Below are positions 1 through 64,000 of a stretch of DNA of 64,000 nt, piece after piece; the stretch's first letter is position 1, and each line of letters begins with the position of its first letter. The stretch is from Hyunsoonleella jejuensis (GTDB lineage Bacteria; Bacteroidota; Bacteroidia; Flavobacteriales; Flavobacteriaceae), in contig NZ_FOFN01000001.1 of NCBI RefSeq assembly GCF_900111025.1, positions 868,001 through 932,000 on the forward strand, given 5' to 3'. A model generated the notes under the pieces. The model did no database searches. It had not been told where the DNA came from and worked only from the letters and a program-made list of their open reading frames with translations. Position numbers and translations under genes: made by a program.

Positions 1-717
1 TTTGCTTCTTTTAGACGTAAAAAAAGATGGGGATATTTGTTTTTAGTCTTCGGAATGTATTATCTAGTAAGTGCACACATGTCATCTGATTTTAATCGCG
101 AACGACCAAAACCAAATAGTTTGTTGTATGTTTTAGATGCTGATAGACATACGGCAAAATGGATGTCTTACGATAAGTTGTTGGATGATTGGACGGCTAA
201 CTTTTTTGATAAATCATCAAAAGATACAGCACATGTTGCGTTTAGTAGTAAGTACAATACTAAAATTGAATTTGCAAAAACTACCGAGCCTGCTATAATT
301 CCAAAGCCCATTATTGAGATAGTGAACGATACTGTGATAGGAGATTTTAAATCTGTTGAAATTTGTATTACGCCACAACGAAATATTCAACGCATGGAGT
401 TTTTTGCCGATACCAGTTACGTTTTTCATGAATTTAAAATTAACGGACTTGATGTGAAAAAAGATAAAGAAAAAACTGTTTTTAGCAATCGCAGCACAAC
501 AGGGCTATTTAGGTATTATGTGTCTAAAAATGAACCTTTAGAGCTGCATATTATAATTCCTAAAAACCAAGACACCCAGTTTTTACTCTATGAAGCATCT
601 TATGATTTATTGGATAATAAAGCCCTAAATGTGCCAAATCGTTATACCAGTATGATGCCCAAACCTTTTGTGCTAAATGATGCCGTTGTGATTAAGAAAA
701 GTATACAAATAAACTAA
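1..717 (+). CDS. C-terminal part of a probable M28-family membrane peptidase (5' end outside window)
   Basis: The reading frame is open from base 1, so the gene starts upstream of the window. What remains is a basic stretch (RRKKRW), one hydrophobic segment (GYLFLVFGMYYLV), then about 215 residues of predicted extracytoplasmic domain. The phrase SLLYVLDAD followed by TAKWMSYDKLLDDW resembles, from memory, the tail of Bacteroidota M28 zinc aminopeptidases that carry several membrane segments and a C-terminal beta domain. No catalytic metal ligands are inside the window, so the peptidase assignment rests on this tail alone. A small hairpin (CCCAAA/TTTGGG, 753-774) follows the stop codon. Confidence 0.5.
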   Translation, partial: FASFRRKKRWGYLFLVFGMYYLVSAHMSSDFNRERPKPNSLLYVLDADRHTAKWMSYDKLLDDWTANFFDKSSKDTAHVAFSSKYNTKIEFAKTTEPAIIPKPIIEIVNDTVIGDFKSVEICITPQRNIQRMEFFADTSYVFHEFKINGLDVKKDKEKTVFSNRSTTGLFRYYVSKNEPLELHIIIPKNQDTQFLLYEASYDLLDNKALNVPNRYTSMMPKPFVLNDAVVIKKSIQIN

Positions 718-752
718 CTCACAATAATTAATAAACTTTTAAGACATTAAGT

Positions 753-774
753 CCCAAATTTTTATAGTTTTGGG
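753..774 (+). terminator. Weak stem-loop after the peptidase gene
   Basis: CCCAAA (753-758) can pair with TTTGGG (769-774) across an A/T-rich loop. There is no clean T-tract, so it may be a processing hairpin rather than a terminator. Confidence 0.3.
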
Positions 775-794
775 CATCAAATTAAAAATTTAGA

Positions 795-1511
795 ATGATG
801 AAACGAATTATGATGTTGGCAATTTGCGCATTGACGTTACAAATAGGGGGTCAAAGCAATGCTGAATTAATAAAACACTTTGAGGCCTACGGTAAGCAAA
901 TGCGTGCTCAAGGTGATGTACAAGGTATTATAAATGCCATGACGCACTTAAATATTTTAGAGCCATCGGAAGCAAGAAAAGATACTTTAGCTTACATCTA
1001 TATGAGCGAAGGACAGTATATGCAAGCATTAAACACTATTGGAATTGATGTAAAAGTTGACGATTCTGATATTGCCGTTGAGGTTAAAGCCATGTCGCTT
1101 AAAGCGGTTAAACAACCAGAGCGTGCTTTGGTGCATTTTAACGAAATGTTTAAAAGAAATCCTGGTCCTGAGTTGGCATATGAATTGGCGGAACTAAATT
1201 TACAATTACAAAAATTGGATGAAGCACTAAAGCATATTAATTATGGTTTGGCAAATGCTAAAGACGATATGAAACGAGCCTACTACGAAAAACAGCAGCC
1301 ATACCAAGTAGACCTTAAAAGTGCATTTATGTACCTAAAGGCCTTACAGTTGTTTCAACAGGATAGAAATAATAATATAGATGCTGCGGTTGATATTTTA
1401 GATGATACCCTAAAAGCGTCACCTAACTTTAATTTAGTAAATCTTACTAAAAACGAATTGTTAAGACAAAAACAGATAATGCAAGCCCAAGCGGCACAAC
1501 CAAAACAGTAA
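795..1511 (+). CDS. Secreted tetratricopeptide-repeat protein
   Basis: 238 residues. Residues 1-23 form a signal peptide (MMKRIMMLAICAL, then GGQSNA before the mature part). The rest is helical with TPR-like spacing, clearest at about 95-160 (PERALVHFNEMFKRNPG, then LDEALKHINYGLANA) and again near 190-205. TPR proteins are adaptor scaffolds; no catalytic motif is visible, and a periplasmic location is inferred from the signal peptide. It lies 77 bp after the peptidase tail and is followed by a GGGCATCAAAA/TTTTGATGCCC hairpin. The first of two adjacent Met codons was kept as start; no ribosome binding site decides between them. Confidence 0.65.
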   Translation: MMKRIMMLAICALTLQIGGQSNAELIKHFEAYGKQMRAQGDVQGIINAMTHLNILEPSEARKDTLAYIYMSEGQYMQALNTIGIDVKVDDSDIAVEVKAMSLKAVKQPERALVHFNEMFKRNPGPELAYELAELNLQLQKLDEALKHINYGLANAKDDMKRAYYEKQQPYQVDLKSAFMYLKALQLFQQDRNNNIDAAVDILDDTLKASPNFNLVNLTKNELLRQKQIMQAQAAQPKQ

Positions 1512-1537
1512 GTGTTTTTGGCAATATAATGTACAAG

Positions 1538-1559
1538 GGGCATCAAAATTTTGATGCCC
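1538..1559 (+). terminator. Perfect 11-bp hairpin after the TPR gene
   Basis: GGGCATCAAAA is directly followed by TTTTGATGCCC. The downstream sequence is T/A-rich but has no long T run. It most likely ends the TPR transcript. Confidence 0.55.
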
Positions 1560-1830
1560 TATTTATATATTAAACTTTTTAAAAGTCCAACATATTTTCA
1601 ATTTTCATATACATTAATTGGGTTCTAAGTTGTTAAAAATAAAATAATTTATGTGTATCACCTTTAGAAGACGTATTGCCTAAAAATCCTCTTCTCAGTT
1701 GTTTATTACAATGCCGAAATTATCGACAACAGCTATTTATGTTGAAGACAACAACATTTAAAATTTCCTTAAATCCGGTTTGATAACTTTAAAATAAGTA
1801 ATACCTTAAGAGTTTCAAAACGTATAATTA
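1560..1830. other. Gene-free A/T-rich stretch before lhgO
   Basis: About 270 bp with no open frame of useful length, no tRNA-like fold and no clear repeat. It must hold the lhgO promoter, but I see no convincing TAnnTTTG box. Confidence 0.5.
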
Positions 1831-3051
1831 TTGGACCCTTTGTTGTACGATATAACTATTGTGGGTGGCGGTATTGTTGGTGCAGCTACTGCATATAAAA
1901 TTCAAAATAAATATCCAGAGTTAAAACTGCTTCTTATTGAAAAAGAAACCAGTTTAGCGGCGCACCAAACAGGAAATAATTCTGGCGTTATTCATTCAGG
2001 ATTATATTACACACCGGGGTCTTTAAAAGCAAAAATGTGTTCAGACGGCAGAAAGCAACTTGTGCATTTTGCCAAAAAGTACCATGTTGCCCATGAAGTT
2101 TGTGGTAAAGTTGTTGCAGCAACTGATGAAAGAGAACTACCGTATTTAGATAACATATTTAATAACGGACTTCAAAATGGAATCGAGGGCATTGAAAAGA
2201 TAAATGCCAATGAGTTAAACGATATTGAGCCGCATGTTGAAAGTATTGGTGGTATTTGGGTGCCTTGTACCGGTATAATTGATTTTAAAGGGGCAACAGA
2301 AACTATGGCGGGTTTAATCTTGAGCGTGCAACCTAAAAGTAAAATTGTTTTAGGTGAAACGGTTTTAGATTGTTCCCATAATTCTGAAATTTCTACGGTG
2401 ACTACCTCAAAACATCAATACAAAACAAAACACGTTATTTTTTGTGGCGGGTTACAAGCGGACCGACTCGCAAAACAAGAAGGTGTAAATCTTAAACAAA
2501 AAGTAGTTGGTTTTAGGGGTGATTATTATAATTTAACTGAAGCGGCAAAGCATAAGGTGAAACATTTGATTTACCCTGTACCCAATCCTGCATTTCCTTT
2601 TTTGGGTGTTCATTTTACAAGAATGGTAAATGGCGATGTAGAATGTGGTCCAAATGCAGTATTAACATTTAAGCGCGAAGGTTATGGGAAAACCGATTTT
2701 AATTTAAAAGATGCGGCTGATGCTTTAGCTTATTCTGGAACATGGAATTTACTAAGAAGACACACCAAGTTTGCCGTTAATGAATACCGACGTGCATTTT
2801 CGAAAACCTTATTTTTGAAAACATTACAACGGTTAATACCTTCTTTAAAAGCAGAGGATATAGTTCCTGGAAGAGCCGGGGTAAGAGCCATGTTGCTTAA
2901 AGAAAATGGGGAGATGCAAGAAGATTTTGAGATTGCTTATAAAGGGAAAAGTATCCATGTACTTAATGCGCCTTCCCCTGCAGCTACCGCATGCTTAGCC
3001 ATTGGAGATAAAATTTGTGATATGGCAACAGAATATTTTAATTTGAATTAA
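1831..3051 (+). CDS. lhgO: L-2-hydroxyglutarate oxidase/dehydrogenase (FAD-dependent)
   Basis: 406 residues, family length. The N-terminus has the FAD Rossmann motif (ITIVGGGIVGAATAY, about residues 8-22), an acidic residue ending beta-2 (LLLIEKE, 34-39) and the LhgO-type signature SGVIHSGLYY (51-60). The C-terminal part has GRAGVRAML and SPAATACLAIG. The enzyme oxidises L-2-hydroxyglutarate to 2-oxoglutarate and usually passes electrons to the quinone pool. The start is a TTG: an in-frame TAA lies two codons upstream, and a later GTG (1861) would remove the dinucleotide-binding strand. The stop codon overlaps the start of the next gene (TAATG), which implies translational coupling to an omega-amidase; both enzymes repair or salvage five-carbon side products. 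Confidence 0.88.
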   Translation: MDPLLYDITIVGGGIVGAATAYKIQNKYPELKLLLIEKETSLAAHQTGNNSGVIHSGLYYTPGSLKAKMCSDGRKQLVHFAKKYHVAHEVCGKVVAATDERELPYLDNIFNNGLQNGIEGIEKINANELNDIEPHVESIGGIWVPCTGIIDFKGATETMAGLILSVQPKSKIVLGETVLDCSHNSEISTVTTSKHQYKTKHVIFCGGLQADRLAKQEGVNLKQKVVGFRGDYYNLTEAAKHKVKHLIYPVPNPAFPFLGVHFTRMVNGDVECGPNAVLTFKREGYGKTDFNLKDAADALAYSGTWNLLRRHTKFAVNEYRRAFSKTLFLKTLQRLIPSLKAEDIVPGRAGVRAMLLKENGEMQEDFEIAYKGKSIHVLNAPSPAATACLAIGDKICDMATEYFNLN

Positions 3052-3836
3052 TGATGCAAGATGAATTAAAAATAGCTTTGGTACAAGCTGATTTGGTTTG
3101 GGAAAATCCTGAACAAAATCGATTAAACTTTGCTGCCAAAATAGAAAGTATAGACGAGCCATTTGATGTTGTTGTACTCCCAGAAATGTTCACTTCTGGT
3201 TTTTCGATGGACGCTAAATCTGTATCTGAAAATATGGATGGGGCTACAGTATCTTGGTTAAAAAGTTTGTCAAAAACTAAACAAATAGCAATTGCTGGAA
3301 GCATTGTGATTTTTGAAAACAACAACTATTATAACAGGTTTTTATTTATTGAACCTTCGGGAAGACTAACGTATTATGATAAACGACATACCTTTACTTT
3401 AGCAGGAGAGCATAAGGTTTATACCGCTGGAAAAGAGAGGGTAATTATAGATTATAAAGGTTGGAAAATTTGTCCGATGGTATGTTATGATTTACGTTTT
3501 CCCGTTTGGGCTAGAAATACCGAGAATTATGATGTTTTAATTTATGTTGCCAATTGGCCAATACCTAGAATTGATGCTTGGGATGCCTTGCTTAAAGCAA
3601 GAGCTATCGAAAACATGAGCTATTGCATAGGTGTAAACAGAGTTGGTGTTGATGGTATAGATGTAAAATACTGTGGCAGTTCAGCAACATATGATGTTTT
3701 AGGAAAAAAATTGACCAATATACCTTTACATAGAGAAGCTATAGAAGTAGTAACGCTCAGTAAAAATCATATACGTAAATTCAGGAATACTTTAAAATTT
3801 TTAAATGATAGGGATGAATTTAATCTTTTAGAGTAA
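3051..3836 (+). CDS. Omega-amidase, carbon-nitrogen hydrolase family (YafV/Nit2-like)
   Basis: 261 residues, a single nitrilase-superfamily domain. The catalytic triad is readable: Glu45 in LPEMFTSGF, Lys111 in YYDKRHTF and Cys145 in MVCYDLRFP. The TSGF and CYDLRFP motifs are those of the YafV/Nit2 branch, which hydrolyses 2-oxoglutaramate (and 2-oxosuccinamate) to the 2-oxoacid and ammonia. The ATG overlaps the lhgO stop, so the two are probably co-translated. The 3' end overlaps the 3' end of the convergent Ig-like lipoprotein gene by 17 bp. The specific substrate is inferred from the motifs and not proven. Confidence 0.85.
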   Translation: MMQDELKIALVQADLVWENPEQNRLNFAAKIESIDEPFDVVVLPEMFTSGFSMDAKSVSENMDGATVSWLKSLSKTKQIAIAGSIVIFENNNYYNRFLFIEPSGRLTYYDKRHTFTLAGEHKVYTAGKERVIIDYKGWKICPMVCYDLRFPVWARNTENYDVLIYVANWPIPRIDAWDALLKARAIENMSYCIGVNRVGVDGIDVKYCGSSATYDVLGKKLTNIPLHREAIEVVTLSKNHIRKFRNTLKFLNDRDEFNLLE

Positions 3837-5433
3837 AGCTCGTTTCAGAGTCCCAACCGGCACGTACCTCGTCAATTTGTTTTTCAGAATGTTTTACAAT
3901 TTCGGGTTGGATACCCCTTAGGTAATTCCCCGTATCATAAATACCATTACCGTTAGCATCAAAAATTACGCGTATAAAATAATTTCCTGGGTTTATATTT
4001 AAGAAGTCAAAAGGCTTTTGTTCAGTGGCATATTTTTCATACTTTACTTTGCCCTCTTTATCGGTTAGTTGCACTATTACGGGATACGTAGCATTGATTA
4101 ATCTAATACGATGATTGCCATAACTATCTAACTTTTTGGTTCTTAATGAAAATTGAAGGGTGTCGTTCGTGTTTTCAAAAAAGTCAGTAAATGCATCAGG
4201 GAAAACAGACATGTTATATTCATTATCTTCAGTTTTTTTAAAACCAATTGTATATGTATTGCTCAAAGAATCAAATGACTTTATTGAAAATTCTACTGGT
4301 AATGAGTCTTTATCAATTAACGTAATTTTAGATGCATCAAACTTCGTAAACGGAATATTCCCAGAGATCTTAAAATCCTCATCATATTGAATGGTGCCAC
4401 TAGGTTCAGCATCTATTAGTAATGAATCGCGTTCCTTATCTCGAATTCTAACGGTGTATGCTTTCGAAATTTGTGGGTGCTCAATATGCATTACCACAGA
4501 GTCTACTTCTAACTTAGGTTTGTACCAATAGTAAAGCGTATCTGTATCCTTATTTTTAGAAACACGGTACTCAAAATCTTCTGGGACTTCAGAATCCAAC
4601 GAAAATTTTACGCCTTCAGGACTGCCTTCATAACCAATCAATATCTTTTCGCCATTTACCAACTGAGGTCTGGATGGGTTGAAATCTACTACCTCATTAA
4701 ATAATCTTAAATTATAAGTGCTGTCTGTAGGGAGTGTGATAAACTCCTTTTTAAAAGCTATTTGGTCGGATTTTTGCTGGTAAATATTGTCACCATTTTT
4801 GTCTTTTAAGGCCACCAACAAGTATTTGCCCGCTTTCGCATTTTCAATGGTGAAGGAGGTTAAACTATCTAATGTATTGGTAATGTATTTTGGCGTTTCT
4901 TTGTAAATAATAGAATCGGTAAAGGTAGAATCTACTTCATAAAGCATTACAGAAACAAAGGTTTCAGGTTCGCGTTTTAATGCATCTGAAATGTTTCCAG
5001 ATACGGTTAGAGAATCTATATAATCACCCGTAGAAAATACATAGCGATAATAAGTGTATGGGTTACCTTCGTTGTTGTCCTCTATGCTATTGCCAAAATT
5101 AAAGGCATAAGTGGTGTTTGGGGGCAGTGTATCGTAGATTTTTATTTTTATGGTTTTACTGGCGCTTCCTAGAGGGGTGATTTCTGGTTGCGTTTTCATT
5201 GGGGGTGAAATAATTAATTGCTTTTGTAAGTTTTTAATTTTTATATACTCGTCAAACTCAATTCTTATTTCTTTTGCTTTAAAATTCGTTGAGTAGTTTT
5301 CTGGCGAAGTGCTTACAATTACAGGAGGGTCAATATCTTTTTCTCCACCCTCAGGTGTTCCTCTGTTGGCACAATTAATAAATATACAACCAATAATTAT
5401 CGCTAAAAAAAAGTTTAAAAACCTGTTGTGCAT
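3820..5433 (-). CDS. Ig-like (SbsA-type) domain lipoprotein
   Basis: 537 residues. The N-terminus is a lipoprotein signal with Cys21 (IFINC) followed by a Gly/Glu-rich tether (NRGTPEGGEKD). Residues about 37-140 match the bacterial Ig-like SbsA domain: DPPVIVSTSPEN, then IRIEFDEYI and TYAFNFGNSIEDNNEGN. The rest is beta-rich, ending in a Gly-rich segment (DANGNGIYDTGNYL) like those of carboxypeptidase-regulatory or DUF2141-type folds. In flavobacteria this protein is often found beside comF, as here. It is probably surface- or periplasm-anchored; its function is unknown. It converges on the omega-amidase gene with a 17-bp overlap. Confidence 0.75.
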   Translation of the reverse strand: MHNRFLNFFLAIIIGCIFINCANRGTPEGGEKDIDPPVIVSTSPENYSTNFKAKEIRIEFDEYIKIKNLQKQLIISPPMKTQPEITPLGSASKTIKIKIYDTLPPNTTYAFNFGNSIEDNNEGNPYTYYRYVFSTGDYIDSLTVSGNISDALKREPETFVSVMLYEVDSTFTDSIIYKETPKYITNTLDSLTSFTIENAKAGKYLLVALKDKNGDNIYQQKSDQIAFKKEFITLPTDSTYNLRLFNEVVDFNPSRPQLVNGEKILIGYEGSPEGVKFSLDSEVPEDFEYRVSKNKDTDTLYYWYKPKLEVDSVVMHIEHPQISKAYTVRIRDKERDSLLIDAEPSGTIQYDEDFKISGNIPFTKFDASKITLIDKDSLPVEFSIKSFDSLSNTYTIGFKKTEDNEYNMSVFPDAFTDFFENTNDTLQFSLRTKKLDSYGNHRIRLINATYPVIVQLTDKEGKVKYEKYATEQKPFDFLNINPGNYFIRVIFDANGNGIYDTGNYLRGIQPEIVKHSEKQIDEVRAGWDSETSFTLKD

Positions 5434-5584
5434 TCTCTAATTAAATTTTAAACAAACCTACATAAATTTACTCGATAATCGAGATTTAATACTCCTGAGC
5501 TGCATTCAAAAATGAAAATTAATTCCAACCAAAATTGTCTTAGCTTTCCAAGAGTAGTTAACTTCAAAGTAAACGGTAATATCA

Positions 5585-6259
5585 TCAAGCTATTGCCATG
5601 GTAGCGATACTTATTTTAATAATTTTTGCTTGACTTAAAGCAGAGCAACATGCCTCTAAAGTTGCGCCTGTTGTAATAATGTCATCTACTATAAGCACAT
5701 GTTTGTTTTCAATTTTTAGGATGTTTTTTACGGCGAAAATTTCATTGTTGTTATTCCAACGTGCTAAACGACCTTTAGTGGTTTGAGATGTTGTATCAGA
5801 AATTTTCACTAGTACATCATCAACATACTCTGCATTTAAAGCTTCAGCAATTTGTTGTCCAAATTTTGTAACCTGATTATACCCTCTTTTTTTAAGCTTT
5901 TTTTTGTGCATAGGAACTGGGATTACCATATCAATGTCTTGGTATGCTGCAACTTCAGCAAGCTCGCCTCCTAACCAATTTCCTAAAAGTTCACCGATAT
6001 GCTCGTAACCTTTATACTTTAAACCATGGATAAGTTGTTGCACAGGGCCTTTTTTTTCAAAACGAAACAAAGCAGTGGCTAGTTCAACTTTAGCTCGTCC
6101 TCGCAATACTTTTTTAACACTATCATCATTGTTAAAGTGAAAATCAGTAACTGGTAAATCATGCCTGCAATTGATACAGATGGTCTCTTCATTATCAGAA
6201 AGATAACTAGAACAAGCGTAACAAACCTTAGGGAATAATAAGTTGATGACTGATTTCAA
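5585..6259 (-). CDS. comF: ComF-family phosphoribosyltransferase-like protein
   Basis: 224 residues. An N-terminal zinc-binding element has four cysteines (C13, C16, C28, C31). The C-terminal half is a type I phosphoribosyltransferase fold with the PRPP-binding loop VLIVDDIITTGAT (188-200), preceded by VIPVPMHKKKLKKRGYNQ, the ComF signature. ComF proteins are needed for natural transformation, acting on single-stranded DNA after uptake. The start codon lies 112 bp from the divergent glyS, and the two genes share the short promoter region between them. Confidence 0.88.
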   Translation of the reverse strand: MKSVINLLFPKVCYACSSYLSDNEETICINCRHDLPVTDFHFNNDDSVKKVLRGRAKVELATALFRFEKKGPVQQLIHGLKYKGYEHIGELLGNWLGGELAEVAAYQDIDMVIPVPMHKKKLKKRGYNQVTKFGQQIAEALNAEYVDDVLVKISDTTSQTTKGRLARWNNNNEIFAVKNILKIENKHVLIVDDIITTGATLEACCSALSQAKIIKISIATMAIA

Positions 6260-6357
6260 AAGTTATAGATTAATGCGCTTTGTAAACTTAAATAAAAAAA
6301 ACACGTTATTAGGTCTTAATTTTCATCAAACTAGCTACACAGTTTACCGCGGTTTTA

Positions 6358-6365
6358 TATTTTTG
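6358..6365 (+). promoter_or_regulatory. -7 box of the glyS promoter
   Basis: TATTTTTG fits the Bacteroidota -7 consensus TAnnTTTG. It ends only 5 bp before the glyS ATG, so the transcript would be leaderless or nearly so. Confidence 0.45.
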
Positions 6366-6370
6366 CACCT

Positions 6371-7915
6371 ATGGCAAATCAAGACGATACATTTAAGAAG
6401 GTTATTTCGCATGCAAAGGAGTACGGATATGTATTTCAAAGTAGTGAAATTTATGACGGTTTAAGCGCAGTTTACGACTACGCGCAAAACGGAGCAGAGT
6501 TAAAAAAGAACATTCGCGACTATTGGTGGCGCGCTATGGTTCAGATGAATGAGAATATTGTAGGAATAGATGCTGCAATTTTTATGCATCCTACCACATG
6601 GAAAGCTTCAGGACATGTTGATGCGTTTAACGACCCTTTAATTGATAATAAGGATTCGAAAAAACGCTATCGTGCCGATGTGTTGATTGAGGATTACTGC
6701 GCCAAAATTGAAGCTAAAATAGATAAAGAAGTAGCAAAAGCTGCAAAGCGTTTTGGTGAAGCATTTAACAAAGAAGAGTTCGTTACAACTAATGGGCGTG
6801 TTTTAGGGTATCAAAAGAAAATTAATGAAACCTTATCTAGGATGGCAAAATCTTTAGAAAATGAAGATTTAGCTGATGTAAAAGCTTTAATTGAAGAGTT
6901 GGAAATCGCAGATCCACTAACAGGAAGCAAGAATTGGACAGATGTTAAGCAGTTCAACTTGATGTTTGGTACAAAGCTTGGGGCATCTGCCGAAAATGCA
7001 ATGGATCTGTATTTGCGACCAGAAACAGCACAAGGTATTTTTGTCAACTTTTTAAATGTTCAGAAAACAAGCCGTTTGAAAATTCCGTTTGGTATTGCAC
7101 AAACAGGTAAGGCTTTTAGAAATGAGATTGTAGCCAGACAATTTATTTTTAGAATGCGAGAGTTTGAGCAAATGGAGATGCAGTTTTTTATAAAACCTGG
7201 CACGCAGGGTGAATGGTATGAGTATTGGAAAGAAACCAGGTTAAAGTGGCATTTATCTTTAGGCATGGGTGAAGAGAATTATCGTTTTCATGATCATGAA
7301 AAATTAGCGCATTATGCCGATGCTGCCGCAGATATTGAATTTAAGTTCCCATTTGGATTTAAAGAATTGGAAGGGATACATTCTAGAACAGACTTTGATT
7401 TAAGTCAACACGAAAAATTCTCAGGGAAAAAATTACAATATTTTGATCCTGAAGAAAACAAAAGTTATGTGCCTTATGTTTTAGAAACTTCTATTGGTTT
7501 AGATAGGATGTTTTTAGCGGTATTTTCTAATTCGCTGCAAGAAGAGGAACTGGAAAATGGCACAACACGAACAGTTTTAAAATTGCCAAGTGTATTAGCA
7601 CCAGTAAAAGCAGCAGTGTTGCCATTAGTAAAGAAAGATGGTTTACCTGAAATTGCACGTAACATTGTTGAAGATTTAAAATGGGATTTCAACATTATTT
7701 ATGATGAAAAGGACGCGGTAGGAAGACGTTATAGAAGACAAGACGCTAACGGCACACCGTTTTGTATTACCGTAGATCATGACACCTTAGAAGATAATAC
7801 CGTTACAATACGTCATAGAGACTCAATGGCGCAAGAGCGCGTAAAAATTGAAGATTTAAGGACTATCATCAAAAAAGATGTAGATGTGCGTAATTGGTTG
7901 ATGAAGATGAAGTAA
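6371..7915 (+). CDS. glyS: Glycyl-tRNA synthetase, dimeric (eukaryal/archaeal-like) type
   Basis: 514 residues, the normal length for the single-chain class II GlyRS of Bacteroidota; the unrelated alpha2beta2 enzyme is not present here. The N-terminus (MANQDDTFKKVISHAKEYG) matches the family start, followed by SEIYDG and YDYAQNG. Class II motif 2 is in RNEIVARQF and the tRNA-Gly signature is RPETAQGIFVNF (about 216-227). The C-terminal anticodon-binding domain begins near residue 410 (VLAPVKAAVLPL). The enzyme charges tRNA-Gly in the cytoplasm. It is followed by a short palindrome and a strong bidirectional terminator. Confidence 0.95.
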   Translation: MANQDDTFKKVISHAKEYGYVFQSSEIYDGLSAVYDYAQNGAELKKNIRDYWWRAMVQMNENIVGIDAAIFMHPTTWKASGHVDAFNDPLIDNKDSKKRYRADVLIEDYCAKIEAKIDKEVAKAAKRFGEAFNKEEFVTTNGRVLGYQKKINETLSRMAKSLENEDLADVKALIEELEIADPLTGSKNWTDVKQFNLMFGTKLGASAENAMDLYLRPETAQGIFVNFLNVQKTSRLKIPFGIAQTGKAFRNEIVARQFIFRMREFEQMEMQFFIKPGTQGEWYEYWKETRLKWHLSLGMGEENYRFHDHEKLAHYADAAADIEFKFPFGFKELEGIHSRTDFDLSQHEKFSGKKLQYFDPEENKSYVPYVLETSIGLDRMFLAVFSNSLQEEELENGTTRTVLKLPSVLAPVKAAVLPLVKKDGLPEIARNIVEDLKWDFNIIYDEKDAVGRRYRRQDANGTPFCITVDHDTLEDNTVTIRHRDSMAQERVKIEDLRTIIKKDVDVRNWLMKMK

Positions 7916-7919
7916 CAAA

Positions 7920-7936
7920 TTCCTGCGGAAGCAGGA
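7920..7936. repeat. Short palindromic intergenic repeat
   Basis: TCCTGC-ggaa-GCAGGA is a 6-bp-arm hairpin with a GTCTC tail. Similar short elements are common between flavobacterial genes; a related sequence sits at 37804-37830. Confidence 0.4.
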
Positions 7937-7950
7937 GTCTCAAACACATA

Positions 7951-7980
7951 AAAAAACCAACTTTTAAGTTGGTTTTTTTA
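7951..7980 (+). terminator. Bidirectional rho-independent terminator, glyS / outer-membrane protein
   Basis: AACCAACTT (7955-7963) pairs with AAGTTGGTT (7966-7974). It is flanked by an A run on the left and seven T on the right, so it can terminate from both sides: glyS on + and the outer-membrane protein gene on -. Confidence 0.85.
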
Positions 7981-8002
7981 TGCTGTAGTTATGTTCTAAT
8001 TG

Positions 8003-8551
8003 TTAAAGCCTGTAACCTAAATTAATACCACCTTTTAAAACAAGGCTATAATCTGTATTTCCGTTATTAAATAAATTTCTTCCAAGACCATTAAACCATT
8101 CTACACTAAAACCTCCTTTAGTAATCCATTTTCCCCCAAAAGCAAAACCAAGCGCAAAATCGGTTACAAAATCATCACCAGGGCCACTCACTAAAGCAAT
8201 ACTCCTATCTAGAGAGTTTAACATACCAAAGCCTTCAATAAAAAAACCAGCAGCATACTTTTTTCCGAAATAAAAACGATAGAATGGAGATATATAATAT
8301 TTTACATCGTCTTTAAGTTCGCTGTCAAATGCAATTAAGCCAGAAATGCCAAAAGCAGATTCTTCGTTGATGGTTCGTTCGTATGTGCCTTCAAAAGCGC
8401 CATATAACATGAGCAAACCGTTAATCTTAAATTCATTAAAGTTTTTAGAAAGGCTAACTGTATTTGTTAGATTATTGTGGTCTTGTTCTTGCGAGATCAG
8501 AATGGTTGGAGATAAAATTATAACCCCAATTAAAAACAGAATTTTCTTCAT
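8003..8551 (-). CDS. Small outer-membrane beta-barrel protein, copy 1 of a tandem pair
   Basis: 182 residues. Signal peptide at 1-20 (MKKILFLIGVIILSPTILIS). The mature chain alternates polar and aromatic/hydrophobic residues and ends in an aromatic/Arg terminus (NLGYRL), typical of small beta-barrels. Motifs shared with the next gene: YERTINEES, YYRFYFGKKYAAGF, EGFGMLNS and GRNLFNNG. It lies 22 bp after its paralogue on the same strand, so the two are probably co-transcribed. It resembles DUF3575-type outer-membrane proteins; the function is unknown. Confidence 0.7.
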   Translation of the reverse strand: MKKILFLIGVIILSPTILISQEQDHNNLTNTVSLSKNFNEFKINGLLMLYGAFEGTYERTINEESAFGISGLIAFDSELKDDVKYYISPFYRFYFGKKYAAGFFIEGFGMLNSLDRSIALVSGPGDDFVTDFALGFAFGGKWITKGGFSVEWFNGLGRNLFNNGNTDYSLVLKGGINLGYRL

Positions 8552-8573
8552 GTTGTAATAGTTGGTTTTTTTT

Positions 8574-9125
8574 TTAAAATCTATACCCTAGACGTATTCC
8601 ACCTTTACCAATAATTTCATAATCTTGATCATTATTGTTGAATAGGTTTCGGCCTATACCAAATCCTATTTCACCAACAAACCCACTTTTAGTAATCCAT
8701 TTACCACCTATACCAATTCCCAACGCAAAATCTGTTACTTCTTTGGTCTTAATATCTGTATCAATAAAGTTATTAAAATTCCATGTGTCTGTTGAGTTTA
8801 GCATCCCGAAGCCTTCAACATAAAAACCAGCAGCATATTTTTTTCCAAAATAAAAACGATAATAAGGAGAAATGAAATAATTGATGTCATCACTCACATC
8901 GTCATCAATAGGCAAAAACACTGAAATTCCTAGTCCAGACTCTTCATTTATGGTTCTTTCGTAAGTGACTTCAAATGCACCAAGCACCAAAAAAAGACCA
9001 TTTAATTTTATTTCGTTAAAATTTGTTTGAGTATCATTTTGGTTGTTATCCTGGTTGTTTTCCTGAGAAAATGAGGTGCTAAATGAAAGTGTCGCCAAAA
9101 GCGCTGCAAAGTATAGGTTTTTCAT
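8574..9125 (-). CDS. Small outer-membrane beta-barrel protein, copy 2 of a tandem pair
   Basis: 183 residues with a signal peptide (MKNLYFAALLATLSFSTSFS), then an Asn/Gln-rich mature N-terminus (QENNQDNNQNDTQTN) not seen in copy 1. The barrel body follows copy 1 closely (ISPYYRFYFGKKYAAGF, FALGIGIGGKWITKSGF) and ends RLGYRF. It is the upstream member of the pair. The two copies are similar at DNA level over long stretches, for example 8226-8290 against 8812-8880, which indicates a tandem duplication followed by divergence. Confidence 0.7.
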   Translation of the reverse strand: MKNLYFAALLATLSFSTSFSQENNQDNNQNDTQTNFNEIKLNGLFLVLGAFEVTYERTINEESGLGISVFLPIDDDVSDDINYFISPYYRFYFGKKYAAGFYVEGFGMLNSTDTWNFNNFIDTDIKTKEVTDFALGIGIGGKWITKSGFVGEIGFGIGRNLFNNNDQDYEIIGKGGIRLGYRF

Positions 9126-9220
9126 AAAATCTAATTTAGAATAGCTGTAAGTAATTACATAATAGATGTAATTTTATTACAAAGGTTGCGCAAATAATAT
9201 GCTTTTTTTAAGGCGTGATA

Positions 9221-9685
9221 TTAGATTTTTACTTGACGCTGTATCAATTGAGATAGTGATATAAATGTTTCGGTGCGGGATACGCCATTAATTTCCTGTA
9301 TAGTATTTAATATCTGCATTAAATGGTCGTTACTTTTACAAATTACTTTTAAAAACACATTCCAATTTCCTGTAGTGTAATGGCACTCCAAAACTTCAGG
9401 AACACGTTTTAAGAGTTTTATAATTAATGGAGCATCGGCAGCTTTGTCAAAATATACGCCTACAAATGCCATGGTATCATAACCTAGTACTTCTGGGTTT
9501 ACTACGAATTTTGAACCGGCTAAAAGCCCTGATTTTTCTAATTTGCGAAGTCGTTGATGTATGGCAGCACCTGAAATGCCAACGTTTCTAGCGATTTCTA
9601 AAATAGGTGTTCGTGCATCTTCCATTAAAGTACGCAGTATTTTTTTATCAATACCATCAATCTCGGTCTGTTTCTTTTTAGCCAT
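9221..9685 (-). CDS. Lrp/AsnC-family transcriptional regulator
   Basis: 154 residues, typical length. An N-terminal winged helix-turn-helix (IDGIDKKILRTLMEDART, then ISGAAIHQRLRKLEKSG, about 9-53) is followed by the RAM ligand-binding domain (70-150; VFLKVICKSNDHLMQIL). Such proteins sense amino acids and form octamers. The saccharopine dehydrogenase gene lies upstream on the same strand, so lysine-related control is possible but not shown. The pair is separated by a structured repeat in the opposite orientation. Confidence 0.88.
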   Translation of the reverse strand: MAKKKQTEIDGIDKKILRTLMEDARTPILEIARNVGISGAAIHQRLRKLEKSGLLAGSKFVVNPEVLGYDTMAFVGVYFDKAADAPLIIKLLKRVPEVLECHYTTGNWNVFLKVICKSNDHLMQILNTIQEINGVSRTETFISLSQLIQRQVKI

Positions 9686-9823
9686 TTGTGTTATAGTTTA
9701 GAAGGTAAAAGTAATAATTTGATTGCAATTAGAAACTTTTTTTTGGTTTTAAAGTTTGCAGAAACGAATCTATAGCAATGAAACTGATTTTATGATTTTA
9801 GAACGGTAATAGCAGGTAAGCCC

Positions 9824-9926
9824 GCGCTAAGGATAGTAGCGGCATCCTTTTAACATTGGTGGCTGAGGTTCTCGAAGCCACCAATGTTAAAAGATACAGC
9901 GGATAGCCTGACCCAAAGGGTAGCCC
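9824..9926 (+). ncRNA. Structured intergenic element, copy 1 (Flavo-1-like, tentative)
   Basis: Conserved left block GCGCTAAGGATAGTAGCGG and right block AGCGGATAGCCTGACCC surround a perfect 17-bp stem (9848-9864 with 9876-9892). The outer ends GCGCTA and TAGCCC pair with one mismatch. Three related copies are in the window. The element is antisense to the flanking minus-strand genes. From memory it recalls the Rfam Flavo-1 motif; I cannot confirm the match. Confidence 0.6.
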
Positions 9927-9939
9927 CCAAAAGAATAAT

Positions 9940-11304
9940 CTAATTATTCAAAGGATTATACCCCAAATACGGCACGTCGTTTTCATTAAATTCAATACCA
10001 TATTTTTGCAACTCTTTTAAAATGGGCCCATAAATTTCTTTTGTGATGGGTATTTGAACGCCAGGGCTAGTAATTTTACCATTAAGAATGGCCAGTGTAG
10101 CCATAGCTACTGGTAGTCCAACGGTTTTGGCCATAGCAGTGTAGGTTTGGCCCTCCCCAATTACCACCATATTGGCATCAATTTGATGTTTGTTGCCATT
10201 TAGTTCGTACCCAAATTTGTGGTACATCACAATCATATCTTTATCGTCCTTACTCAGTGTCCAGCTATCCATTAATATTTTTTGGAGGATTTGTGCTGGG
10301 GTTGCATTTTGGAGTCCAATTTTTTTGTCTGGATTAAAAATGTCGAGTTCTACCAATTTGTCCCAAACCACATCGTCTTGGTCGATTTTTAATTCGTGCC
10401 TTAGTTTTAATTCCACAGAATCCTTATGGCTGTAGGGTAGAAAGGCATTGGTAAAATCGCGATAGCTCATGGTTTCACTATCTTCTATGGTAAAACTATC
10501 ATCAGTCATTCCAAGGGTAACAAAAATATTCCAAGCGCGACTAAAACCTACGCGTCTCATTGTGCCGCGATATAAGGTTTTAACGTTTTGTAAACCATAG
10601 GCTTCACGATATTTCAAGGAATCGCGATTAGCATAGGCTTCGAATCTGCCATATCCATCAATATCTAAAAATTCTGTACGCCTAAACAAACGCTGGTAGG
10701 GAATGTATTTGTAGCTACCCTCTTGTAAAAATTTTGCGGCACCTCCTTGTCCGGCGGTAACAACATTTCTAGGATTCCATGTAAATTTATAATTCCAAAG
10801 GTTGTTATCACTTTCGGGAGCTACCAATCCACCAGTAAAAGATTCAAAAAGAATAATTTTTCCGCCCTCGTCCCTTATACGATCAAGGACTTGCATTGCA
10901 CTCATATGGTCAATACCTGGATCAACACCTATTTCGTTCATCAAAATAACGCCGTTAGTTTTAGCTTCATCGTTAAGTTCAATCATTTCCTTGCTCACAT
11001 AGGAAGCCGTAACCAAATGTATTTTATGTTTCACGCAATCATTGGCTACTAAGGGGTGGAAGCGGGCTGGAAGCATCGATATCACTATATCTGAGTTTTT
11101 TATGGTTTTTGAGCGTTGGGCATCATCAAAAACATCAAAGACCATAGCTACAGCGTTAGGATGGTTGTTTAATAATTGCTGCGCACTATTAATATTGATA
11201 TCAGCAACCGTGATATGTAAGTTTTCAGATTGAGATCTATCTAAAAGGTACTGTAGAAGGCATGAGGTTGATTTTCCTGAACCGATCACTAAAATTTTTC
11301 GCAT
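9940..11304 (-). CDS. Saccharopine dehydrogenase family protein (saccharopine reductase-like)
   Basis: 454 residues. The N-terminal Rossmann domain starts KILVIGSGKSTSCLLQYLL; DIVISMLPARFHPLVA and NEIGVDPGIDHMSA are hallmark motifs of the saccharopine dehydrogenase/reductase family. The C-terminal catalytic domain covers about 150-440 (ESFTGGLVAPESDNNLWNY, then NPRNVVTAGQGGAAKF). Related enzymes interconvert saccharopine and aminoadipate semialdehyde plus glutamate in lysine metabolism. An Lrp/AsnC regulator lies downstream on the same strand. A glutaryl-CoA dehydrogenase elsewhere in the window fits a lysine-degradation theme. The direction of the reaction is not decided by sequence. Confidence 0.8.
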   Translation of the reverse strand: MRKILVIGSGKSTSCLLQYLLDRSQSENLHITVADININSAQQLLNNHPNAVAMVFDVFDDAQRSKTIKNSDIVISMLPARFHPLVANDCVKHKIHLVTASYVSKEMIELNDEAKTNGVILMNEIGVDPGIDHMSAMQVLDRIRDEGGKIILFESFTGGLVAPESDNNLWNYKFTWNPRNVVTAGQGGAAKFLQEGSYKYIPYQRLFRRTEFLDIDGYGRFEAYANRDSLKYREAYGLQNVKTLYRGTMRRVGFSRAWNIFVTLGMTDDSFTIEDSETMSYRDFTNAFLPYSHKDSVELKLRHELKIDQDDVVWDKLVELDIFNPDKKIGLQNATPAQILQKILMDSWTLSKDDKDMIVMYHKFGYELNGNKHQIDANMVVIGEGQTYTAMAKTVGLPVAMATLAILNGKITSPGVQIPITKEIYGPILKELQKYGIEFNENDVPYLGYNPLNN

Positions 11305-11320
11305 ATTGCTAATAGTTGAG

Positions 11321-11328
11321 TAAATTTG
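11321..11328 (+). promoter_or_regulatory. -7 box of the DUF423 gene
   Basis: TAAATTTG fits TAnnTTTG, 19 bp before the ATG, inside the 43-bp divergent gap to saccharopine dehydrogenase. Confidence 0.4.
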
Positions 11329-11347
11329 AGAAACTTATTTATATAAA

Positions 11348-11734
11348 ATGACTAAAATAATAGTAATTACTGCAGCCCTTATGGGCGTGTTTGCCATTAT
11401 TCTCGGTGCCTTTGCATCCCATGGTTTAAAAGCTCATTTAGCTCCAGAACAGCTTCAAACTTTTGAAACTGGTGTACGCTACCAAATGTATCACGCCTTG
11501 TTTTTGCTTTTTGTTGGTAGTTCTGCACTCGTAGCTCCAGAGTATAAAACCACTATTTTTTATCTGGTTATTGTGGGTGTGATTTTATTTTCTGGCTCTA
11601 TTTATGGTCTGGCTACAAATACATTATCTAATTTCAATTTTAAAACCATTGGATTTATAACACCAATTGGCGGATTGCTTTTAATTGCGGCATGGGGTGT
11701 TTTAATTGTTAATTTCATAAAATTAAAGTCCTAA
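11348..11734 (+). CDS. DUF423 small membrane protein
   Basis: 128 residues with four hydrophobic segments, at about 5-25, 45-62, 70-87 and 100-122. The family signature FAIILGAFASHGLKAHL is at the N-terminus and RYQMYHALFLLFV follows. DUF423 proteins are inner-membrane proteins of unknown function found widely in bacteria. The gene is divergent from saccharopine dehydrogenase and lies 77 bp before pckA, which has its own -7 box. Confidence 0.88.
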   Translation: MTKIIVITAALMGVFAIILGAFASHGLKAHLAPEQLQTFETGVRYQMYHALFLLFVGSSALVAPEYKTTIFYLVIVGVILFSGSIYGLATNTLSNFNFKTIGFITPIGGLLLIAAWGVLIVNFIKLKS

Positions 11735-11772
11735 AAATACGAATTTTATATTTTTAGTTTAAAATATTATCA

Positions 11773-11780
11773 TAATTTTG
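11773..11780 (+). promoter_or_regulatory. -7 box of the pckA promoter
   Basis: TAATTTTG fits TAnnTTTG and lies 31 bp before the pckA ATG. No good -33 TTG is at the usual spacing. Confidence 0.4.
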
Positions 11781-11811
11781 CGTAATAATTATTTCATAAA
11801 ATTAATTTAGT

Positions 11812-13425
11812 ATGAATAGTAATCTTACTACGCAATCGATTTCGTTAAAACATTATGGTATTAAAGACGCTAAGGTGCGGTACCAACTGCCACCTGAAGA
11901 CTTACATCGTATAACTATTGAAAAAGGGCATGGTGTTGAGGCTTCTTCTGGTGCCTTGGCAGTTAACACAGGAGAGTTTACGGGGCGTTCTCCCAAAGAC
12001 AGATTTATTGTAAAAGATACTATTACTGAAGATAAAATTTGGTGGGGCGACATTAATAAACCGTTTTCACCCAACGATTTTGATGCGTTATATGATAAGG
12101 TAACGACGTATTTGTCTGGAAAAGAGGTTTTTGTACGAGATTGTTATGCTTGTGCTGATGATAAGTACAAGTTGAATATTCGCGTAATTAATGAATACCC
12201 TTGGAGTAACATGTTTGCCTATAACATGTTTTTGAGACCCAACGATGCAGAATTGGAGGATTTTACACCAGAATGGACAGTGGTAAATGCGCCTGGTTTT
12301 ATGGCGAATGCCGAAACAGATGGTACAAGACAACATAATTTTGCTATTTTAAATTTCACAAAAAAAATAGCTCTAGTAGGAGGAACTGGTTATACAGGAG
12401 AAATAAAAAAAGGTATATTCTCTGCACTTAACTTTATATTACCTGTTGAAAAAAATACGTTGCCCATGCATTGTAGTGCCAATGTTGGTAAAGAAGGCGA
12501 TACTGCTATTTTCTTTGGGTTATCTGGTACCGGAAAAACCACTTTATCTACAGATCCTAACCGCAGTCTCATTGGTGACGATGAACATGGATGGACTAAC
12601 GAAAACTCAGTATTCAACTTTGAAGGTGGCTGTTATGCTAAAGTGATTAATCTTTCAGAAGAAAAAGAGCCAGAAATTTATAAAGCCATTAAGTTTGGGG
12701 CTATTCTTGAAAATGTTATTTTAGATGACAATGGTGTAGTAGATTTTGAAAATACATCAATTACTCAAAATACAAGAGTAAGTTACCCAATTCATCATAT
12801 TGAAAATATTAAAATACCTTCGGTAGGCAAGAATCCAAAAAATATATTCTTTTTAACGGCTGATGCCTTTGGTGTAATTCCTCCTATTTCCAAACTAACA
12901 CCTAGTCAGGCAGCATATCATTTTATTTCAGGATATACAGCGAAAGTTGCTGGGACAGAGGCAGGTGTCAAGGAACCTCAGCCATCGTTTTCAGCATGTT
13001 TTGGTGCCCCTTTTATGCCTTTACATCCTGCGAAATACGCAGAAATGTTAAGTAAAAAGATGATTGAAGCAGGAGTAAATGTATGGTTGATTAATACAGG
13101 ATGGACGGGTGGTCCTTACGGTGTTGGAACACGAATGGAACTAAAATACACACGCGCTATGATTAACGCAGTATTAAACGGAGATTTAGGATTATATAAT
13201 TATGATGATTATCATATTCACTCTGTATTTGGGGTAGCACAACCAAGAAGTTGTCCGGGGGTGCCTACAAGTGTATTGAGTCCAAGAGCTACGTGGAACG
13301 ACGATAAAGCTTATTATACAACAGCATTTAAACTAACTAACGCCTTTAGGGAAAATTTTAAAAAGTTTGAAGCGCATTGTACAGAAGAAATAAGACGCGG
13401 CGGTCCTCAGCGTTACGCGTTTTAA
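11812..13425 (+). CDS. pckA: Phosphoenolpyruvate carboxykinase (ATP)
   Basis: 537 residues, full length. Family motifs in order: TGRSPKDRFIV (about 50-62), the kinase-1a P-loop GLSGTGKTTL (about 237-246), the metal-binding LIGDDEHGW just after it, and the late signatures NTGWTGGPYG and GTRMELKYTRAM. The enzyme converts oxaloacetate plus ATP to PEP, CO2 and ADP, the committing step of gluconeogenesis. It is flanked by its own -7 box and a strong terminator, so it is monocistronic. A second, unrelated-looking candidate PEP carboxykinase (PPi type) is encoded at 31.6-35.0 kb. Confidence 0.97.
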   Translation: MNSNLTTQSISLKHYGIKDAKVRYQLPPEDLHRITIEKGHGVEASSGALAVNTGEFTGRSPKDRFIVKDTITEDKIWWGDINKPFSPNDFDALYDKVTTYLSGKEVFVRDCYACADDKYKLNIRVINEYPWSNMFAYNMFLRPNDAELEDFTPEWTVVNAPGFMANAETDGTRQHNFAILNFTKKIALVGGTGYTGEIKKGIFSALNFILPVEKNTLPMHCSANVGKEGDTAIFFGLSGTGKTTLSTDPNRSLIGDDEHGWTNENSVFNFEGGCYAKVINLSEEKEPEIYKAIKFGAILENVILDDNGVVDFENTSITQNTRVSYPIHHIENIKIPSVGKNPKNIFFLTADAFGVIPPISKLTPSQAAYHFISGYTAKVAGTEAGVKEPQPSFSACFGAPFMPLHPAKYAEMLSKKMIEAGVNVWLINTGWTGGPYGVGTRMELKYTRAMINAVLNGDLGLYNYDDYHIHSVFGVAQPRSCPGVPTSVLSPRATWNDDKAYYTTAFKLTNAFRENFKKFEAHCTEEIRRGGPQRYAF

Positions 13426-13431
13426 AGTAAT

Positions 13432-13468
13432 AAAAAAGCGTTTTCAATTTGAAAACGCTTTTTTTTAA
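13432..13468 (+). terminator. Strong bidirectional terminator, pckA / hemD
   Basis: GCGTTTTC (13438-13445) pairs with GAAAACGC (13451-13458), flanked by an A run on the left and eight T on the right. It serves pckA (+) and hemD (-). Confidence 0.88.
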
Positions 13469-13488
13469 TTCAGTATTAAAGGTAGGAT

Positions 13489-14238
13489 TTATTTTCCTTT
13501 ATTAACCTTTTCAATATATTTTTCTAAAGCCATAGTCATCGAAGGTGTTTCAGGGGTTGGTGCAGCAATATCTACACGTAATCCTTTTTCTTCAACAGCT
13601 TTTATTGTAGTATTTCCAAAAACAGCTATACGAGTATTGTTTTGTTTGAAATCTGGAAAGTTTTGAAATAACGATTCAATTCCAGATGGGCTAAAAAACA
13701 CGAGAACATCGTAGTAAACATTTGCTAAATCAGATAGGTCGCTCACTACAGTTTTGTAGAACGTTGCTTGTTTCCAATTTACACCTAAACCATCTAGAGT
13801 CTCTGGTACTAAAGGTTTCACTTTGTCTGTATTTGGTAATAGGAATTTTTCGTCTTTATATTTTTTAATCAATGGAGATAGTTCTGGAAAAGTACGCTTA
13901 CCCACGTAAATTTTACGTTTTCTATAAACCACATATTTTTGAAGATAGTATGCTACAGCCTCTGACTGACAAAAATATTTCATAGTGTCAGGCACCTTAA
14001 AACGCATTTCTTTGGCTACTCTAAAAAAGTGATCTACTGCGTTTCTACTTGTTAAAATTATGGCAGTATAGTTATTTAAGTCAATTTTTTGTTGCCTAAT
14101 TTCTTTTGCAGGAACACCTTCAACGTGAATAAAAGGTCTAAAATCTATTTTCACTTTATTTTTCTCCTGTAGGTCAAAGTAGGGAGAGTTCTCAATTTTA
14201 GGTTCTGGTTGAGATACTAAAATGGTCTTCACTTTCAT
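13489..14238 (-). CDS. hemD: Uroporphyrinogen-III synthase
   Basis: 249 residues. The sequence is divergent, as usual for HemD, but carries the expected alternating two-domain pattern: KTILVSQPEP at the N-terminus, YTAIILTSRNAVDHFF (about 83-98), VLVFFSPSGIESLF and IAVFGNTTIKAVEEKGL toward the end. The enzyme inverts ring D and cyclises hydroxymethylbilane to uroporphyrinogen III. It follows the DUF4271 gene with an 18-bp gap, a pairing usual in flavobacteria, and the two are likely one operon. Other haem genes are absent from the window. Confidence 0.82.
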   Translation of the reverse strand: MKVKTILVSQPEPKIENSPYFDLQEKNKVKIDFRPFIHVEGVPAKEIRQQKIDLNNYTAIILTSRNAVDHFFRVAKEMRFKVPDTMKYFCQSEAVAYYLQKYVVYRKRKIYVGKRTFPELSPLIKKYKDEKFLLPNTDKVKPLVPETLDGLGVNWKQATFYKTVVSDLSDLANVYYDVLVFFSPSGIESLFQNFPDFKQNNTRIAVFGNTTIKAVEEKGLRVDIAAPTPETPSMTMALEKYIEKVNKGK

Positions 14239-14256
14239 AGGTCAAAAATAGTTTAA

Positions 14257-14901
14257 TTAGGCACTAAAAACCGCGTAAATAATTACATAGGGTGCGATTT
14301 CGAGAGCGCAAAGATACAAAATAAAATAGAAAAAGTTATTTTTTATCTCATTTTGATACATTTTGTAAGAAGTAACTAAACCGCTAATATTCAATATAAA
14401 AAGTATGGCAATAATAGTAAAAATAACAGCTTTGGTAGGTGTTATGCTAAAGATTAAAATAGCATTAATTGGGAGCAATAATAATCCTAAATAATTTTTA
14501 TAGCTTATTTTTTGAAATAGGTATATGTCTACTATGGTATCTATCTCAAAAAGGCTAGCAAGCAAGCGTTCTAAAAGCACCTTGGCGAGCATAAAAATTG
14601 CAATACCGATAGCTAATTTAAAAATTAGCGTAATGTTTATAGTTATTGCGTTGTTAAGGTTTTCAATACACAATACGCCGAAGATTGCGCCGGATATTAC
14701 CAAATTTAAAAACAGCAAACCATCATAATAATCTAAAAACTTTTGGTCTTTGCCATAAATTTTTAAATATCGTGAATTACTGATGATCAAAATAAATTCG
14801 TTAAAACGTTTTGAAGCAATGCTTTTAGCCAAAGTTATAGTAACTAGACAAATAAGTAATAGTATGGTGTAAAGCGTATGTGACGGCACTTCTCGAAGCA
14901 T
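14257..14901 (-). CDS. DUF4271 integral membrane protein
   Basis: 214 residues with about six hydrophobic helices, from TLYTILLLICLVTITLA near the N-terminus to FFYFILYLCALEIAPYVIIY at the C-terminus. The late EIAPYVIIY segment is characteristic of DUF4271. The function is unknown. It sits immediately upstream of hemD on the same strand, as in other Flavobacteriaceae, so a link to haem synthesis or envelope physiology is possible by context only. Confidence 0.75.
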   Translation of the reverse strand: MLREVPSHTLYTILLLICLVTITLAKSIASKRFNEFILIISNSRYLKIYGKDQKFLDYYDGLLFLNLVISGAIFGVLCIENLNNAITINITLIFKLAIGIAIFMLAKVLLERLLASLFEIDTIVDIYLFQKISYKNYLGLLLLPINAILIFSITPTKAVIFTIIAILFILNISGLVTSYKMYQNEIKNNFFYFILYLCALEIAPYVIIYAVFSA

Positions 14902-14978
14902 GGGTTAAAATTATCATAAATTTTAAAGAATGAGAGAATTATTGCGAAATTTTTAAAAAAAAGAATGGCTTAAAAATG

Positions 14979-14986
14979 TACATTTG
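14979..14986 (+). promoter_or_regulatory. -7 box before the polyprenol mannosyltransferase operon
   Basis: TACATTTG fits TAnnTTTG, 17 bp before the chosen ATG (15004). No clear -33 element. Confidence 0.35.
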
Positions 14987-15003
14987 TTTCAATATTGTTT
15001 TCA

Positions 15004-15735
15004 ATGAAAGACGCTGTTGTAATTATTCCAACTTATAATGAGATTGAAAATATCGAGCTAATTATCGAGGCTATATTTTCACAATCTAAACACATACATA
15101 TTCTAATAGTTGATGATAATTCTCCAGATGGTACGGCAGACAAAGTAAAGGAACTTCAAGATAAATTTTTAGGACGTTTACATTTAAAACAGCGCGAGGA
15201 AAAATCGGGTTTAGGAACTGCTTACATTCTAGGGTTTAAATGGAGTTTGGTGAGAAGCTATGAGTATGTTTTTGAAATGGATGCTGATTTTTCGCATAAC
15301 CCGAAAGACTTAATAAGATTGTATAATGCCTGTGCCAAAGCGGGTGCAGATATGTCTATTGGTTCGCGCTACATTACCGGTGTAAACGTGGTAAATTGGC
15401 CGATGAGTAGAGTTTTAATGTCTTACTTGGCATCAAAATACGTGCGTTTCATTACAGGTATGAAAATTAAAGACACCACTGCTGGTTTTGTATGTTATAA
15501 ACGAAAGGTATTAGAAAGTTTAGATTTAACAAAAATTAAATTTATAGGTTATGCATTTCAAATTGAAATGAAGTTTAAAACGTATTTAAAACATTTTAAA
15601 ATAGTTGAAGTTCCCGTTATCTTTACCGATAGAACTCGAGGCGAATCTAAGTTGAGTTCAGGTATTATTTCTGAAGCGGTTTTTGGGGTTCTCTCTATGA
15701 AATTGAAAAGTTTATTTAAAAGAAAGGATTTGTAA
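15004..15735 (+). CDS. Polyprenol monophosphomannose synthase-like GT2 glycosyltransferase
   Basis: 243 residues from the ATG at 15004. An in-frame TTG three codons earlier (14995) is less likely, because the ATG begins right at the family start (KDAVVIIPTYNE). GT-A fold motifs: IPTYNEIENIE, VDDNSPDGTAD and the metal-binding EMDADFSHNP; GSRYITGVNVVNWP and TDRTRGESK are typical of dolichyl/polyprenyl-phosphate mannosyltransferases. There is no C-terminal membrane extension, so it is the soluble DPM1-type form. It supplies a lipid-linked sugar for periplasmic glycosylation. The stop overlaps the dihydroorotase start (TAATG). Confidence 0.85.
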   Translation: MKDAVVIIPTYNEIENIELIIEAIFSQSKHIHILIVDDNSPDGTADKVKELQDKFLGRLHLKQREEKSGLGTAYILGFKWSLVRSYEYVFEMDADFSHNPKDLIRLYNACAKAGADMSIGSRYITGVNVVNWPMSRVLMSYLASKYVRFITGMKIKDTTAGFVCYKRKVLESLDLTKIKFIGYAFQIEMKFKTYLKHFKIVEVPVIFTDRTRGESKLSSGIISEAVFGVLSMKLKSLFKRKDL

Positions 15736-17081
15736 TGAAGCTAAAACGTACACTTATTAAAAACGCTAAAATTGTAAATGAAGGTGAAACCTTTAGCGGA
15801 GATATATTGATTGAGGGTGAATTTATAAAACAAATAGATACCTCAATTAGTGCAAAATGGACTGATGTAAGTATTATTGATGCTGAAGGTAAATATGTGT
15901 TGCCAGGAGCTATTGACGACCAGGTGCATTTTAGGGAGCCAGGACTTACGCATAAAGCAGATATTGCAACAGAGTCTAAAGCGGCCTTGGCTGGAGGGAT
16001 TACTTCCTTTATTGAAATGCCAAATACAAACCCGCAAACAACTACGGTTGAAAAGCTCGAGGAAAAGTTTGCCATAGCATCTAAAACATCTGCTGCGAAC
16101 TATTCGTTTATGTTTGGCGGTACAAACGATAATCTGGAAGAGATTTTAAAGGTTGACGAAACAGCGGTTGCAGGCTTAAAATTGTTTTTGGGCTCTTCAA
16201 CAGGAAATATGCTCGTGGACGATCCAAAAGTTTTAGAAAAGATTTTTAAAAGTACCAATATGGTAATTTCGGTGCATTGTGAAGATGAGGCTACTATTCG
16301 AGAAAATCTTGAAAACCATATTAAGGAGTTTGGAGAGGATATTCCAATAGAAAAGCACCCTATTATAAGAAGTGAGGAAGCATGTTACCTATCCTCTTCA
16401 ACAGCTATCGAACTTGCTAAAAAAACGGGTGCAAGATTACATGTGTTTCATTTGTCAACTGGAAAGGAGACTAAATTGTTTACGAATAAAATTCCTTTAA
16501 AAGATAAAAAGATTACTGCTGAAGTGTGTATTCACCATTTATGGTTTTCAGATGAAGACTACAAGACTAAAGGTACGTTTATAAAGTGGAATCCAGCCGT
16601 TAAAACAGCAAAGGACAGAGAACAATTATGGCAGGCACTTTTAGATGATAGAATTGATGTAATTGCTACAGACCACGCGCCACATACTATTGAGGAGAAG
16701 AAAAACGTTTATACTAAAGCGCCCTCAGGTGGTCCGTTGGTACAACATGCCTTACCTGCTATGTTAGAAATGTACCATAAAGGTAAAATCTCAATTGAGA
16801 AAATAGTAGAAAAAATGTGCCATAACCCCGCGATTTTATTTCAAGTAGAGCGCAGAGGATATATAAAAGAAGGGTATTATGCAGATTTAGTTTTGGTAGA
16901 TTTAAATAATCCGTGGACTGTAAAAAAGGATAATATTCTTTACAAATGTGGATGGTCTCCTTTTGAAGGCGCAACATTTAAATCTAGAATTACACATACT
17001 ATTTTAAACGGTACTTTGGTGTACCAAAATTTTAAATTTCAAGATGTAAAGGTAGCTAAAAGATTAACATTCAATAGATAA
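15735..17081 (+). CDS. pyrC: Dihydroorotase (class I-like), with Gln in the first metal motif
   Basis: 448 residues, family length. Amidohydrolase signatures: PGAIDDQVHFREPG (about 57-70), FIEMPNTNPQT, LFLGSSTGNM, ISVHCEDE, LHVFHLST and VIATDHAPHT. The enzyme closes N-carbamoyl-aspartate to dihydroorotate in pyrimidine synthesis. The usual HxH metal motif reads QVH here, so the first His ligand is Gln; the other His residues and the catalytic Asp of TDHAPH are present. I recall the same DDQVH wording in other Bacteroidota sequences, so it may be a lineage variant. It is coupled by TAATG overlaps on both sides. Confidence 0.85.
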   Translation: MKLKRTLIKNAKIVNEGETFSGDILIEGEFIKQIDTSISAKWTDVSIIDAEGKYVLPGAIDDQVHFREPGLTHKADIATESKAALAGGITSFIEMPNTNPQTTTVEKLEEKFAIASKTSAANYSFMFGGTNDNLEEILKVDETAVAGLKLFLGSSTGNMLVDDPKVLEKIFKSTNMVISVHCEDEATIRENLENHIKEFGEDIPIEKHPIIRSEEACYLSSSTAIELAKKTGARLHVFHLSTGKETKLFTNKIPLKDKKITAEVCIHHLWFSDEDYKTKGTFIKWNPAVKTAKDREQLWQALLDDRIDVIATDHAPHTIEEKKNVYTKAPSGGPLVQHALPAMLEMYHKGKISIEKIVEKMCHNPAILFQVERRGYIKEGYYADLVLVDLNNPWTVKKDNILYKCGWSPFEGATFKSRITHTILNGTLVYQNFKFQDVKVAKRLTFNR

Positions 17082-17587
17082 TGCAAAAAAAATTAATAGT
17101 GCTATGTTGTTTTTTTGTTGTGCTTTCTTCGTGCTACAAATACAACAAACCTGATAAACCAAAAAATCTAATTCCAGAAGATGAAATGGTTCATATTTTA
17201 TTGGACTTAAAACTCATTGCAGCGGTCACAGGAAGAGATAAGGAAGTTCTAGATAGTGCCAAAGTTGATGCTGAAGGTTATATCTATAAAAAATATAATA
17301 TTGATAGCTTACAGTTTGCCAAAAGCAATACCTATTATACCTATTACATGGATGAGTATGCTGAGATTTATGTAAAAGTAAAGGATAGCTTATCTAAGTT
17401 AAAAACCTACTACAAAGACATTCTCGACAAAGAGCGAGAGGAAAAAAAGAAGGCAGATTCTTTAAAGACAGTAAAAAAGGAATTGAAGGAACTGGAAATT
17501 GATGTAGAAATGGGAACTGGTGGGCATGAAGAGTTAGAAAACATAGAACTTATTGAGCCTGTTTCAGATAATGTTGGGCAATCTTAA
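17081..17587 (+). CDS. DUF4296 lipoprotein
   Basis: 168 residues. Lipoprotein signal with box LSSC (Cys18) and a short charged tether (YKYNKPDKPKN). The conserved core is IPEDEMVHILLDLKLI followed by a helical region containing DSLQFAKSNTYYTYYMDEY, the DUF4296 pattern of Bacteroidota. A charged Lys/Glu-rich coiled segment lies at about 100-145. The function is unknown. Third gene of the coupled operon after mannosyltransferase and dihydroorotase; its 3' end overlaps the convergent SDR gene by 38 bp. Confidence 0.78.
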   Translation: MQKKLIVLCCFFVVLSSCYKYNKPDKPKNLIPEDEMVHILLDLKLIAAVTGRDKEVLDSAKVDAEGYIYKKYNIDSLQFAKSNTYYTYYMDEYAEIYVKVKDSLSKLKTYYKDILDKEREEKKKADSLKTVKKELKELEIDVEMGTGGHEELENIELIEPVSDNVGQS

Positions 17588-18560
17588 CAATCACCTTATC
17601 TATAGCTTCAAATTTAAAGTTTAGTGTCGTTGCCACTTTATGACTGTCGTAATGCTTTTCCGTAGTTAAAGATTTTACCAGTTGTTTTGTTAGGCGTCTT
17701 CGTTTACCCGTAAGTTTTTGTTTTAACCAGTCTAATCGCCAACCTATTTGCAATAACCAAGGTGCTGCTAGTTTTTGTGGTGGCTTTACACTTAAAGCTG
17801 TTGCCATAGTTTTTAGAAAAAATTTGTACGACCAGTTTTCGGCGACCAAAACATAGCGTTCATTTTTTTTGTCGCTTTTAAGCAACTGTATCATAATGGT
17901 CACAACATCGGTTACAGAAACTAAACCAAGACTTCCCGAAGTGTAATAGTTTAAGCCATGAAAAACTTTTTTAAATAAACTTCCAGACCCATAACGCCAA
18001 ATGCCAGCGCCAAGAATAACTCCAGGATTTACAATTACGGCATCTAGCCCTTCTTGTGTGGCACGCCAAACTTCCATTTCAGCACCATATTTAGTAATGG
18101 CGTAAACACTATTGTCATCCTCAGGATTCCAATGGGTTTCTTCTGTTATAGGTTCATTTTTAGGCGAATTTCCAATAGTTGCTATAGAGCTTACATAACA
18201 CAATTTTTTAACTTGATTTGAGATACATAGATTTACCACATTGGCGGTGCCTTCAATGTTACTGCGACGTAACTGTTGGTATTTGTCTGGTTCAAAAGAT
18301 ACAAAGGCGGCGCAATGATATACGTATATTATCCCATGCAATGCTTCGTCTAGCGCAGGAATATCTAATATATCAGCCTTAACCCATTCAATTTTATCAA
18401 AAAGCTGCTGGTAGTTGTTGGTATAGCAAGAGAACACACGTTTTACATTTTCAAGTTTACGCTCGGTTCTATAAATGGCTCGTACTTTTTCATCACTAGA
18501 AACTAATCTATAGAGTAAGTGCGCACCAACCAAACCTGTACCTCCAGTTACTAAAATCAT
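17550..18560 (-). CDS. NAD(P)-dependent epimerase/dehydratase-like SDR
   Basis: 336 residues, extended short-chain dehydrogenase. Cofactor motif TGGTGLVGAHL at the N-terminus; the catalytic Tyr-Lys pair is in VYAITKYGAEMEVW; NPGVILGAG follows, as in 3-beta-hydroxysteroid dehydrogenase/dihydroflavonol reductase-like SDRs. The C-terminal 70 residues are basic (KLTGKRRRLTKQLVKSL), which suggests an association with membrane lipids or nucleic acid but is not diagnostic. The substrate cannot be told. The 3' end runs 38 bp into the opposite-strand DUF4296 gene. Confidence 0.8.
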   Translation of the reverse strand: MILVTGGTGLVGAHLLYRLVSSDEKVRAIYRTERKLENVKRVFSCYTNNYQQLFDKIEWVKADILDIPALDEALHGIIYVYHCAAFVSFEPDKYQQLRRSNIEGTANVVNLCISNQVKKLCYVSSIATIGNSPKNEPITEETHWNPEDDNSVYAITKYGAEMEVWRATQEGLDAVIVNPGVILGAGIWRYGSGSLFKKVFHGLNYYTSGSLGLVSVTDVVTIMIQLLKSDKKNERYVLVAENWSYKFFLKTMATALSVKPPQKLAAPWLLQIGWRLDWLKQKLTGKRRRLTKQLVKSLTTEKHYDSHKVATTLNFKFEAIDKVIVKIAQHYLKQAQ

Positions 18561-18613
18561 ATAACGAAATTAAAGAATTATTCAGAATCGATGCCTATTT
18601 CTACACGTATTTT

Positions 18614-18621
18614 TATATTTG
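18614..18621 (+). promoter_or_regulatory. -7 box of the tyrS promoter
   Basis: TATATTTG fits TAnnTTTG, 25 bp before the tyrS ATG in the divergent gap with the SDR gene. Confidence 0.45.
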
Positions 18622-18646
18622 CGCTAGTTTTCTAAAATAACATATA

Positions 18647-19942
18647 ATGACAACCAATTTTGTAGAAGAATTAACATGGAGAGGCATGATTCACACAGTA
18701 ATGCCAGGAGCTGAGGAGCATTTAATGGAAGGTATGAAAAGCGCTTATGTTGGGTTCGATCCAACAGCAGATTCTCTACATATTGGTAACTTAGTGCCTA
18801 TTATGCTTTTAGCGCATTATCAACGTTGCGGACATAAACCTGTGGCTTTAGTTGGTGGTGCTACGGGTATGATTGGCGATCCTTCAGGAAAGTCCAGTGA
18901 GCGCAATTTGTTAGACGAGAAAACACTTCGCCATAATCAAGAAGCTATAAAAAAGCAACTAGCACATTTTTTAGATTTTGAAAGTGATGCCGATAATGCT
19001 GCGGTTTTGGTGAATAATTATGATTGGATGAAGGAATTCTCCTTTTTAGAATTTATCCGTGATGTTGGTAAGCATATTACCGTAAACTATATGATGGCGA
19101 AGGATTCCGTAAAAAACAGGATTTCATCGGATGATTCTGAAGGGATGAGCTTTACCGAGTTTACGTATCAGTTGGTGCAAGGTTACGACTTTTTACATTT
19201 ATACAGAGCCAATGATTGCACCATCCAAATGGGCGGAAGCGACCAATGGGGGAATATTACCACAGGTACGGAGTTGATTAGGAGAATTGGCGGCGGAAAA
19301 GGCTATGCCATTACATGTCCACTAATTACGAAGTCTGATGGTTCTAAATTTGGAAAGTCTGAAGGAGGAAATGTGTGGTTAGATGCTAACAGAACGTCGC
19401 CTTATAAATTTTACCAATATTGGTTGAACTCGAGTGATGAAGATGCTGAAAAGTATATCAAGATTTTCACATTTTTAACTGAAGATGACATAAATAGTAT
19501 TATTGCAGAGCATAGAGAAGCACCACATTTAAGAGTGCTACAAAAGTGTTTAGCTGAGGAAATTACTACAATGGTACACTCTAAATCAGATTTAGAAAAT
19601 GCTATAAAGGCTAGTAATATTCTCTTCGGAAAATCTACAAGTGATGATTTAAAAGCACTTAATGAACAAACGTTTTTAGATGTTTTCGATGGTGTGCCGC
19701 AAACCGAAATTGATAAATCTGAGATTCTGGAAGGGTTGGATATGATTGGTGCTCTTGCCGAAAAAGGCGGGTTTCTTAAATCTAATGGAGAGGCTAGACG
19801 TGCGCTTAAAGAAAATTCTATTTCAGTGAACAAAGAAAAAGTGAAAGAGGATTATAAAATCACTGGAGCAGATTTAATCAACAATAAGTTTGTGCTTTTG
19901 CAACGTGGTAAAAAGAATTATTTTGTTATTACTGTAAAATAA
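18647..19942 (+). CDS. tyrS: Tyrosyl-tRNA synthetase
   Basis: 431 residues, full length. Class I motifs: HIGN at 45-48 ([14 protein letters not shown]) and the KMSKS-equivalent KFGKS at about 233-237. Tyrosine-pocket motifs are QGYDFLHLY and [13 protein letters not shown]-terminal S4-like RNA-binding domain covers about 365-430 ([18 protein letters not shown]). It charges tRNA-Tyr in the cytoplasm. It has its own -7 box and terminator, so it is monocistronic. Confidence 0.97.
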
Positions 19943-19944
19943 AA

Positions 19945-19972
19945 AAAGTCCCGATTTTAAACGGGACTTTTC
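19945..19972 (+). terminator. Terminator of tyrS
   Basis: AAAGTCCCG (19945-19953) pairs with CGGGACTTT (19962-19970), followed by a short T run and preceded by A's. Confidence 0.85.
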
Positions 19973-20044
19973 TAACTAACCAACTTACTAAAAATAACCT
20001 TTCTTAATCTTAGCTTCTATTTTGTCGAAATAATATCTAGAACC

Positions 20045-21025
20045 TTACAGCACCATTAAATTACATCCGCGAACATCGGCATTATCAAAACGTCCAATAA
20101 TTTCAAAGGAATCATCAGGGTACACTTTTCCTAAATCTTGAGTAGCAATGAATGAGCAGGAATGTATGTTTGCTAAATCAATTATATTAATACCACCAGT
20201 TTTTCCTTTACCTTGTAGTGATAGAGGATCTTCAGTATCTCGAGTAAAAACTTTCATCCAGGGAGGGCAATTAAAAATACCATTGCCTTTTGAATAGGCC
20301 TGACTCAACAATTCCGTCATACCATATTCACTATGAATTTGGTTTACGCCAAATCCGTTTTTAAGAATCTGATGCAGCTCGGTTCTAATCAATTCCCTTC
20401 TTCTGCCCTTCATACCGCCGGTTTCCATTACTACGGTATTTTTTAGTTGAAACGATTGCTGTTCCACTAAATCCAGCAGTGCAAAAGACACGCCAATTAG
20501 CAGCGTTTTTTTGCCTTCAGAATTTAACCTATGGAGTGTTTCTGTTAATTCCAAAAGGTTATTTAAGTAAAATCCACTATCAGAACTGTTAGATTGTGCT
20601 ATCAAATCATTCACCATATAAACCAATGAAGAGCCTTCGCGTTCTAAATAGGAAGGCAGTAAGGCTAAAATCGCATAATCTTCAATAGCGCCATAAAAAT
20701 GAGAAAAACCCTTTCTAAAACTGTTTTTGTAAACATCAAGATCTGTAACATAATGTTTGCTGGTCATATTTCCAGTAGTTCCAGAGCTTGTAAATACAGT
20801 TTCAATTGGGGTGTCTTTACAAATGATTTTTCGAGTTTTAAAAAAATCTATTGGCAAAAAAGGAATGTCTTCAATCAATTTTACATCACTGGGGTGTTTG
20901 TACAACAAATCGCAAAACGACCTATAAACTCTATTATGTTGAAACTGAAATTGAAAAATTTCTAGAGCTATCGCATTAAATTCGGTTTTGTCTTTTATCT
21001 TAAAAATGGAATTGATGTCTATCAT
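20045..21025 (-). CDS. LuxE/acyl-protein synthetase-like adenylate-forming enzyme
   Basis: 326 residues. The adenylation motif TVFTSSGTTGNMTSKHYV resembles the P-loop of LuxE and PaaK-type ANL enzymes; METGGMKGRRRELIR and IHSEYGMTELLSQAY are further LuxE-family marks, and a Gly-rich C-terminal IIDLANIHSCSF is followed by DLGKVY. LuxE-type enzymes activate fatty acids as acyl-AMP and transfer them to a protein cysteine. No lux genes are nearby; in Bacteroidota the family is thought to serve lipid or surface polymer modification (inference). It is flanked on the left by the tyrS terminator and on the right by a terminator. Confidence 0.78.
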   Translation of the reverse strand: MIDINSIFKIKDKTEFNAIALEIFQFQFQHNRVYRSFCDLLYKHPSDVKLIEDIPFLPIDFFKTRKIICKDTPIETVFTSSGTTGNMTSKHYVTDLDVYKNSFRKGFSHFYGAIEDYAILALLPSYLEREGSSLVYMVNDLIAQSNSSDSGFYLNNLLELTETLHRLNSEGKKTLLIGVSFALLDLVEQQSFQLKNTVVMETGGMKGRRRELIRTELHQILKNGFGVNQIHSEYGMTELLSQAYSKGNGIFNCPPWMKVFTRDTEDPLSLQGKGKTGGINIIDLANIHSCSFIATQDLGKVYPDDSFEIIGRFDNADVRGCNLMVL

Positions 21026-21093
21026 GTTAAGAAACTACGTTCCAATCAGGTGCCTTATTAAAGGCTTTTAAATTAGTGCAAAAGTATGGAAAT

Positions 21094-21122
21094 AAAAAAA
21101 GCATCGCGAGAAGCAATGCTTT
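21094..21122 (-). terminator. Terminator of the T9SS stub gene (minus strand)
   Basis: Read on the minus strand, AAAGCAT pairs with ATGCTTT and runs into seven T (21094-21100 complement). It separates the stub gene from the LuxE-like gene. Confidence 0.7.
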
Positions 21123-21146
21123 GTATGATGTTTTAAATGACAATAA

Positions 21147-21491
21147 TTAACGTATCACCAATTTTCGTGTTTCGCTAACAGCATTTTCTGTGATTTTCAA
21201 AATATAAACTCCAGAGTTTAAAGATGAAATATCTAATTCCTTTCTGGTGGTAACAGTTGCTTTTATTTGTTTTCCGAGTACATTATAAATAGCTACTTTT
21301 TTTAAAGCGTTTCTATTGTTACTCGTGATATAAATTGTAGAAGTGTTCCCATTTGCAGGGTTTGGGTATACCGAAAGGCCCGCAATTTGTAGTCTCGCAG
21401 CATCGGGTGCTACACTGCCTTGTGCAAATCCCCTTTGAAATGGCAGGCAAATAAATACGATAAAAATCAAAAAAAAGTAGATGTTCTTCAT
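21147..21491 (-). CDS. Minimal T9SS type A sorting-domain protein
   Basis: 114 residues: a signal peptide (about 1-23, ending FQRGFAQ), about 15 linker residues, then a type A C-terminal sorting domain (GLSVYPNPANGN, then VYILKITENAVSETRKLVIR) and nothing else. Type A domains direct cargo through the type IX secretion system and are cleaved at the cell surface. Here almost no passenger remains, so the secreted product would be a very short peptide (about 12-15 residues) or the protein has another use. It is divergent from a two-component system. Confidence 0.8.
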   Translation of the reverse strand: MKNIYFFLIFIVFICLPFQRGFAQGSVAPDAARLQIAGLSVYPNPANGNTSTIYITSNNRNALKKVAIYNVLGKQIKATVTTRKELDISSLNSGVYILKITENAVSETRKLVIR

Positions 21492-21690
21492 AAAACACTT
21501 TTATATGGGCTAAAAATACTACAACAATAACAAAAGCCATACCAAAATAGTGTTAAAGATTTAGGTTTTACATCGAAATGTATCGTTTTTGTTGGCTAGT
21601 GTTACCATTTTGTTATTAATGTTTTAAATTTTATGATTTAACAGTAATAGTTTTATCTTTACTTTTCTGAAACAATTGTATCAATTTTTA

Positions 21691-22368
21691 ATGAATAAAA
21701 AGGATATAAAAATACTTCTCGTAGATGATGAACCTGATATCTTAGAGATTGTTGGGTATAATTTATCTAACGAAGGTTATCAAGTAATTACTGCTGAAAA
21801 TGGTGTAGAAGCTGTTAAAAAAGCTAAGAAAGAACGCCCGCAATTGATAATTTTAGATGTTATGATGCCAGAAATGGATGGTATTGAAGCATGTGAAAAC
21901 ATTAGAAAGCATCCTGAATTAAAAGACGTAGTGATTACATTTTTAACTGCGAGAGGTGAAGATTATTCTCAAGTCGCTGGTTTTGATGCCGGTGCCGACG
22001 ATTACATTACAAAACCCATAAAACCTAAAGTTTTGGTGAGTAAAGTAAAAGCACTTTTACGTCGTTTTAAAGATGAAGTTAAAGATACCGTAAAGGTTGG
22101 TAATCTTGTAATAAATAGAGATGAATATAAAATTGTTCTAAAAGGGAACGAGATAATTTTACCAAGAAAAGAATTTGAATTACTATCTTTATTGGCATCG
22201 AAACCAGGTAAAGTTTTTAAACGTGATGAAATCCTAGACAAAGTTTGGGGTAATGAGGTTGTTGTTGGCGGACGAACAATTGATGTTCATATTCGTAAAC
22301 TACGGGAAAAAATAGGAGATAAAAGTTTTAAAACTGTCAAAGGTGTCGGCTACAAGTTCGTGGACTAA
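21691..22368 (+). CDS. OmpR/PhoB-family response regulator
   Basis: 225 residues from the ATG at 21691; an upstream in-frame TTG (21676) would add only MYQFL and is less likely. Receiver domain 6-120 with the acidic pair DD12-13 and phospho-acceptor Asp56 (ILDVMMPEMDG), Thr in FLTARG, Lys in YITKPI. The C-terminal winged helix (about 135-225) shows LPRKEFELLSLLASKPGKVF and GGRTIDVHIRKLREKIG, the DNA-recognition helix. Its stop overlaps the start of the histidine kinase (TAATG), so the pair is co-translated. The regulon is unknown. Confidence 0.93.
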   Translation: MNKKDIKILLVDDEPDILEIVGYNLSNEGYQVITAENGVEAVKKAKKERPQLIILDVMMPEMDGIEACENIRKHPELKDVVITFLTARGEDYSQVAGFDAGADDYITKPIKPKVLVSKVKALLRRFKDEVKDTVKVGNLVINRDEYKIVLKGNEIILPRKEFELLSLLASKPGKVFKRDEILDKVWGNEVVVGGRTIDVHIRKLREKIGDKSFKTVKGVGYKFVD

Positions 22369-23411
22369 TGCAGGTAAAATTTAAAAAATCTTATAAATTT
22401 GCGATAAAAACAGCACTTTACATTACCATGTTATTTACACTCTTAATGAGTGTTTTTTTGTATTACTACTTTTCTTTTAAATGGTTACCTGTGTTATTGT
22501 TTGGCATTGGTTGCTATATCATTTCTTTTGTTATTATTCAATTTCGTGTGGAACGGTATATCTATAGACGGGTAAAAAGTATTTATGACGATTTAACGCT
22601 TTTAGAATCTACAAGTATCACCAGAGGAGCTATTACTACCGATATGGTAACTTTAACACAAGAAATCGACAAGTTTGCGCGTGATAAAAAACTAGAGATT
22701 GAAACTTTAAAGGTTAGGGAGCAATATCGTAAAGAGTTTTTAGGAAATATATCCCATGAATTAAAAACACCACTTTTCACTATTCAAGGTTATATTTTAA
22801 CGCTTTTAGATGGCGCAATGGAAGATAAAAAAATTAGGAAAAAATATTTAGAACGTGCCAATAGTGCTGTAGAACGTTTGGCATATATTGTTAGCGATTT
22901 AGACTTAATTACGAAGCTAGAAGCTGGAGATTTACGCTTGCAACCTGAGGTGTTTGATATTGTAGCACTAATAAAAGAGGTGTTTGGTATGGTAGAAATG
23001 CGTGCCAATGAGAAAAAAATAACACTAACTTTTGATAGGGATTATGTAAAACCTGTTATGGTACGCGCAGATAAAGAACGTATTCAACAAGTTTTGGTAA
23101 ATCTTATAATAAACTCCTTAAAATACGGCAGGGTTAAAGGTACAACCGAAGTAAGTATAGAAAACCTAATTAAAAATAAGGCGATCATTAGAGTTACCGA
23201 TAATGGTGAGGGTATAGAAAAAGCCCATTTAGCACGTTTGTTTGAAAGGTTTTATCGTGTTGACAAAAGTGGCTCCAGACAAGAAGGGGGTTCCGGTTTG
23301 GGGCTATCCATTGTAAAGCATATTATAGAGGCGCACGATGAACGTATTTATGTAGAAAGTGAATATGGCGTGGGTAGTGAATTCTCATTCACCTTAGAAA
23401 AGGCTAAATAA
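22368..23411 (+). CDS. PhoR-like sensor histidine kinase
   Basis: 347 residues. Two adjacent transmembrane helices at about 13-32 and 35-53 with almost no periplasmic loop. The H-box FLGNISHELKTPLFTIQG contains His130. The ATPase domain shows the N box (VLVNLIINSLKYG), G1 (VTDNGEGI), F box (LFERFYRVDKSGSR) and G2 (GGSGLGLSIVKHI). It phosphorylates the upstream regulator. The lack of a large sensor domain suggests intramembrane or cytoplasmic sensing. The last 18 bp overlap the convergent glycosyltransferase gene. Confidence 0.93.
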   Translation: MQVKFKKSYKFAIKTALYITMLFTLLMSVFLYYYFSFKWLPVLLFGIGCYIISFVIIQFRVERYIYRRVKSIYDDLTLLESTSITRGAITTDMVTLTQEIDKFARDKKLEIETLKVREQYRKEFLGNISHELKTPLFTIQGYILTLLDGAMEDKKIRKKYLERANSAVERLAYIVSDLDLITKLEAGDLRLQPEVFDIVALIKEVFGMVEMRANEKKITLTFDRDYVKPVMVRADKERIQQVLVNLIINSLKYGRVKGTTEVSIENLIKNKAIIRVTDNGEGIEKAHLARLFERFYRVDKSGSRQEGGSGLGLSIVKHIIEAHDERIYVESEYGVGSEFSFTLEKAK

Positions 23412-24440
23412 ATCGTTATAATCAATTTTAGTATTAAAACTCTTTAAGCCTTTATAATTAGAAATCTTATCTAGCATAAAAATACTAAAATCATCTTGTT
23501 CGCAACTCGGTACAAATCCTTGGTCTGTGAGCCGTTTTGCCAAATATTCCTGTTCGGTTTGTCCGGGAGTAGGGATAAAAAAAGCTTTCTTCTCTAATTT
23601 TGCAAGATCCATTATGGTGGTATAACCAGACCTAGAGAGAACCAATTTACTTCTGTTAATTGTTTTTTCAAGACGTTTGGAAGTCATAAAATTAAAAAAA
23701 GTAATACCGTTGTTTTGTTCTATGTATTGGTCCTTCTCGGGAATGCCTCGAACAAATACTATAGTGCCAGCAAAGTTTTTAACTTCCTTTAGTAATTTAT
23801 CTTCAAGTAAAGTACGTTGCGGTTCTGGGCCAGAAAGTAAAACCAGTAAATCAATATCGGTAGTAGTATCAACTTTTTGAAACCTACTTATCGGACCAAT
23901 ATATTTAGTCTTTACACTTAAGTAGTTTTTATGTCCCAATTTACCCGATAAATTCAAATCGCCTTCAGCATCAGGGACCCAGCATTCGTTAAAACGCGAC
24001 ATGTATTTTTCATGTAATTTTGTACTCAACCAGGTAGTGCTGCCACTTAAAACATTTAATTGATGTGTAATAAATGCACAGGGAATACCTTGGTAATTGA
24101 CGCCTAATCGGTTATCTGATATAATACCTGCAATATTGTGCGTTTCAATAATCTCAGCTATCGCTTTTTTTTCTGCTTTAATGGCCTTTAAAAGTTTGGG
24201 TGAATCTTTAATAAGTTTCAGCTTAAAATATGCACCTTTTTTAGAGTAAGCAATGTTGTAGGAGGGCAATTCAATAGAAGAAAACTTAGGAAACTCCTTT
24301 TTTAGCAACTGGAGCGCTACGCCGTCACTTGCAATTATGGGCTGAAATCCAAATAAATCTAGTGCTTTGATGATGGGGATGCATCTCGTAGCATGTCCTA
24401 GCCCCCAGTTTAACGGTGCAACAAGTATTCGTTTCTTCAT
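23394..24440 (-). CDS. MurG-like (GT28-type) glycosyltransferase
   Basis: 348 residues. N-terminus RILVAPLNWGLGHATRCIP is the GT-B acceptor-side signature (nucleotide-free loop GLGHA). The second Rossmann half has VLLSGPEPQRTLLEDKLL, VFVRGIP and SRSGYTTIMDLAKLEKKAFFIPTPGQTEQEYLA, which is the nucleotide-sugar-binding pattern of MurG-type enzymes. The acceptor is unknown; MurG itself is encoded elsewhere in related genomes. A copy of the structured intergenic element ends 11 bp upstream of its start codon, in the same orientation, so it may lie in the 5' untranslated region. Confidence 0.8.
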   Translation of the reverse strand: MKKRILVAPLNWGLGHATRCIPIIKALDLFGFQPIIASDGVALQLLKKEFPKFSSIELPSYNIAYSKKGAYFKLKLIKDSPKLLKAIKAEKKAIAEIIETHNIAGIISDNRLGVNYQGIPCAFITHQLNVLSGSTTWLSTKLHEKYMSRFNECWVPDAEGDLNLSGKLGHKNYLSVKTKYIGPISRFQKVDTTTDIDLLVLLSGPEPQRTLLEDKLLKEVKNFAGTIVFVRGIPEKDQYIEQNNGITFFNFMTSKRLEKTINRSKLVLSRSGYTTIMDLAKLEKKAFFIPTPGQTEQEYLAKRLTDQGFVPSCEQDDFSIFMLDKISNYKGLKSFNTKIDYNDLFSLF

Positions 24441-24451
24441 TTAAAAAATTT

Positions 24452-24586
24452 GGGCGTGCCTCTCGTACCTCAAGTCGGGCTTTCCGCTATATCTTTTTTT
24501 TAAAACTTCGCTTCGATATATTTACCCAAAATATATTTTGGTCTCGAAAGTCTCATAAAAAAAGATCCCGCATCAATCCCTCACGC
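24452..24586 (-). ncRNA. Structured intergenic element, copy 2
   Basis: On the minus strand the element opens GCGTGAGGGATTGATGCGG and closes AGCGGAAAGCCCGACTTG with a CACGC end. The outer GCGTG (24582-24586 complement) pairs with CACGC (24454-24458 complement), a different but still complementary pair from the other copies. The interior is A/T-rich and imperfectly self-complementary. Confidence 0.55.
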
Positions 24587-24684
24587 AAGTTTTCGCTAAA
24601 TTCAAAAGTAAAGATACTAACACTGTCTTATATTTCCTTAATTTTGTTAATTCAAACCAAATGATAAGAAATAGTTAAGATACT

Positions 24685-25359
24685 TTGGGAAGTAAAAACA
24701 AACTCAAACGGTTTAAGGAAAACGAAACCTTTGCTAATGTATTTCAGCCAACAAGAGAAGAACTTGTTAATGGCAATTTCGACTTAAAAGGACAATGGAA
24801 TGCAAAATTCTTTAATAATAATAATCCAATTGTTTTGGAGTTAGGTTGTGGTAAAGGAGAATATTCGGTAGCATTAGCACAAAAATATCCTAACAAAAAT
24901 TGTATTGGTGTTGATATAAAGGGTGCCCGTTTTTGGCGAGGTGCGAAAACAGCAATTGAAGATAATTTACCAAACGTGGCATTTCTTAGAACCCAAATTG
25001 AACTCATAGATTTTGCCTTTGCCGAAAATGAAGTAGATGAAATTTGGATTACTTTTCCCGATCCGCAAATAAAATACAAACGCACCAAGCATAGGTTAAC
25101 CAACATGGAATTTTTAAAGCGCTATAGGCACATTTTAAAACCCGATGGTGTAGTGAATTTGAAAACCGATAGCGAATTTATGCATGGTTATACCCTTGGG
25201 CTTTTGCATGGTGCCGGCCATGACGTAATATATGCCAATCATAATGTATATAAGCAGGAAGGCAGCCCTGAGGAAGTTACCAGTATTCAAACCTTTTACG
25301 AATCTCAATATTTAGAGCAGAACAAGCCCATTACTTATATTAGGTTTAAAATCAATTAA
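24685..25359 (+). CDS. trmB: tRNA (guanine(46)-N7)-methyltransferase
   Basis: 224 residues. The start is TTG: the protein then begins GSKNKLKRFKENETF as in flavobacterial TrmB, and the in-frame ATG at 24661 is followed by a TAA. SAM-binding motif VLELGCGKGEYSVAL (about 51-64), catalytic region WITFPDPQIKYKRTKHRL, and the C-terminal TRF/YE element PITYIRFKI. It methylates G46 in the variable loop of tRNAs. The LysE-family gene begins 3 bp downstream, so the two are probably one operon, followed by the MGMT-like gene. Confidence 0.93.
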   Translation: MGSKNKLKRFKENETFANVFQPTREELVNGNFDLKGQWNAKFFNNNNPIVLELGCGKGEYSVALAQKYPNKNCIGVDIKGARFWRGAKTAIEDNLPNVAFLRTQIELIDFAFAENEVDEIWITFPDPQIKYKRTKHRLTNMEFLKRYRHILKPDGVVNLKTDSEFMHGYTLGLLHGAGHDVIYANHNVYKQEGSPEEVTSIQTFYESQYLEQNKPITYIRFKIN

Positions 25360-25362
25360 TTT

Positions 25363-25992
25363 ATGAGTTTAACCTTCATCTTTTTTTTAGGATTATTTTT
25401 TGCGCTTGTTGGGGTAGTTCCGCCAGGGTTATTAAACATGACTGCTGCAAAAATTAGCCTTAAAGAGGGACACGTAAGAGGTATTGTGTTTTCTATTGGG
25501 GTTTGTGTTGTGGTATTTGCCCAAACCTATGTTGCGGCAATATTTGCACGCTATTTAAGCAAGCATCCAGAAGTGATAGATATTTTAAGAAGTGTAGCTT
25601 TGGTGATTTTTGTGCTCATTACTGTTTATTTTTTATTTATTGCAAAGGCTTCATCCCAACAGCAAATTCAACCCAAAATAAAGAGTAAGCATAGTCGGTT
25701 TTTTCAGGGCATGTTAATGTCGGCAATTAATATGTTTCCTATTCCTTATCAAGCTTATATGACGATAACTTTGGCCTCAGTAGGGTGGTTAAACTTTGAG
25801 CAAACTAGTATTATTTCTTATGTTGCAGGTGCTTGTATGGGTACTTTTGTAATGTTGTATGTGTATATTTTCTTTTTCGATAGGATTAAAAGTAAATCCC
25901 TTACCTCGCAGAAAAATATGAATTACATAATTGGTAGCATTACTGGAATAATTTCTATTATTACCTTAGTAAATATTGTAAAGGACTGGTAG
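25363..25992 (+). CDS. LysE-family amino-acid exporter
   Basis: 209 residues with six predicted transmembrane helices. N-terminal signature FALVGVVPPGLLNMTAAKISLKEG matches the LysE/RhtB superfamily (GxxPGP-like loop and charged KISLKEGH). NMFPIPYQAYMTITLASVG is the second-half repeat. It likely exports an amino acid or related metabolite across the inner membrane; the substrate is unknown. It lies 3 bp after trmB and 1 bp before the MGMT-like gene. Confidence 0.8.
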   Translation: MSLTFIFFLGLFFALVGVVPPGLLNMTAAKISLKEGHVRGIVFSIGVCVVVFAQTYVAAIFARYLSKHPEVIDILRSVALVIFVLITVYFLFIAKASSQQQIQPKIKSKHSRFFQGMLMSAINMFPIPYQAYMTITLASVGWLNFEQTSIISYVAGACMGTFVMLYVYIFFFDRIKSKSLTSQKNMNYIIGSITGIISIITLVNIVKDW

Positions 25993-25993
25993 A

Positions 25994-26323
25994 ATGAAAG
26001 CCGAAACCCTAACTTTTTTTGATAAAGTTTACAAAGTGGCTCGATTAATTCCACTAGGGCGAGTTACCAGCTACGGTGCTATAGCGAAACATTTAGGAGC
26101 TTCTAGAAGTGCGAGAATGGTAGGTTACGCAATGAACGGCTCTAGGGGCAAAGATGTACCAGCACATCGTGTGGTAAATAGAAATGGCCTGTTAACAGGT
26201 AAGCATCATTTTGATGGTACAAATTTGATGCAGCAACTTTTAGAAAGTGAAGGTATTAAGGTGAAAGATAACCAAATTCAAGATTTTGATGCGGTGTTTT
26301 GGGATCCAGGAAAAGAATTGTGA
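25994..26323 (+). CDS. Alkyltransferase-like protein (MGMT fold without catalytic Cys)
   Basis: 109 residues covering just the MGMT DNA-binding domain: helix-turn-helix with RVTSYGAIAKHLGASRSARMVGYAM, then the active-site loop. In true O6-alkylguanine transferases this loop reads PCHRV; here it is PAHRV with Ala57 for the cysteine (codon gca), so it cannot accept alkyl groups. Such ATL proteins bind alkylated guanine, bend DNA and hand lesions to nucleotide-excision repair (known for eAtl and S. pombe Atl1, which have Trp at this position). It ends the trmB-lysE-ATL cluster. Confidence 0.88.
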   Translation: MKAETLTFFDKVYKVARLIPLGRVTSYGAIAKHLGASRSARMVGYAMNGSRGKDVPAHRVVNRNGLLTGKHHFDGTNLMQQLLESEGIKVKDNQIQDFDAVFWDPGKEL

Positions 26324-26431
26324 TTATATCCTAGTTTTTATAAAATTTACAAATACCAACCCATAACCAAACCCAATAATTACATCAATAAAACTTCTAA
26401 TGTCTAGCTGCTGTCTTATGTCATTATTGCC

Positions 26432-26439
26432 TATCTTTG
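26432..26439 (+). promoter_or_regulatory. -7 box of the mrp promoter
   Basis: TATCTTTG fits TAnnTTTG, 25 bp before the Mrp ATG. No clear -33 at standard spacing. Confidence 0.4.
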
Positions 26440-26464
26440 CGTTTAGAATGATTCTTAATAAATT

Positions 26465-27601
26465 ATGAAGCTTAATAAAAAAGATATATTAAAAGCCCTT
26501 GAAACTATTACCGTTCCTGGAGAAGGACAAAATATGGTGGAAAGTGGCGCTGTAAAAAACGTGGTAACATTTGCTGATGAGGTTATCGTAGACATCACCA
26601 TAAAAAATCCTAGTCTGCAAGCTAAAAAACGTACCGAGGTCGATATTCTAAAAACGATTCACGAGAAGGTATATGAAAAAGCTAAAATTACTGTAAATGT
26701 AAAAGTTGAAGCTTCAGAAAAACCAAAAGCCAATGTAATTAAGGGAAAACCAATTCCAGGTATTCAAAATATAGTAGCAGTAGCTTCTGGAAAAGGCGGT
26801 GTTGGTAAATCTACCGTTACGGCAAATTTAGCTGTGTCTTTATCTAAAATGGGCTTTAAAGTAGGGGTTTTAGATGCCGATATTTATGGGCCATCCATTC
26901 CCATTATGTTTGATGTTGAAGCCGAAAAACCTTTAGCTGTAAATATAGATGGTAAGTCTAAAATGAAGCCAATTGAAAATTATGGCGTAAAAGTTTTATC
27001 TATTGGGTTTTTCACACAACCTGATCAAGCTGTAGTATGGCGCGGACCAATGGCCGCTAAAGCGTTAAACCAAATGATTTTTGACGCACATTGGGGAGAA
27101 TTAGATTTCTTGTTACTAGATTTACCTCCAGGAACAGGAGATATTCATTTAAGTATCATGCAATCACTTCCAATAACTGGAGCAGTTGTTGTTAGTACAC
27201 CGCAAAATGTAGCTTTAGCTGATGCTAAGAAAGGTGTAGCAATGTTTCAACAAGATAGTATTCAAGTACCAGTTTTAGGAATTATCGAAAACATGGCGTA
27301 TTTTACACCAGACGAACTGCCAGATAATAAATATTATATTTTTGGACACGAAGGTGCGAAAAACTTGGCGGAGGACTTGGAGGTGCCATTTTTAGGAGAA
27401 ATTCCGCTGGTACAAAGTATCAGGGAAGCAGGTGACATAGGTCGTCCTGCTGCGTTACAAACGGCAACACCTCTTGAGCAGGCTTTTGAAAAACTAACAC
27501 AAAACGTTGTGCAGGAAGTTGTAAGAAGAAATGAAAGTTTACCACCAACGGAAGCAATAAAAATCACGACAATGGCTGGGTGTTCAGCTGTAAAAAAATA
27601 A
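26465..27601 (+). CDS. mrp: Mrp/ApbC iron-sulfur cluster carrier ATPase
   Basis: 378 residues. N-terminal MIP18/DUF59 domain (about 1-90), then a deviant Walker A of the Mrp/NBP35 type (VASGKGGVGKSTVTANLAVS, about 107-125), Walker B (VLDADIYGPSIPIM) and LLLDLPPGTGDIHL. Mrp proteins bind and deliver [4Fe-4S] clusters. NifU-type scaffold and a [2Fe-2S] ferredoxin follow at 27653 and 28098, so this block is an Fe-S assembly cluster. The characteristic CxxC near the C-terminus of some Mrp proteins is not obvious (a single Cys in MAGCSAV). Confidence 0.93.
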   Translation: MKLNKKDILKALETITVPGEGQNMVESGAVKNVVTFADEVIVDITIKNPSLQAKKRTEVDILKTIHEKVYEKAKITVNVKVEASEKPKANVIKGKPIPGIQNIVAVASGKGGVGKSTVTANLAVSLSKMGFKVGVLDADIYGPSIPIMFDVEAEKPLAVNIDGKSKMKPIENYGVKVLSIGFFTQPDQAVVWRGPMAAKALNQMIFDAHWGELDFLLLDLPPGTGDIHLSIMQSLPITGAVVVSTPQNVALADAKKGVAMFQQDSIQVPVLGIIENMAYFTPDELPDNKYYIFGHEGAKNLAEDLEVPFLGEIPLVQSIREAGDIGRPAALQTATPLEQAFEKLTQNVVQEVVRRNESLPPTEAIKITTMAGCSAVKK

Positions 27602-27652
27602 GAGTTGAACTTGATGTAGCCTCAAGTTTTTTAAGATATTAAAATTGAAATA

Positions 27653-27895
27653 ATGACCAGTGAAGAAATAAAATCAAACGTTGAAAAAGCCTTGGATGAA
27701 ATCCGTCCGTTCCTACAAAGTGATGGTGGCGATATTTCGTTATTGTCCATTGAAGATGACAAGCTCGTTAGGGTGCAATTACAAGGCGCTTGCGTTGGTT
27801 GTAGTGTAAACCAAATGACACTAAAATCTGGAGTAGAAATGACGATTAAAAAATATGCGCCACAAATAGAGCAGGTGGTTAATATTGAGCTGTAA
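27653..27895 (+). CDS. NifU C-terminal-domain Fe-S scaffold protein
   Basis: 80 residues, a stand-alone NifU/Nfu domain. The cluster-binding motif is GACVGCS with Cys47 and Cys50; the preceding IRPFLQSDGGDISLL is the family signature. It forms a cluster-bridged dimer that passes Fe-S clusters to apo-proteins. It is encoded 51 bp after mrp, same strand, probably one operon, which suggests that the scaffold and the carrier ATPase are partners. Confidence 0.93.
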   Translation: MTSEEIKSNVEKALDEIRPFLQSDGGDISLLSIEDDKLVRVQLQGACVGCSVNQMTLKSGVEMTIKKYAPQIEQVVNIEL

Positions 27896-28043
27896 CCATA
27901 TTTAAATCCTTAAAAAGATTCAGTTTTAGATGCTTTTTCATAATAAAGCACACTCAAAATAGTCACAAAATTAAATAATCCTCAATTTTTTTAAATCCTA
28001 TTAAATTAGTAGGAAAAACATTTAAAAGTTTAAAAACTTCACT

Positions 28044-28051
28044 TAAATTTG
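28044..28051 (+). promoter_or_regulatory. -7 box before the ferredoxin gene
   Basis: TAAATTTG fits TAnnTTTG, 46 bp before the ferredoxin ATG; no -33 TTG at usual spacing. Confidence 0.35.
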
Positions 28052-28097
28052 CGGCACGAAAAATGCTATGCTCATAGAGTAGCACAAATAGTAAACC

Positions 28098-28427
28098 ATG
28101 CAAGACATAAACATAAAGATAACAGATAGAGATGGTGTAACCCACGACATTGTAGCGCCAACCGATATGGCTATGAATTTAATGGAAGTAGTACGTTCCT
28201 ACGAATTAGCTCCAGAGGGTACCATTGGTGTTTGTGGCGGTATGGCCATGTGTGCCTCTTGCCAATGTTATGTGTTGAGCGAAACGGAACTGCCACCCAT
28301 GTCTGATGACGAGGAAGCAATGTTATCTGAAGCTTTTGATGTGCAAGACAACTCGCGCTTGGGATGTCAAATCCAAATGACGCCTGATATGGAAGGTCTT
28401 GAAGTAGAGCTTGCCCCTGAGAGTTAG
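28098..28427 (+). CDS. [2Fe-2S] ferredoxin, adrenodoxin type
   Basis: 109 residues. Cluster ligands C46-x5-C52-x2-C55 and C90 in the classic spacing (GVCGGMAMCASCQC and RLGCQI). The acidic patch DDEEAML after the loop resembles adrenodoxin/Isc ferredoxins used in Fe-S assembly. It likely donates electrons in cluster biogenesis, given the Mrp and NifU genes just upstream, but it could serve a P450 or other oxygenase. Followed by the YegP-like gene. Confidence 0.9.
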   Translation: MQDINIKITDRDGVTHDIVAPTDMAMNLMEVVRSYELAPEGTIGVCGGMAMCASCQCYVLSETELPPMSDDEEAMLSEAFDVQDNSRLGCQIQMTPDMEGLEVELAPES

Positions 28428-28470
28428 ACTTCCCCTGTGACTTTGTCCTTAATTTAGTGTCATATTATTA

Positions 28471-28809
28471 ATGACATTAATTAAAATTTTCCAAGATAGA
28501 TTCGGTAATTATAGGTTTTTCTTTAAGCCAAATAATCAAATCATTTTTTTTAGCGAGCCCTTCATTTCAAAACGTCAATGTTTAGAGAAAGTAGACTTTT
28601 TTAGAACTAATTCTAGAATAGATAAAAACTACAAAAGATTAAGAGCAGAATGTGGGAGTTATTATTTCGTTTATCTCAACCATATTAATGGTGAAATAAT
28701 CGGGACTAGCGAGAGTTATGTGGATGCCAGTGCTATGGAACATTCAATTACATTAATGAGAATGGGAACGAAAAATGTTAAATTAGATAAAGAAATATAT
28801 ATGGTTTAG
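28471..28809 (+). CDS. DUF1508 (YegP-like) protein
   Basis: 112 residues made of two short beta-hairpin repeats: FQDRFGNYRFFFKPNNQIIFFSE (first) and LRAECGSYYFVYLNHINGEIIGTSESY (second), the duplicated pattern of DUF1508. Family members are small soluble proteins of unknown function, sometimes stress-linked. The copy here lacks the usual GK-rich strand wording, so the match is moderate. It converges on the DUF1853 gene with a structured element between them. Confidence 0.65.
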   Translation: MTLIKIFQDRFGNYRFFFKPNNQIIFFSEPFISKRQCLEKVDFFRTNSRIDKNYKRLRAECGSYYFVYLNHINGEIIGTSESYVDASAMEHSITLMRMGTKNVKLDKEIYMV

Positions 28810-28863
28810 CTAATTGTTCATTCCACAACCCCTTCCGTCTTGTAATGCATAACCTATTTTTTT

Positions 28864-28948
28864 GGCGTTACCCTTTTAGGGTCGGGCTTTCGGGAGTCGC
28901 TCCCTCCTGCGTCGGGGAGCTTCAACAAATCCCTCAATCCCTAACGCG
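28864..28948 (-). ncRNA. Structured intergenic element, copy 3 (shortened interior)
   Basis: On the minus strand: GCGTTAGGGATTGAGGG, then a G/C-rich interior hairpin (GGAGGGAGCGACTCC), then GAAAGCCCGACCC and AAGGGTAACGCC. Outer GCGTTA (28942-28947 complement) pairs perfectly with TAACGC (28865-28870 complement). It lies 16 bp after the end of the DUF1853 gene and can be co-transcribed with it. Confidence 0.6.
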
Positions 28949-28963
28949 AGTATACTTGCCAGC

Positions 28964-29767
28964 TTACCACCAAACCAGAAATACTTTTTTCATCAAACCA
29001 CTTTTATACTTCACCCAAATTAATGCGGAATACTTTTGCTCAAAATAGTCTTTTGTAATAGTTGTGATTTCCTTAAAACTTAACCAGTCCACATTTGTAT
29101 GTGGTGTTATTAACCAGTCTTTCTTTGCAGGAATATAAAACTTGCAATCTCTAAAAACTGCTAGTTCATTTTTGGTAATATAAAACCCAACAACACAATC
29201 ATCATTTAAGGTGTTGAGCTGAATATTTTGATTGGCAAATGGTAAAAATAACTGCGCTTTAAAATACACTTGCTGTTTAATGGTTGCAGCTTTTAGATCA
29301 AATGTATCAAGATAGGGTTTACAGGTATTAGTGTGTAAAAGTGGTAGTTGCTTATCTTTTAATTTGGTAAGCTTTTCAATTAACGCATCTTTTCGGTTGG
29401 GGCCAATAAAATGCTCAATTTCATAAGTGCCTACCGAATTATCATACAAATAAAACTTATAAATAATTTCTAAATGAATAGGCTGCTTATTTTTTAGAAG
29501 TAAACAATCTAACTCACCTAAAGTCAGTTTGTCTTTTCGAATTTGAATATTTTCAGCTAAAACACGAATATTTTTTTGTTGAGTCAATTCAAAAGACACA
29601 AGGCGCTCAATATATTTGCCTAAACGTAATCCTGATTCAATAGTAATATTAATTTTTGATATCGAAGATTCGATTTTAAATTGCCTTAGACCAAAAACTT
29701 GATTACCACGCCATAAACAAGGTGTTTTTAAGAAACCTTCATAACGTGTCTGGAGCGTATTTTTCAT
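28964..29767 (-). CDS. DUF1853 family protein
   Basis: 267 residues. The start TRYEGFLKTPCLWRG, the GLRLGKYIERLVSFELTQQ segment and LGELDCLLLKNKQPIHLEIIYKFYLYD are the DUF1853 signature; the latter resembles a PD-(D/E)xK nuclease-like core (E-L-D then HLEIIYK), with GPNRKDALIEKLTKLKDKQLPLL after it. Biochemical function is unknown. It lies 30 bp downstream of the phosphoesterase gene on the same strand. Confidence 0.75.
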   Translation of the reverse strand: MKNTLQTRYEGFLKTPCLWRGNQVFGLRQFKIESSISKINITIESGLRLGKYIERLVSFELTQQKNIRVLAENIQIRKDKLTLGELDCLLLKNKQPIHLEIIYKFYLYDNSVGTYEIEHFIGPNRKDALIEKLTKLKDKQLPLLHTNTCKPYLDTFDLKAATIKQQVYFKAQLFLPFANQNIQLNTLNDDCVVGFYITKNELAVFRDCKFYIPAKKDWLITPHTNVDWLSFKEITTITKDYFEQKYSALIWVKYKSGLMKKVFLVWW

Positions 29768-29797
29768 TCCTGTAATGCAAGAATCTAATATTAAATT

Positions 29798-30697
29798 TCA
29801 ATCCGTTCTATAATCCTGTAACTTTCTTGGGCCTTCCAACAAAACTCTAACAATCTGCAAGGTGCCATCATCTTTAGTTGCAATTTGCCATTTAATTAAA
29901 GAAATAGTGCCGTTCTCAATTTCTAAGCCCGTAATACTTCTGGGGTGTACGCAGCTACCATCATTAAAAAAAGCAATGTCTCCAGGCTCTGGGAAACGTG
30001 GGCGATGTGTGTGCCCTGTAATGGTTAATAGGTTGTTGTTTTCTGTAATCCATTTTTTGGTGCGTCGTTCTACTTTAATAAGTTCTTTGTAATTTTTAGC
30101 AGGACTTGTAGGGTCTGCAATTCCCATAACATTTAAAGGTTTCCAAAGGATACGTACCAAAAATCTGCTCCATTTCCAAAAAAGGTAATTCCACCAATCG
30201 GCTTGGTGTCCATGGGTTAAGAATAATTCCTGTTCAGTAGAACAATGTTTTAAAACAATACCTTCATGATAGGTAATGTCTCCAAAAAGTTCTACATCTT
30301 CGCCAACTTTTGGATCAAAATAAGTAGATAAATGCTCTTTTACATAATTTGGATCTCGGTATACCATATCATGGTTACCATATATCATGTGTAAACGCTT
30401 ATCCTTATGAAACAATTTCATAAGCATGAATACATTTTTATGCGCATTTAAAATGGAATCAAAGGATAGGTTCTCCCAAAGTTCATCGCCATCACCCAAT
30501 TCACAATATTGAAATCCTTCAGCGTAATAATGTTTTAGGGCATGAAAGTAAATATTACGATTATTAGCAAAATCATCAGCAAAACTATTATCGCCACGGT
30601 GGCAGTCACTAAAAAGTATAAACTTGCTGTCATCGTCAAAGTCAACAATTTTAGCATTTTTGTAGGCGTGGTCTAATCGTTTTTTAGAAGAAAACAT
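29798..30697 (-). CDS. Calcineurin-like metallophosphoesterase
   Basis: 299 residues. Metal-binding motifs in order: FSDCHRGDN (motif I, D-x-H form), LGDGDELWE (GD motif), MIYGNHDMV (GNHD), LTHGHQADW and ITGHTHRPRF (GHxH). All five blocks of the superfamily are present, so an active dinuclear phosphoesterase is expected. The size and wording are close to UDP-2,3-diacylglucosamine hydrolase-like enzymes, but the substrate is not fixed by sequence. It is followed by DUF1853 with a 30-bp gap. Confidence 0.88.
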   Translation of the reverse strand: MFSSKKRLDHAYKNAKIVDFDDDSKFILFSDCHRGDNSFADDFANNRNIYFHALKHYYAEGFQYCELGDGDELWENLSFDSILNAHKNVFMLMKLFHKDKRLHMIYGNHDMVYRDPNYVKEHLSTYFDPKVGEDVELFGDITYHEGIVLKHCSTEQELFLTHGHQADWWNYLFWKWSRFLVRILWKPLNVMGIADPTSPAKNYKELIKVERRTKKWITENNNLLTITGHTHRPRFPEPGDIAFFNDGSCVHPRSITGLEIENGTISLIKWQIATKDDGTLQIVRVLLEGPRKLQDYRTD

Positions 30698-30728
30698 GCA
30701 AAAAGATCTTTAGGCTAATATAGGTAAT

Positions 30729-31487
30729 TTAGTCAGTACTATATCCTATTTTTTCTAAAGCATGAGGCAGCATTCTACTCACAAATTGGGTGTAAGCGAA
30801 TGTAGATGGATGCAAACCATCACTAGCAACTAAGTTGGGATTTTCTATACCTTGTCGCGTAATATCAGTAATGAAAACATAGGTGATATTATTTTCATTA
30901 CAATAATTTTGAATGTAATTGTTGTATGTATTAATACCTTGTGAAATAGCTAAATTTCCATTTCCAAAGGGTGTAAACGCATAATCTGGAATAGAAACCA
31001 CTATTAGGTTTGCTTTTTTGCCACTAGCATATTTTGTGGCTTCGGCTACCAGTTCTGGGAACTCTTTTTCAAATATTTCAAAAGGTATGCCTTGAAATTG
31101 ATTATTAACACCAATAAGCAAGGTGGCTAAATCATAATCTTCAGCGAGTGTTTCATTACTAATGGCGCTTTTTAGTGCAGTTGTTGTCCATCCTGTTCTA
31201 GCAATTACTTTTAGTTCAACCTCTCGATCGGCAATTTTTTCTTTAATGCTATCTTTAAGCTGTTCTGGAAATCTACAGGTTGCACAAACGCTTTCACCTA
31301 TGGTATAGCTATCACCTAGAGACAATATTTTTAAAGTACTTTGGTTTTCTGGGTTAGTGTCATCAGGTTTTGTTTGATCATCAATTTCCATTTCAGGTGT
31401 CTCAGTATTTAACTCTGAATTTGCGGAACACCCAATAGTTACTAAAAAGATCAAACCAATCCATAGCAAAGGAAAGTTTAATTTCAT
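30729..31487 (-). CDS. SGNH/GDSL-type hydrolase lipoprotein
   Basis: 252 residues. Lipoprotein signal with Cys20 (VTIGCSANS) and a Thr/Glu/Asp-rich tether at 21-48. Catalytic blocks: SLGDSYTIGESV (block I, Ser), a block II Gly in ARTGWTT, IGVNNQFQG (block III Asn) and the DGLHPSTFAY (Asp-x-x-His). This is an esterase or acetylhydrolase fold displayed at the cell surface or in the periplasm. The substrate is unknown. It lies just downstream of the large candidate PEP carboxykinase gene but a terminator-like hairpin separates them. Confidence 0.88.
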   Translation of the reverse strand: MKLNFPLLWIGLIFLVTIGCSANSELNTETPEMEIDDQTKPDDTNPENQSTLKILSLGDSYTIGESVCATCRFPEQLKDSIKEKIADREVELKVIARTGWTTTALKSAISNETLAEDYDLATLLIGVNNQFQGIPFEIFEKEFPELVAEATKYASGKKANLIVVSIPDYAFTPFGNGNLAISQGINTYNNYIQNYCNENNITYVFITDITRQGIENPNLVASDGLHPSTFAYTQFVSRMLPHALEKIGYSTD

Positions 31488-31520
31488 TTTTATTTTAAAT
31501 ATACAACTTTGCGATAAAAC

Positions 31521-31552
31521 AATAAAATCTGGAAGTGCATCCAGATTTTATC
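31521..31552 (-). terminator. Terminator of the 1150-residue gene (minus strand)
   Basis: AAAATCTGGA pairs with TCCAGATTTT across six bases; on the minus strand it runs into TATTGTTTT. Confidence 0.7.
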
Positions 31553-31581
31553 TAGTAATCTAATAATATTTATAACAGATG

Positions 31582-34500
31582 TTAACTAGCTTTTCTAAAT
31601 AAAGGATCTGCACCAATAGTTCCAACTAAACTTTCTAGATACGAATTTGATTTTACATTTTCATAAGCTACTTTTAAAGCTTCTAGTTTTTGCTTAATCT
31701 TCATTTCAGCAACTAAGATTTCGTTTTGAGGATTAGCAATAAAATCTTCTAGATAAGCAATTTGCGCGTCATAAAAACACATGTCTTTTTGTTGTTTTAG
31801 TTTTAAACGGTCTTTATACCATTCGCTATTAATAATATAATCTCTATCGAATAATTTACGTAGTTCAGGATCGCTAATATCCTTGCCTTCGTAATGTCCG
31901 TAGGCCATTATATGTAGTAGGATTTTTAGCGGTGGAATAGCAGACGCTACGCTGCCGTCCTTAAAATAATTTAAAGCCACTTTTTGCTGTGCTTCAACTA
32001 TGTTTTTAATGCCGTCTACATAATCATCTAATCCTTGCAATTCTGGTTTAAGCATACGTTCGCTAAATACGGCATTTGGCTCATCAAAAATTCTATTTAA
32101 ACACCTGTAATTAAATGTTTTTGTAATTCTATAGCCCAATCTACTCGCTAAAATAGTTTCCCCTTCATATTCAAAATCATGAAGCTTTTCTAAGGAGCCA
32201 TTAGCGATTAAAGCTTTTGGATCTCTATCAATTGGTTCTAATCTTGCCCAAATTTCTGGAATTAATAAGCTTACATCATGGTCTATTTTGTTTTCAGCAC
32301 CAACATATCCTGCAGCAGTACTAAATCCGTTCGATTCTGTAAGAATATGGGATAGTAGTGCATTGTTTAAATCTGTTGTTGGCGTTAACATGTTAAACGG
32401 TGCTTTAGTTAATGCGCCTTCAGAACCTGCACCAGTAGTAGATGGCGATTTACCCGTTAAGCTACAAATAAAGTCCATAAACAACTCTGGAGTTTCTTGG
32501 TAATGTATTGGGTTGTAAACGGCTAATGGGCGAATTCCGGCTTTTTTGTCAACAGGATTATTTCTTCTTCCTGGTAAAACGGCATTTACAACATGTACTA
32601 TAGGTTCTTCGAGTTTTACTTGTCTAGCTAAGCGCACGCCCATATCGGCTAAATAAGAGGCTTCTGTTTCATTAAAAAACCTATTAGGTTCCAAGTAGCG
32701 CGGGTTTTTAGTAGGTTCTCCATCAACAATTCGTGTGTGAGATGGTACTACAAAATATTCCTCTTCTTTATCGCTTTTTACAATACCTTCTATAAAGTCT
32801 TGTACCGGTTTGGTGTACTTGTCAAAATTTATAGTGTCCTCATAAAGTGCAATTGCATCCTCTTTTTTCATTAACTCATAATTGGTTAAGAATCGGCCAT
32901 CTGTTATTAAATCTAACTCTGCACCTTTATCGTAACCTCTCACTACAGCCTCATCAGGTCTTTGGAATAGATGTGCTTCACAATTGGTAAGTACTTTTAA
33001 ACTTTTGTTAGTGAACTCTGGATTGAGGTTTTGTAATTGTTCTCTAGGTAAAGTAATGGATGCAGAAATATCATCTTCAGTTTGTATTTTTTCACTAGGG
33101 GAAAAATCCGAACGCAATTTGTTTAACATCCAGTTGCCTTTCTGGTTAAAACCAATACGAACATAACTACCCATAACAGGAGTATTGTTATACCTTAATC
33201 CTGTGCCCTTTTTGCCGTTTACAATTTCTACAGACATGTATTCTTTCCAGTTTAAGGTGCCATGTGCTTGTCTGTATAAGCGCTTTACAAATAATACAAG
33301 GGAACGGATGTGAACAGGGATATTTTTTAAGAATTCATTATATTCATCTGAGTTTTCCTCTGAAGGAATTAATAGCTTTACCGCAGAACTCAGAGATCTT
33401 TCTTCACTTAAAAAGTGTCTTGATTTCGGTCTATTAGGATCTTTTACTTTCCAACGTGTAGAATAATTAAATTCTATAATTTCATCTGCTTTTTTAAAGT
33501 CTTCTTCAATATCTATAATGTTGAAATTACTGTAGGTAATTGCGTTTTGCATAGATTTTGAAATTTCTGATTTACCACCACCTGATACCGTACAGGGTTT
33601 ATGGCAAAACACACCTTCTGCAAAGGTGTCTACAATGCGCCAAAGATCAACTGCCTTGTGTTTTTCCAGCCTAAATTTATTACCTGTGGGATGTACATAG
33701 GTTTTGTAGGGCGATAATGTTAATTTTTGTGGTTTTCCTTTGTGTTCCCAAGTAATACTATTGGTGTTAGTATTTACATAGGCAAATTCAGGAATGTAAA
33801 GAATGTTGGGGTACTTTTTGTCTATAGCGTAACCTTCAGGTTGCACATCAATACTGTCTCCTAGCAGTTCTTTTACGTTTTCAAAACTGTGGCGATAATT
33901 GTGGAACTCAGTATAGTCTCTTCCATCAAGGGTGTCACCCATAACTCTTCTGGCAAAGGCAATGGCACCACCAGCATGTTCTTCTTCAACTAAACCAAAT
34001 AAATTGGCAGAATAACTAATTTGCGTTTTTATCTCCTTCTTAGAGTATCCATAATAGTTATCGGCGATTAAAGTTACTACAACACCTCTATCGTCTCTAC
34101 AAGTAATTTTAAAAGCACTACCGTCATTGTACAGTTCGTTTTCGTCTTTCCAACACATACCATCTCTACGCTGGCGTTCTGTAGCTTCATCATAATGTGG
34201 TAAGCCAACATCTTTTTTCTTTAAAGTTTTAAGTTGTGGTGCTAGTACAATACAGCCTGTATGTCCTGTCCAATGATCGGTGTCTAAAGCGGCATCATTT
34301 TGTGCCAAGTTGGGGTCTCCAGCATTACCAAAAATGGATTCTACAAAATCTAAGTTACTCACTAAATTACCCGGTGCAAAAAAGCGGACTTCTAATGATT
34401 TTTTTGATGTTACACCTTTTACCTCCGGACAAACGGTAGGTCTCAACAACATGGATACCATTACCTCGGCCTTGTCTTCTTGACTAGAAGTAAAAGGCAA

Positions 34501-35034
34501 GACTTTTAAGTCCTTTGGAGGCGAAAAAGCCGAATTTAAAAAATGAGCAAATGCAATTTTAGGGACTTCCTTTTTGTCTAAAGGCACTGGTAGGCCGCCT
34601 TCAACAATGTGAAATGTGCCTTTGGTAGTTCGTTTATCATGTAAGGGATTGTTTAAAATACCCTGTTTCACTCTGTTGGAAGTTACCAAATCACTCTTAA
34701 AAGTAGTGCCGTCAGGAGGTAAGCTTACTTCTCTGGCTTGTCCTTTTTTGGATAACACCAAAGTGTTATTTGGAATTACGTATGGTTTGTTAAGAGAAAC
34801 ATCTTTTAAATAATCATTTAAAAAATTTTGAATTCTTGAATCTGCTGGACAATGATGAGTGGCTAAAAGACGCGATTTTTCTTGAAAGCCTTTAATTAAT
34901 CCGCTTGTTAATTCTTCAAACTTAGGATTGCAATATTGCGTTTTACTATTTTCTTTGTCTTTAAATGTAGGTTGTCCTAGAGAAGCTAATTGTAAATTGG
35001 TGAATTGGATAATGTCTTTTCTTAATTCTTTCAT
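31582..35034 (-). CDS. Large conserved protein, tentatively PPi-type phosphoenolpyruvate carboxykinase
   Basis: 1150 residues without signal peptide or membrane segment. I assign it from memory to the PPi-dependent PEP carboxykinase family (EC 4.1.1.38, characterised in Propionibacterium and Entamoeba), whose members are about 1100-1200 residues. Supporting wording: DLVTSNRVKQGILNNP, EVRFFAPGNLVSNLDF, DHWTGHTGCIVLAP and RRDGMCWKDENELYNDG. A P-loop-like stretch CTVSGGGKSEISKS lies near residue 490 and a Gly/Ser-rich SLTGKSPSTTGAGSEGAL near 865. Such an enzyme would interconvert oxaloacetate plus PPi with PEP, CO2 and Pi. The alternative is an uncharacterised cytosolic protein. It is monocistronic, with its own -7 box and terminator. 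Confidence 0.6.
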   Translation of the reverse strand: MKELRKDIIQFTNLQLASLGQPTFKDKENSKTQYCNPKFEELTSGLIKGFQEKSRLLATHHCPADSRIQNFLNDYLKDVSLNKPYVIPNNTLVLSKKGQAREVSLPPDGTTFKSDLVTSNRVKQGILNNPLHDKRTTKGTFHIVEGGLPVPLDKKEVPKIAFAHFLNSAFSPPKDLKVLPFTSSQEDKAEVMVSMLLRPTVCPEVKGVTSKKSLEVRFFAPGNLVSNLDFVESIFGNAGDPNLAQNDAALDTDHWTGHTGCIVLAPQLKTLKKKDVGLPHYDEATERQRRDGMCWKDENELYNDGSAFKITCRDDRGVVVTLIADNYYGYSKKEIKTQISYSANLFGLVEEEHAGGAIAFARRVMGDTLDGRDYTEFHNYRHSFENVKELLGDSIDVQPEGYAIDKKYPNILYIPEFAYVNTNTNSITWEHKGKPQKLTLSPYKTYVHPTGNKFRLEKHKAVDLWRIVDTFAEGVFCHKPCTVSGGGKSEISKSMQNAITYSNFNIIDIEEDFKKADEIIEFNYSTRWKVKDPNRPKSRHFLSEERSLSSAVKLLIPSEENSDEYNEFLKNIPVHIRSLVLFVKRLYRQAHGTLNWKEYMSVEIVNGKKGTGLRYNNTPVMGSYVRIGFNQKGNWMLNKLRSDFSPSEKIQTEDDISASITLPREQLQNLNPEFTNKSLKVLTNCEAHLFQRPDEAVVRGYDKGAELDLITDGRFLTNYELMKKEDAIALYEDTINFDKYTKPVQDFIEGIVKSDKEEEYFVVPSHTRIVDGEPTKNPRYLEPNRFFNETEASYLADMGVRLARQVKLEEPIVHVVNAVLPGRRNNPVDKKAGIRPLAVYNPIHYQETPELFMDFICSLTGKSPSTTGAGSEGALTKAPFNMLTPTTDLNNALLSHILTESNGFSTAAGYVGAENKIDHDVSLLIPEIWARLEPIDRDPKALIANGSLEKLHDFEYEGETILASRLGYRITKTFNYRCLNRIFDEPNAVFSERMLKPELQGLDDYVDGIKNIVEAQQKVALNYFKDGSVASAIPPLKILLHIMAYGHYEGKDISDPELRKLFDRDYIINSEWYKDRLKLKQQKDMCFYDAQIAYLEDFIANPQNEILVAEMKIKQKLEALKVAYENVKSNSYLESLVGTIGADPLFRKAS

Positions 35035-35081
35035 GATAATTTAAACTATTGAATGTAAAACCAATACATTCTTGTGCGAAA

Positions 35082-35089
35082 CAAAATTA
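35082..35089 (-). promoter_or_regulatory. -7 box of the 1150-residue gene (minus strand)
   Basis: On the minus strand TAATTTTG, 47 bp before the ATG. No -33 TTG within 17-23 nt. Confidence 0.4.
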
Positions 35090-35184
35090 CCGTGAGAATT
35101 ATTCTTAAAACCTGTCAAAAATCATATTATAGGTCTTTTTTAATAACAATGAAGTATAAAAAAGGTATAGGACCAAAAAAAGCG

Positions 35185-36363
35185 CTATTTAAAGGCGTTA
35201 AGGCCTGTGATGTCTAAGCCCGTAATCAATAAATGAATATCATGTGTACCTTCATAAGTAATCACACTTTCTAAATTCATAGCATGCCGCATAATACTGT
35301 ATTCGCCAGTAATTCCCATACCTCCTAATATTTGTCTTGCTTCACGCGCAATATGAATTGCCATATCAACATTATTACGTTTCGCCATAGATATTTGCGC
35401 GGAAGTTGCTGTACCATTTTCTCGCATTACGCCCAACCTCCATGCTAATAGTTGTGCTTTGGTAATTTCAGTAATCATTTCAGCAAGTTTCTTTTGCTGC
35501 AGTTGAAACTGGCCTATAGGTTTCCCAAATTGCAAGCGCTCCTTACTATACCTTAATGCTGTGTCATAACAATCCATAGCTGCGCCAATGGCTCCCCATG
35601 CGATACCATATCTTGCAGAATCTAAACAACCTAAAGGTGCGCCTAAGCCAGACTTATTGGGCAGTAAATTTTCTTTTGGCACTTTTACATTATCAAAAAT
35701 AAGCTCGCCGGTGGCTGATGCACGCAACGACCATTTATTATGTGTTTCAGGGGTGGTAAATCCTTCCATTCCTCGTTCTACAATTAACCCATGAATTCTA
35801 CCTTCTTCATTTTTGGCCCAAACAATAGCTATTTGCGCAAATGGCGCATTGCTTATCCACATTTTTGCACCGTTAAGTAAATAGTGGTCGCCTTTATCCT
35901 TAAAATTGGTGGTCATACCTCCAGGATTGCTACCATGGTCTGGTTCTGTTAATCCGAAACACCCCATCCATTCGCCGCTTGCTAATTTAGGTAGGTACTT
36001 TTGGCGTTGTTCTTCGTTTCCGTATTTCCAAATGGGATACATCACTAAAGAGGATTGTACAGATGCAGTAGACCGCACGCCTGAATCACCTCGCTCTATT
36101 TCTTGCATAATCAATCCGTATGAAATTTGATCTAAACCAGCGCCGCCATATTCCATAGGAATATATGGGCCAAAAGCGCCAATTTCAGCGAGACCACTAA
36201 TAATTTGATTTGGAAACTCTCCTTTTTGTGCATAGTCTTCAATAATGGGAGACACCTCTCGTTTAACCCATTCTCGGGCAGCACCACGTACCAGTTTATG
36301 CTCATCGGTAAGTAATTCGTCTAAATTGTAGTAATCTGGAGCTTCAAATAGGTCTGGCTTCAT
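35185..36363 (-). CDS. gcdH: Glutaryl-CoA dehydrogenase (acyl-CoA dehydrogenase family)
   Basis: 392 residues, family length. Acyl-CoA dehydrogenase signatures GCFGLTEPDHGSNPGGM (FAD loop) and GGMGITGEYSIMRH. The catalytic base Glu371 lies in TYEGTHDIH near the C-terminus and the Arg of RSTASVQSSLVMYPI corresponds to the substrate-carboxylate Arg of glutaryl-CoA dehydrogenase, which separates it from short-chain enzymes. It oxidises and decarboxylates glutaryl-CoA to crotonyl-CoA in lysine/tryptophan degradation, passing electrons to ETF. The saccharopine dehydrogenase at 9.9 kb could act in the same pathway, though not in the same operon. Confidence 0.9.
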   Translation of the reverse strand: MKPDLFEAPDYYNLDELLTDEHKLVRGAAREWVKREVSPIIEDYAQKGEFPNQIISGLAEIGAFGPYIPMEYGGAGLDQISYGLIMQEIERGDSGVRSTASVQSSLVMYPIWKYGNEEQRQKYLPKLASGEWMGCFGLTEPDHGSNPGGMTTNFKDKGDHYLLNGAKMWISNAPFAQIAIVWAKNEEGRIHGLIVERGMEGFTTPETHNKWSLRASATGELIFDNVKVPKENLLPNKSGLGAPLGCLDSARYGIAWGAIGAAMDCYDTALRYSKERLQFGKPIGQFQLQQKKLAEMITEITKAQLLAWRLGVMRENGTATSAQISMAKRNNVDMAIHIAREARQILGGMGITGEYSIMRHAMNLESVITYEGTHDIHLLITGLDITGLNAFK

Positions 36364-36469
36364 AGCAACATCAATGAGGTTTAAAAATGAGAATTAGCAA
36401 CGAATCTTATGTTTTTTTAAGAATTCATCATTTAATTTTATCAAATTTAAAGAATATTTATTGATATCA

Positions 36470-37186
36470 TTACATTTTCAAGTAGAAATCTTTAGTTAGG
36501 TCAATATAATCTTGGGTGTATTGGTGTCTTTGGGTTTCAATAACCAGTTCGCGAATTATGATATTGCTTTTGTGGAAAGAAAATTCAATAAGGCTTCGCT
36601 TTATATCGGAAGTTGGATTGCCTTTAACGCGTAAAATACGATTTGGAAACAGATGAATAAGACTAGCTTCTTCTATATATTTTTTTTCTTCTTTAAAAGG
36701 GAGGACTATAGAAAACTTACCTTTATCTGATAGAAATTTAACAACAGCCAAAATGATATGTTCCATTGGCATGGCATCGCTAAAACGAGCTAAATCTCTA
36801 GATGTATTATTTGTTTTGTAATCTTCGGAATAAAAGGGTGGATTGCAAATAATAAGATCAAATTTTTCATCAACAGCTTCAATGTACTCTAATAGAGACG
36901 CATGAAAACAAAAAAGTCTGTCGTTCCAAGGTGAGTTTTCAAAGTTTTCAGCGCATTGTTCAAAGGCATCATCATCAATTTCTATAGCTTCTATTTGTTG
37001 TGCATTGCTTCGTTGTGCCATCATGAGGCTTAAAATACCTGTACCAGCACCAATATCTAAAATATTATAAGGATTGTGTTTAACCGAAGTCCATGCACCT
37101 AAAAGCACGCCATCTGTACCTACTTTCATGGCACATTGGTCTTGTTGAATAGAGAATTGTTTAAATTGAAAAAGTTGTTCAGACAT
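36470..37186 (-). CDS. trmN6: tRNA1(Val) (adenine(37)-N6)-methyltransferase
   Basis: 238 residues. Class I SAM-dependent methyltransferase: CAMKVGTDGVLLGAW (substrate/SAM N-terminal signature of the YfiC family), LDIGAGTGILSLM (motif I), EIDDDAFEQC (motif II) and the base-binding ICNPPFY (motif IV, NPPF), which is the adenine-N6 hallmark. It modifies A37 of tRNA-Val. The start lies 3 bp after the rimM stop, so both are probably co-transcribed with rimM first. Confidence 0.9.
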   Translation of the reverse strand: MSEQLFQFKQFSIQQDQCAMKVGTDGVLLGAWTSVKHNPYNILDIGAGTGILSLMMAQRSNAQQIEAIEIDDDAFEQCAENFENSPWNDRLFCFHASLLEYIEAVDEKFDLIICNPPFYSEDYKTNNTSRDLARFSDAMPMEHIILAVVKFLSDKGKFSIVLPFKEEKKYIEEASLIHLFPNRILRVKGNPTSDIKRSLIEFSFHKSNIIIRELVIETQRHQYTQDYIDLTKDFYLKM

Positions 37187-37189
37187 AAC

Positions 37190-37720
37190 CTATTCCTCTA
37201 GATATAAATCAATTAAACCTTCAGGTGTTTCAACAAGAATAGTTTTGTTGTCTCTGTCTACGGTTATTATAAATTCATCATTCATCGGGATTAAAATCTC
37301 AGTACCATTCCTGTCAATTTCAAAAAGCGATTGCGCAGTAGTATCATTAATTGCTTTTATAGTGCCGACATCTCCAAAGTTTTTATCTCTTACGGTAAAC
37401 CCAATTACTTCATGGAAGTAAAATTTGTTGCCTTCAAGTTTAGGTAATAAATCGAGAGGTAGAAATAAACCACATTTCATAATAGCGTCTGCATCTACTT
37501 CAGTATCTACATCTTCAAATTTAAGCCTGAGTAATTCAGATTTGTGAAGTTGGGAATGTTCTACAAAAAAAGGAACAAGATTGTTACGCAATTCTAAAAA
37601 AATAGCATCAAGATTTTCGTAAAGTTCTGGTTGGTCTGTGTCTAATTTTGCTAGAACCTCACCTTTAAAGCTATACTTTTTTACAATTTTACCTAAGTAA
37701 AAACAATCTTCTTTTTTCAT
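37190..37720 (-). CDS. rimM: Ribosome maturation factor RimM
   Basis: 176 residues. N-terminal RimM beta-barrel (YLGKIVKKYSFKGEVLAKLDTD, about 7-28) and C-terminal PRC-barrel (about 100-175: FYFHEVIGFTVRDKNFGDVG and EILIPMNDEFIITVDRDN). RimM binds S19 and helps 30S head maturation. It is downstream of rpsP on the same strand, as in most bacteria, but the two are separated by about 200 bp holding repeats and a terminator, so rimM may have a separate promoter here. Confidence 0.94.
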   Translation of the reverse strand: MKKEDCFYLGKIVKKYSFKGEVLAKLDTDQPELYENLDAIFLELRNNLVPFFVEHSQLHKSELLRLKFEDVDTEVDADAIMKCGLFLPLDLLPKLEGNKFYFHEVIGFTVRDKNFGDVGTIKAINDTTAQSLFEIDRNGTEILIPMNDEFIITVDRDNKTILVETPEGLIDLYLEE

Positions 37721-37736
37721 GACAAATTATTTATTT

Positions 37737-37830
37737 GTCACCCTGAACTGTCACACTGAGCTTGTCGAAGTGTTGTTTCAGGGTCTTAATTATTAATTAT
37801 TTAATGAAGATCCCGCTCTTCAGCGGAATT
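37737..37830. repeat. Composite of two short palindromic intergenic repeats
   Basis: CACCCTGAAC and GTTTCAGGGT bracket a second inverted repeat CACTGAGCTTGTCGAAGTG (37754-37772). About 30 bp on, GATCCCGCTCTTCAGCGGAA is a further short palindromic element. The TGAGC-n-GTCGAAG core recurs, inverted, inside the structured element at 45.2 kb. Confidence 0.5.
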
Positions 37831-37870
37831 TGTTCAATTACGTATTTTGTGAGCCAAAATACTATTTCAC

Positions 37871-37900
37871 AAAAAAACTCCGATATTTCTATCGGAGTTT
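37871..37900 (-). terminator. Terminator of rpsP (minus strand)
   Basis: ACTCCGATA pairs with TATCGGAGT around a TTTC loop; on the minus strand it ends in seven T. It lies 21 bp after the rpsP stop. Confidence 0.85.
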
Positions 37901-37921
37901 AAAAGTATAAAAAATTAATTT

Positions 37922-38479
37922 TTATTCTTCTTCTTTTTCACCTGCTTCAGATTCTGCAGCCGCAGCACTTTCTTCAGCAGCTTCTTCTAAAGCTTCAACT
38001 TCTTCACTCGCATCTTCAGCTTCTTCAACAACAGGAGCAGCCGCAGCTATTCTTGCTTCATTAACTGCCTTTTCAGCTGCTAATGCATCTGCTTTAGCCT
38101 TAGCTTCAGCTTCTGATAACCCTTCGACTTTCGCTTGAATTTTAGCTTCTTTTTCTTCTAACCAAGCAGTAAATTTTGCTTCCGCTTGCTCTTCAGTTAA
38201 AGCACCTTTTTTAACACCACCTGCAAGATGGTTTTTTAATAAAGCACCTCTGTAAGATAGAAGTGTTCTTGCTGTATCGGTTGGTTGTGCACCATTTTGT
38301 AACCATTTTACAGCGCCATCAACGTCTAATTCTACAGTTGCTGGGTTTGTGTTAGGATTGTAAGCACCCAATTTTTCTAGGTATTTACCATCTCTTTTTG
38401 ATCGTGAGTCTGCTGCTACGATCCAGTAGAAAGGTTTCCCTTTTTTACCGTGTCTTTGTAATCTAATTTTTACTGGCAT
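37922..38479 (-). CDS. rpsP: 30S ribosomal protein S16 with long acidic C-terminal tail
   Basis: 185 residues. Residues 1-80 are canonical bS16 ([21 protein letters not shown], then [17 protein letters not shown]). The remaining about 100 residues are an extension: a basic/Gln link then Ala/Glu-rich coiled helix ([20 protein letters not shown]) ending in a strongly acidic [13 protein letters not shown]-type tail. Most bacterial S16 proteins stop near 80-90 residues; tails of this kind are usual in Bacteroidota and their function is unknown. Its own promoter (TTG-N17-TATATTTG) and a terminator are readable on either side. Confidence 0.95.
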
Positions 38480-38526
38480 AGTAATTAATTATTTGAGGTT
38501 CTCGACCTCGGTTATTAATGAGGGCG

Positions 38527-38554
38527 CAAATATACCATATTTTTTGAATTCCAA
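38527..38554 (-). promoter_or_regulatory. Promoter of rpsP (minus strand)
   Basis: On the minus strand TTG (38552-38554), a 17-nt spacer and TATATTTG (38527-38534), 47 bp before the ATG. Between them and the start lies a small GAGGT/ACCTC hairpin that may sit in the leader. Confidence 0.65.
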
Positions 38555-38612
38555 TAGAATTTTTGATTCGAAATTTTATTTTTTAATATCTGGAAATTAA
38601 TGGGTTAAAAAC

Positions 38613-39680
38613 TTAAAACAATAAACAAGTTGGATTAGGTAGTTCAATGCTTTGTAAAAAAGATAATTTGCCGGTTTTGGTATCTATTTTAAACACTGAA
38701 ATGTTACTACTTCTTCTATTGGCAACAAGAAGAAATTTTCCAGAGGGATCTAGTGTAAAATTTCGTGGCCAGTTGCCTTCTGTACTTACGTTTTCAATAC
38801 GTTCAATGGTGCCGTCTTCTATGTTTCTACTAAAAAGGGCAATTGTGTTTTCACCACGATTAGAACCGTACAAGAAACGCTCATCTTTTGATAAATGGAT
38901 ATCAGCACATGCCACTTGTCCCTCATAATCATCGTTTAGGGTAGTATCAAAATCAATGCGGTTAAAACCAGAAGCTGTTTTTTCAATAGAAGTTATGGAG
39001 CCGCCATATTCATTAATCACATAAATAAATCTATCGTCTTTGGTGAGCGCGAAATGACGTGGGCCCGGGTTTCCTTGCATGTCAACAATAGCATCAGATT
39101 TTAAAATGTAATTTCCGTTGTCCAGTACATAATGATAAACCGCATTATTACCTAAGTCGGCGACATATAAGTCATTATTATGAAACTGTGCTGAATGTGC
39201 TCTTGCGGGTTTGTCGCCTTTATTATGATTAAAAACTTGTGATGCTTCATTTAAGCTTCCATCAGTATTAATATCATATATAGCAATAGTGCCACCACCG
39301 TAATTAGAAACCACTGTTTTCGTGCCTATTTCATTTACAGCAATATGGCATGGCCCTTTGCCATTGCTGCTCACAGAGTTAACCAATTTGAGTTTGTCTT
39401 CACTATGTAATTTAAAGGAAGATACACCTGTTTCCTCACTGCCTTCGCCCACAGCATATATGAATTTCTTGTTAGGAGCAAATGCAATAAAAGTAGGGCT
39501 TTTAGCTTCTGCAGCTAATGTGATGTTAGAGACTTCTCCTGTTTTAGAATTAAAATCTACCTTATAAATACCTTTACTTTCTCCTTCACTACCTGTACCT
39601 ATATATAATGGTGTGTTTTGTGATTTACAGTTCAAAAAAAATAATGGAATTGCTAGTAAAATAAAGCGTTTAACCGTCAT
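38613..39680 (-). CDS. Lactonase-fold lipoprotein (YbhE-type 7-bladed beta-propeller)
   Basis: 355 residues. Lipoprotein signal with Cys18 (FFLNCKSQN). The mature chain shows repeated blade motifs of the 6-phosphogluconolactonase/YbhE type: FIAFAPNKKFIYAVGEG, HIAVNEIGTKTVVSNYGGG, PRHFALTKDDRFIYVINE and PRNFTLDPSGKFLLVANR. Cytosolic YbhE hydrolyses 6-phosphogluconolactone; this secreted, lipid-anchored form more likely acts on another lactone or is a binding propeller. It stands alone between rpsP and the PA2169-family gene. Confidence 0.85.
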   Translation of the reverse strand: MTVKRFILLAIPLFFLNCKSQNTPLYIGTGSEGESKGIYKVDFNSKTGEVSNITLAAEAKSPTFIAFAPNKKFIYAVGEGSEETGVSSFKLHSEDKLKLVNSVSSNGKGPCHIAVNEIGTKTVVSNYGGGTIAIYDINTDGSLNEASQVFNHNKGDKPARAHSAQFHNNDLYVADLGNNAVYHYVLDNGNYILKSDAIVDMQGNPGPRHFALTKDDRFIYVINEYGGSITSIEKTASGFNRIDFDTTLNDDYEGQVACADIHLSKDERFLYGSNRGENTIALFSRNIEDGTIERIENVSTEGNWPRNFTLDPSGKFLLVANRRSSNISVFKIDTKTGKLSFLQSIELPNPTCLLF

Positions 39681-39877
39681 AATGTTAAAATTTAAAAGCC
39701 TAATTTATGATAAATTATCTTAAATGAGCTTCTATTATGTTAATCATTCTTAAAACTATGATAAACCCTGTTAAATAGCTTGACAGAAAGCTTTATTTGC
39801 TGTATATTAAGATTGCAGATGTGAAACAATATGCATCTTAAAAAAAAATATTGAAATTTAAAAATGAAAATGATATT

Positions 39878-40327
39878 ATGAAGTACACTGAGAAAATTTC
39901 AAACAAGTTAAACGAGTTATTAATAAAGAATTATGATGCCGAAAAAGGGTATCTTAATGCTGCTGAAAACGTAGATAGTCCAACTTTAAAAATCTTTTTT
40001 AAGCGAAGAGCAACCGAGCGTAGTGAATTTGCTAAAGAGATTAGGGCAGAAATTTTGCGCTATGGTGAAGATCTAAAAGATTCAGGTAGCTTTAAAGGCG
40101 CAGTACATAGAAACTGGATGAGTTTAAAATCGCTATTTTCAACTAACGATGAAGAAGCAATCTTAGAAGAAGCTATAAGGGGCGAAGAGGCGAGTCTAGA
40201 AGAGTACGATGAAATCTTGAAGGATAGAACCTTACCGCCGACTATCGATGCTATGTTATCTAGACATAGAAGTTCAATTCAGTCAGCCATTAATACTGAA
40301 AAAGTACACGAAGAGTTAGTGTCATAG
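39878..40327 (+). CDS. PA2169-family four-helix-bundle protein (DUF2383)
   Basis: 149 residues from the ATG at 39878; the in-frame TTG at 39851 would add MKFKNENDI, and the ATG fits the family start MKYTEKISNKLNELL. Helical throughout: NKLNELLIKNYDAEKGYLNAAENV, then FFKRRATERSEFAKEI and EAIRGEEASLEEYDEILKD, the ferritin-like pattern of PA2169/DUF2383 proteins. These are stress-related proteins of unknown activity; the Glu residues could bind metal. A strong terminator follows. Confidence 0.85.
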   Translation: MKYTEKISNKLNELLIKNYDAEKGYLNAAENVDSPTLKIFFKRRATERSEFAKEIRAEILRYGEDLKDSGSFKGAVHRNWMSLKSLFSTNDEEAILEEAIRGEEASLEEYDEILKDRTLPPTIDAMLSRHRSSIQSAINTEKVHEELVS

Positions 40328-40350
40328 ACATTAATTATTTGGGTTAAGTA

Positions 40351-40389
40351 AAAAATCCCGCTTGATTTTTATCAAGCGGGATTTTTTTT
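40351..40389 (+). terminator. Terminator of the PA2169-family gene
   Basis: AAATCCCGCTTGAT (40353-40366) pairs with ATCAAGCGGGATTT (40371-40384), preceded by A's and followed by a run of T. Confidence 0.92.
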
Positions 40390-40499
40390 GTTCAAAACTC
40401 TTAATAACTCCGTTTTAAATAAGTGCAAAATCTACCTATTTTTATATGCTCGTTATTTTTTTGTTAGCGGTTAAACGAATCAACAAATAAACACCTTAT

Positions 40500-43400
40500 A
40501 TGTACTTAATTTTTGATACAGAAACCACAGGTTTACCAAAACGCTGGGACGCACCAATTACAGATGTTGATAACTGGCCGAGGTGTATACAAATTGCATG
40601 GCAACTTCATGATGCGATGGGGAACTGTATTGATCATCAAGATTACTTGGTGAAACCTGAAGGATTTAATATTCCATATGATGCTGAGAAAATTCATGGC
40701 ATTTCTACCGAATTAGCAGAGGAGCAAGGTGTGCCTTTAGCAGAAGTTCTAGAAAAGTTTAACGAAGCTCTAGGTAAAACCAAATTTGTTGTAGGCCAGA
40801 ATGTAAAGTTCGATTTGAACATCATGGGTGCGGAGTTTGTGCGAGGCGATGTTGCAAATCCGCTACAAGAACTTCCCGTTTTAGACACCTGTACAGAGCA
40901 TACGGCGCAATTATGTCAGATTCCAGGAGGACGTTACGGTAAATTTAAACTACCAACCTTAACTGAGCTCCATGAGTTTTTGTTCAATGAACCATTCGCT
41001 GAAGCCCATAATGCCACTGCCGATGTAGAAGCAACAACGCGCTGTTTTTTAGAGCTGGTACGCTTAAGCGAATACACTAAAGAACAGCTCGATGTTCAGC
41101 CTGATTATTTTAAGAACTTCAAACAAGCGAATCCTGACACGATTCAAACCATCGGATTAAAGCACGTTAATCTTAAAAAAGAAAGTGCTAAAATTAGGGA
41201 GCGCGTTAAAAAGACGAAATCTAGTATTTCGTCTGAAGAGATAAAACAAAATGTATCCGATTTAGCCAATGTAGAATTTGTGCATTTGCATAACCATTCC
41301 CAGTTTTCGGTATTGCAGTCTACCATGAGTGTGTCAGATTTAGCAAGTGCAGCAGCAGAGCATCATATGCCAGCGGTAGCATTAACGGATCACGCGAATA
41401 TGATGGGCGCATTTCATTTTATAAATGCGATAAACAAAGTGAATAGCGGTATCAAGGCAAAAAATGCTGAAGCCGAAGAAAAAGGAGAAACTACTGAAGT
41501 AAAACTTATAAAGCCTATTGTGGGCTGCGAATTTTTTGTTTGTGAAGACCATACCGATAAAACCAGAAAAGATAATGGTTATCAAATAGTTTTACTTGCA
41601 AAGAATAAAAATGGCTATCACAATTTAGCAAAACTATCTTCTCATGCCTTTGTAGATGGGTTTTATTATTTACCAAGAATTGATAAAAAATTGATTCAGC
41701 AATACAAGGAAGATTTAATTGTGTTGACTGGAAATTTATATGGCGAAGTGCCAAGTAAAGTTTTAAATATTGGAGAGAATCAAGCTGAAGAAGCTTTGCT
41801 TTGGTGGAAGAATGAGTTTGGCGACGATTTGTACGTAGAGTTAATGCGCCATAATCAAGAGGATGAAAACCGTGTTAATCCAACCTTGATTAAATTGGCA
41901 AAAAAGCATGATGTAAAACTAGTTGCAACTAATAACACCTACTACCAAAAACAAGAAGATGCCAACGCGCATGATATTTTATTGTGTGTAAAAGATGGTG
42001 AAAAACAGGCTACACCAATTGGTCGTGGTCGCGGGTATCGTTACGGGTTGCCTAACCAAGAATACTATTTTAAGTCTTCAGAAGAAATGAAGGCGCTATT
42101 TCGAGATATTCCCGAAGCAATTTTAAATGTTCAAGAAGTGGTTGATAAAGTGGAAGCATTTCAATTGGCGCGTGATGTTTTGTTGCCTGCTTTCGATATT
42201 CCAGATGAATTCAAACATGAGGAGGATGAGGTTGATGGTGGTAAGCGTGGTGAGAATGCCTATTTAAGACATTTGGTGTATGAAGGTGCCAAAAAGCGTT
42301 ATGGTGAACCGCTTTCAGAAGAAGTTACAGAACGTCTCGATTTTGAGTTAAACGTTATTGAAAATACGGGTTATCCCGGATATTTCTTAATTGTTGAAGA
42401 CTTTATCCGCGAAGCCAGAAATATGGATGTTTCTGTGGGTCCAGGTCGCGGTTCTGCAGCAGGTTCTGTAGCTGCATACTGTTTATGGATTACAAATATT
42501 GATCCGCTGAAGTACGATTTGCTTTTTGAGCGTTTTTTAAATCCAGATCGTATCAGTATGCCAGATATCGATATCGATTTTGATGATGAAGGAAGAAGTC
42601 GTGTTATGGATTACGTGATTGAAAAATATGGCGCTAACCAAGTGGCTCAAATTATTACGTATGGTACTATGGCGGCAAAATCGTCTATTCGTGATACCGC
42701 GCGAGTACTGGATTTACCATTATTTGACGCCGATAGAATTGCGAAACTAATACCAAATATGTCTAAACTGAATAAGATTTTTGGTTTAGATGAAAAGGAG
42801 CTCGGAAAGAAATTTAGGGCAGAAGATTTAGAAAAAGTCAACCAACTTCTAAATATTTCTGAAGGAAGTGATTTAGAAGCTGAAACCGTGAATACGGCCC
42901 GAGCGCTTGAAGGTTCGGTAAGAAATACAGGGATTCATGCTTGTGGTGTTATTATCACACCAGATGACATTACCAAGTTCGTTCCAGTAGCCACGGCAAA
43001 GGATTCTGATTTATATGTGACGCAGTTTGACAATTCTGTTGTAGAATCTGCCGGCTTATTGAAAATGGATTTCTTAGGATTAAAGACGCTTACTTTAATT
43101 AAGGATACCGTTAAAATCGTTAAAGCCAAACATGACGTTCAGTTAGAGCCTGAGAGTTTTCCTTTAGATGATGAAAAGACGTATGAGTTATTTCAAAGAG
43201 GGGAAACTATTGGTGTATTCCAGTACGAATCTCCCGGAATGCAAAAACACCTTCGTGATTTAAAACCAACAGTTTTTGAAGATTTAATTGCAATGAATGC
43301 GCTTTATCGTCCAGGGCCAATGGAATATATTCCAAGTTTCGTAAGAAGAAAACATGGTGATGAAGACATCGAATACGATTTGCCAGCCATGGAAGAATAC

Positions 43401-44885
43401 CTAAAGGAAACCTATGGTATAACCGTGTATCAAGAGCAGGTGATGTTATTGTCGCAAAAATTGGCAGATTTTACCAAAGGTGAAGCTGATGTACTCCGTA
43501 AAGCGATGGGGAAAAAGCAAATCGCGGTTCTAGCAAAAATGAAACCTAAGTTTATTGAACAAGCCACGGCCAATGGACATGACGCTAAAGTTTTAGAAAA
43601 AGTATGGAAGGACTGGGAAGCGTTTGCGAGTTACGCCTTTAATAAATCACATTCCACATGTTATGCGTGGATTGCCTACCAAACAGCTTATTTAAAAGCG
43701 CATTATCCTGCAGAATATATGGCTGCGGTGCTCTCAAACAACATGAACGACATTAAGCAGGTAACGTTCTTTATGGAAGAGTGTAAACGCATGAAGTTGG
43801 ATGTTTTAGGGCCAGATGTGAACGAGAGTTACTATAAATTTTCTGTAAATAAAGACGGTGCAGTGCGTTTCGGTATGGGTGCCATAAAAGGTGTAGGCCA
43901 TGGAGCAGTAATGACTATTGTAGAAAACAGAAAAAAAGAGGGACCATATAAATCTATTTTCGATTTAGCAAAGCGTATTGATTTGCGAGCGGCTAATAAA
44001 AAAGCCTTTGAAAACTTAGCCTTGGCAGGTGGTTTCGATGGGTTGGGAGACACTCATCGTGCACAATACTTTCATGATGATGGAGACGGCATTACCTTTT
44101 TAGAGAAAGCCATTAAATATGCACAGAAGTACAAGGAAAATGAAAATTCTGCACAGGTAAGCCTATTTGGAGAGGCTAGCGATGTACAAATACCAGAGCC
44201 AGAAGTGCCGCCTTGTGAAGAGTGGGGCACTATGAAGACCTTGAGTAAAGAGCGGGAAGTCGTTGGGGTTTATATTTCCGGTCATCCATTAGACGATTTT
44301 AAAACGGAGATGAACACCTTTTGTAATGCTACAGTGGGCATGTTTAATAACTTGGAGCCTTATGTAAACCGAGAATTAGTATTTGGAGGTGTAGTGACCG
44401 ATGTGCAACACCGTGTGAGTAAACAAGGCAAAGGGTGGGCATTATTTACTGTTGAAGATTATACCGATAGTTACGAGTTTAGAATTTTTGGTGAAGAGTA
44501 TCTAAAGCATAGACATTTTTTGTTGCAGAATAATTTTGTGTTTGTAAAAACTTTTGTTCGAGAAGGATGGGTAAATAAGGATACAGGGAAAAAAAGTGAT
44601 CCGCGGTTACAATTCAACAGTTTCCAGTTATTGCATGATGTGATGGAACAGTATACAAAAAAACTATCCATACAGGTTGATATTAAAGATTTAACAGAGC
44701 AAAAAATAATTGCTTTAAAAGAGTTACTGCACATGCATCCAGGGAATCAAGCTTTAAATTTTTTAATATACGATACTAGGGAACAAATGAAATTAACGAT
44801 GCCAAGTAGAAAACAAAAGGTCAAGGTATCTCAGGAGTTATTAAATGAGTTAGAGGCCCAAGATTTTAGGTTTAAGTTGAATTAA
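40500..44885 (+). CDS. dnaE: DNA polymerase III alpha subunit with fused N-terminal proofreading exonuclease
   Basis: 1461 residues. Residues 1-185 are a DEDDh exonuclease: IFDTETTGLP (Asp, Glu), VGQNVKFDLNI (Asp) and the HNATADVEATTR (His-x4-Asp), all catalytic residues present. At about 265-380 a PHP domain follows (HLHNHSQFSVLQ, LTDHANMMGAFHF). The C-family polymerase core has its metal triad in MPDIDIDFDDEGRS (about 686-698) and the fingers/Fe-binding thumb beyond, ending in a helix-hairpin-helix and OB-fold region (GGVVTDVQHRVSKQGKGWALFT). Unlike Gram-positive PolC the exonuclease is at the N-terminus, before the PHP domain. It replicates the chromosome with the beta clamp. Confidence 0.95.
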   Translation: MYLIFDTETTGLPKRWDAPITDVDNWPRCIQIAWQLHDAMGNCIDHQDYLVKPEGFNIPYDAEKIHGISTELAEEQGVPLAEVLEKFNEALGKTKFVVGQNVKFDLNIMGAEFVRGDVANPLQELPVLDTCTEHTAQLCQIPGGRYGKFKLPTLTELHEFLFNEPFAEAHNATADVEATTRCFLELVRLSEYTKEQLDVQPDYFKNFKQANPDTIQTIGLKHVNLKKESAKIRERVKKTKSSISSEEIKQNVSDLANVEFVHLHNHSQFSVLQSTMSVSDLASAAAEHHMPAVALTDHANMMGAFHFINAINKVNSGIKAKNAEAEEKGETTEVKLIKPIVGCEFFVCEDHTDKTRKDNGYQIVLLAKNKNGYHNLAKLSSHAFVDGFYYLPRIDKKLIQQYKEDLIVLTGNLYGEVPSKVLNIGENQAEEALLWWKNEFGDDLYVELMRHNQEDENRVNPTLIKLAKKHDVKLVATNNTYYQKQEDANAHDILLCVKDGEKQATPIGRGRGYRYGLPNQEYYFKSSEEMKALFRDIPEAILNVQEVVDKVEAFQLARDVLLPAFDIPDEFKHEEDEVDGGKRGENAYLRHLVYEGAKKRYGEPLSEEVTERLDFELNVIENTGYPGYFLIVEDFIREARNMDVSVGPGRGSAAGSVAAYCLWITNIDPLKYDLLFERFLNPDRISMPDIDIDFDDEGRSRVMDYVIEKYGANQVAQIITYGTMAAKSSIRDTARVLDLPLFDADRIAKLIPNMSKLNKIFGLDEKELGKKFRAEDLEKVNQLLNISEGSDLEAETVNTARALEGSVRNTGIHACGVIITPDDITKFVPVATAKDSDLYVTQFDNSVVESAGLLKMDFLGLKTLTLIKDTVKIVKAKHDVQLEPESFPLDDEKTYELFQRGETIGVFQYESPGMQKHLRDLKPTVFEDLIAMNALYRPGPMEYIPSFVRRKHGDEDIEYDLPAMEEYLKETYGITVYQEQVMLLSQKLADFTKGEADVLRKAMGKKQIAVLAKMKPKFIEQATANGHDAKVLEKVWKDWEAFASYAFNKSHSTCYAWIAYQTAYLKAHYPAEYMAAVLSNNMNDIKQVTFFMEECKRMKLDVLGPDVNESYYKFSVNKDGAVRFGMGAIKGVGHGAVMTIVENRKKEGPYKSIFDLAKRIDLRAANKKAFENLALAGGFDGLGDTHRAQYFHDDGDGITFLEKAIKYAQKYKENENSAQVSLFGEASDVQIPEPEVPPCEEWGTMKTLSKEREVVGVYISGHPLDDFKTEMNTFCNATVGMFNNLEPYVNRELVFGGVVTDVQHRVSKQGKGWALFTVEDYTDSYEFRIFGEEYLKHRHFLLQNNFVFVKTFVREGWVNKDTGKKSDPRLQFNSFQLLHDVMEQYTKKLSIQVDIKDLTEQKIIALKELLHMHPGNQALNFLIYDTREQMKLTMPSRKQKVKVSQELLNELEAQDFRFKLN

Positions 44886-45001
44886 GATTTCTTTAATCGA
44901 AGTGTAAACTAGTTTGAAATTTAGGGTTTTGCTGCAGTATAATAGCAAATTGTAACATTTTGCAGTGTTTTGCTACAGATATGCTATTAAAACATATTAT
45001 T

Positions 45002-45181
45002 ATGAAAGCAACTAAAAATGTATTACTGGTTATTGGTTCTATGGCATTGTCTGCTTCTTTTTTTGGAATAGTTAATGGCGATACTCTTATGGAACATTGT
45101 TTAAATATTGTATGTGGTTCTAGTCTAATTTTTGGGTATTTTCAGTTTAATAAGCTGAACGGGACAGAAGGAAAATGTTAG
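45002..45181 (+). CDS. Small membrane protein of unknown function
   Basis: 59 residues from the ATG at 45002; the upstream in-frame TTG (44960) is less likely because it would place MQCFATDMLLKHII before a clean membrane N-terminus. Two hydrophobic segments, NVLLVIGSMALSASFFGIV and LNIVCGSSLIFGYFQF, joined by an NGDTLMEH loop. I do not recognise the family. It is followed by structured element copy 4 and lies between dnaE and trxA. Confidence 0.55.
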   Translation: MKATKNVLLVIGSMALSASFFGIVNGDTLMEHCLNIVCGSSLIFGYFQFNKLNGTEGKC

Positions 45182-45205
45182 CATATAATTTTCTAGGTAT
45201 GCCAT

Positions 45206-45325
45206 GCGCAAGGGATAGTAGCCCTTCGACTGCGCTCAGGATAAACTCTAGCTTTTTGCGAGGCGCGCATCGAGCCAAAACTATTAACGGATAGCCCGAC
45301 CCCGACCTAAGGAGGGGTTGCGCCC
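45206..45325 (+). ncRNA. Structured intergenic element, copy 4, carrying a second repeat inside
   Basis: Left block GCGCAAGGGATAGTAGC and right block AACGGATAGCCCGACCC, with outer GCGCAA (45206-45211) perfectly complementary to TTGCGC (45318-45323). The interior has the TTCGACTGCGCTCAGG palindromic repeat, the inverted form of the one at 37754-37772. It lies on the plus strand between the small membrane protein and trxA. Confidence 0.6.
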
Positions 45326-45374
45326 AAACCAAATAAACCTAACTGATGCCGTTATAGGGAAAACAAATTGACGG

Positions 45375-45409
45375 TTTGTAAGCTTTGGAATATTTTTTGA
45401 CTAATTTTG
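45375..45409 (+). promoter_or_regulatory. Promoter of trxA
   Basis: TTTG (45375-45378), a 23-nt spacer and TAATTTTG (45402-45409), 39 bp before the ATG. Confidence 0.5.
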
Positions 45410-45448
45410 TGTAATTAAAATGAATTAAGAACTTATTAAATATATATT

Positions 45449-45766
45449 ATGGCATTAGAAATAACAGATGCGACGTTTGAAGAAACAGTATTAAAAAGTG
45501 ATAAACCAGTATTGGTAGATTTTTGGGCTGCTTGGTGTGGACCTTGTAGAATGGTTGGCCCAGTAATTGAGCAAATTAGCGATGAGTATGAAGGTAAAGC
45601 TGTTGTTGGTAAGGTAGATGTTGATGCTAACCAAGAGTTTGCTGCGAAGTATGGTGTGCGTAATATTCCAACAGTTTTGGTGTTTCAGAATGGTGAAGTG
45701 GTTGGACGACAAGTTGGTGTTGCGCCTAAGAATGCATACACAGACGCGATAGATTCGCTTTTGTAG
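45449..45766 (+). CDS. trxA: Thioredoxin
   Basis: 105 residues, one thioredoxin fold without signal peptide. The redox motif is WCGPC with Cys30 and Cys33 (VDFWAAWCGPCRM); the cis-proline is in VRNIPTVLVFQNGE and the Gly-rich end in GRQVGVAPK. It is the cytoplasmic disulfide reductant, reduced by thioredoxin reductase. It is followed by a terminator before clpP, so it is monocistronic. Confidence 0.96.
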   Translation: MALEITDATFEETVLKSDKPVLVDFWAAWCGPCRMVGPVIEQISDEYEGKAVVGKVDVDANQEFAAKYGVRNIPTVLVFQNGEVVGRQVGVAPKNAYTDAIDSLL

Positions 45767-45788
45767 TAGAAAAAGAAAAGAAAGTTGA

Positions 45789-45819
45789 AAAGGTTTGCCA
45801 TATGGTGAACCTTTTTTTT
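45789..45819 (+). terminator. Terminator of trxA
   Basis: AAAGGTT-t-GCCA (45789-45800) pairs with TGG-t-g-AACCTTT (45803-45814), then a T run. Confidence 0.8.
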
Positions 45820-45850
45820 ATTTTAGATGTTTATTAAATAAAATATTAAG

Positions 45851-46390
45851 ATGAGTAAACTAAAAATACAAGACGCCATAGATAGTAAGTTAATTGAGCA
45901 ACGCAAAGTATTTTTGTGGGGACAGGTGGATGACAAGTCTGCCAAACATGTCATTGATAGATTATTATATTTAGACGCGTTGGAAACTGCTGATATACAA
46001 TTGTATATTAATAGTCCTGGAGGTTATGTAACTTCTGGTTTTGCGATGTATGACTGTATTCAGTCCTTAAAGAGTGATGTGTCAACTATCTGTACGGGGT
46101 TAGCAGCTTCTATGGGTTCTATTTTATTATCGGTAGGTACAAAAGGGAAGCGTTTTATTCAGCCGCATGCGCGTGTGATGATTCATCAACCAAGTGGAGG
46201 CGCACGAGGACAAGCGAGTGATATTGAAATTACGGCTCAAGAGATTTTAAAAACAAAGGAGCTAAGTGCCAAGATTTTAGCTGATAATTGTGGACAGACT
46301 TTTGAAAAGGTGATGAAAGATTTTAATCGCGATCACTGGATGGGAGCTGAAGAATCTGTGGCCTACGGCATAGTGGATAAAGTTATATAA
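45851..46390 (+). CDS. clpP: ClpP-like protease subunit, short form, away from clpX
   Basis: 179 residues, shorter at the N-terminus than the usual 195-225. The catalytic triad is complete: Ser87 (GLAASMGS), His112 (MIHQPSGG) and Asp161 (DFNRDHWM). YINSPGGYVTSG and EYGIVDKVI-type ends are canonical. It has no neighbouring clpX, tig or lon, so it may be a paralogue that forms mixed rings with the main ClpP, or an independent ring. The short N-terminus could alter docking of the ATPase partner. It is flanked by a trxA terminator and by a repeat-rich gap. Confidence 0.9.
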   Translation: MSKLKIQDAIDSKLIEQRKVFLWGQVDDKSAKHVIDRLLYLDALETADIQLYINSPGGYVTSGFAMYDCIQSLKSDVSTICTGLAASMGSILLSVGTKGKRFIQPHARVMIHQPSGGARGQASDIEITAQEILKTKELSAKILADNCGQTFEKVMKDFNRDHWMGAEESVAYGIVDKVI

Positions 46391-46391
46391 A

Positions 46392-46532
46392 GCCCCTAAC
46401 CCCCAGTTGGGGGAACTCTTACTCTTGTAGATTGGGTGTTTTGTAAATTGAATATATAATAAATAGACCTGATGAATTTCATTCTTTTTAGATTATGAGT
46501 GAAATTCCTCCCCTTTGGGGAGGTTAGGAGGG
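46392..46532. repeat. Inverted-end intergenic repeat
   Basis: Starts AGCCCCTAACCCCCAG with a CCCCCAGTTGGGGG hairpin and ends with CCTCCCCTTTGGGGAGG and GGTTAGGAGGGGCTT, so the outer ends are near-inverted repeats. About 140 bp, a MITE-like layout seen often between flavobacterial genes. It may end clpP transcription. Confidence 0.5.
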
Positions 46533-46541
46533 GCTTCTCGT

Positions 46542-47471
46542 ATGGATATACAAACGGAACTAAATAAAGCCGAAGGTTTTAAAAATCTGGAATTACTTGC
46601 TAAACAAGTAGTTGAAGGTTTTATTGCCGGTATGCATAAGAGTCCGTTTCATGGGTTTTCAGCGGAATTCGCAGAACATAAAATTTACAATCGTGGTGAA
46701 AGTACACGCCATATAGATTGGAAGTTATATGCTAAAACCGATAAGCTTTACACCAAACGTTATGATGATGAAACGAATTTACGTTGCCACATTATATTGG
46801 ATAACAGTAGCTCCATGCATTACCCAAAATTAGAATCTTTTTCCATTGATAGCTTAAATAAAATAGGGTTTTCGGTATTGGCTGCAGCATCTTTAATGCA
46901 GATTTTAAAAAAACAGCGTGATGCTGTTGGCTTAAGTATTTATAGTGATGAATATGATTATTACGCGCCCGAAAAGGGTAGTGAACGTCATCATCAAATG
47001 TTACTCAAACATTTGAGCGATGCTGTAATTTCGAAACCTTTAAATAAAGAGACGGAGACCTATAAGTATTTACATGAAATAGCAGAAAAGATTCATAGGC
47101 GCTCATTGATATTTTTATTTACGGATATGTTTCAAACCTCCGAAGATGAGGTGAAGTTGTTCGAGGCACTTCGGCATTTAAAATATAATAAACATGAGGT
47201 GATTCTGTTTCATGTGTTTGATAAAGAAAAAGAATTGCAGTTTGATTTTGATAATAGCCCCAAACGTTTTATAGATGTTGAAACGGGAGCGTATATCAAT
47301 TTATATGCTGATTCGATAAAAGAGAATTACAGTAAATCTGTGAATGATTATTTTGAAGCACTACGTTTAAAATGCATGCAATATAAAATCAAATATGTAG
47401 AGGCTGATACTAACAAGAGTTTCAATTCTATTTTAACAGCCTATATGGTGGAACGCCAAAAATTTAGATAA
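46542..47471 (+). CDS. DUF58 / vWA-like domain protein
   Basis: 309 residues from the ATG at 46542; the in-frame TTG at 46515 lies inside the repeat and is unlikely. HGFSAEFAEHKIYNRGESTRHIDWKLYAKTDKLYTK is the DUF58 signature (shown here only by its parts GESTRHIDW and KLYAKTDKLY), followed by a vWA-like HIILDNSSSM metal-ion site (DxSxS) and RSLIFLFTDMFQTSEDEVKLF. DUF58 proteins are usually paired with MoxR ATPases and BatA-type proteins, which are not next to it. Function is unknown; no signal peptide or membrane segment is seen. Confidence 0.85.
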   Translation: MDIQTELNKAEGFKNLELLAKQVVEGFIAGMHKSPFHGFSAEFAEHKIYNRGESTRHIDWKLYAKTDKLYTKRYDDETNLRCHIILDNSSSMHYPKLESFSIDSLNKIGFSVLAAASLMQILKKQRDAVGLSIYSDEYDYYAPEKGSERHHQMLLKHLSDAVISKPLNKETETYKYLHEIAEKIHRRSLIFLFTDMFQTSEDEVKLFEALRHLKYNKHEVILFHVFDKEKELQFDFDNSPKRFIDVETGAYINLYADSIKENYSKSVNDYFEALRLKCMQYKIKYVEADTNKSFNSILTAYMVERQKFR

Positions 47472-47581
47472 AAAAACCTTACTATTTTCGCCTAAGCTAA
47501 TTACTCACCTTAAGCCGAACTCTTGCTCTAGAGTGTAAATTGTGAGATTGTAAAAAATACTTTAAAAAACTTAAAAAAAGA

Positions 47582-47612
47582 TTTGACTTATAAAAAAAGG
47601 CGTGTATATTTG
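47582..47612 (+). promoter_or_regulatory. Consensus promoter of tRNA-Asp
   Basis: TTTG (47582-47585), a 19-nt spacer and TATATTTG (47605-47612), the ideal Bacteroidota primary sigma-factor promoter, 18 bp before the tRNA. Confidence 0.85.
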
Positions 47613-47630
47613 CATCCGCAATAGAGCAAC

Positions 47631-47704
47631 GGTCTGGTAGTTCAGTTGGTTAGAATATCTGCCTGTCACGCAGGGGGTCGCGGGTTCGAGTCCCGTCCAG
47701 ACCG
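47631..47704 (+). tRNA. tRNA-Asp (anticodon GTC)
   Basis: A complete 74-nt cloverleaf: acceptor GGTCTGG with CCAGACC, D-stem GTTC/GAAT, anticodon stem TCTGC/GCAGG with loop CTGTCAC (GTC at 47665-47667), variable loop GGGTC, T-stem GCGGG/CCCGT with TTCGAGT, and discriminator G73, the identity base for Asp. CCA is not encoded. A perfect consensus promoter precedes it and a hairpin terminator follows. Confidence 0.97.
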
Positions 47705-47715
47705 CAAAAATTGCA

Positions 47716-47868
47716 AAAAAAGCTCTGAGAAATTAGAGCTTTTTTATTATAAAGATGTTGTGTTGTTCACGCCTTAGGCGTGATGTAGTTTACTAAGTTT
47801 ACTTGGTAACCAATGGAAAGCTTTCCTTTTTTCTGAATAAGAAGATTGGGATGCTTTTTTGTTTTATA
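47716..47868 (+). repeat. 153-bp direct repeat, copy A (includes tRNA-Asp terminator)
   Basis: Identical to 50195-50347 apart from two adjacent bases (AT here, CG there, at 47746-47747). It starts with the AAGCTCT/AGAGCTT terminator hairpin of the tRNA, then the palindrome CACGCCTTAGGCGTG, and ends GCTTTTTTGTTTTATA. Together the repeats frame the lipoprotein gene; the offset is exactly 2479 bp. Confidence 0.93.
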
Positions 47869-48107
47869 CAACTCTCCTCCATAATAGATCGTCCTGGTGT
47901 CTATTGCCAATGGCATCTGATCTTAATTGTATTAAAGCTAATTCATTCCTAGAAAGAATAACAACAAAACCGAATACACAGAATTAGGTTTTTAATCCTA
48001 AATTAATTACCAGTCATCTAATTATTTCCAAAATACTCAAATTGAGTATAGGCTCTTTCTTTGTTTAGGGTTACCTTAAAATTCTATTAACCAAGCAATT
48101 CAAAATA
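47869..48107. other. Gene-free stretch between repeat A and the lipoprotein gene
   Basis: About 240 bp, A/T-rich, with no intact ORF. One forward frame gives a short stretch of coding-like composition interrupted by stops, possibly a decayed gene that I cannot identify. It must hold the promoter of the lipoprotein gene; no TAnnTTTG box is evident. Confidence 0.4.
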
Positions 48108-50123
48108 ATGAAAAGAAAATTACTCTATGTTTTTACGCTTTTTTTAGTTTTTACATGTTCAAAGGTTGAGCCCCTTTATGATATTACAAAAGAAAAAATT
48201 GTTTTAGAAGAAGGTTTGGATATTGATTATGATGATTTAATTGCCTTAACGTTTGATGAAGAATCTGATGTTGATGAAAACGGAGGTTTTGAAATTGATA
48301 ATCCAACCGATGGAGACTTGCCAATTGTTTTCTTGAAAGATGATGAGATAATTTTTGGATATTATGAAAAAACAGGAAACAACAACACTGTTTCTGTTGA
48401 TGATATTCTATTGTTTTATTTTTCATTACATCCTGAAATTGTAAAGCAAGGAGTAGAAAGAGCATCCTTATTAGGCAGTATAAAATCTAATGACAACTAC
48501 GAGAGCTTAAAGAATGAGATAAAAACGTCGTTAGGAGAGAATGTAACACCCTTTAAAAATCAAGACTTCGTAAAAATACTAAATGAAAGTGGTTATGAAA
48601 TTGGCATAAAAACTAGAACAGATAAAGGGAATAGGCATTCCAAAAAAACAGATAAATACAATTTTACCTTTACAAGAGATGGCATAATAGAGTGGGAAAA
48701 GAAATTTCCTGTTTATTGTACTGTTGGACTTGAAATAGTAGATAAAAAAACTAATGAATCTGTTTCAGGAACTCAATTATTAGATAAATCTGGGTTAGAC
48801 TTATTAGCTCCTGGTTCTGCAATTGAATGGCTTTATAAGTATTTTACAACTGAAGAATCAGATACCAAGGTGAGATATGAATTACCTAAAGATGGAGAAT
48901 ATCAAATTAATTTGTCTAACGGAGTTGATAATTTTGGTACAAAAGAATTTGAATCCAAGATTGATGAGATAAACAGAATAAATTTGGGTATTGATATAGT
49001 TAGTTTTATGATTCCTATAGGAATTGAAAAGGTATTGGGTAAAGCGGATTGTAGAGATGCTATTGTAGGGTTTTTTAAAGGTATTTCTCTATCAAGCTTG
49101 AAAACTGTATTTTATTTAAATGGAAATCTTAATGAGGTTGAAGCTGAAAAAGAGTTGTTCAATATATCAAATGACATTTATGATGAAATAGTAAAATGTG
49201 CTTTAGGAGGAAAAGGCATAAAATTCATTGATAAAATAAAAGATATTGGAGATAAGTATTTTAATAAAGTAAAAGATGGAGCAAGTATAGCTCTTTTTAT
49301 CAGAGACTATGTTGTATCTGATATTAAAAGTTCTGAGACCAGATATTTTTATGACGGAGTATCCTTTGGTACATTAAGTCAACAAAATCTTTCAGGGCTG
49401 GAGTTTATTAATTCAGATGGGAATACTGAATTTAATGGAAAAACAGGTGATGAGCATTTTTATAAGTTAGAAATTAAGGAAGAAGTTATTACCCATGAAG
49501 TAGATCGGCTTCTTTGGACATCTGTAAGTGCGGTCGCTGAAGAACAAACAGCTATTGGGGTTCCTTTTGAGATAACGAAAAGTAATGATGGGGACGCTAA
49601 GTTAATTGAAGTTGATAAAATTGTTGAGGCAAGGGTAGATGGGACTAGTATTGGCGAAACTACCATTGATGGCATACTTCAATTAAAATTTGAAACAGGA
49701 ACCAAAAATAGTCAGTTCGAAATCACACCTGCCTTTGAAAGCAATGGTTTACTCATAAACGAAGCAATTACTCTAAAGGTTTTAGAGACTTCATATGTTT
49801 ACCCAGAAAATGGTGCTTATGGTCAAAACATTTTAAACAGAGAGGCTAGTATAAATCCTCCAGGTAATTTTTCGTTGCATGCAAATATCCCGGAAGGAAA
49901 AGATTTAAGAGTTAAGGTAATTGGTAATTTTGCTGTTGTTGGAAATTCAGGTAATGGCTGGACGTGGAATACAACTGTAGTACAACAACCCTATGAAGTA
50001 ACAGCTGATTTCACATCAACTCAAACTGGTTTGGTAGATGTAGGTCTGCTTGTTAACCCTAGTGGCATAACAAGAATAGAGGTTTATGAAAACGGAGATA
50101 CAGTGGCTACTTGGACGAGATAG
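48108..50123 (+). CDS. Accessory lipoprotein of unknown function within a direct-repeat unit
   Basis: 671 residues that I do not recognise. Lipoprotein-like signal with Cys18 (LVFTCSKVE). Residues about 25-90 are strongly acidic (DYDDLIALTFDEESDVDEN). The middle has a hydrophobic stretch (LGIDIVSFMIPIGIEKVLG, about 294-312) and GGKGIKFIDKIKDIGDKYF. The C-terminal third is beta-rich with Ig-like spacing (FEITKSNDGDAKLIEVDKI, then TRIEVYENGDTVATWTR). No catalytic motif or sorting domain is visible. It is the only gene within the 153-bp direct repeats downstream of tRNA-Asp, so it looks like an acquired or at least a separable cargo gene. Confidence 0.6.
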   Translation: MKRKLLYVFTLFLVFTCSKVEPLYDITKEKIVLEEGLDIDYDDLIALTFDEESDVDENGGFEIDNPTDGDLPIVFLKDDEIIFGYYEKTGNNNTVSVDDILLFYFSLHPEIVKQGVERASLLGSIKSNDNYESLKNEIKTSLGENVTPFKNQDFVKILNESGYEIGIKTRTDKGNRHSKKTDKYNFTFTRDGIIEWEKKFPVYCTVGLEIVDKKTNESVSGTQLLDKSGLDLLAPGSAIEWLYKYFTTEESDTKVRYELPKDGEYQINLSNGVDNFGTKEFESKIDEINRINLGIDIVSFMIPIGIEKVLGKADCRDAIVGFFKGISLSSLKTVFYLNGNLNEVEAEKELFNISNDIYDEIVKCALGGKGIKFIDKIKDIGDKYFNKVKDGASIALFIRDYVVSDIKSSETRYFYDGVSFGTLSQQNLSGLEFINSDGNTEFNGKTGDEHFYKLEIKEEVITHEVDRLLWTSVSAVAEEQTAIGVPFEITKSNDGDAKLIEVDKIVEARVDGTSIGETTIDGILQLKFETGTKNSQFEITPAFESNGLLINEAITLKVLETSYVYPENGAYGQNILNREASINPPGNFSLHANIPEGKDLRVKVIGNFAVVGNSGNGWTWNTTVVQQPYEVTADFTSTQTGLVDVGLLVNPSGITRIEVYENGDTVATWTR

Positions 50124-50194
50124 ACATTACTAGAAGGTTGAACAATTTATGCATTGCTATAACAGGTGCAATTTGCAGCAATAGTTGTTTTATG

Positions 50195-50347
50195 AAAAAA
50201 GCTCTGAGAAATTAGAGCTTTTTTCGTATAAAGATGTTGTGTTGTTCACGCCTTAGGCGTGATGTAGTTTACTAAGTTTACTTGGTAACCAATGGAAAGC
50301 TTTCCTTTTTTCTGAATAAGAAGATTGGGATGCTTTTTTGTTTTATA
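50195..50347 (+). repeat. 153-bp direct repeat, copy B
   Basis: Second copy of the sequence after tRNA-Asp (47716-47868), with two base differences. It includes the same terminator hairpin (AAAGCTCT/AGAGCTTT, 50198-50221) which here follows the lipoprotein gene. The rest of the 376-bp gap to the phosphorylase gene (50124-50194 and 50348-50499) holds no ORF or other motif that I can support. Confidence 0.93.
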
Positions 50348-50499
50348 GCAATTGGTATTTTGCTATATACTTTTTGTGTTTTTCTAGAAATTTTAGAAAC
50401 AAAACAAATTACTTCTAAGCTGTAATTTATTCATACTTAGTTTATATATAAACTCTCGGTTTTCATTACATTTAAACTTTTAATTTCAAAACATTTCTC

Positions 50500-52140
50500 A
50501 TGGAGCACATATATAGTAAATGGTATCACCCGTACGAACCGGCCAAGGCATATAGCAAGCGCGTAGCCTATTTTAGTATGGAGTTTGGGATAGATCAAAG
50601 TTTTAATATTTATTCTGGTGGTTTGGGGTTTTTGGCTGGCTCTCATATGCGATCGGGCTTTGAGTTGAAGCAAAATATGATAGGGATAGGTATGCTATGG
50701 AAGTATGGTTATTATGACCAAGCAAGAAATGAAGACCAAACCTTGAAAACAGAGTTTAATGAGAAACATTTTAACTTTCTTGAAGATACAGGAATTGAAG
50801 TTGAAATTAAGTTGCATGACAATCCGCATGTAAAAGTAAGGGCTTATGTTTTAAAACCGGAAATTTTTGGCACCGTTCCTATGTATTTTTTAACAACTGA
50901 TGTGGATGGTAACGATCACCTGTCTAGAACAATCACAAACCATTTATACGATAAAAACCAAGTTACACGTGTATCACAAAGTATAGTTTTGGGTATTGGT
51001 GGAGCTAAAGTTGTAGAGGCTTTAGGTGGTGCAGAGACTTACCATTTAAACGAAGGACATGCATTGCCAGCATTTTATTATTTAAGGGATAGAGGTGTTT
51101 CAAAACATCAAATGGTTTTTACAACGCATACTCCAGAAAAAGCAGGAAATGAAGAACGAGATGCATGGCATTTAAATCGATGTGGGTTTTTTGGAAGACA
51201 ACTTTCTAATGAAGAATTAGAAAAAGAAATGGTTAATGGAGGCATGATTAATTATACGGTTTCTGCATTAAGAATGTCTAAAAAAGCCAATGGGGTTTCT
51301 AAGCTGCATGCTAAAGTAGCTAACGCTATGTGGAAGGATTACAGCGGTATTAGTGAGATTATCCCTATAACAAATGCTCAAAATCAAAAATTCTGGCAAG
51401 ATGAAATTATTAAAGAAGCGTGGATCTCAAAAAATAGAAAGGCTTATAAGGAAAGAAAGCTAGCACTAAAACAAGAGCTATTCAAAGAAGTAAAAAAACA
51501 AACAGGAAAAGTGTTTGACACCAATGTGCTAACATTTGTATGGGCACGACGATTTGCAGCCTATAAAAGAGCAGATTTACTACTGCATGATTTTGATCGT
51601 TTTAAGAGATTGATAACGAATAGCAAATATCCTGTACAAATTATTTGGGCAGGGAAACCATACCCTTATGACTACGGTGCAATAGATGTGTTTAATCATT
51701 TAGTACACCAATGCAAGAATGAGCCTAATCTTGCCGTTTTAATTGGGTATGAAATAGATTTATCGAAACGATTAAAATGTGGTTCGGATATATGGTTAAA
51801 TACGCCCAGAATTACGCGAGAAGCTTCGGGTACAAGCGGTATGACTGCCGCAATGAATGGCTCGGTAAATGTTTCAACAAATGATGGATGGATTCCTGAA
51901 TTTGAAAAAGACGGCGAAAATTGTTTTGTATTACCCCCATTAGATCATAATCTTCCAACTTGGGACCAGGATAAAATTGATACAAACAATCTTTATAATA
52001 TTTTGGAGCAAAATGTAATCCCAACCTATTATGATAATCCAGATAAATGGCAGGATATTGTTTTTAAAGCAATGGACGACGTTATTCCCGATTTTACAAC
52101 CCAAAGAATGGCCGATGAGTATTATAAAAAATTGTTTTAA
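50500..52140 (+). CDS. glgP: GT35 alpha-glucan phosphorylase-like protein lacking the PLP lysine
   Basis: 546 residues, the short alpha-glucan phosphorylase type. GT35 motifs: YFSMEFGIDQSFNIYSGGLG at 26 onward, YHLNEGHALPAFYYL (about 186-200), TTHTPEKAGNEERD, and VWARRFAAYKRADLLLHD. In catalytic phosphorylases the PLP Schiff-base lysine is in SGTSGMK or SGTSNMK; here the loop reads SGTSGMTAAMNG, with Thr449 (codon act) where Lys is expected. So as written it cannot bind PLP in the usual way. I recall similar Bacteroidota sequences with Thr here, so it may be a lineage form with a different activity. Upstream is repeat B; a LacI-type regulator follows 297 bp later on the same strand. Confidence 0.8.
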   Translation: MEHIYSKWYHPYEPAKAYSKRVAYFSMEFGIDQSFNIYSGGLGFLAGSHMRSGFELKQNMIGIGMLWKYGYYDQARNEDQTLKTEFNEKHFNFLEDTGIEVEIKLHDNPHVKVRAYVLKPEIFGTVPMYFLTTDVDGNDHLSRTITNHLYDKNQVTRVSQSIVLGIGGAKVVEALGGAETYHLNEGHALPAFYYLRDRGVSKHQMVFTTHTPEKAGNEERDAWHLNRCGFFGRQLSNEELEKEMVNGGMINYTVSALRMSKKANGVSKLHAKVANAMWKDYSGISEIIPITNAQNQKFWQDEIIKEAWISKNRKAYKERKLALKQELFKEVKKQTGKVFDTNVLTFVWARRFAAYKRADLLLHDFDRFKRLITNSKYPVQIIWAGKPYPYDYGAIDVFNHLVHQCKNEPNLAVLIGYEIDLSKRLKCGSDIWLNTPRITREASGTSGMTAAMNGSVNVSTNDGWIPEFEKDGENCFVLPPLDHNLPTWDQDKIDTNNLYNILEQNVIPTYYDNPDKWQDIVFKAMDDVIPDFTTQRMADEYYKKLF

Positions 52141-52393
52141 CCTTTTCATTTTTTTTAATCCTTGAAAGGGTTTTATGAAAGAATCTTTATTATTTGGTAA
52201 TAATCTGTCGTTTTTGGTAAAGTACAACCTGCCTATAAAAACGTATCATTTTCAATTTTTAGATATTTATATTTTGTTTTAACTATCAAACAAATATTTC
52301 TAGTAAAAGTAGCACTATGTAAATGAGATGGGCAAATTTGCTTGTTAGAATAAATTATGATTCAATTCTATTAAACTTGTTTTTTTAGCTCTC

Positions 52394-52401
52394 TATTTTT
52401 G
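52394..52401 (+). promoter_or_regulatory. -7 box of the lacI-type regulator
   Basis: TATTTTTG fits TAnnTTTG, 36 bp before the ATG. Confidence 0.4.
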
Positions 52402-52437
52402 TAAATTGCAAATTAGTTATACTTAATTCAAACCCTT

Positions 52438-53442
52438 ATGGTAACCTTAAAACAACTTGCAAAAGAGTTAAACGTTTCTATATCAACTGTTTCAAAAGCA
52501 CTCAATGACAGCGAGGAAATTAGCGAAGAGACTAGAAAGCGTGTTAAAGAACTTGCAACGTTATATAATTATAAACCAAATAAGGTAGCTTTAAGTTTAA
52601 AACAAAACAAAACAAAGACTATTGGTGTAATTATACCCGATATTCTCAACTATTTTTTATCTAAAGTACTTTATGGAATAGAAAGAGAAGCCAATAAGCA
52701 TGGTTATAATATTATCACTTGTATTTCGAATGAATCTTTAGAAAAGGAAAAAGCAAGTTTAGAGCTTTTGGCCAATGGCAGTGTAGACGGATTTATATTA
52801 AGTATTGCTGAAGAAACTCAAACTAAAAACGAAATCAATCATTTTAAAGATACTATAGCGCAAGGTTTGCCGATAGTAATGTTTGATAGGGTAGCACACG
52901 ATGTAAAATGTGATAAAGTTATAGTTGATGATTTTAACGCTACGTATAGTGCAACCAAAAGTTTAATTAATGAAGGTAGAAAGCATATTGTTTTTGTTAG
53001 TAAAATTGATAATATTAGTGTAGGCAAGCTGCGAGAACGAGGCTATAATAAAGCCATATTAGAGGAAAGTTTTCAGCCGCATGTTGTTTTAGTTAAAAAA
53101 GGTGATGATGCACAACAGATAATAAAACAACTCTACAAAAAAAATAAAAATATAGATGGAGTTGTAGCCGCAGATAGCGCATCTGGCATTATAGCAATTA
53201 ATATGGCTAGGAACTTTAAGAAAAAAGTACCAAAGGATATTTCGGTAATTGGATTCTCTAGCAAATCTGTTTCAAACCATTCAGTTCCTAAACTGACTAT
53301 AATACGCCAGCATGCGAAAAAAATAGGGTCAAAAGCCGCCGAATTATTAATAGATAGGTTAAAAACTAACGGCGAACCCCCTCAAAATTTCTCTACCAAA
53401 ATAGTTAAAACAACATTGGTGAAAAGTAAATCTACTTTGTAA
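52438..53442 (+). CDS. LacI-family transcriptional regulator
   Basis: 334 residues. N-terminal LacI helix-turn-helix VTLKQLAKELNVSISTVSKALND with the hinge that follows (KPNKVALSLKQ); periplasmic-binding-like core from about 60 (TIGVIIPDILNYFLSKVLYGIE) with SVDGFILSIAEE, VVAADSASGIIAINMAR and SVIGFSSKSVSNHSVPKLT. The effector is probably a sugar. The closest sugar-related gene is the phosphorylase upstream on the same strand, but a separate -7 box suggests separate expression. Confidence 0.92.
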   Translation: MVTLKQLAKELNVSISTVSKALNDSEEISEETRKRVKELATLYNYKPNKVALSLKQNKTKTIGVIIPDILNYFLSKVLYGIEREANKHGYNIITCISNESLEKEKASLELLANGSVDGFILSIAEETQTKNEINHFKDTIAQGLPIVMFDRVAHDVKCDKVIVDDFNATYSATKSLINEGRKHIVFVSKIDNISVGKLRERGYNKAILEESFQPHVVLVKKGDDAQQIIKQLYKKNKNIDGVVAADSASGIIAINMARNFKKKVPKDISVIGFSSKSVSNHSVPKLTIIRQHAKKIGSKAAELLIDRLKTNGEPPQNFSTKIVKTTLVKSKSTL

Positions 53443-53762
53443 TAGAAATAGGTTTCCGGTTTATCTATGCTTTTTATCGATAAAAAATGTATTTCATCGA
53501 TTATATTGCATTTCAAGTAAGTTTGAATGTAATTTAGCTATGCTTTAGAGCATTTTATCCCTCCGCTCATATTAAAGCTTAATTAATCCTTTTTTTGACC
53601 CCTAGGTCTCAAATTCCCTCAAAATAGAATATAGCTTCGTTTGCTTTCAAGCATTCGATTTAATTAATTATCCATTTTTTCCCTCAGTCAATATCAAATT
53701 TGTATTTGGTTTTGGCAGCGAGTATTTAAAGAAAAATAGTATAACAATTAAATAGAATATTT
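53443..53762. other. Gene-free stretch between lacI-type gene and small lipoprotein
   Basis: 320 bp, A/T-rich. An inverted ATCGATAAAAAATG/CATCGAT-like pairing lies at about 53478-53500, possibly the end of the regulator transcript. The word CCCTC occurs three times (near 53561, 53618 and 53680) in the upstream region of the small lipoprotein. No clear promoter is visible. Confidence 0.35.
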
Positions 53763-53915
53763 ATGAAAGCCCTAAAGATTACATTGATTTTAGCAGTATT
53801 ATTTGCATCATTAACATCTTGTGTAAAACAAGACTTGAACGAGGATGACTTATTAGAAAATATGGAAACTAAAGAAATAGCCGCTCCGATAACTGGAGGT
53901 GGTGTTGATCAGTAA
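53763..53915 (+). CDS. 50-residue lipoprotein upstream of a two-component system
   Basis: 50 residues: MKALKITLILAVLFASLTSC is a lipoprotein signal with Cys20, then a 30-residue mature peptide rich in Asp/Glu (VKQDLNEDDLLENMETKEIA) ending APITGGGVDQ. ATG start, TAA stop at 53913-53915, then a terminator. It sits 112 bp before the TPR histidine kinase, so it may be a signal peptide, a modulator, or an unrelated small lipoprotein. I do not recognise the family. The ORF is short but the signal sequence and terminator give it credibility. Confidence 0.7.
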   Translation: MKALKITLILAVLFASLTSCVKQDLNEDDLLENMETKEIAAPITGGGVDQ

Positions 53916-53937
53916 AATTAATTAAATTATTGTAAAA

Positions 53938-53972
53938 AGACCCATTACTTTTATGTAGTGGGTCTTTTTTTT
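53938..53972 (+). terminator. Terminator of the small lipoprotein
   Basis: AGACCCATTAC (53938-53948) pairs with GTAGTGGGTCT (53955-53965), one T-G wobble, followed by eight T. Confidence 0.88.
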
Positions 53973-54026
53973 GGGCTTAGTTAGAAAATTATGATAAATT
54001 TGAATCAAACGTAAATGTAGTCATTC

Positions 54027-55880
54027 TTGAGGAATCTTTTTACAGCTATTATATTCCAGTCATTATTCTTTGCAGTTCAATTCTGTCCTGCTCAAGAAAA
54101 TGTAAGTCTTAAAAAAATAGATTCACTCAAAAGGATCTTGCTAGACAATGAAATTCAAGATTCTCTCTCAATTGCAAAAGCACATTATAATATAGGGGAG
54201 TTATATAGATTTAGTTTTATAGGAGATAGTGCATATTATTACTACTTCAAAGCTGACAAAATATTTAAGAAACTCAATAACAGCTTTTTCTCAGCAAAAA
54301 CACTTTACGGTATAGCGGTTGCACAGAAAAATGAAAAGGATTTTACCGCTAGTGAAGTGACATCAATTGAAGCGCTTTCTATTTTAAATCAATTGGAACC
54401 AACCTATGAAGTGAAAAAATACAAATCATATGTTTACAATAATTTGGGGCTATTATTTGGTGAATTGGAGCAATTTGAAGAGTCAATATCATACCATGAA
54501 AAAGCTATTAGTTTGAAGCAAGAATATGACTCTGAAAACTCTTATAACATTAATATTTCAAGAAATAATTTGGCTCTTTCATATAAAAAATGGGGTAAGT
54601 ATGAACTTGCAATCCGCTATTATGGTGATATTTTGTCAAAAAAAAGCCTAAAAAAAGAAAGACCAAATTTTTACTCGTTAGTACTCGACAATTATGCACA
54701 CACGCAATATTTAAATGGAAATTTAGATAATTTACCAGAATTATACTTTAAGGCATTAAGAGTTGCAGATAGCATAAATCCTGAAGGCGGCTATAATTCT
54801 ATAATTATAAATCAACATCTAGCTAATTTTTATTTTGATAAAGATGAAATAGATTCCGCTAGATATTACGCTAATACCGCGAAGGAAATAGCAGAGAATT
54901 ATTCTAATGACGAGCTTTTAACCTCTCTACTGGTACTTTCTAAAGTCGAGGATGGAGAAAAGGCAGTAGAGCACCTTAAAGCCTATGTAAAATTAAGTGA
55001 CAGTCTCCAAAAAGCAGAACGAAAAATAAGAAACAAATTTGCACGTATTCGATTTGAAACCCAGCAAATAGAGCAAGAAAACATTCGAATAGCAAGAGAG
55101 CGTATGTGGCTGGTTATTATCTCCATTATTTTGCTTGTCGCAGGGGTCCTTATTTATATTATTATTACACAAAGGGCAAAAAACAAAGAGCTTCAATTTG
55201 CAAAACAACAGCAAGAAGCCAATGAAGAAATTTATAATTTAATGCTTGGCGAACATGAAAAAGTAGAGGAGGCCAGGGCATTAGAAAAACAAAGAATTTC
55301 CCAGGAACTTCATGATGGTGTTTTGGGTAGGTTATTTGGAACACGATTGAGTTTAGATAGTCTAAACATGAACAATAGTGATGAGGCTATTAAAACACGT
55401 AGTCAGTATATTGGTGAGCTTAAAACTATTGAAGAGGATATTAGAAAAGTATCTCACGAACTGAATACCGATTTTGTATCAGGTTCTGGATTTATTGATA
55501 TCCTGAAAACTATGGTAGAGACTCAAACTACGGTCTACAAGTTGAAGTACGATATTTACCATGACGATGATATTAACTGGGATGGCGTTTCAAATAAATC
55601 TAAAATACACATTTATAGAATATTACAAGAATCGCTTCATAATATTCATAAACATGCTAATGCTACTTACATTATTATTAGCATAAAACTTGAAAATAAT
55701 GTAATTTGCTTAACAGTGAAAGATGATGGTTCAGGTTTTGATATGGCTAAATCTAAATCAGGAATTGGCCTTAAAAACATGAATGCTAGAATTGCGGAAA
55801 TAGGCGGTTCTCTTAAAATTGAATCAGAAAAAAATCAAGGTACAACAGTAAGAATAGAGATTCCAACCAAATACCTATAA
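54027..55880 (+). CDS. TPR-containing sensor histidine kinase (HisKA_3/NarL type)
   Basis: 617 residues. Start is TTG: an in-frame TAG lies two codons upstream and no ATG precedes the signal peptide. Signal peptide at 1-23 (MRNLFTAIIFQSLFFAVQF). Five to seven TPR motifs span about 45-320 (YVYNNLGLLFGELEQFEESI and SYKKWGKYELAIRYYGDIL). A transmembrane helix at about 361-381 (WLVIISIILLVAGVLIYIII) is followed by a coiled linker and the H-box RISQELHDGVLGRLFGTRL with His429. The ATPase domain ends the protein (VKDDGSGFDMAKSKSGIGLKN). Periplasmic TPRs probably sense a peptide or protein ligand. It is paired with the response regulator 6 bp downstream. Confidence 0.9.
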   Translation: MRNLFTAIIFQSLFFAVQFCPAQENVSLKKIDSLKRILLDNEIQDSLSIAKAHYNIGELYRFSFIGDSAYYYYFKADKIFKKLNNSFFSAKTLYGIAVAQKNEKDFTASEVTSIEALSILNQLEPTYEVKKYKSYVYNNLGLLFGELEQFEESISYHEKAISLKQEYDSENSYNINISRNNLALSYKKWGKYELAIRYYGDILSKKSLKKERPNFYSLVLDNYAHTQYLNGNLDNLPELYFKALRVADSINPEGGYNSIIINQHLANFYFDKDEIDSARYYANTAKEIAENYSNDELLTSLLVLSKVEDGEKAVEHLKAYVKLSDSLQKAERKIRNKFARIRFETQQIEQENIRIARERMWLVIISIILLVAGVLIYIIITQRAKNKELQFAKQQQEANEEIYNLMLGEHEKVEEARALEKQRISQELHDGVLGRLFGTRLSLDSLNMNNSDEAIKTRSQYIGELKTIEEDIRKVSHELNTDFVSGSGFIDILKTMVETQTTVYKLKYDIYHDDDINWDGVSNKSKIHIYRILQESLHNIHKHANATYIIISIKLENNVICLTVKDDGSGFDMAKSKSGIGLKNMNARIAEIGGSLKIESEKNQGTTVRIEIPTKYL

Positions 55881-55886
55881 CTTATT

Positions 55887-56564
55887 ATGCAACCAGAACA
55901 TATAAAAATTTTAATGATTGATGATCACCCTATCATAATTGAGGGGTATCAAAACACATTACAGTTTACGAAAAAAGAGAACCAAGTATTGCATATTGAT
56001 ATTGCGAATAATTGCGACGAAGCCATAAATTACATGGACAAATCTGTTCATAACACTCTGCCTTATGATTTACTTTTTGTAGATATAAGCTTGCCTCCGT
56101 CAAGTAATGGACTTATGAATTCTGGAGAAGATTTGGCAGAATATGCTCGCAAAGTATTGCCAAATGCCAAAATCGTGATTCTTACTATGTTTAATGAGTC
56201 CTTTAGAATACATAATATTATAAAGAATATAGATCCTGAAGGTTTTTTAATTAAAAGCGACCTTACCTCGAGTGAATTGGCAAGTGCTTTTCAAGCAGTA
56301 TTAAGAAATCCGCCATTTTATAGTGGTACCGTAAATAGTTTTATAAGAAAATCTATTACCAGCGATATTGTTATCGACGATAAAAACAGAAAGATACTGT
56401 ATTTGCTTTCCCAAGGTGTTAAAACCAAGAATTTAGCATCGCATTTAGATATTTCCTTAAGTGCTGTTGAAAAACGGAAAAAGCAATTAAAGGAGCTTTT
56501 TGAAATTGAGGATGGACAAGATGAGTCGTTACTAAATGCCGCTAGAGAAAAGGGTTTTATTTAA
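55887..56564 (+). CDS. LuxR/NarL-type response regulator
   Basis: 225 residues. Receiver domain: IKILMIDDHPIIIEGYQ, phospho-acceptor Asp66 (LLFVDISLPP), Thr in ILTMFN, Lys in FLIKSDL. The loop after Asp66 carries an insertion (SSNGLMNSGEDLAEYARK) larger than in most NarL proteins. C-terminal LuxR-like helix-turn-helix at about 168-200: RKILYLLSQGVKTKNLASHL, then ISLSAVEKRKKQLK. It probably relays the signal of the upstream TPR kinase. A promoter-like sequence and a hairpin, possibly a small RNA, follow it. Confidence 0.9.
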   Translation: MQPEHIKILMIDDHPIIIEGYQNTLQFTKKENQVLHIDIANNCDEAINYMDKSVHNTLPYDLLFVDISLPPSSNGLMNSGEDLAEYARKVLPNAKIVILTMFNESFRIHNIIKNIDPEGFLIKSDLTSSELASAFQAVLRNPPFYSGTVNSFIRKSITSDIVIDDKNRKILYLLSQGVKTKNLASHLDISLSAVEKRKKQLKELFEIEDGQDESLLNAAREKGFI

Positions 56565-56693
56565 TAAATTGCTTGAATATCAGGATAAAACCATTACTTT
56601 TTTAAAAATTTACTAACTTTTTTTGGTTCCGTATATACTACTATCACTACATTTTCTAAGTTAACCACATCTGTGTTACGGGTTTTCCGCAGC

Positions 56694-56820
56694 TTGAAGA
56701 TAAAAGTAATAACTAACTTTGTGCTATCAACATATCAGATTAATTAATCCCTCGATTTTTTTGTTGATAATAGCAATTTACAAGGCCCTGTGGAGGTGAG
56801 AGACCCACAGGGCTTCTTCT
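56694..56820 (+). ncRNA. Possible independently transcribed small RNA
   Basis: TTG (56694-56696), a 17-nt spacer and TAACTTTG (56714-56721) make a complete Bacteroidota promoter. The inferred RNA starts near 56726, has arms ATCAACA (56726-56732) and TGTTGAT (56762-56768), and ends with a strong hairpin GCCCTGTGG (56785-56793) / CCACAGGGC (56805-56813) then TTCTTCTT. There is no ORF in it. It could also be only the 3' end of the response regulator transcript. Confidence 0.45.
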
Positions 56821-56822
56821 TG

Positions 56823-57326
56823 TTACAAATTGAATAACGGTTTACTATATTCAAAAAGTTTACCAATGTAAAGCCCTAAAAATATTATAGCTACAATAAA
56901 CTTTAAAAATGTTGAGGTTAAAAACCCAATAAAAGATCCAAAAGCTGCTTTTACTGCAGTTTTAGAATCATTTTTATTAATTAGCTCGCCTATTAAAGCA
57001 CCTACGAAAGGTCCAATAATAATGCCTCCAGGAATAGGAGCCAATAATCCTATAATTAAACCTATAGTAGTACCTATCATTCCGTATCTAGAGCCTCCAA
57101 AGCGTTTGGTGCCTATAGCAGGAATTATATAATCTAATATCCAAATAAGGGCAGCGATAATAAACGTAACTACTAAGAAAGTTGTATTCATTGGGATGGC
57201 ATTCGTAAAATGTATAAGTAGCAGACCAATCCAACTCGTAATTGGTCCAGGTAATACAGGTAAAAAACTACCAAGTATTCCAAGCAACATAAAAAGCGCT
57301 GCGATAATGATTAAAATAATATCCAT
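56823..57326 (-). CDS. DUF456 membrane protein
   Basis: 167 residues with four to five hydrophobic segments. MLLGILGSFLPVLPGPITSWIGLLL at the N-terminus is the DUF456 signature; Gly-rich GLIIGLLAPIPGGIIIGPFVGALIGEL (about 94-120) matches its glycine-zipper region. The function is unknown; family members are small inner-membrane proteins. It is divergent from the BlaI-like regulator. The BlaI operator array lies between them, so it may also affect this gene. Confidence 0.85.
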   Translation of the reverse strand: MDIILIIIAALFMLLGILGSFLPVLPGPITSWIGLLLIHFTNAIPMNTTFLVVTFIIAALIWILDYIIPAIGTKRFGGSRYGMIGTTIGLIIGLLAPIPGGIIIGPFVGALIGELINKNDSKTAVKAAFGSFIGFLTSTFLKFIVAIIFLGLYIGKLFEYSKPLFNL

Positions 57327-57382
57327 ATCATATAATTGAATTCAATGTTTAGACGTAAAAAGAGCTTTATTGTTACATTTTG

Positions 57383-57442
57383 AACTAAAAAATTAGTTTA
57401 AACTAAAATTTTAGTTATATTTGTTGAACTAAGTATTTAGTT
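57383..57442. promoter_or_regulatory. Triple palindromic operator over the blaI promoter
   Basis: Three copies of AACTAA-N4-TTAGTT: 57383-57398, 57401-57416 (AACTAAAATTTTAGTT, a perfect palindrome) and 57427-57442. The -7 box TATATTTG (57416-57423) lies directly against the second copy. This is the layout of an autoregulated BlaI-family repressor binding site. Confidence 0.75.
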
Positions 57443-57464
57443 GAATATGATTTAAACGTAAAAA

Positions 57465-57827
57465 ATGAAACAACTAACAAAAGCAGAAGAGGACATTATG
57501 CAAATTTTATGGCAACTTAAAAAGGCCAATGTTAAAGCAATTATTGATGAGTTACCAGAACCGAAACCAGCCTATAATACTGTTTCTACCATCGTTAGAA
57601 TTTTAGAAAATAAGGGCTTTGTAGATTATGAGAAACAAGGAAAAGGACATGTATATTTTCCATTGGTAGCAAAACAAGATTACAGTAATCAATCCATTAA
57701 TAAACTGGTAGATAATTACTTTCAGGGGTCATTTAAAAGTATGGTGTCATTTTTTGTAAAAAAGAATGATATGGATATAGAAGACTTGGAAGCTGTACTT
57801 AAAGAAATTAATAAAAAAGACGATTAA
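57465..57827 (+). CDS. BlaI/MecI/CopY-family transcriptional repressor
   Basis: 120 residues. Winged helix-turn-helix: LTKAEEDIMQILWQLKKANVKA, IIDELPEPKPAYNTVSTIVRIL, ENKGFVDYEKQGKGHVYFPLV. In known systems such repressors dimerise, bind palindromic operators and are inactivated when the membrane peptidase partner is activated. The partner gene overlaps closely (starts 1 bp after its stop). Three palindromic operators sit upstream. Whether beta-lactams or another envelope signal is sensed cannot be told. Confidence 0.92.
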   Translation: MKQLTKAEEDIMQILWQLKKANVKAIIDELPEPKPAYNTVSTIVRILENKGFVDYEKQGKGHVYFPLVAKQDYSNQSINKLVDNYFQGSFKSMVSFFVKKNDMDIEDLEAVLKEINKKDD

Positions 57828-57828
57828 C

Positions 57829-59598
57829 ATGCTTTACTACATCATACAAACCATGGCATTTCAGTTAATGTTCTTAATAGTATACGATGTATTTCTAAAA
57901 CGAGAAACATTTTTTAAATGGAATAGACTATATCTTCTGTTAACGCCTATTTTATCGCTTGTAATTCCACTAATTAAAATAGATAAGTTTAGTAAGGTGG
58001 TGCCACAAGAGTATATCATTAATTTGCCCGAAGTATTTATCGGTGGTACTTCAACTTCAGAAATTCCTGTAACAAATTTAAAGTCCGTTATGATTCAACC
58101 CCTAAGAATTTCATTTTGGGAATCAGGATTTTATGTAGGTATGTGTATTGTCGCGTTAATTTTTATGTACAAAGTAATTAGCTTATACCTATTAATCCAT
58201 AAAAACCCTCGATTTAGGGATAATAACTTAGTAATAGTAGAACTTTTAAAAAGTGCAGCGGCATTCTCTTTTTTTAATTACATTTTTTTAGGAGAACAAA
58301 TCAAAGCATCAGAAAAAGAAGCTATCCTAAAGCACGAAAAGGTACATGTAAGAGAGAAACACAGTTTTGATTTATTGTTTTTCGAAATATTAAAAATTGT
58401 CTTTTGGTTCAATCCTTTGGTATATATGTATCAGAATAGAATTCAAACTTTGCATGAGTTTATTGCTGATGCTGAGGCATTGAAGTTTCATGATAAAAAG
58501 CAGTACTATCAAAACTTATTATCTCAAGTGTTTGAAACCAAAAATATCTCATTCATCAATCCATTTTTTAAAAAATCATTAATCAAAAAACGAATCATTA
58601 TGTTGCAAAAATCGAAATCAAAACAAACTCATTTAATAAAGTATACTCATTTAATAAAGTATGCATTACTAATTCCTATGGTTTTAGGAATGCTAATTTA
58701 TACATCATGTAATAATGAAATAGACCAAGCTACTGACGATATAGAACTTTCAGATGAAGCATTAAAACAAAAGTTACAGGATGAATTTGACGAAATGATG
58801 AACTCTGGAATGAAAAAATTTGAAGTTTATAAAAAATATAATACTAATTCAAGGAGTTATATATTAACTAGAGAAGAGCATTATCGTCAATCTATTTTCT
58901 TTGAGGACTTGGCTCGTGAATTTTTAAAAGAAAATATCGATAAAAATTCTAAATTTAAACCAAAAACATACTCGGAATATTTGGAATGGAAAAAAACAGA
59001 CGAAGCAAAAGAACAATGGGAAAACAACACTTATGATGGAGTTTTGAAACTCGTAGTAGATGATATGAACAACTTAACTCCTAAAGAAAAAGATAAGCGT
59101 GAGAAAAAGATGAAATTGCTGTTTAATGATGATCATTATACTAAGTTTATTCAAACTGATGGTAAAACAACAATTACACTTGGTGTGACAGAATCAAAAA
59201 AGCAAAATAACAGGGAAGAAAGCAAATTTAGCGATGCTGTCGACGTTCCTTTTGGAGTTATAGATCAAGCACCAATGTTTCCTGAATGCGAATCTGATAC
59301 AAATGAAGAACGTAAAAAATGTACGTCAGAGACTATTGCGAAATTTGTAAATCAAAATTTCAACACAAAATTAGCAAATGAATATAATCTCACAGGGAGA
59401 CAACGTATCAATGTTATTTTTAAAATAAATCCCGAGGGTAATATTACAGATGTAAGAGCAAGGGCGCCACACCCAGCACTTGAAGAGGAGGCAAAACGGG
59501 TGATACGATTACTTCCAAAAATGATTCCTGGAGAACATAAAGGGGAAAAAGTTAATGTGCCATATTCATTACCCATAATTTTTCAAGTAGCTGAATAA
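57829..59598 (+). CDS. BlaR1-like M56 peptidase with C-terminal TonB-like domain
   Basis: 589 residues. Four transmembrane segments in the N-terminal half (about 5-22, 34-52, 100-122 and 280-297). The zinc-peptidase motif is HEKVH with His169, Glu170 and His173, then HEFIADAEALK. The C-terminal part (about 485-589) is a TonB-C-like domain: APMFPECES, NVIFKINPEGNIT, LPKMIPGEHKG and PYSLPIIFQV. So the sensor part is a TonB-like domain, not a penicillin-binding domain as in BlaR1. Known BlaR1 proteins cleave the BlaI repressor on signal. It is translated just after blaI. Confidence 0.88.
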   Translation: MLYYIIQTMAFQLMFLIVYDVFLKRETFFKWNRLYLLLTPILSLVIPLIKIDKFSKVVPQEYIINLPEVFIGGTSTSEIPVTNLKSVMIQPLRISFWESGFYVGMCIVALIFMYKVISLYLLIHKNPRFRDNNLVIVELLKSAAAFSFFNYIFLGEQIKASEKEAILKHEKVHVREKHSFDLLFFEILKIVFWFNPLVYMYQNRIQTLHEFIADAEALKFHDKKQYYQNLLSQVFETKNISFINPFFKKSLIKKRIIMLQKSKSKQTHLIKYTHLIKYALLIPMVLGMLIYTSCNNEIDQATDDIELSDEALKQKLQDEFDEMMNSGMKKFEVYKKYNTNSRSYILTREEHYRQSIFFEDLAREFLKENIDKNSKFKPKTYSEYLEWKKTDEAKEQWENNTYDGVLKLVVDDMNNLTPKEKDKREKKMKLLFNDDHYTKFIQTDGKTTITLGVTESKKQNNREESKFSDAVDVPFGVIDQAPMFPECESDTNEERKKCTSETIAKFVNQNFNTKLANEYNLTGRQRINVIFKINPEGNITDVRARAPHPALEEEAKRVIRLLPKMIPGEHKGEKVNVPYSLPIIFQVAE

Positions 59599-59700
59599 GA
59601 AAACCAAATTTTACAAAAACCAAGATGAACGTCCTGGTTTTTTAATTTTTCGGAATAAAAAATTTAAAAAAATTGTACTTTTCGGTTTCAGAAGAAACTT

Positions 59701-60177
59701 ATGAAGCAATTTTGTCTTATTCTCTTGGTTTTAAGCGTTAATTCTTGCGATTATTTCAACGTAAAAAAAACGTCTTCTGAGGCTATATTACAAGAAGAAT
59801 TACAAACTTTTGATTGGGAAAATGTAGATACGTACCCAAGCTTTTCGCAATGTGATAGCCTACAACTAAAAGAAGAAAAACGAGTGTGTTTTGAAAGCAC
59901 CGTTTATGCTGAAATTAGTGAATTTCTTCAAGAACAAATTATTATAGTTACCCAAGATGTTAACGATACTTTAATATTGAAGTTAAGGGTGTCGAATACG
60001 GGCGAAATTTCCCTGCTAAATGCCAAAATGGATTCGCTAACCAAAGCAGAGATTCCAGAACTGGAAAAATTAATACTTCAAGGCTTAGATACATTGCCAA
60101 AAATAAACCCTGCAATTAAACGAAGCCAGCCAGTATCTACAGAATTTGAATTGCCCTTAATTGTGAAAGTAAACTAA
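59701..60177 (+). CDS. Stand-alone TonB-C-like lipoprotein resembling the end of the M56 protein
   Basis: 158 residues, lipoprotein signal with Cys16 (SVNSC). The body aligns by eye with the C-terminal domain of the neighbouring M56 peptidase: PSFSQCDSL against PMFPECESD, KRVCFEST against KKCTSET, LKLRVSNTGEIS against VIFKINPEGNIT, LDTLPKINP against IRLLPKMIP, and ELPLIVKV against SLPIIFQV. So it is a free domain, possibly a duplicate of the sensor domain or a partner for it. It lies 102 bp after the M56 gene and converges on the BI-1 gene with a 4-bp overlap. Confidence 0.7.
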   Translation: MKQFCLILLVLSVNSCDYFNVKKTSSEAILQEELQTFDWENVDTYPSFSQCDSLQLKEEKRVCFESTVYAEISEFLQEQIIIVTQDVNDTLILKLRVSNTGEISLLNAKMDSLTKAEIPELEKLILQGLDTLPKINPAIKRSQPVSTEFELPLIVKVN

Positions 60178-60908
60178 AAGCGAATTGCCAATTTTCGCAT
60201 TAAACGTAAAACTTCAACATACAACCACACAAGTGTTACCAGTAATCCCCAAGTGGCTAACCATTCTTTGTATTTTGGTGATTTGTTTTTATGGCGCTCA
60301 ATATAATCAAAGTCTAAAAGCAAAGATAGAGATGCAAAAATGGCAGCCACTATATTAAAAATAATTGCTGGCCATGATGTGCCCCAAATAAATACTTTTA
60401 TCCCAAAGAAACCGAGAATCCACGAAATAATATAAATGATAAAGATGCTTGTGGCAGCAGTAATAATAACACTCCTAAGTTTTTTAGTTACAATAATAAT
60501 TCGTGTTTGATACAGTATAAGCATGACCAAAAATGTAACCATAGTGATACCAATGGCTTGATATGGCAAATTTGGAAAGTGCGCATGGGCATAAGCGGTA
60601 GTTGCTCCAAGAAAAAACCCTTTGGCAATAGCGTAAAGCGGTACCAAAATATGTGCCCAATGTTGCCTCACAGAAATAACAATACTAATAATTATAGCAG
60701 CCAACATACCTCCTAAGGAATACCATTTTATAGTAGCACCTTCACTGTGTAATTTCCAAATACCGATGGAAATGATAATCATAATCAAAATTGACAGCAG
60801 TGATTTTATAAAAATCCCAGTTACCGTCATTTTTTTAGTGGAAGGATGGTCGTTATTAAAAAAATAACTGTTGAATGCGGGGTTTGTAGTCTTGTCCAGT
60901 AATTTCAT
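60174..60908 (-). CDS. Bax inhibitor-1/YccA-family membrane protein
   Basis: 244 residues with seven hydrophobic segments from about 30 on. SNDHPSTKKMTVTGIFIKS at the start, AKGFFLGATTAYAHAHFP (the BI-1 acidic/Gly loop) and LLLDFDYIERHKNKSPKYKEW near the end, the family's conserved C-terminal region. It probably forms a pH-sensitive Ca2+ or H+ leak in the inner membrane, as in characterised bacterial homologues. It is downstream of the GT2 gene on the same strand with an 18-bp gap. Confidence 0.88.
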   Translation of the reverse strand: MKLLDKTTNPAFNSYFFNNDHPSTKKMTVTGIFIKSLLSILIMIIISIGIWKLHSEGATIKWYSLGGMLAAIIISIVISVRQHWAHILVPLYAIAKGFFLGATTAYAHAHFPNLPYQAIGITMVTFLVMLILYQTRIIIVTKKLRSVIITAATSIFIIYIISWILGFFGIKVFIWGTSWPAIIFNIVAAIFASLSLLLDFDYIERHKNKSPKYKEWLATWGLLVTLVWLYVEVLRLMRKLAIRF

Positions 60909-60926
60909 GGCATTAAATATAGGAGA

Positions 60927-62069
60927 TTATCTTTTAAACGCGCGCCCTTTCCATGTATAGCCCTTAAAAAGTGAGAGTACGGCAACATAAACACTAAAAA
61001 AAGGATATACAGAAAAACTAGTTAAAAAACTAACAAAAGCGCGCCTTTGGTTAAAAAACGCCGATGTTTTATAAAGTAACAGAAAATCAATACTGAGTTT
61101 AATCACTAAAATATAAACCCAAATTTTAATATTAAAAAGCCCGAACACAGAAAATAAAGGAAGCAAAAGCACTTGAAGATTCATTAAAAATACAGTAATG
61201 CCCACTAGCTTACCAAAGCTATTGTTGTACGTGCTGGTTTTTGCTGCCCAACGCATGCGTTGCTGGATTAAAGCTTGCCAACTAGCCTGTGGTTTTGTAG
61301 CGACAATAGCCTTTTCACATTTTAAATATTGAACCGATTTTGAATACTTTTTGATAATTTTTTCTAATAAAAAAATGTCATCACCGCTTGAAATATTAGT
61401 ATTTCCGTAAAATCCGTTAACCTCATTAAAGACCGATTTGGTATATGCAAAATTTGCACCGTTACATAAAAAAGGGTTGTTTATACCAAAAGCGCCAATA
61501 GTGGCTCCTTGTAAACTAAGTAGGTCTAATTCTTGAAATCTACTCAAAAATGTATGTTCTTCAAGATAGGTTACCGGACCAATTACACCAATGGGGTTTT
61601 TAGTTTGAATAAACGCATCAAAACTATCAAGCCAAAATTTAGAAAAAATGCAATCGGCATCTGTAGTAATGATCCATTCGTGTTTTGCATGTTTTATCGC
61701 TGTAGCAATAGCGTCTTTTTTTGGCGAGTTTGAGGTTCTTATGTTTTTAATAACGTGAATGTAAGTTCGCGTGTTTTCGCTTTGCCTAAATGTATCGAGA
61801 AGCTTTTTAATGATTTCAATAGAATTATCTTCAGATGCATCATCTACTAAAATTACTTCAAACAGGTGTTTAGGGTACTTTAGGGCATTTAAGGATTTTA
61901 AAAGTCTTGGTAAATTTTCAGCTTCATTTCTAAAAGGCACCACTATTGAAAATTTTGTTTTCGGCTGTGCATCATTCAAAAAAAATTCTGACACTTTATC
62001 AAACCCAAAAGCAAAACCACCTATCAAAACCAGGTATACTAAAGCAATACAAACACTTAATATTATCAT
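60927..62069 (-). CDS. Membrane-associated GT2 glycosyltransferase
   Basis: 380 residues. Hydrophobic N-terminal helix (1-22), then the GT-A domain: SIVVPFRNEAENLPRLLKSL, VDDASEDNS, TDADCIFSKFW (metal-binding DxD-like) and SGDDIFLLEKI (acidic catalytic region) with QQRMRWAAKTS, a QxxRW motif. Two C-terminal hydrophobic segments (about 300-335) anchor it. The QxxRW motif implies a processive or lipid-linked synthase. It is adjacent to a flippase-like membrane protein (1-bp gap) on the same strand, so the two probably act on the same lipid. Confidence 0.88.
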   Translation of the reverse strand: MIILSVCIALVYLVLIGGFAFGFDKVSEFFLNDAQPKTKFSIVVPFRNEAENLPRLLKSLNALKYPKHLFEVILVDDASEDNSIEIIKKLLDTFRQSENTRTYIHVIKNIRTSNSPKKDAIATAIKHAKHEWIITTDADCIFSKFWLDSFDAFIQTKNPIGVIGPVTYLEEHTFLSRFQELDLLSLQGATIGAFGINNPFLCNGANFAYTKSVFNEVNGFYGNTNISSGDDIFLLEKIIKKYSKSVQYLKCEKAIVATKPQASWQALIQQRMRWAAKTSTYNNSFGKLVGITVFLMNLQVLLLPLFSVFGLFNIKIWVYILVIKLSIDFLLLYKTSAFFNQRRAFVSFLTSFSVYPFFSVYVAVLSLFKGYTWKGRAFKR

Positions 62070-62070
62070 A

Positions 62071-63036
62071 TCACTCGGTATCAGGGAGTTTGAAATTCAG
62101 TACATAAAAACTCCCAAAAACACTTGGGATTACAAAGTTGAGTATCCACATTAAGGTAATAGTGCACAGAATAACTAGTGCATTTATATTTAAAAACGAA
62201 AATAAATATACGGCAATACTGCCTTTAATTATAACATCGAAAATAAAAATGGAAGGCACTATTGAAGCGATGAAATACATTGAAGTTATTACAGACATAG
62301 CTTCTAAATATGAGATGTTTACTTTAAAAAGAAGCAATATCACATAAAATTGATACGAGAAAACGAGATAACGTAGAAGTGAGAACACAAACCCGTAAAC
62401 CAACTTTTTTTTAGGGAAATCCAACAAAAAACTTTTAATACGCTCTAGTGGAAATCCTTTTACTTTAAAACGACTTTGTTTTAATCCAAAGGCAGTTAAA
62501 AATGCAATGGCTAAAACAATAATAAAAAAGTGTCCTATTTTATAGTAGTTAATATATATGTCGTAGGTGTTCATAAAAATGTTAAAACCAATCACGCCCA
62601 ATAATACAGTTACACTCATTTGCAACATATTACTTAGTAGGTTTACTAGTATTATCCTTTTTCTGTATTGTGGTTTGTAATAAATGGCTTTAGAGCCGTA
62701 TTCACCAATTCTATTAGGTGTGAATAATGAAGCGGTAAGTGCGCCCAAGCTTTGTTCAAGGGCATTTTTAATTGTAATTTTTTTCACTTCTGAAGCCAAA
62801 TATCGCCATTTTAAAATTTCGAAAAACCAGTTAAAAATTGATAAAATCAGTAAAAAAATGATATTTTTTGATAAAAAAACGTCATTTTTAAGGGTAAATC
62901 GAATAAAACGATTAAAATCTAAATCAGGATTATTCATCAATTTTTGATAAATAAAATAACTAGCACCAACAACTATGCTTAGCTTAATAAGTACAAAAAA
63001 GAATTGTTTAGTTTTGTATGGTAGCGCGTATAACAT
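62071..63036 (-). CDS. Lysylphosphatidylglycerol-synthase-like / UPF0104 membrane protein
   Basis: 321 residues with about eight transmembrane helices. The start is taken as the ATG at 63036; an in-frame TTG at 63045 would add only three residues. NRIGEYGSKAIYYKPQYRKR is the family's conserved cytoplasmic loop; SIVPSIFIFDVIIKGSIAVY is another. The UPF0104/MprF-like fold occurs in lipid-flipping or aminoacyl-lipid proteins; there is no synthase domain here. It is coupled to the GT2 gene and is a plausible transporter for that lipid product (inference). It overlaps nothing on +, but the outer-membrane protein gene begins 35 bp away divergently. Confidence 0.75.
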   Translation of the reverse strand: MLYALPYKTKQFFFVLIKLSIVVGASYFIYQKLMNNPDLDFNRFIRFTLKNDVFLSKNIIFLLILSIFNWFFEILKWRYLASEVKKITIKNALEQSLGALTASLFTPNRIGEYGSKAIYYKPQYRKRIILVNLLSNMLQMSVTVLLGVIGFNIFMNTYDIYINYYKIGHFFIIVLAIAFLTAFGLKQSRFKVKGFPLERIKSFLLDFPKKKLVYGFVFSLLRYLVFSYQFYVILLLFKVNISYLEAMSVITSMYFIASIVPSIFIFDVIIKGSIAVYLFSFLNINALVILCTITLMWILNFVIPSVFGSFYVLNFKLPDTE

Positions 63037-63070
63037 GTTTTTCAAGTTGCAAAATAACCTTAAAGTACTT

Positions 63071-63709
63071 ATGAACCCAAAAATCAGGTTACATAAATTA
63101 ACTGTAGCGTTTATGTTTTACTTGTTGGGCTATTTTTCAGTAGTTGCGCAAACAGATACAAGTACGTTTAAAGCACAACTTGCTTTGGGGGTAAATAGTC
63201 CGTCAAGCGATGGATTTGTGGATAATTTTGAAGGGAAATCGGTTAATTTTCCAACGGTAAATTTAGGATTTCAGTATATGTTCACAAGAAATTTAGGTGG
63301 TAAGTTGGACTATGGTTTTAGCAGAATTTCAAATAAAACCAATTCGCCAGAGTTTAAATTGAATTATTCCAGAATTAATTTACAGATGGTTTACGATGCT
63401 TCTAGAATAGTATCATTTTCAAATAGAATGGGTATCTTTTTGCATGCAGGACCAGGTTATGCTTTCGTTAAGCCTTTAGGGAATTATACAGATAACAATA
63501 CCTCATTTTTCAATGCTATGGGCGGTGTAGAATTTCATTATGGTGTCTCTGATAGTTTATCATTATTTTTAGACACCTCTTATATTTTGGGAATAGGAAA
63601 AGATTTCAATCCCATAGCTTCGGGTTTTGGAGCATTTAATGGTAATTTACTAACCGTAACCATTGGCGCATCTATTTCGCTAAGTGGTTGTTATTTTTGT
63701 AACGATTAA
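63071..63709 (+). CDS. Secreted outer-membrane beta-barrel protein
   Basis: 212 residues from the ATG at 63071, where a signal peptide begins ([17 protein letters not shown]). An ORF extension back to 62975 would remove this signal position and runs over the divergent gene, so it is rejected. OmpA-like barrel pattern: [39 protein letters not shown] and [13 protein letters not shown], with [21 protein letters not shown]. It ends in LSGCYFCND, unusual for an OmpA barrel, with two late cysteines. Its stop overlaps the ruvC start (TAATG). Confidence 0.75.
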
Positions 63710-64000
63710 TGAAGAAAGAACGAATTATTTTAGGGATAGATCCCGGTACAACCATTATGGGTTTTGGCCTCATAAGAGTAGTGGGAAAAACTATGACCTT
63801 CATGCAATTGAATGAATTAGATTTAAAAAAGTACAGCGACCATTATTTAAAACTAAAACTCATTTTTGAGCGCACCATAGAACTTATTGACACACACAAT
63901 CCTGATGAAATAGCCATTGAAGCCCCGTTTTACGGCAAGAACGTACAAAGTATGCTTAAGTTGGGTCGTGCTCAGGGTGTCGCTATGGCTGCAGGATTAA
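63709..64000 (+). CDS. ruvC: Holliday-junction resolvase RuvC (3' end outside window)
   Basis: 97 codons to the window edge. [17 protein letters not shown] gives the first catalytic Asp (Asp11) and [11 protein letters not shown] the Glu (Glu71) of the RuvC DDE-type active site; [12 protein letters not shown] is the conserved later block. RuvC cuts Holliday junctions in recombination with RuvAB. The ATG overlaps the stop of the upstream outer-membrane protein gene, so it is translationally coupled to that gene. Confidence 0.95.

Follow-up and report, generated by a model that had tools for sequence, protein, structure and literature searches.

A structured element in the tRNA-Asp trailer of Flavobacteriaceae and a one-gene unit between its two copies in Hyunsoonleella jejuensis

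The window (the whole stretch of 64,000 nt analysed here, positions 868,001 to 932,000 of contig NZ_FOFN01000001.1 of Hyunsoonleella jejuensis, assembly GCF_900111025.1) contains a tRNA-Asp locus at which part of the tRNA trailer is present twice (Table 1). The repeat, 153 nt long, starts 11 nt downstream of the tRNA gene and recurs with a start-to-start distance of 2479 nt; in a repeat search the copies are 99% identical over their whole length, which rules out a chance repeat. Its first part is T1, a terminator hairpin followed by a T run, and its second an element of ~112 nt with three hairpins (E). The only two mismatches are adjacent (A/C at 47746 and T/G at 47747) and fall in the spacer between T1 and E. 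Between the copies, the sole same-strand open reading frame of at least 80 aa is that of a predicted lipoprotein of 671 aa, with a leader of 239 bp and with 71 bp from its stop codon to the T1 of the right repeat; one frame of 93 aa overlaps it on the opposite strand. Both the repeat with its two changes and the single gene enclosed had been described in an earlier note on this DNA, and both are borne out.

Table 1. Features of the tRNA-Asp locus and its surroundings (positions in the window)
Feature	Position	Strand	Remark
ClpP	45851-46390		Upstream of the DUF58 protein
DUF58 protein	46515-47471	+	Conserved left neighbour, after ClpP
TAnnTTTG, which we take to be a promoter-like -7 motif of tRNA-Asp	47605-47612	+	Overlapped by a sigma-70-like pair (47583-47610)
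tRNA-Asp (GTC)	47631-47705	+	
Trailer repeat of 153 bp, left copy	47716-47868	+	
T1, terminator hairpin then T run, left copy	47716-47745	+	
Element E, left copy	47753-47864	+	Three hairpins, the last with a T run; 123.6 bits with model R1
Leader of the lipoprotein gene	47869-48107	+	Without significant integrase relic
Cargo, predicted lipoprotein of 671 aa	48108-50123	+	No Pfam, NCBIfam or PADLOC match
Trailer repeat of 153 bp, right copy	50195-50347	+	No tRNA-Asp 3' scar upstream
Element E, right copy	50232-50343	+	123.6 bits with model R1
Alpha-glucan phosphorylase family protein	50500-52140	+	TIGR02094 above cut-off
LacI-family regulator	52438-53442	+	Right border of the slot in relatives
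Histidine-kinase-like gene (cluster c5)	54027-55880	+	Right border where LacI is absent

With tRNA-Asp and its trailer as query, three places are matched in the organism's own genome (3.48 Mb, 11 contigs), the window locus twice and one further tRNA-like stretch (57 bp at 82%), and this search rules out a dispersed repeat or MITE there. No integrase was found within the unit among the open reading frames, with Pfam, or by comparison with the integrases of relatives. The leader gives nothing significant against those integrases, with best matches no better than shuffled sequences, and a tRNA-Asp core sought ahead of the right copy is likewise absent, the best matches again being no better than shuffled. 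The identity between the copies ends 11 nt short of tRNA-Asp.

The lipoprotein has no match in Pfam (E-values up to 1), nor in NCBIfam or PADLOC (up to 0.01), and a defence cargo was rejected for lack of a PADLOC match. At 28-31% identity the lipoprotein is related to a paralogue on a different contig of its own genome and to genes of two congeners; a weak match (24%) exists in a third, and in one congener the last 111 residues are matched at 50%. In the congeners, these genes all sit on contigs other than those with the slot, and across 199 genomes of the family the protein matched its own genome alone. The content of the slot in the window is the lipoprotein gene, the second trailer and the alpha-glucan phosphorylase gene. 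No such phosphorylase gene was seen among the other genus slots; it stands after the right trailer and before LacI and may be additional cargo that has no trailer.

Element E folds alone into its three hairpins at -34.4 kcal/mol (-21.0 for shuffles). A covariance model (R1) was built from 13 copies. tRNA-Asp with at least part of the trailer is present in 12 of 12 genomes of the genus, and R1 matches E in all twelve, in 127 of 199 genomes of the family, and in 16 of 148 genomes of an order-wide sample, all 16 from the same family; the family and order counts are lower bounds because stricter filters were used. That the repeat is a conserved, structured and family-wide element goes beyond the earlier note. 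In 98 aligned copies (95 distinct), 95.4% of the cells pair against 81.3% when shuffled, and changes on both sides of the stems occur in 328 cells against 111 shuffled and at most 78 slid, in an alignment that was fitted to the covariance model itself. From the same alignment RNAalifold recovers stems 2 and 3, not stem 1. A first small MAFFT alignment had given a slight excess (12 cells vs. 11 for the +1 slide). In the terminal hairpin, 2 of the 17 pairs never vary and 5 change on both sides. Taken together, covariation, RNAalifold and the slid controls support the fold of stem 2 well, while the conserved terminal hairpin varies too little to be very informative. Over 47400-50600, the tRNA alone reached an Rfam gathering threshold, so that E is not a known Rfam RNA and, with its covarying stems, constitutes by its sequence a candidate new RNA family. 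T1 is missing in three genomes (G002, G003 and G157), where E directly follows the tRNA.

Small RNAs from tRNA trailers, like 3'ETS-leuZ of E. coli, are RNA segments directly behind a tRNA. E has the same position, with a conserved fold of its own and a terminator-like end, and as judged from sequence is an RNA candidate only; we infer that it is transcribed. Neither the tRNA-Asp element and its conservation nor the units carrying it were found described in the open-licence PMC literature, and both the element and those units are possibly new.

The order ClpP, DUF58, tRNA-Asp, E, slot, LacI and/or kinase, response regulator is kept family-wide. Among 59 loci with the first E next to tRNA-Asp, the right flank is visible in 22. 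There the slot is empty (no frame of at least 100 aa between E and the flank) in 7, the shortest with 85 bp (G185), and occupied in 15, by up to 14.5 kb. The cargo slot beside a tRNA that the earlier note had suspected is therefore real, and the empty, single-cargo and different-cargo forms it looked for exist among the relatives, with unrelated genes in the occupied slots. Conserved flanks with empty and variously occupied forms characterize a hotspot; a second hallmark, the tRNA 3' end repeated directly beyond the cargo, is found in relatives (23 copies), not in the window. Of 30 cargo proteins of relatives scanned with Pfam, 9 are without a match. The others include GMC and berberine-type oxidoreductases, a sulfatase, MacB/FtsX, TauE, a cyclase-globin fusion, PKD proteins with sorting tails, AraC-TPR regulators and a sigma-70 factor. 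A gene of 106 aa lies between E copies in both G016 and G072, with different neighbours, and a block common to G072 and G165 terminates where the second E ends. Homology between G004 and G011 resumes 662 bp past a copy reduced to the 3' hairpin, and with this offset a clean insertion boundary from that comparison was rejected.

Two slots hold further systems. In G121 (L097, 9140-18944), Cas9, a gene of Cas2 size and Cas1 lie between E copies in the tRNA-Asp slot. In G011 (L039, 13802-16292), an AbiEi/AbiEii pair lies between E and a copy with only the 3' hairpin. With lipoproteins, enzymes, an AbiE pair and a type II CRISPR-Cas set, the slot is a good hunting ground for accessory functions.

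We classed 165 copies of E (at least 29 bits) from 116 loci, which were partly picked for genomes with several copies and of which a few come from near-duplicate assemblies. Directly behind an intact tRNA-Asp are 95 copies; 26 have a partial tRNA end, of which 3 are merely cut by the end of the locus or contig, leaving 23 scarred copies (L167 and L188 share one of these); and 44 of the 70 not behind an intact tRNA are without any tRNA trace. Two or more copies occur in 26 of the 127 family genomes with E, among them four (G025, G071, G122 and G128) with two tRNA-Asp genes, each followed by E. In the loci read, all copies point in one direction, mostly 1-15 kb apart and with unrelated cargo between; larger spacings are 34 kb in G132 and about 21 kb in G016. 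No overlap was found between the paired named loci in which it was sought for distances. E copies on other contigs occur in five genomes (G001, G018, G093, G157 and G179).

Several loci are of particular arrangement. In L107, L108, L109 and L110, tandem tRNA-Asp genes, each with its own E, are 239-376 bp apart. The densest array seen is that of L188 (1830-7575), a MAG contig of 7.9 kb with four E copies on one strand within 5.7 kb, two of them scarred by tRNA-Asp and the first followed by an integrase fragment. L092 of G169 (3084-18961) has six E copies of several sequence types with one tRNA-Asp and single genes, on either strand, between them. Four draft assemblies have contigs that end inside or shortly after the trailer (G006 C9, at the start of the oriented L043; G007 C12; G008 C5; G009 C1), as expected if the trailer is repeated there.

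In 18 of the 44 scarless copies, only or mainly the 3' part of E, with the 3' hairpin, is retained. This would be accounted for if the 3' hairpin, or T1, were retained or duplicated downstream of genes because it terminates efficiently, with recombination or mobility incidental, and the copy of G094 at the end of an upstream gene and the T1 of the window 71 bp past the lipoprotein stop can be read in the same way. We consider this improbable, since cargo lies on both strands between copies and a useful terminator should spread beyond one locus, whereas the exact 3'-hairpin pattern has 39 matches in 32 of 199 genomes, 39/39 of them inside E hits. The same result rules out a dispersed repeat or MITE for the hairpin; a regular-expression scan for extra 3' hairpins also found none, with a pattern too strict to count as evidence. 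In the last hairpin, an altered GATAAGGGTTCC-like core replaces GAAAGCTTTCC in 8 of the 70 non-tRNA copies and in 0 of the 95 tRNA-adjacent ones; these extra copies are from G028, G169, G016, G165, G072 and G035.

The 23 scarred copies match exactly the last 11-22 nt of tRNA-Asp, with unrelated DNA before. That homology stops there points to insertion in the T arm, and the scar has the form expected of a T-arm integrase. Such enzymes occur at the junction, as found among the matches listed in a by-family search. The G028 locus reads tRNA-Asp, T1, E, integrase (int417), two genes (277 and 201), tRNA scar, T1 and E. E is also followed by close relatives of this integrase (71.5% and 60% identity) in Hanstruepera marina (L157) and Tamlana sargassicola (L164), all three being tyrosine integrases with arm, SAM-like and catalytic Pfam domains, and a fragment follows E in a MAG (L188). 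The start codons of integrase or fragment are 95-146 bp past E in the four loci. Thus, the lack of an integrase that the earlier note reported holds for the window, where there is neither integrase nor scar, and not for the relatives; and its exchange by homologous recombination fails as a general rule, given T-arm scars and tyrosine integrases at the same junction.

Algibacter onchidii (G155) has the genes 277 and 205, an integrase fragment and, of the second E, only the 3' hairpin; A. luteus (G173) has two genes of the G028 unit and no second E. The series from G028 through G155 to G173 indicates that copies with only the 3' hairpin can be remnants, at least there.

A related idea is that the 3' hairpin of E is itself a recombination site and that cassettes of a gene and a hairpin are moved, as in integrons, by an enzyme encoded elsewhere. 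The arrays of G169, in one orientation and with heterogeneous E types, the right boundaries at the end of E and the copies with only the 3' hairpin would agree with it. It is nevertheless very improbable, since the scars show that the known crossover falls within the T arm of the tRNA rather than the hairpin, and the G028 enzyme scores 25.8 on an integron-integrase model with a cut-off of 265.

Taken together, E behind tRNA-Asp, the variety of cargo, the scars and the integrases beside E indicate a hotspot for small units that arrive with a trailer copy of their own. If so, one expects a foreign copy next to the tRNA and a native one at the far end. In Aestuariivivens marinum the far E has 0.95 identity to the tRNA-adjacent copy of G045 and 0.78 to its own tRNA-adjacent E, and in Formosa maritima the far E has 0.95 to the tRNA-adjacent copy of another genome and 0.82 to its own. 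In G169, a genome of one contig with six copies, two inner copies resemble other genera (copy 14228 with 0.87 to G132 vs. 0.70 to its own, the other with 0.81 to G003 vs. 0.67). Near-identical pairs occur in five genomes, the window (1.00), G051 (1.00), G157 (0.99), G045 (0.98) and G055 (0.96). In G157, G045 and G055, the pairs are scarred all the same, and near-identity alone is therefore no proof of homologous recombination. The two elements of the window are identical, with 0.94 to the best other genome. This disfavours an old fixed duplication, for which the earlier note had expected the same gene in all relatives, and the genus slot loci yielded no gene related to the lipoprotein; the recent event or gene conversion that it proposed agrees with these values.

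We read the unit of the window as a one-gene cargo in a family-wide tRNA-Asp hotspot, of integrase ancestry and now non-autonomous, with a probability of slightly under 0.6. In the relatives, small units with E, a tyrosine integrase and few genes would insert at the T-arm end of tRNA-Asp. Each would restore the tRNA 3' end and come with a T1 and an E of its own; the resident set of tRNA scar, T1 and E would be displaced to the far side. Decay of integrases and scars would then leave cargo between E copies, and repeated rounds would stack units. We infer that integrase activity made such units and that the one in the window arose in this manner. Its near-identical copies may reflect a recent arrival from a close relative or homogenization by gene conversion. 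It would now leave via homologous recombination alone: by recombining the two 153-bp copies, RecA could remove or double the lipoprotein gene, and deletion would yield tRNA-Asp, one trailer, the phosphorylase gene and LacI, with tRNA-Asp and one E as in relatives.

The main rival is that homologous recombination did everything, with DNA of relatives swapped via the conserved trailer, copies evened by gene conversion and no integrase ever in the window unit. The window has neither integrase nor scar, its copies stop at the borders of T1 and E, as they would after gene conversion between copies of partial homology, the two E copies of G051 are identical and lack a scar, and 44 of 70 non-tRNA copies are scarless. 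We find this doubtful all the same, because the first duplication of the trailer needs a source, which the 23 scars and the integrases beside E supply within the family, and because the missing scars may just have been lost by decay. A left edge placed sharply at T1, with near-perfect identity inside, is the pattern that would result if an older copy had been converted or if incoming DNA had recombined there. In a unit freshly inserted by an integrase, the copied stretch should extend to the T-arm end; thus integrase ancestry, with the scar lost and the copies recent or homogenized, is preferred.

A wider proposal, which we put forward tentatively, is that in Flavobacteriaceae the trailer of tRNA-Asp is a structured RNA not described before and carried by very small integrative units, with the tRNA-RNA pair rebuilt at each insertion. 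The slot might then be an array of one-gene cassettes that grows like an integron (toxin-antitoxin, CRISPR-Cas, enzymes, surface proteins), is marked by an RNA gene and is exchanged between genera.

Islands arrayed in tandem where an RNA gene ends, some without integrase, are already known, as described for the ssrA islands of Dehalococcoides and for CIMEs. According to PMC3146451, the ssrA islands are in tandem and in one orientation behind one RNA gene, with insertion in the T-loop, and are bounded by copies of the ssrA 3' end, with a 20-bp gene-end repeat; 15 are without an integration module and are suggested by the authors to be cis-mobilizable. The tRNA-Asp units share the tandem arrangement, the single orientation, the RNA-gene end, the T-loop insertion and members without integrase. 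They differ from the ssrA islands, with their serine recombinase and 20-bp repeat, in that the copied stretch can include a terminator and the E of ~112 nt and in that a unit may carry one gene. A CIME, as described in PMC5704250, is a cis-mobilizable element that results from accretion and decay and retains attL and attR. The similarities are that repeats at a tRNA enclose cargo with genes for neither integration nor transfer (one gene and no integrase found in the window) and that relatives form a series from intact to decayed. In the absence of a recognisable tRNA core before the right copy, attL and attR are not retained, and the window unit is therefore only likened to a CIME so described. 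With no integrase inside it, it is also not an autonomous integrative element. The 10K island of Riemerella anatipestifer (PMC6764341) has a 53-bp direct repeat beside and downstream of tRNA-Arg and a tyrosine integrase, and its authors showed integration and excision. A host of the Flavobacteriia type, a direct repeat at a tRNA and a tyrosine integrase are common to both cases, whereas the tRNA is another and the Riemerella repeat is shorter, in a 10-kb island with an integrase.

At this one site, family-wide gain and loss of genes can be read in a fixed register, from an empty site to a six-copy array, and the Flavobacteriaceae here are abundant marine bacteria. Most islands rebuild the tRNA end only; units that also rebuild a trailer RNA would suggest selection keeping the trailer.

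An origin of the repeat as an att arm of phages or plasmids was rejected, since an exact 23-base scan of viral_contigs gave 0 matches; in BLAST searches of phages and plasmids, the tRNA part alone was covered, in the best 20 of 454 and the best 20 of 247 records. Larger islands are found in G167, G143, G136 and G060, where the distance from tRNA-Asp to the displaced E is 54 to 136 kb, which makes them likely elements of conjugative size. There, tRNA-Asp is without E, with the consequence that a supply of E is not needed for survival, and the nearby integrase is 33-36% identical to that of G028. In these four genomes (L247-L254), the integrase lies on the tRNA side of the island, and several of the islands have a CACAAATCGTCAACA-like motif near their ends. 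A 55% relative of the G028 integrase lies at another tRNA-like match on contig C12 of G006 (L027, 815069-818125), possibly a G028-type enzyme at a different tRNA, and the integrase subfamily is thus not confined to the tRNA-Asp site.
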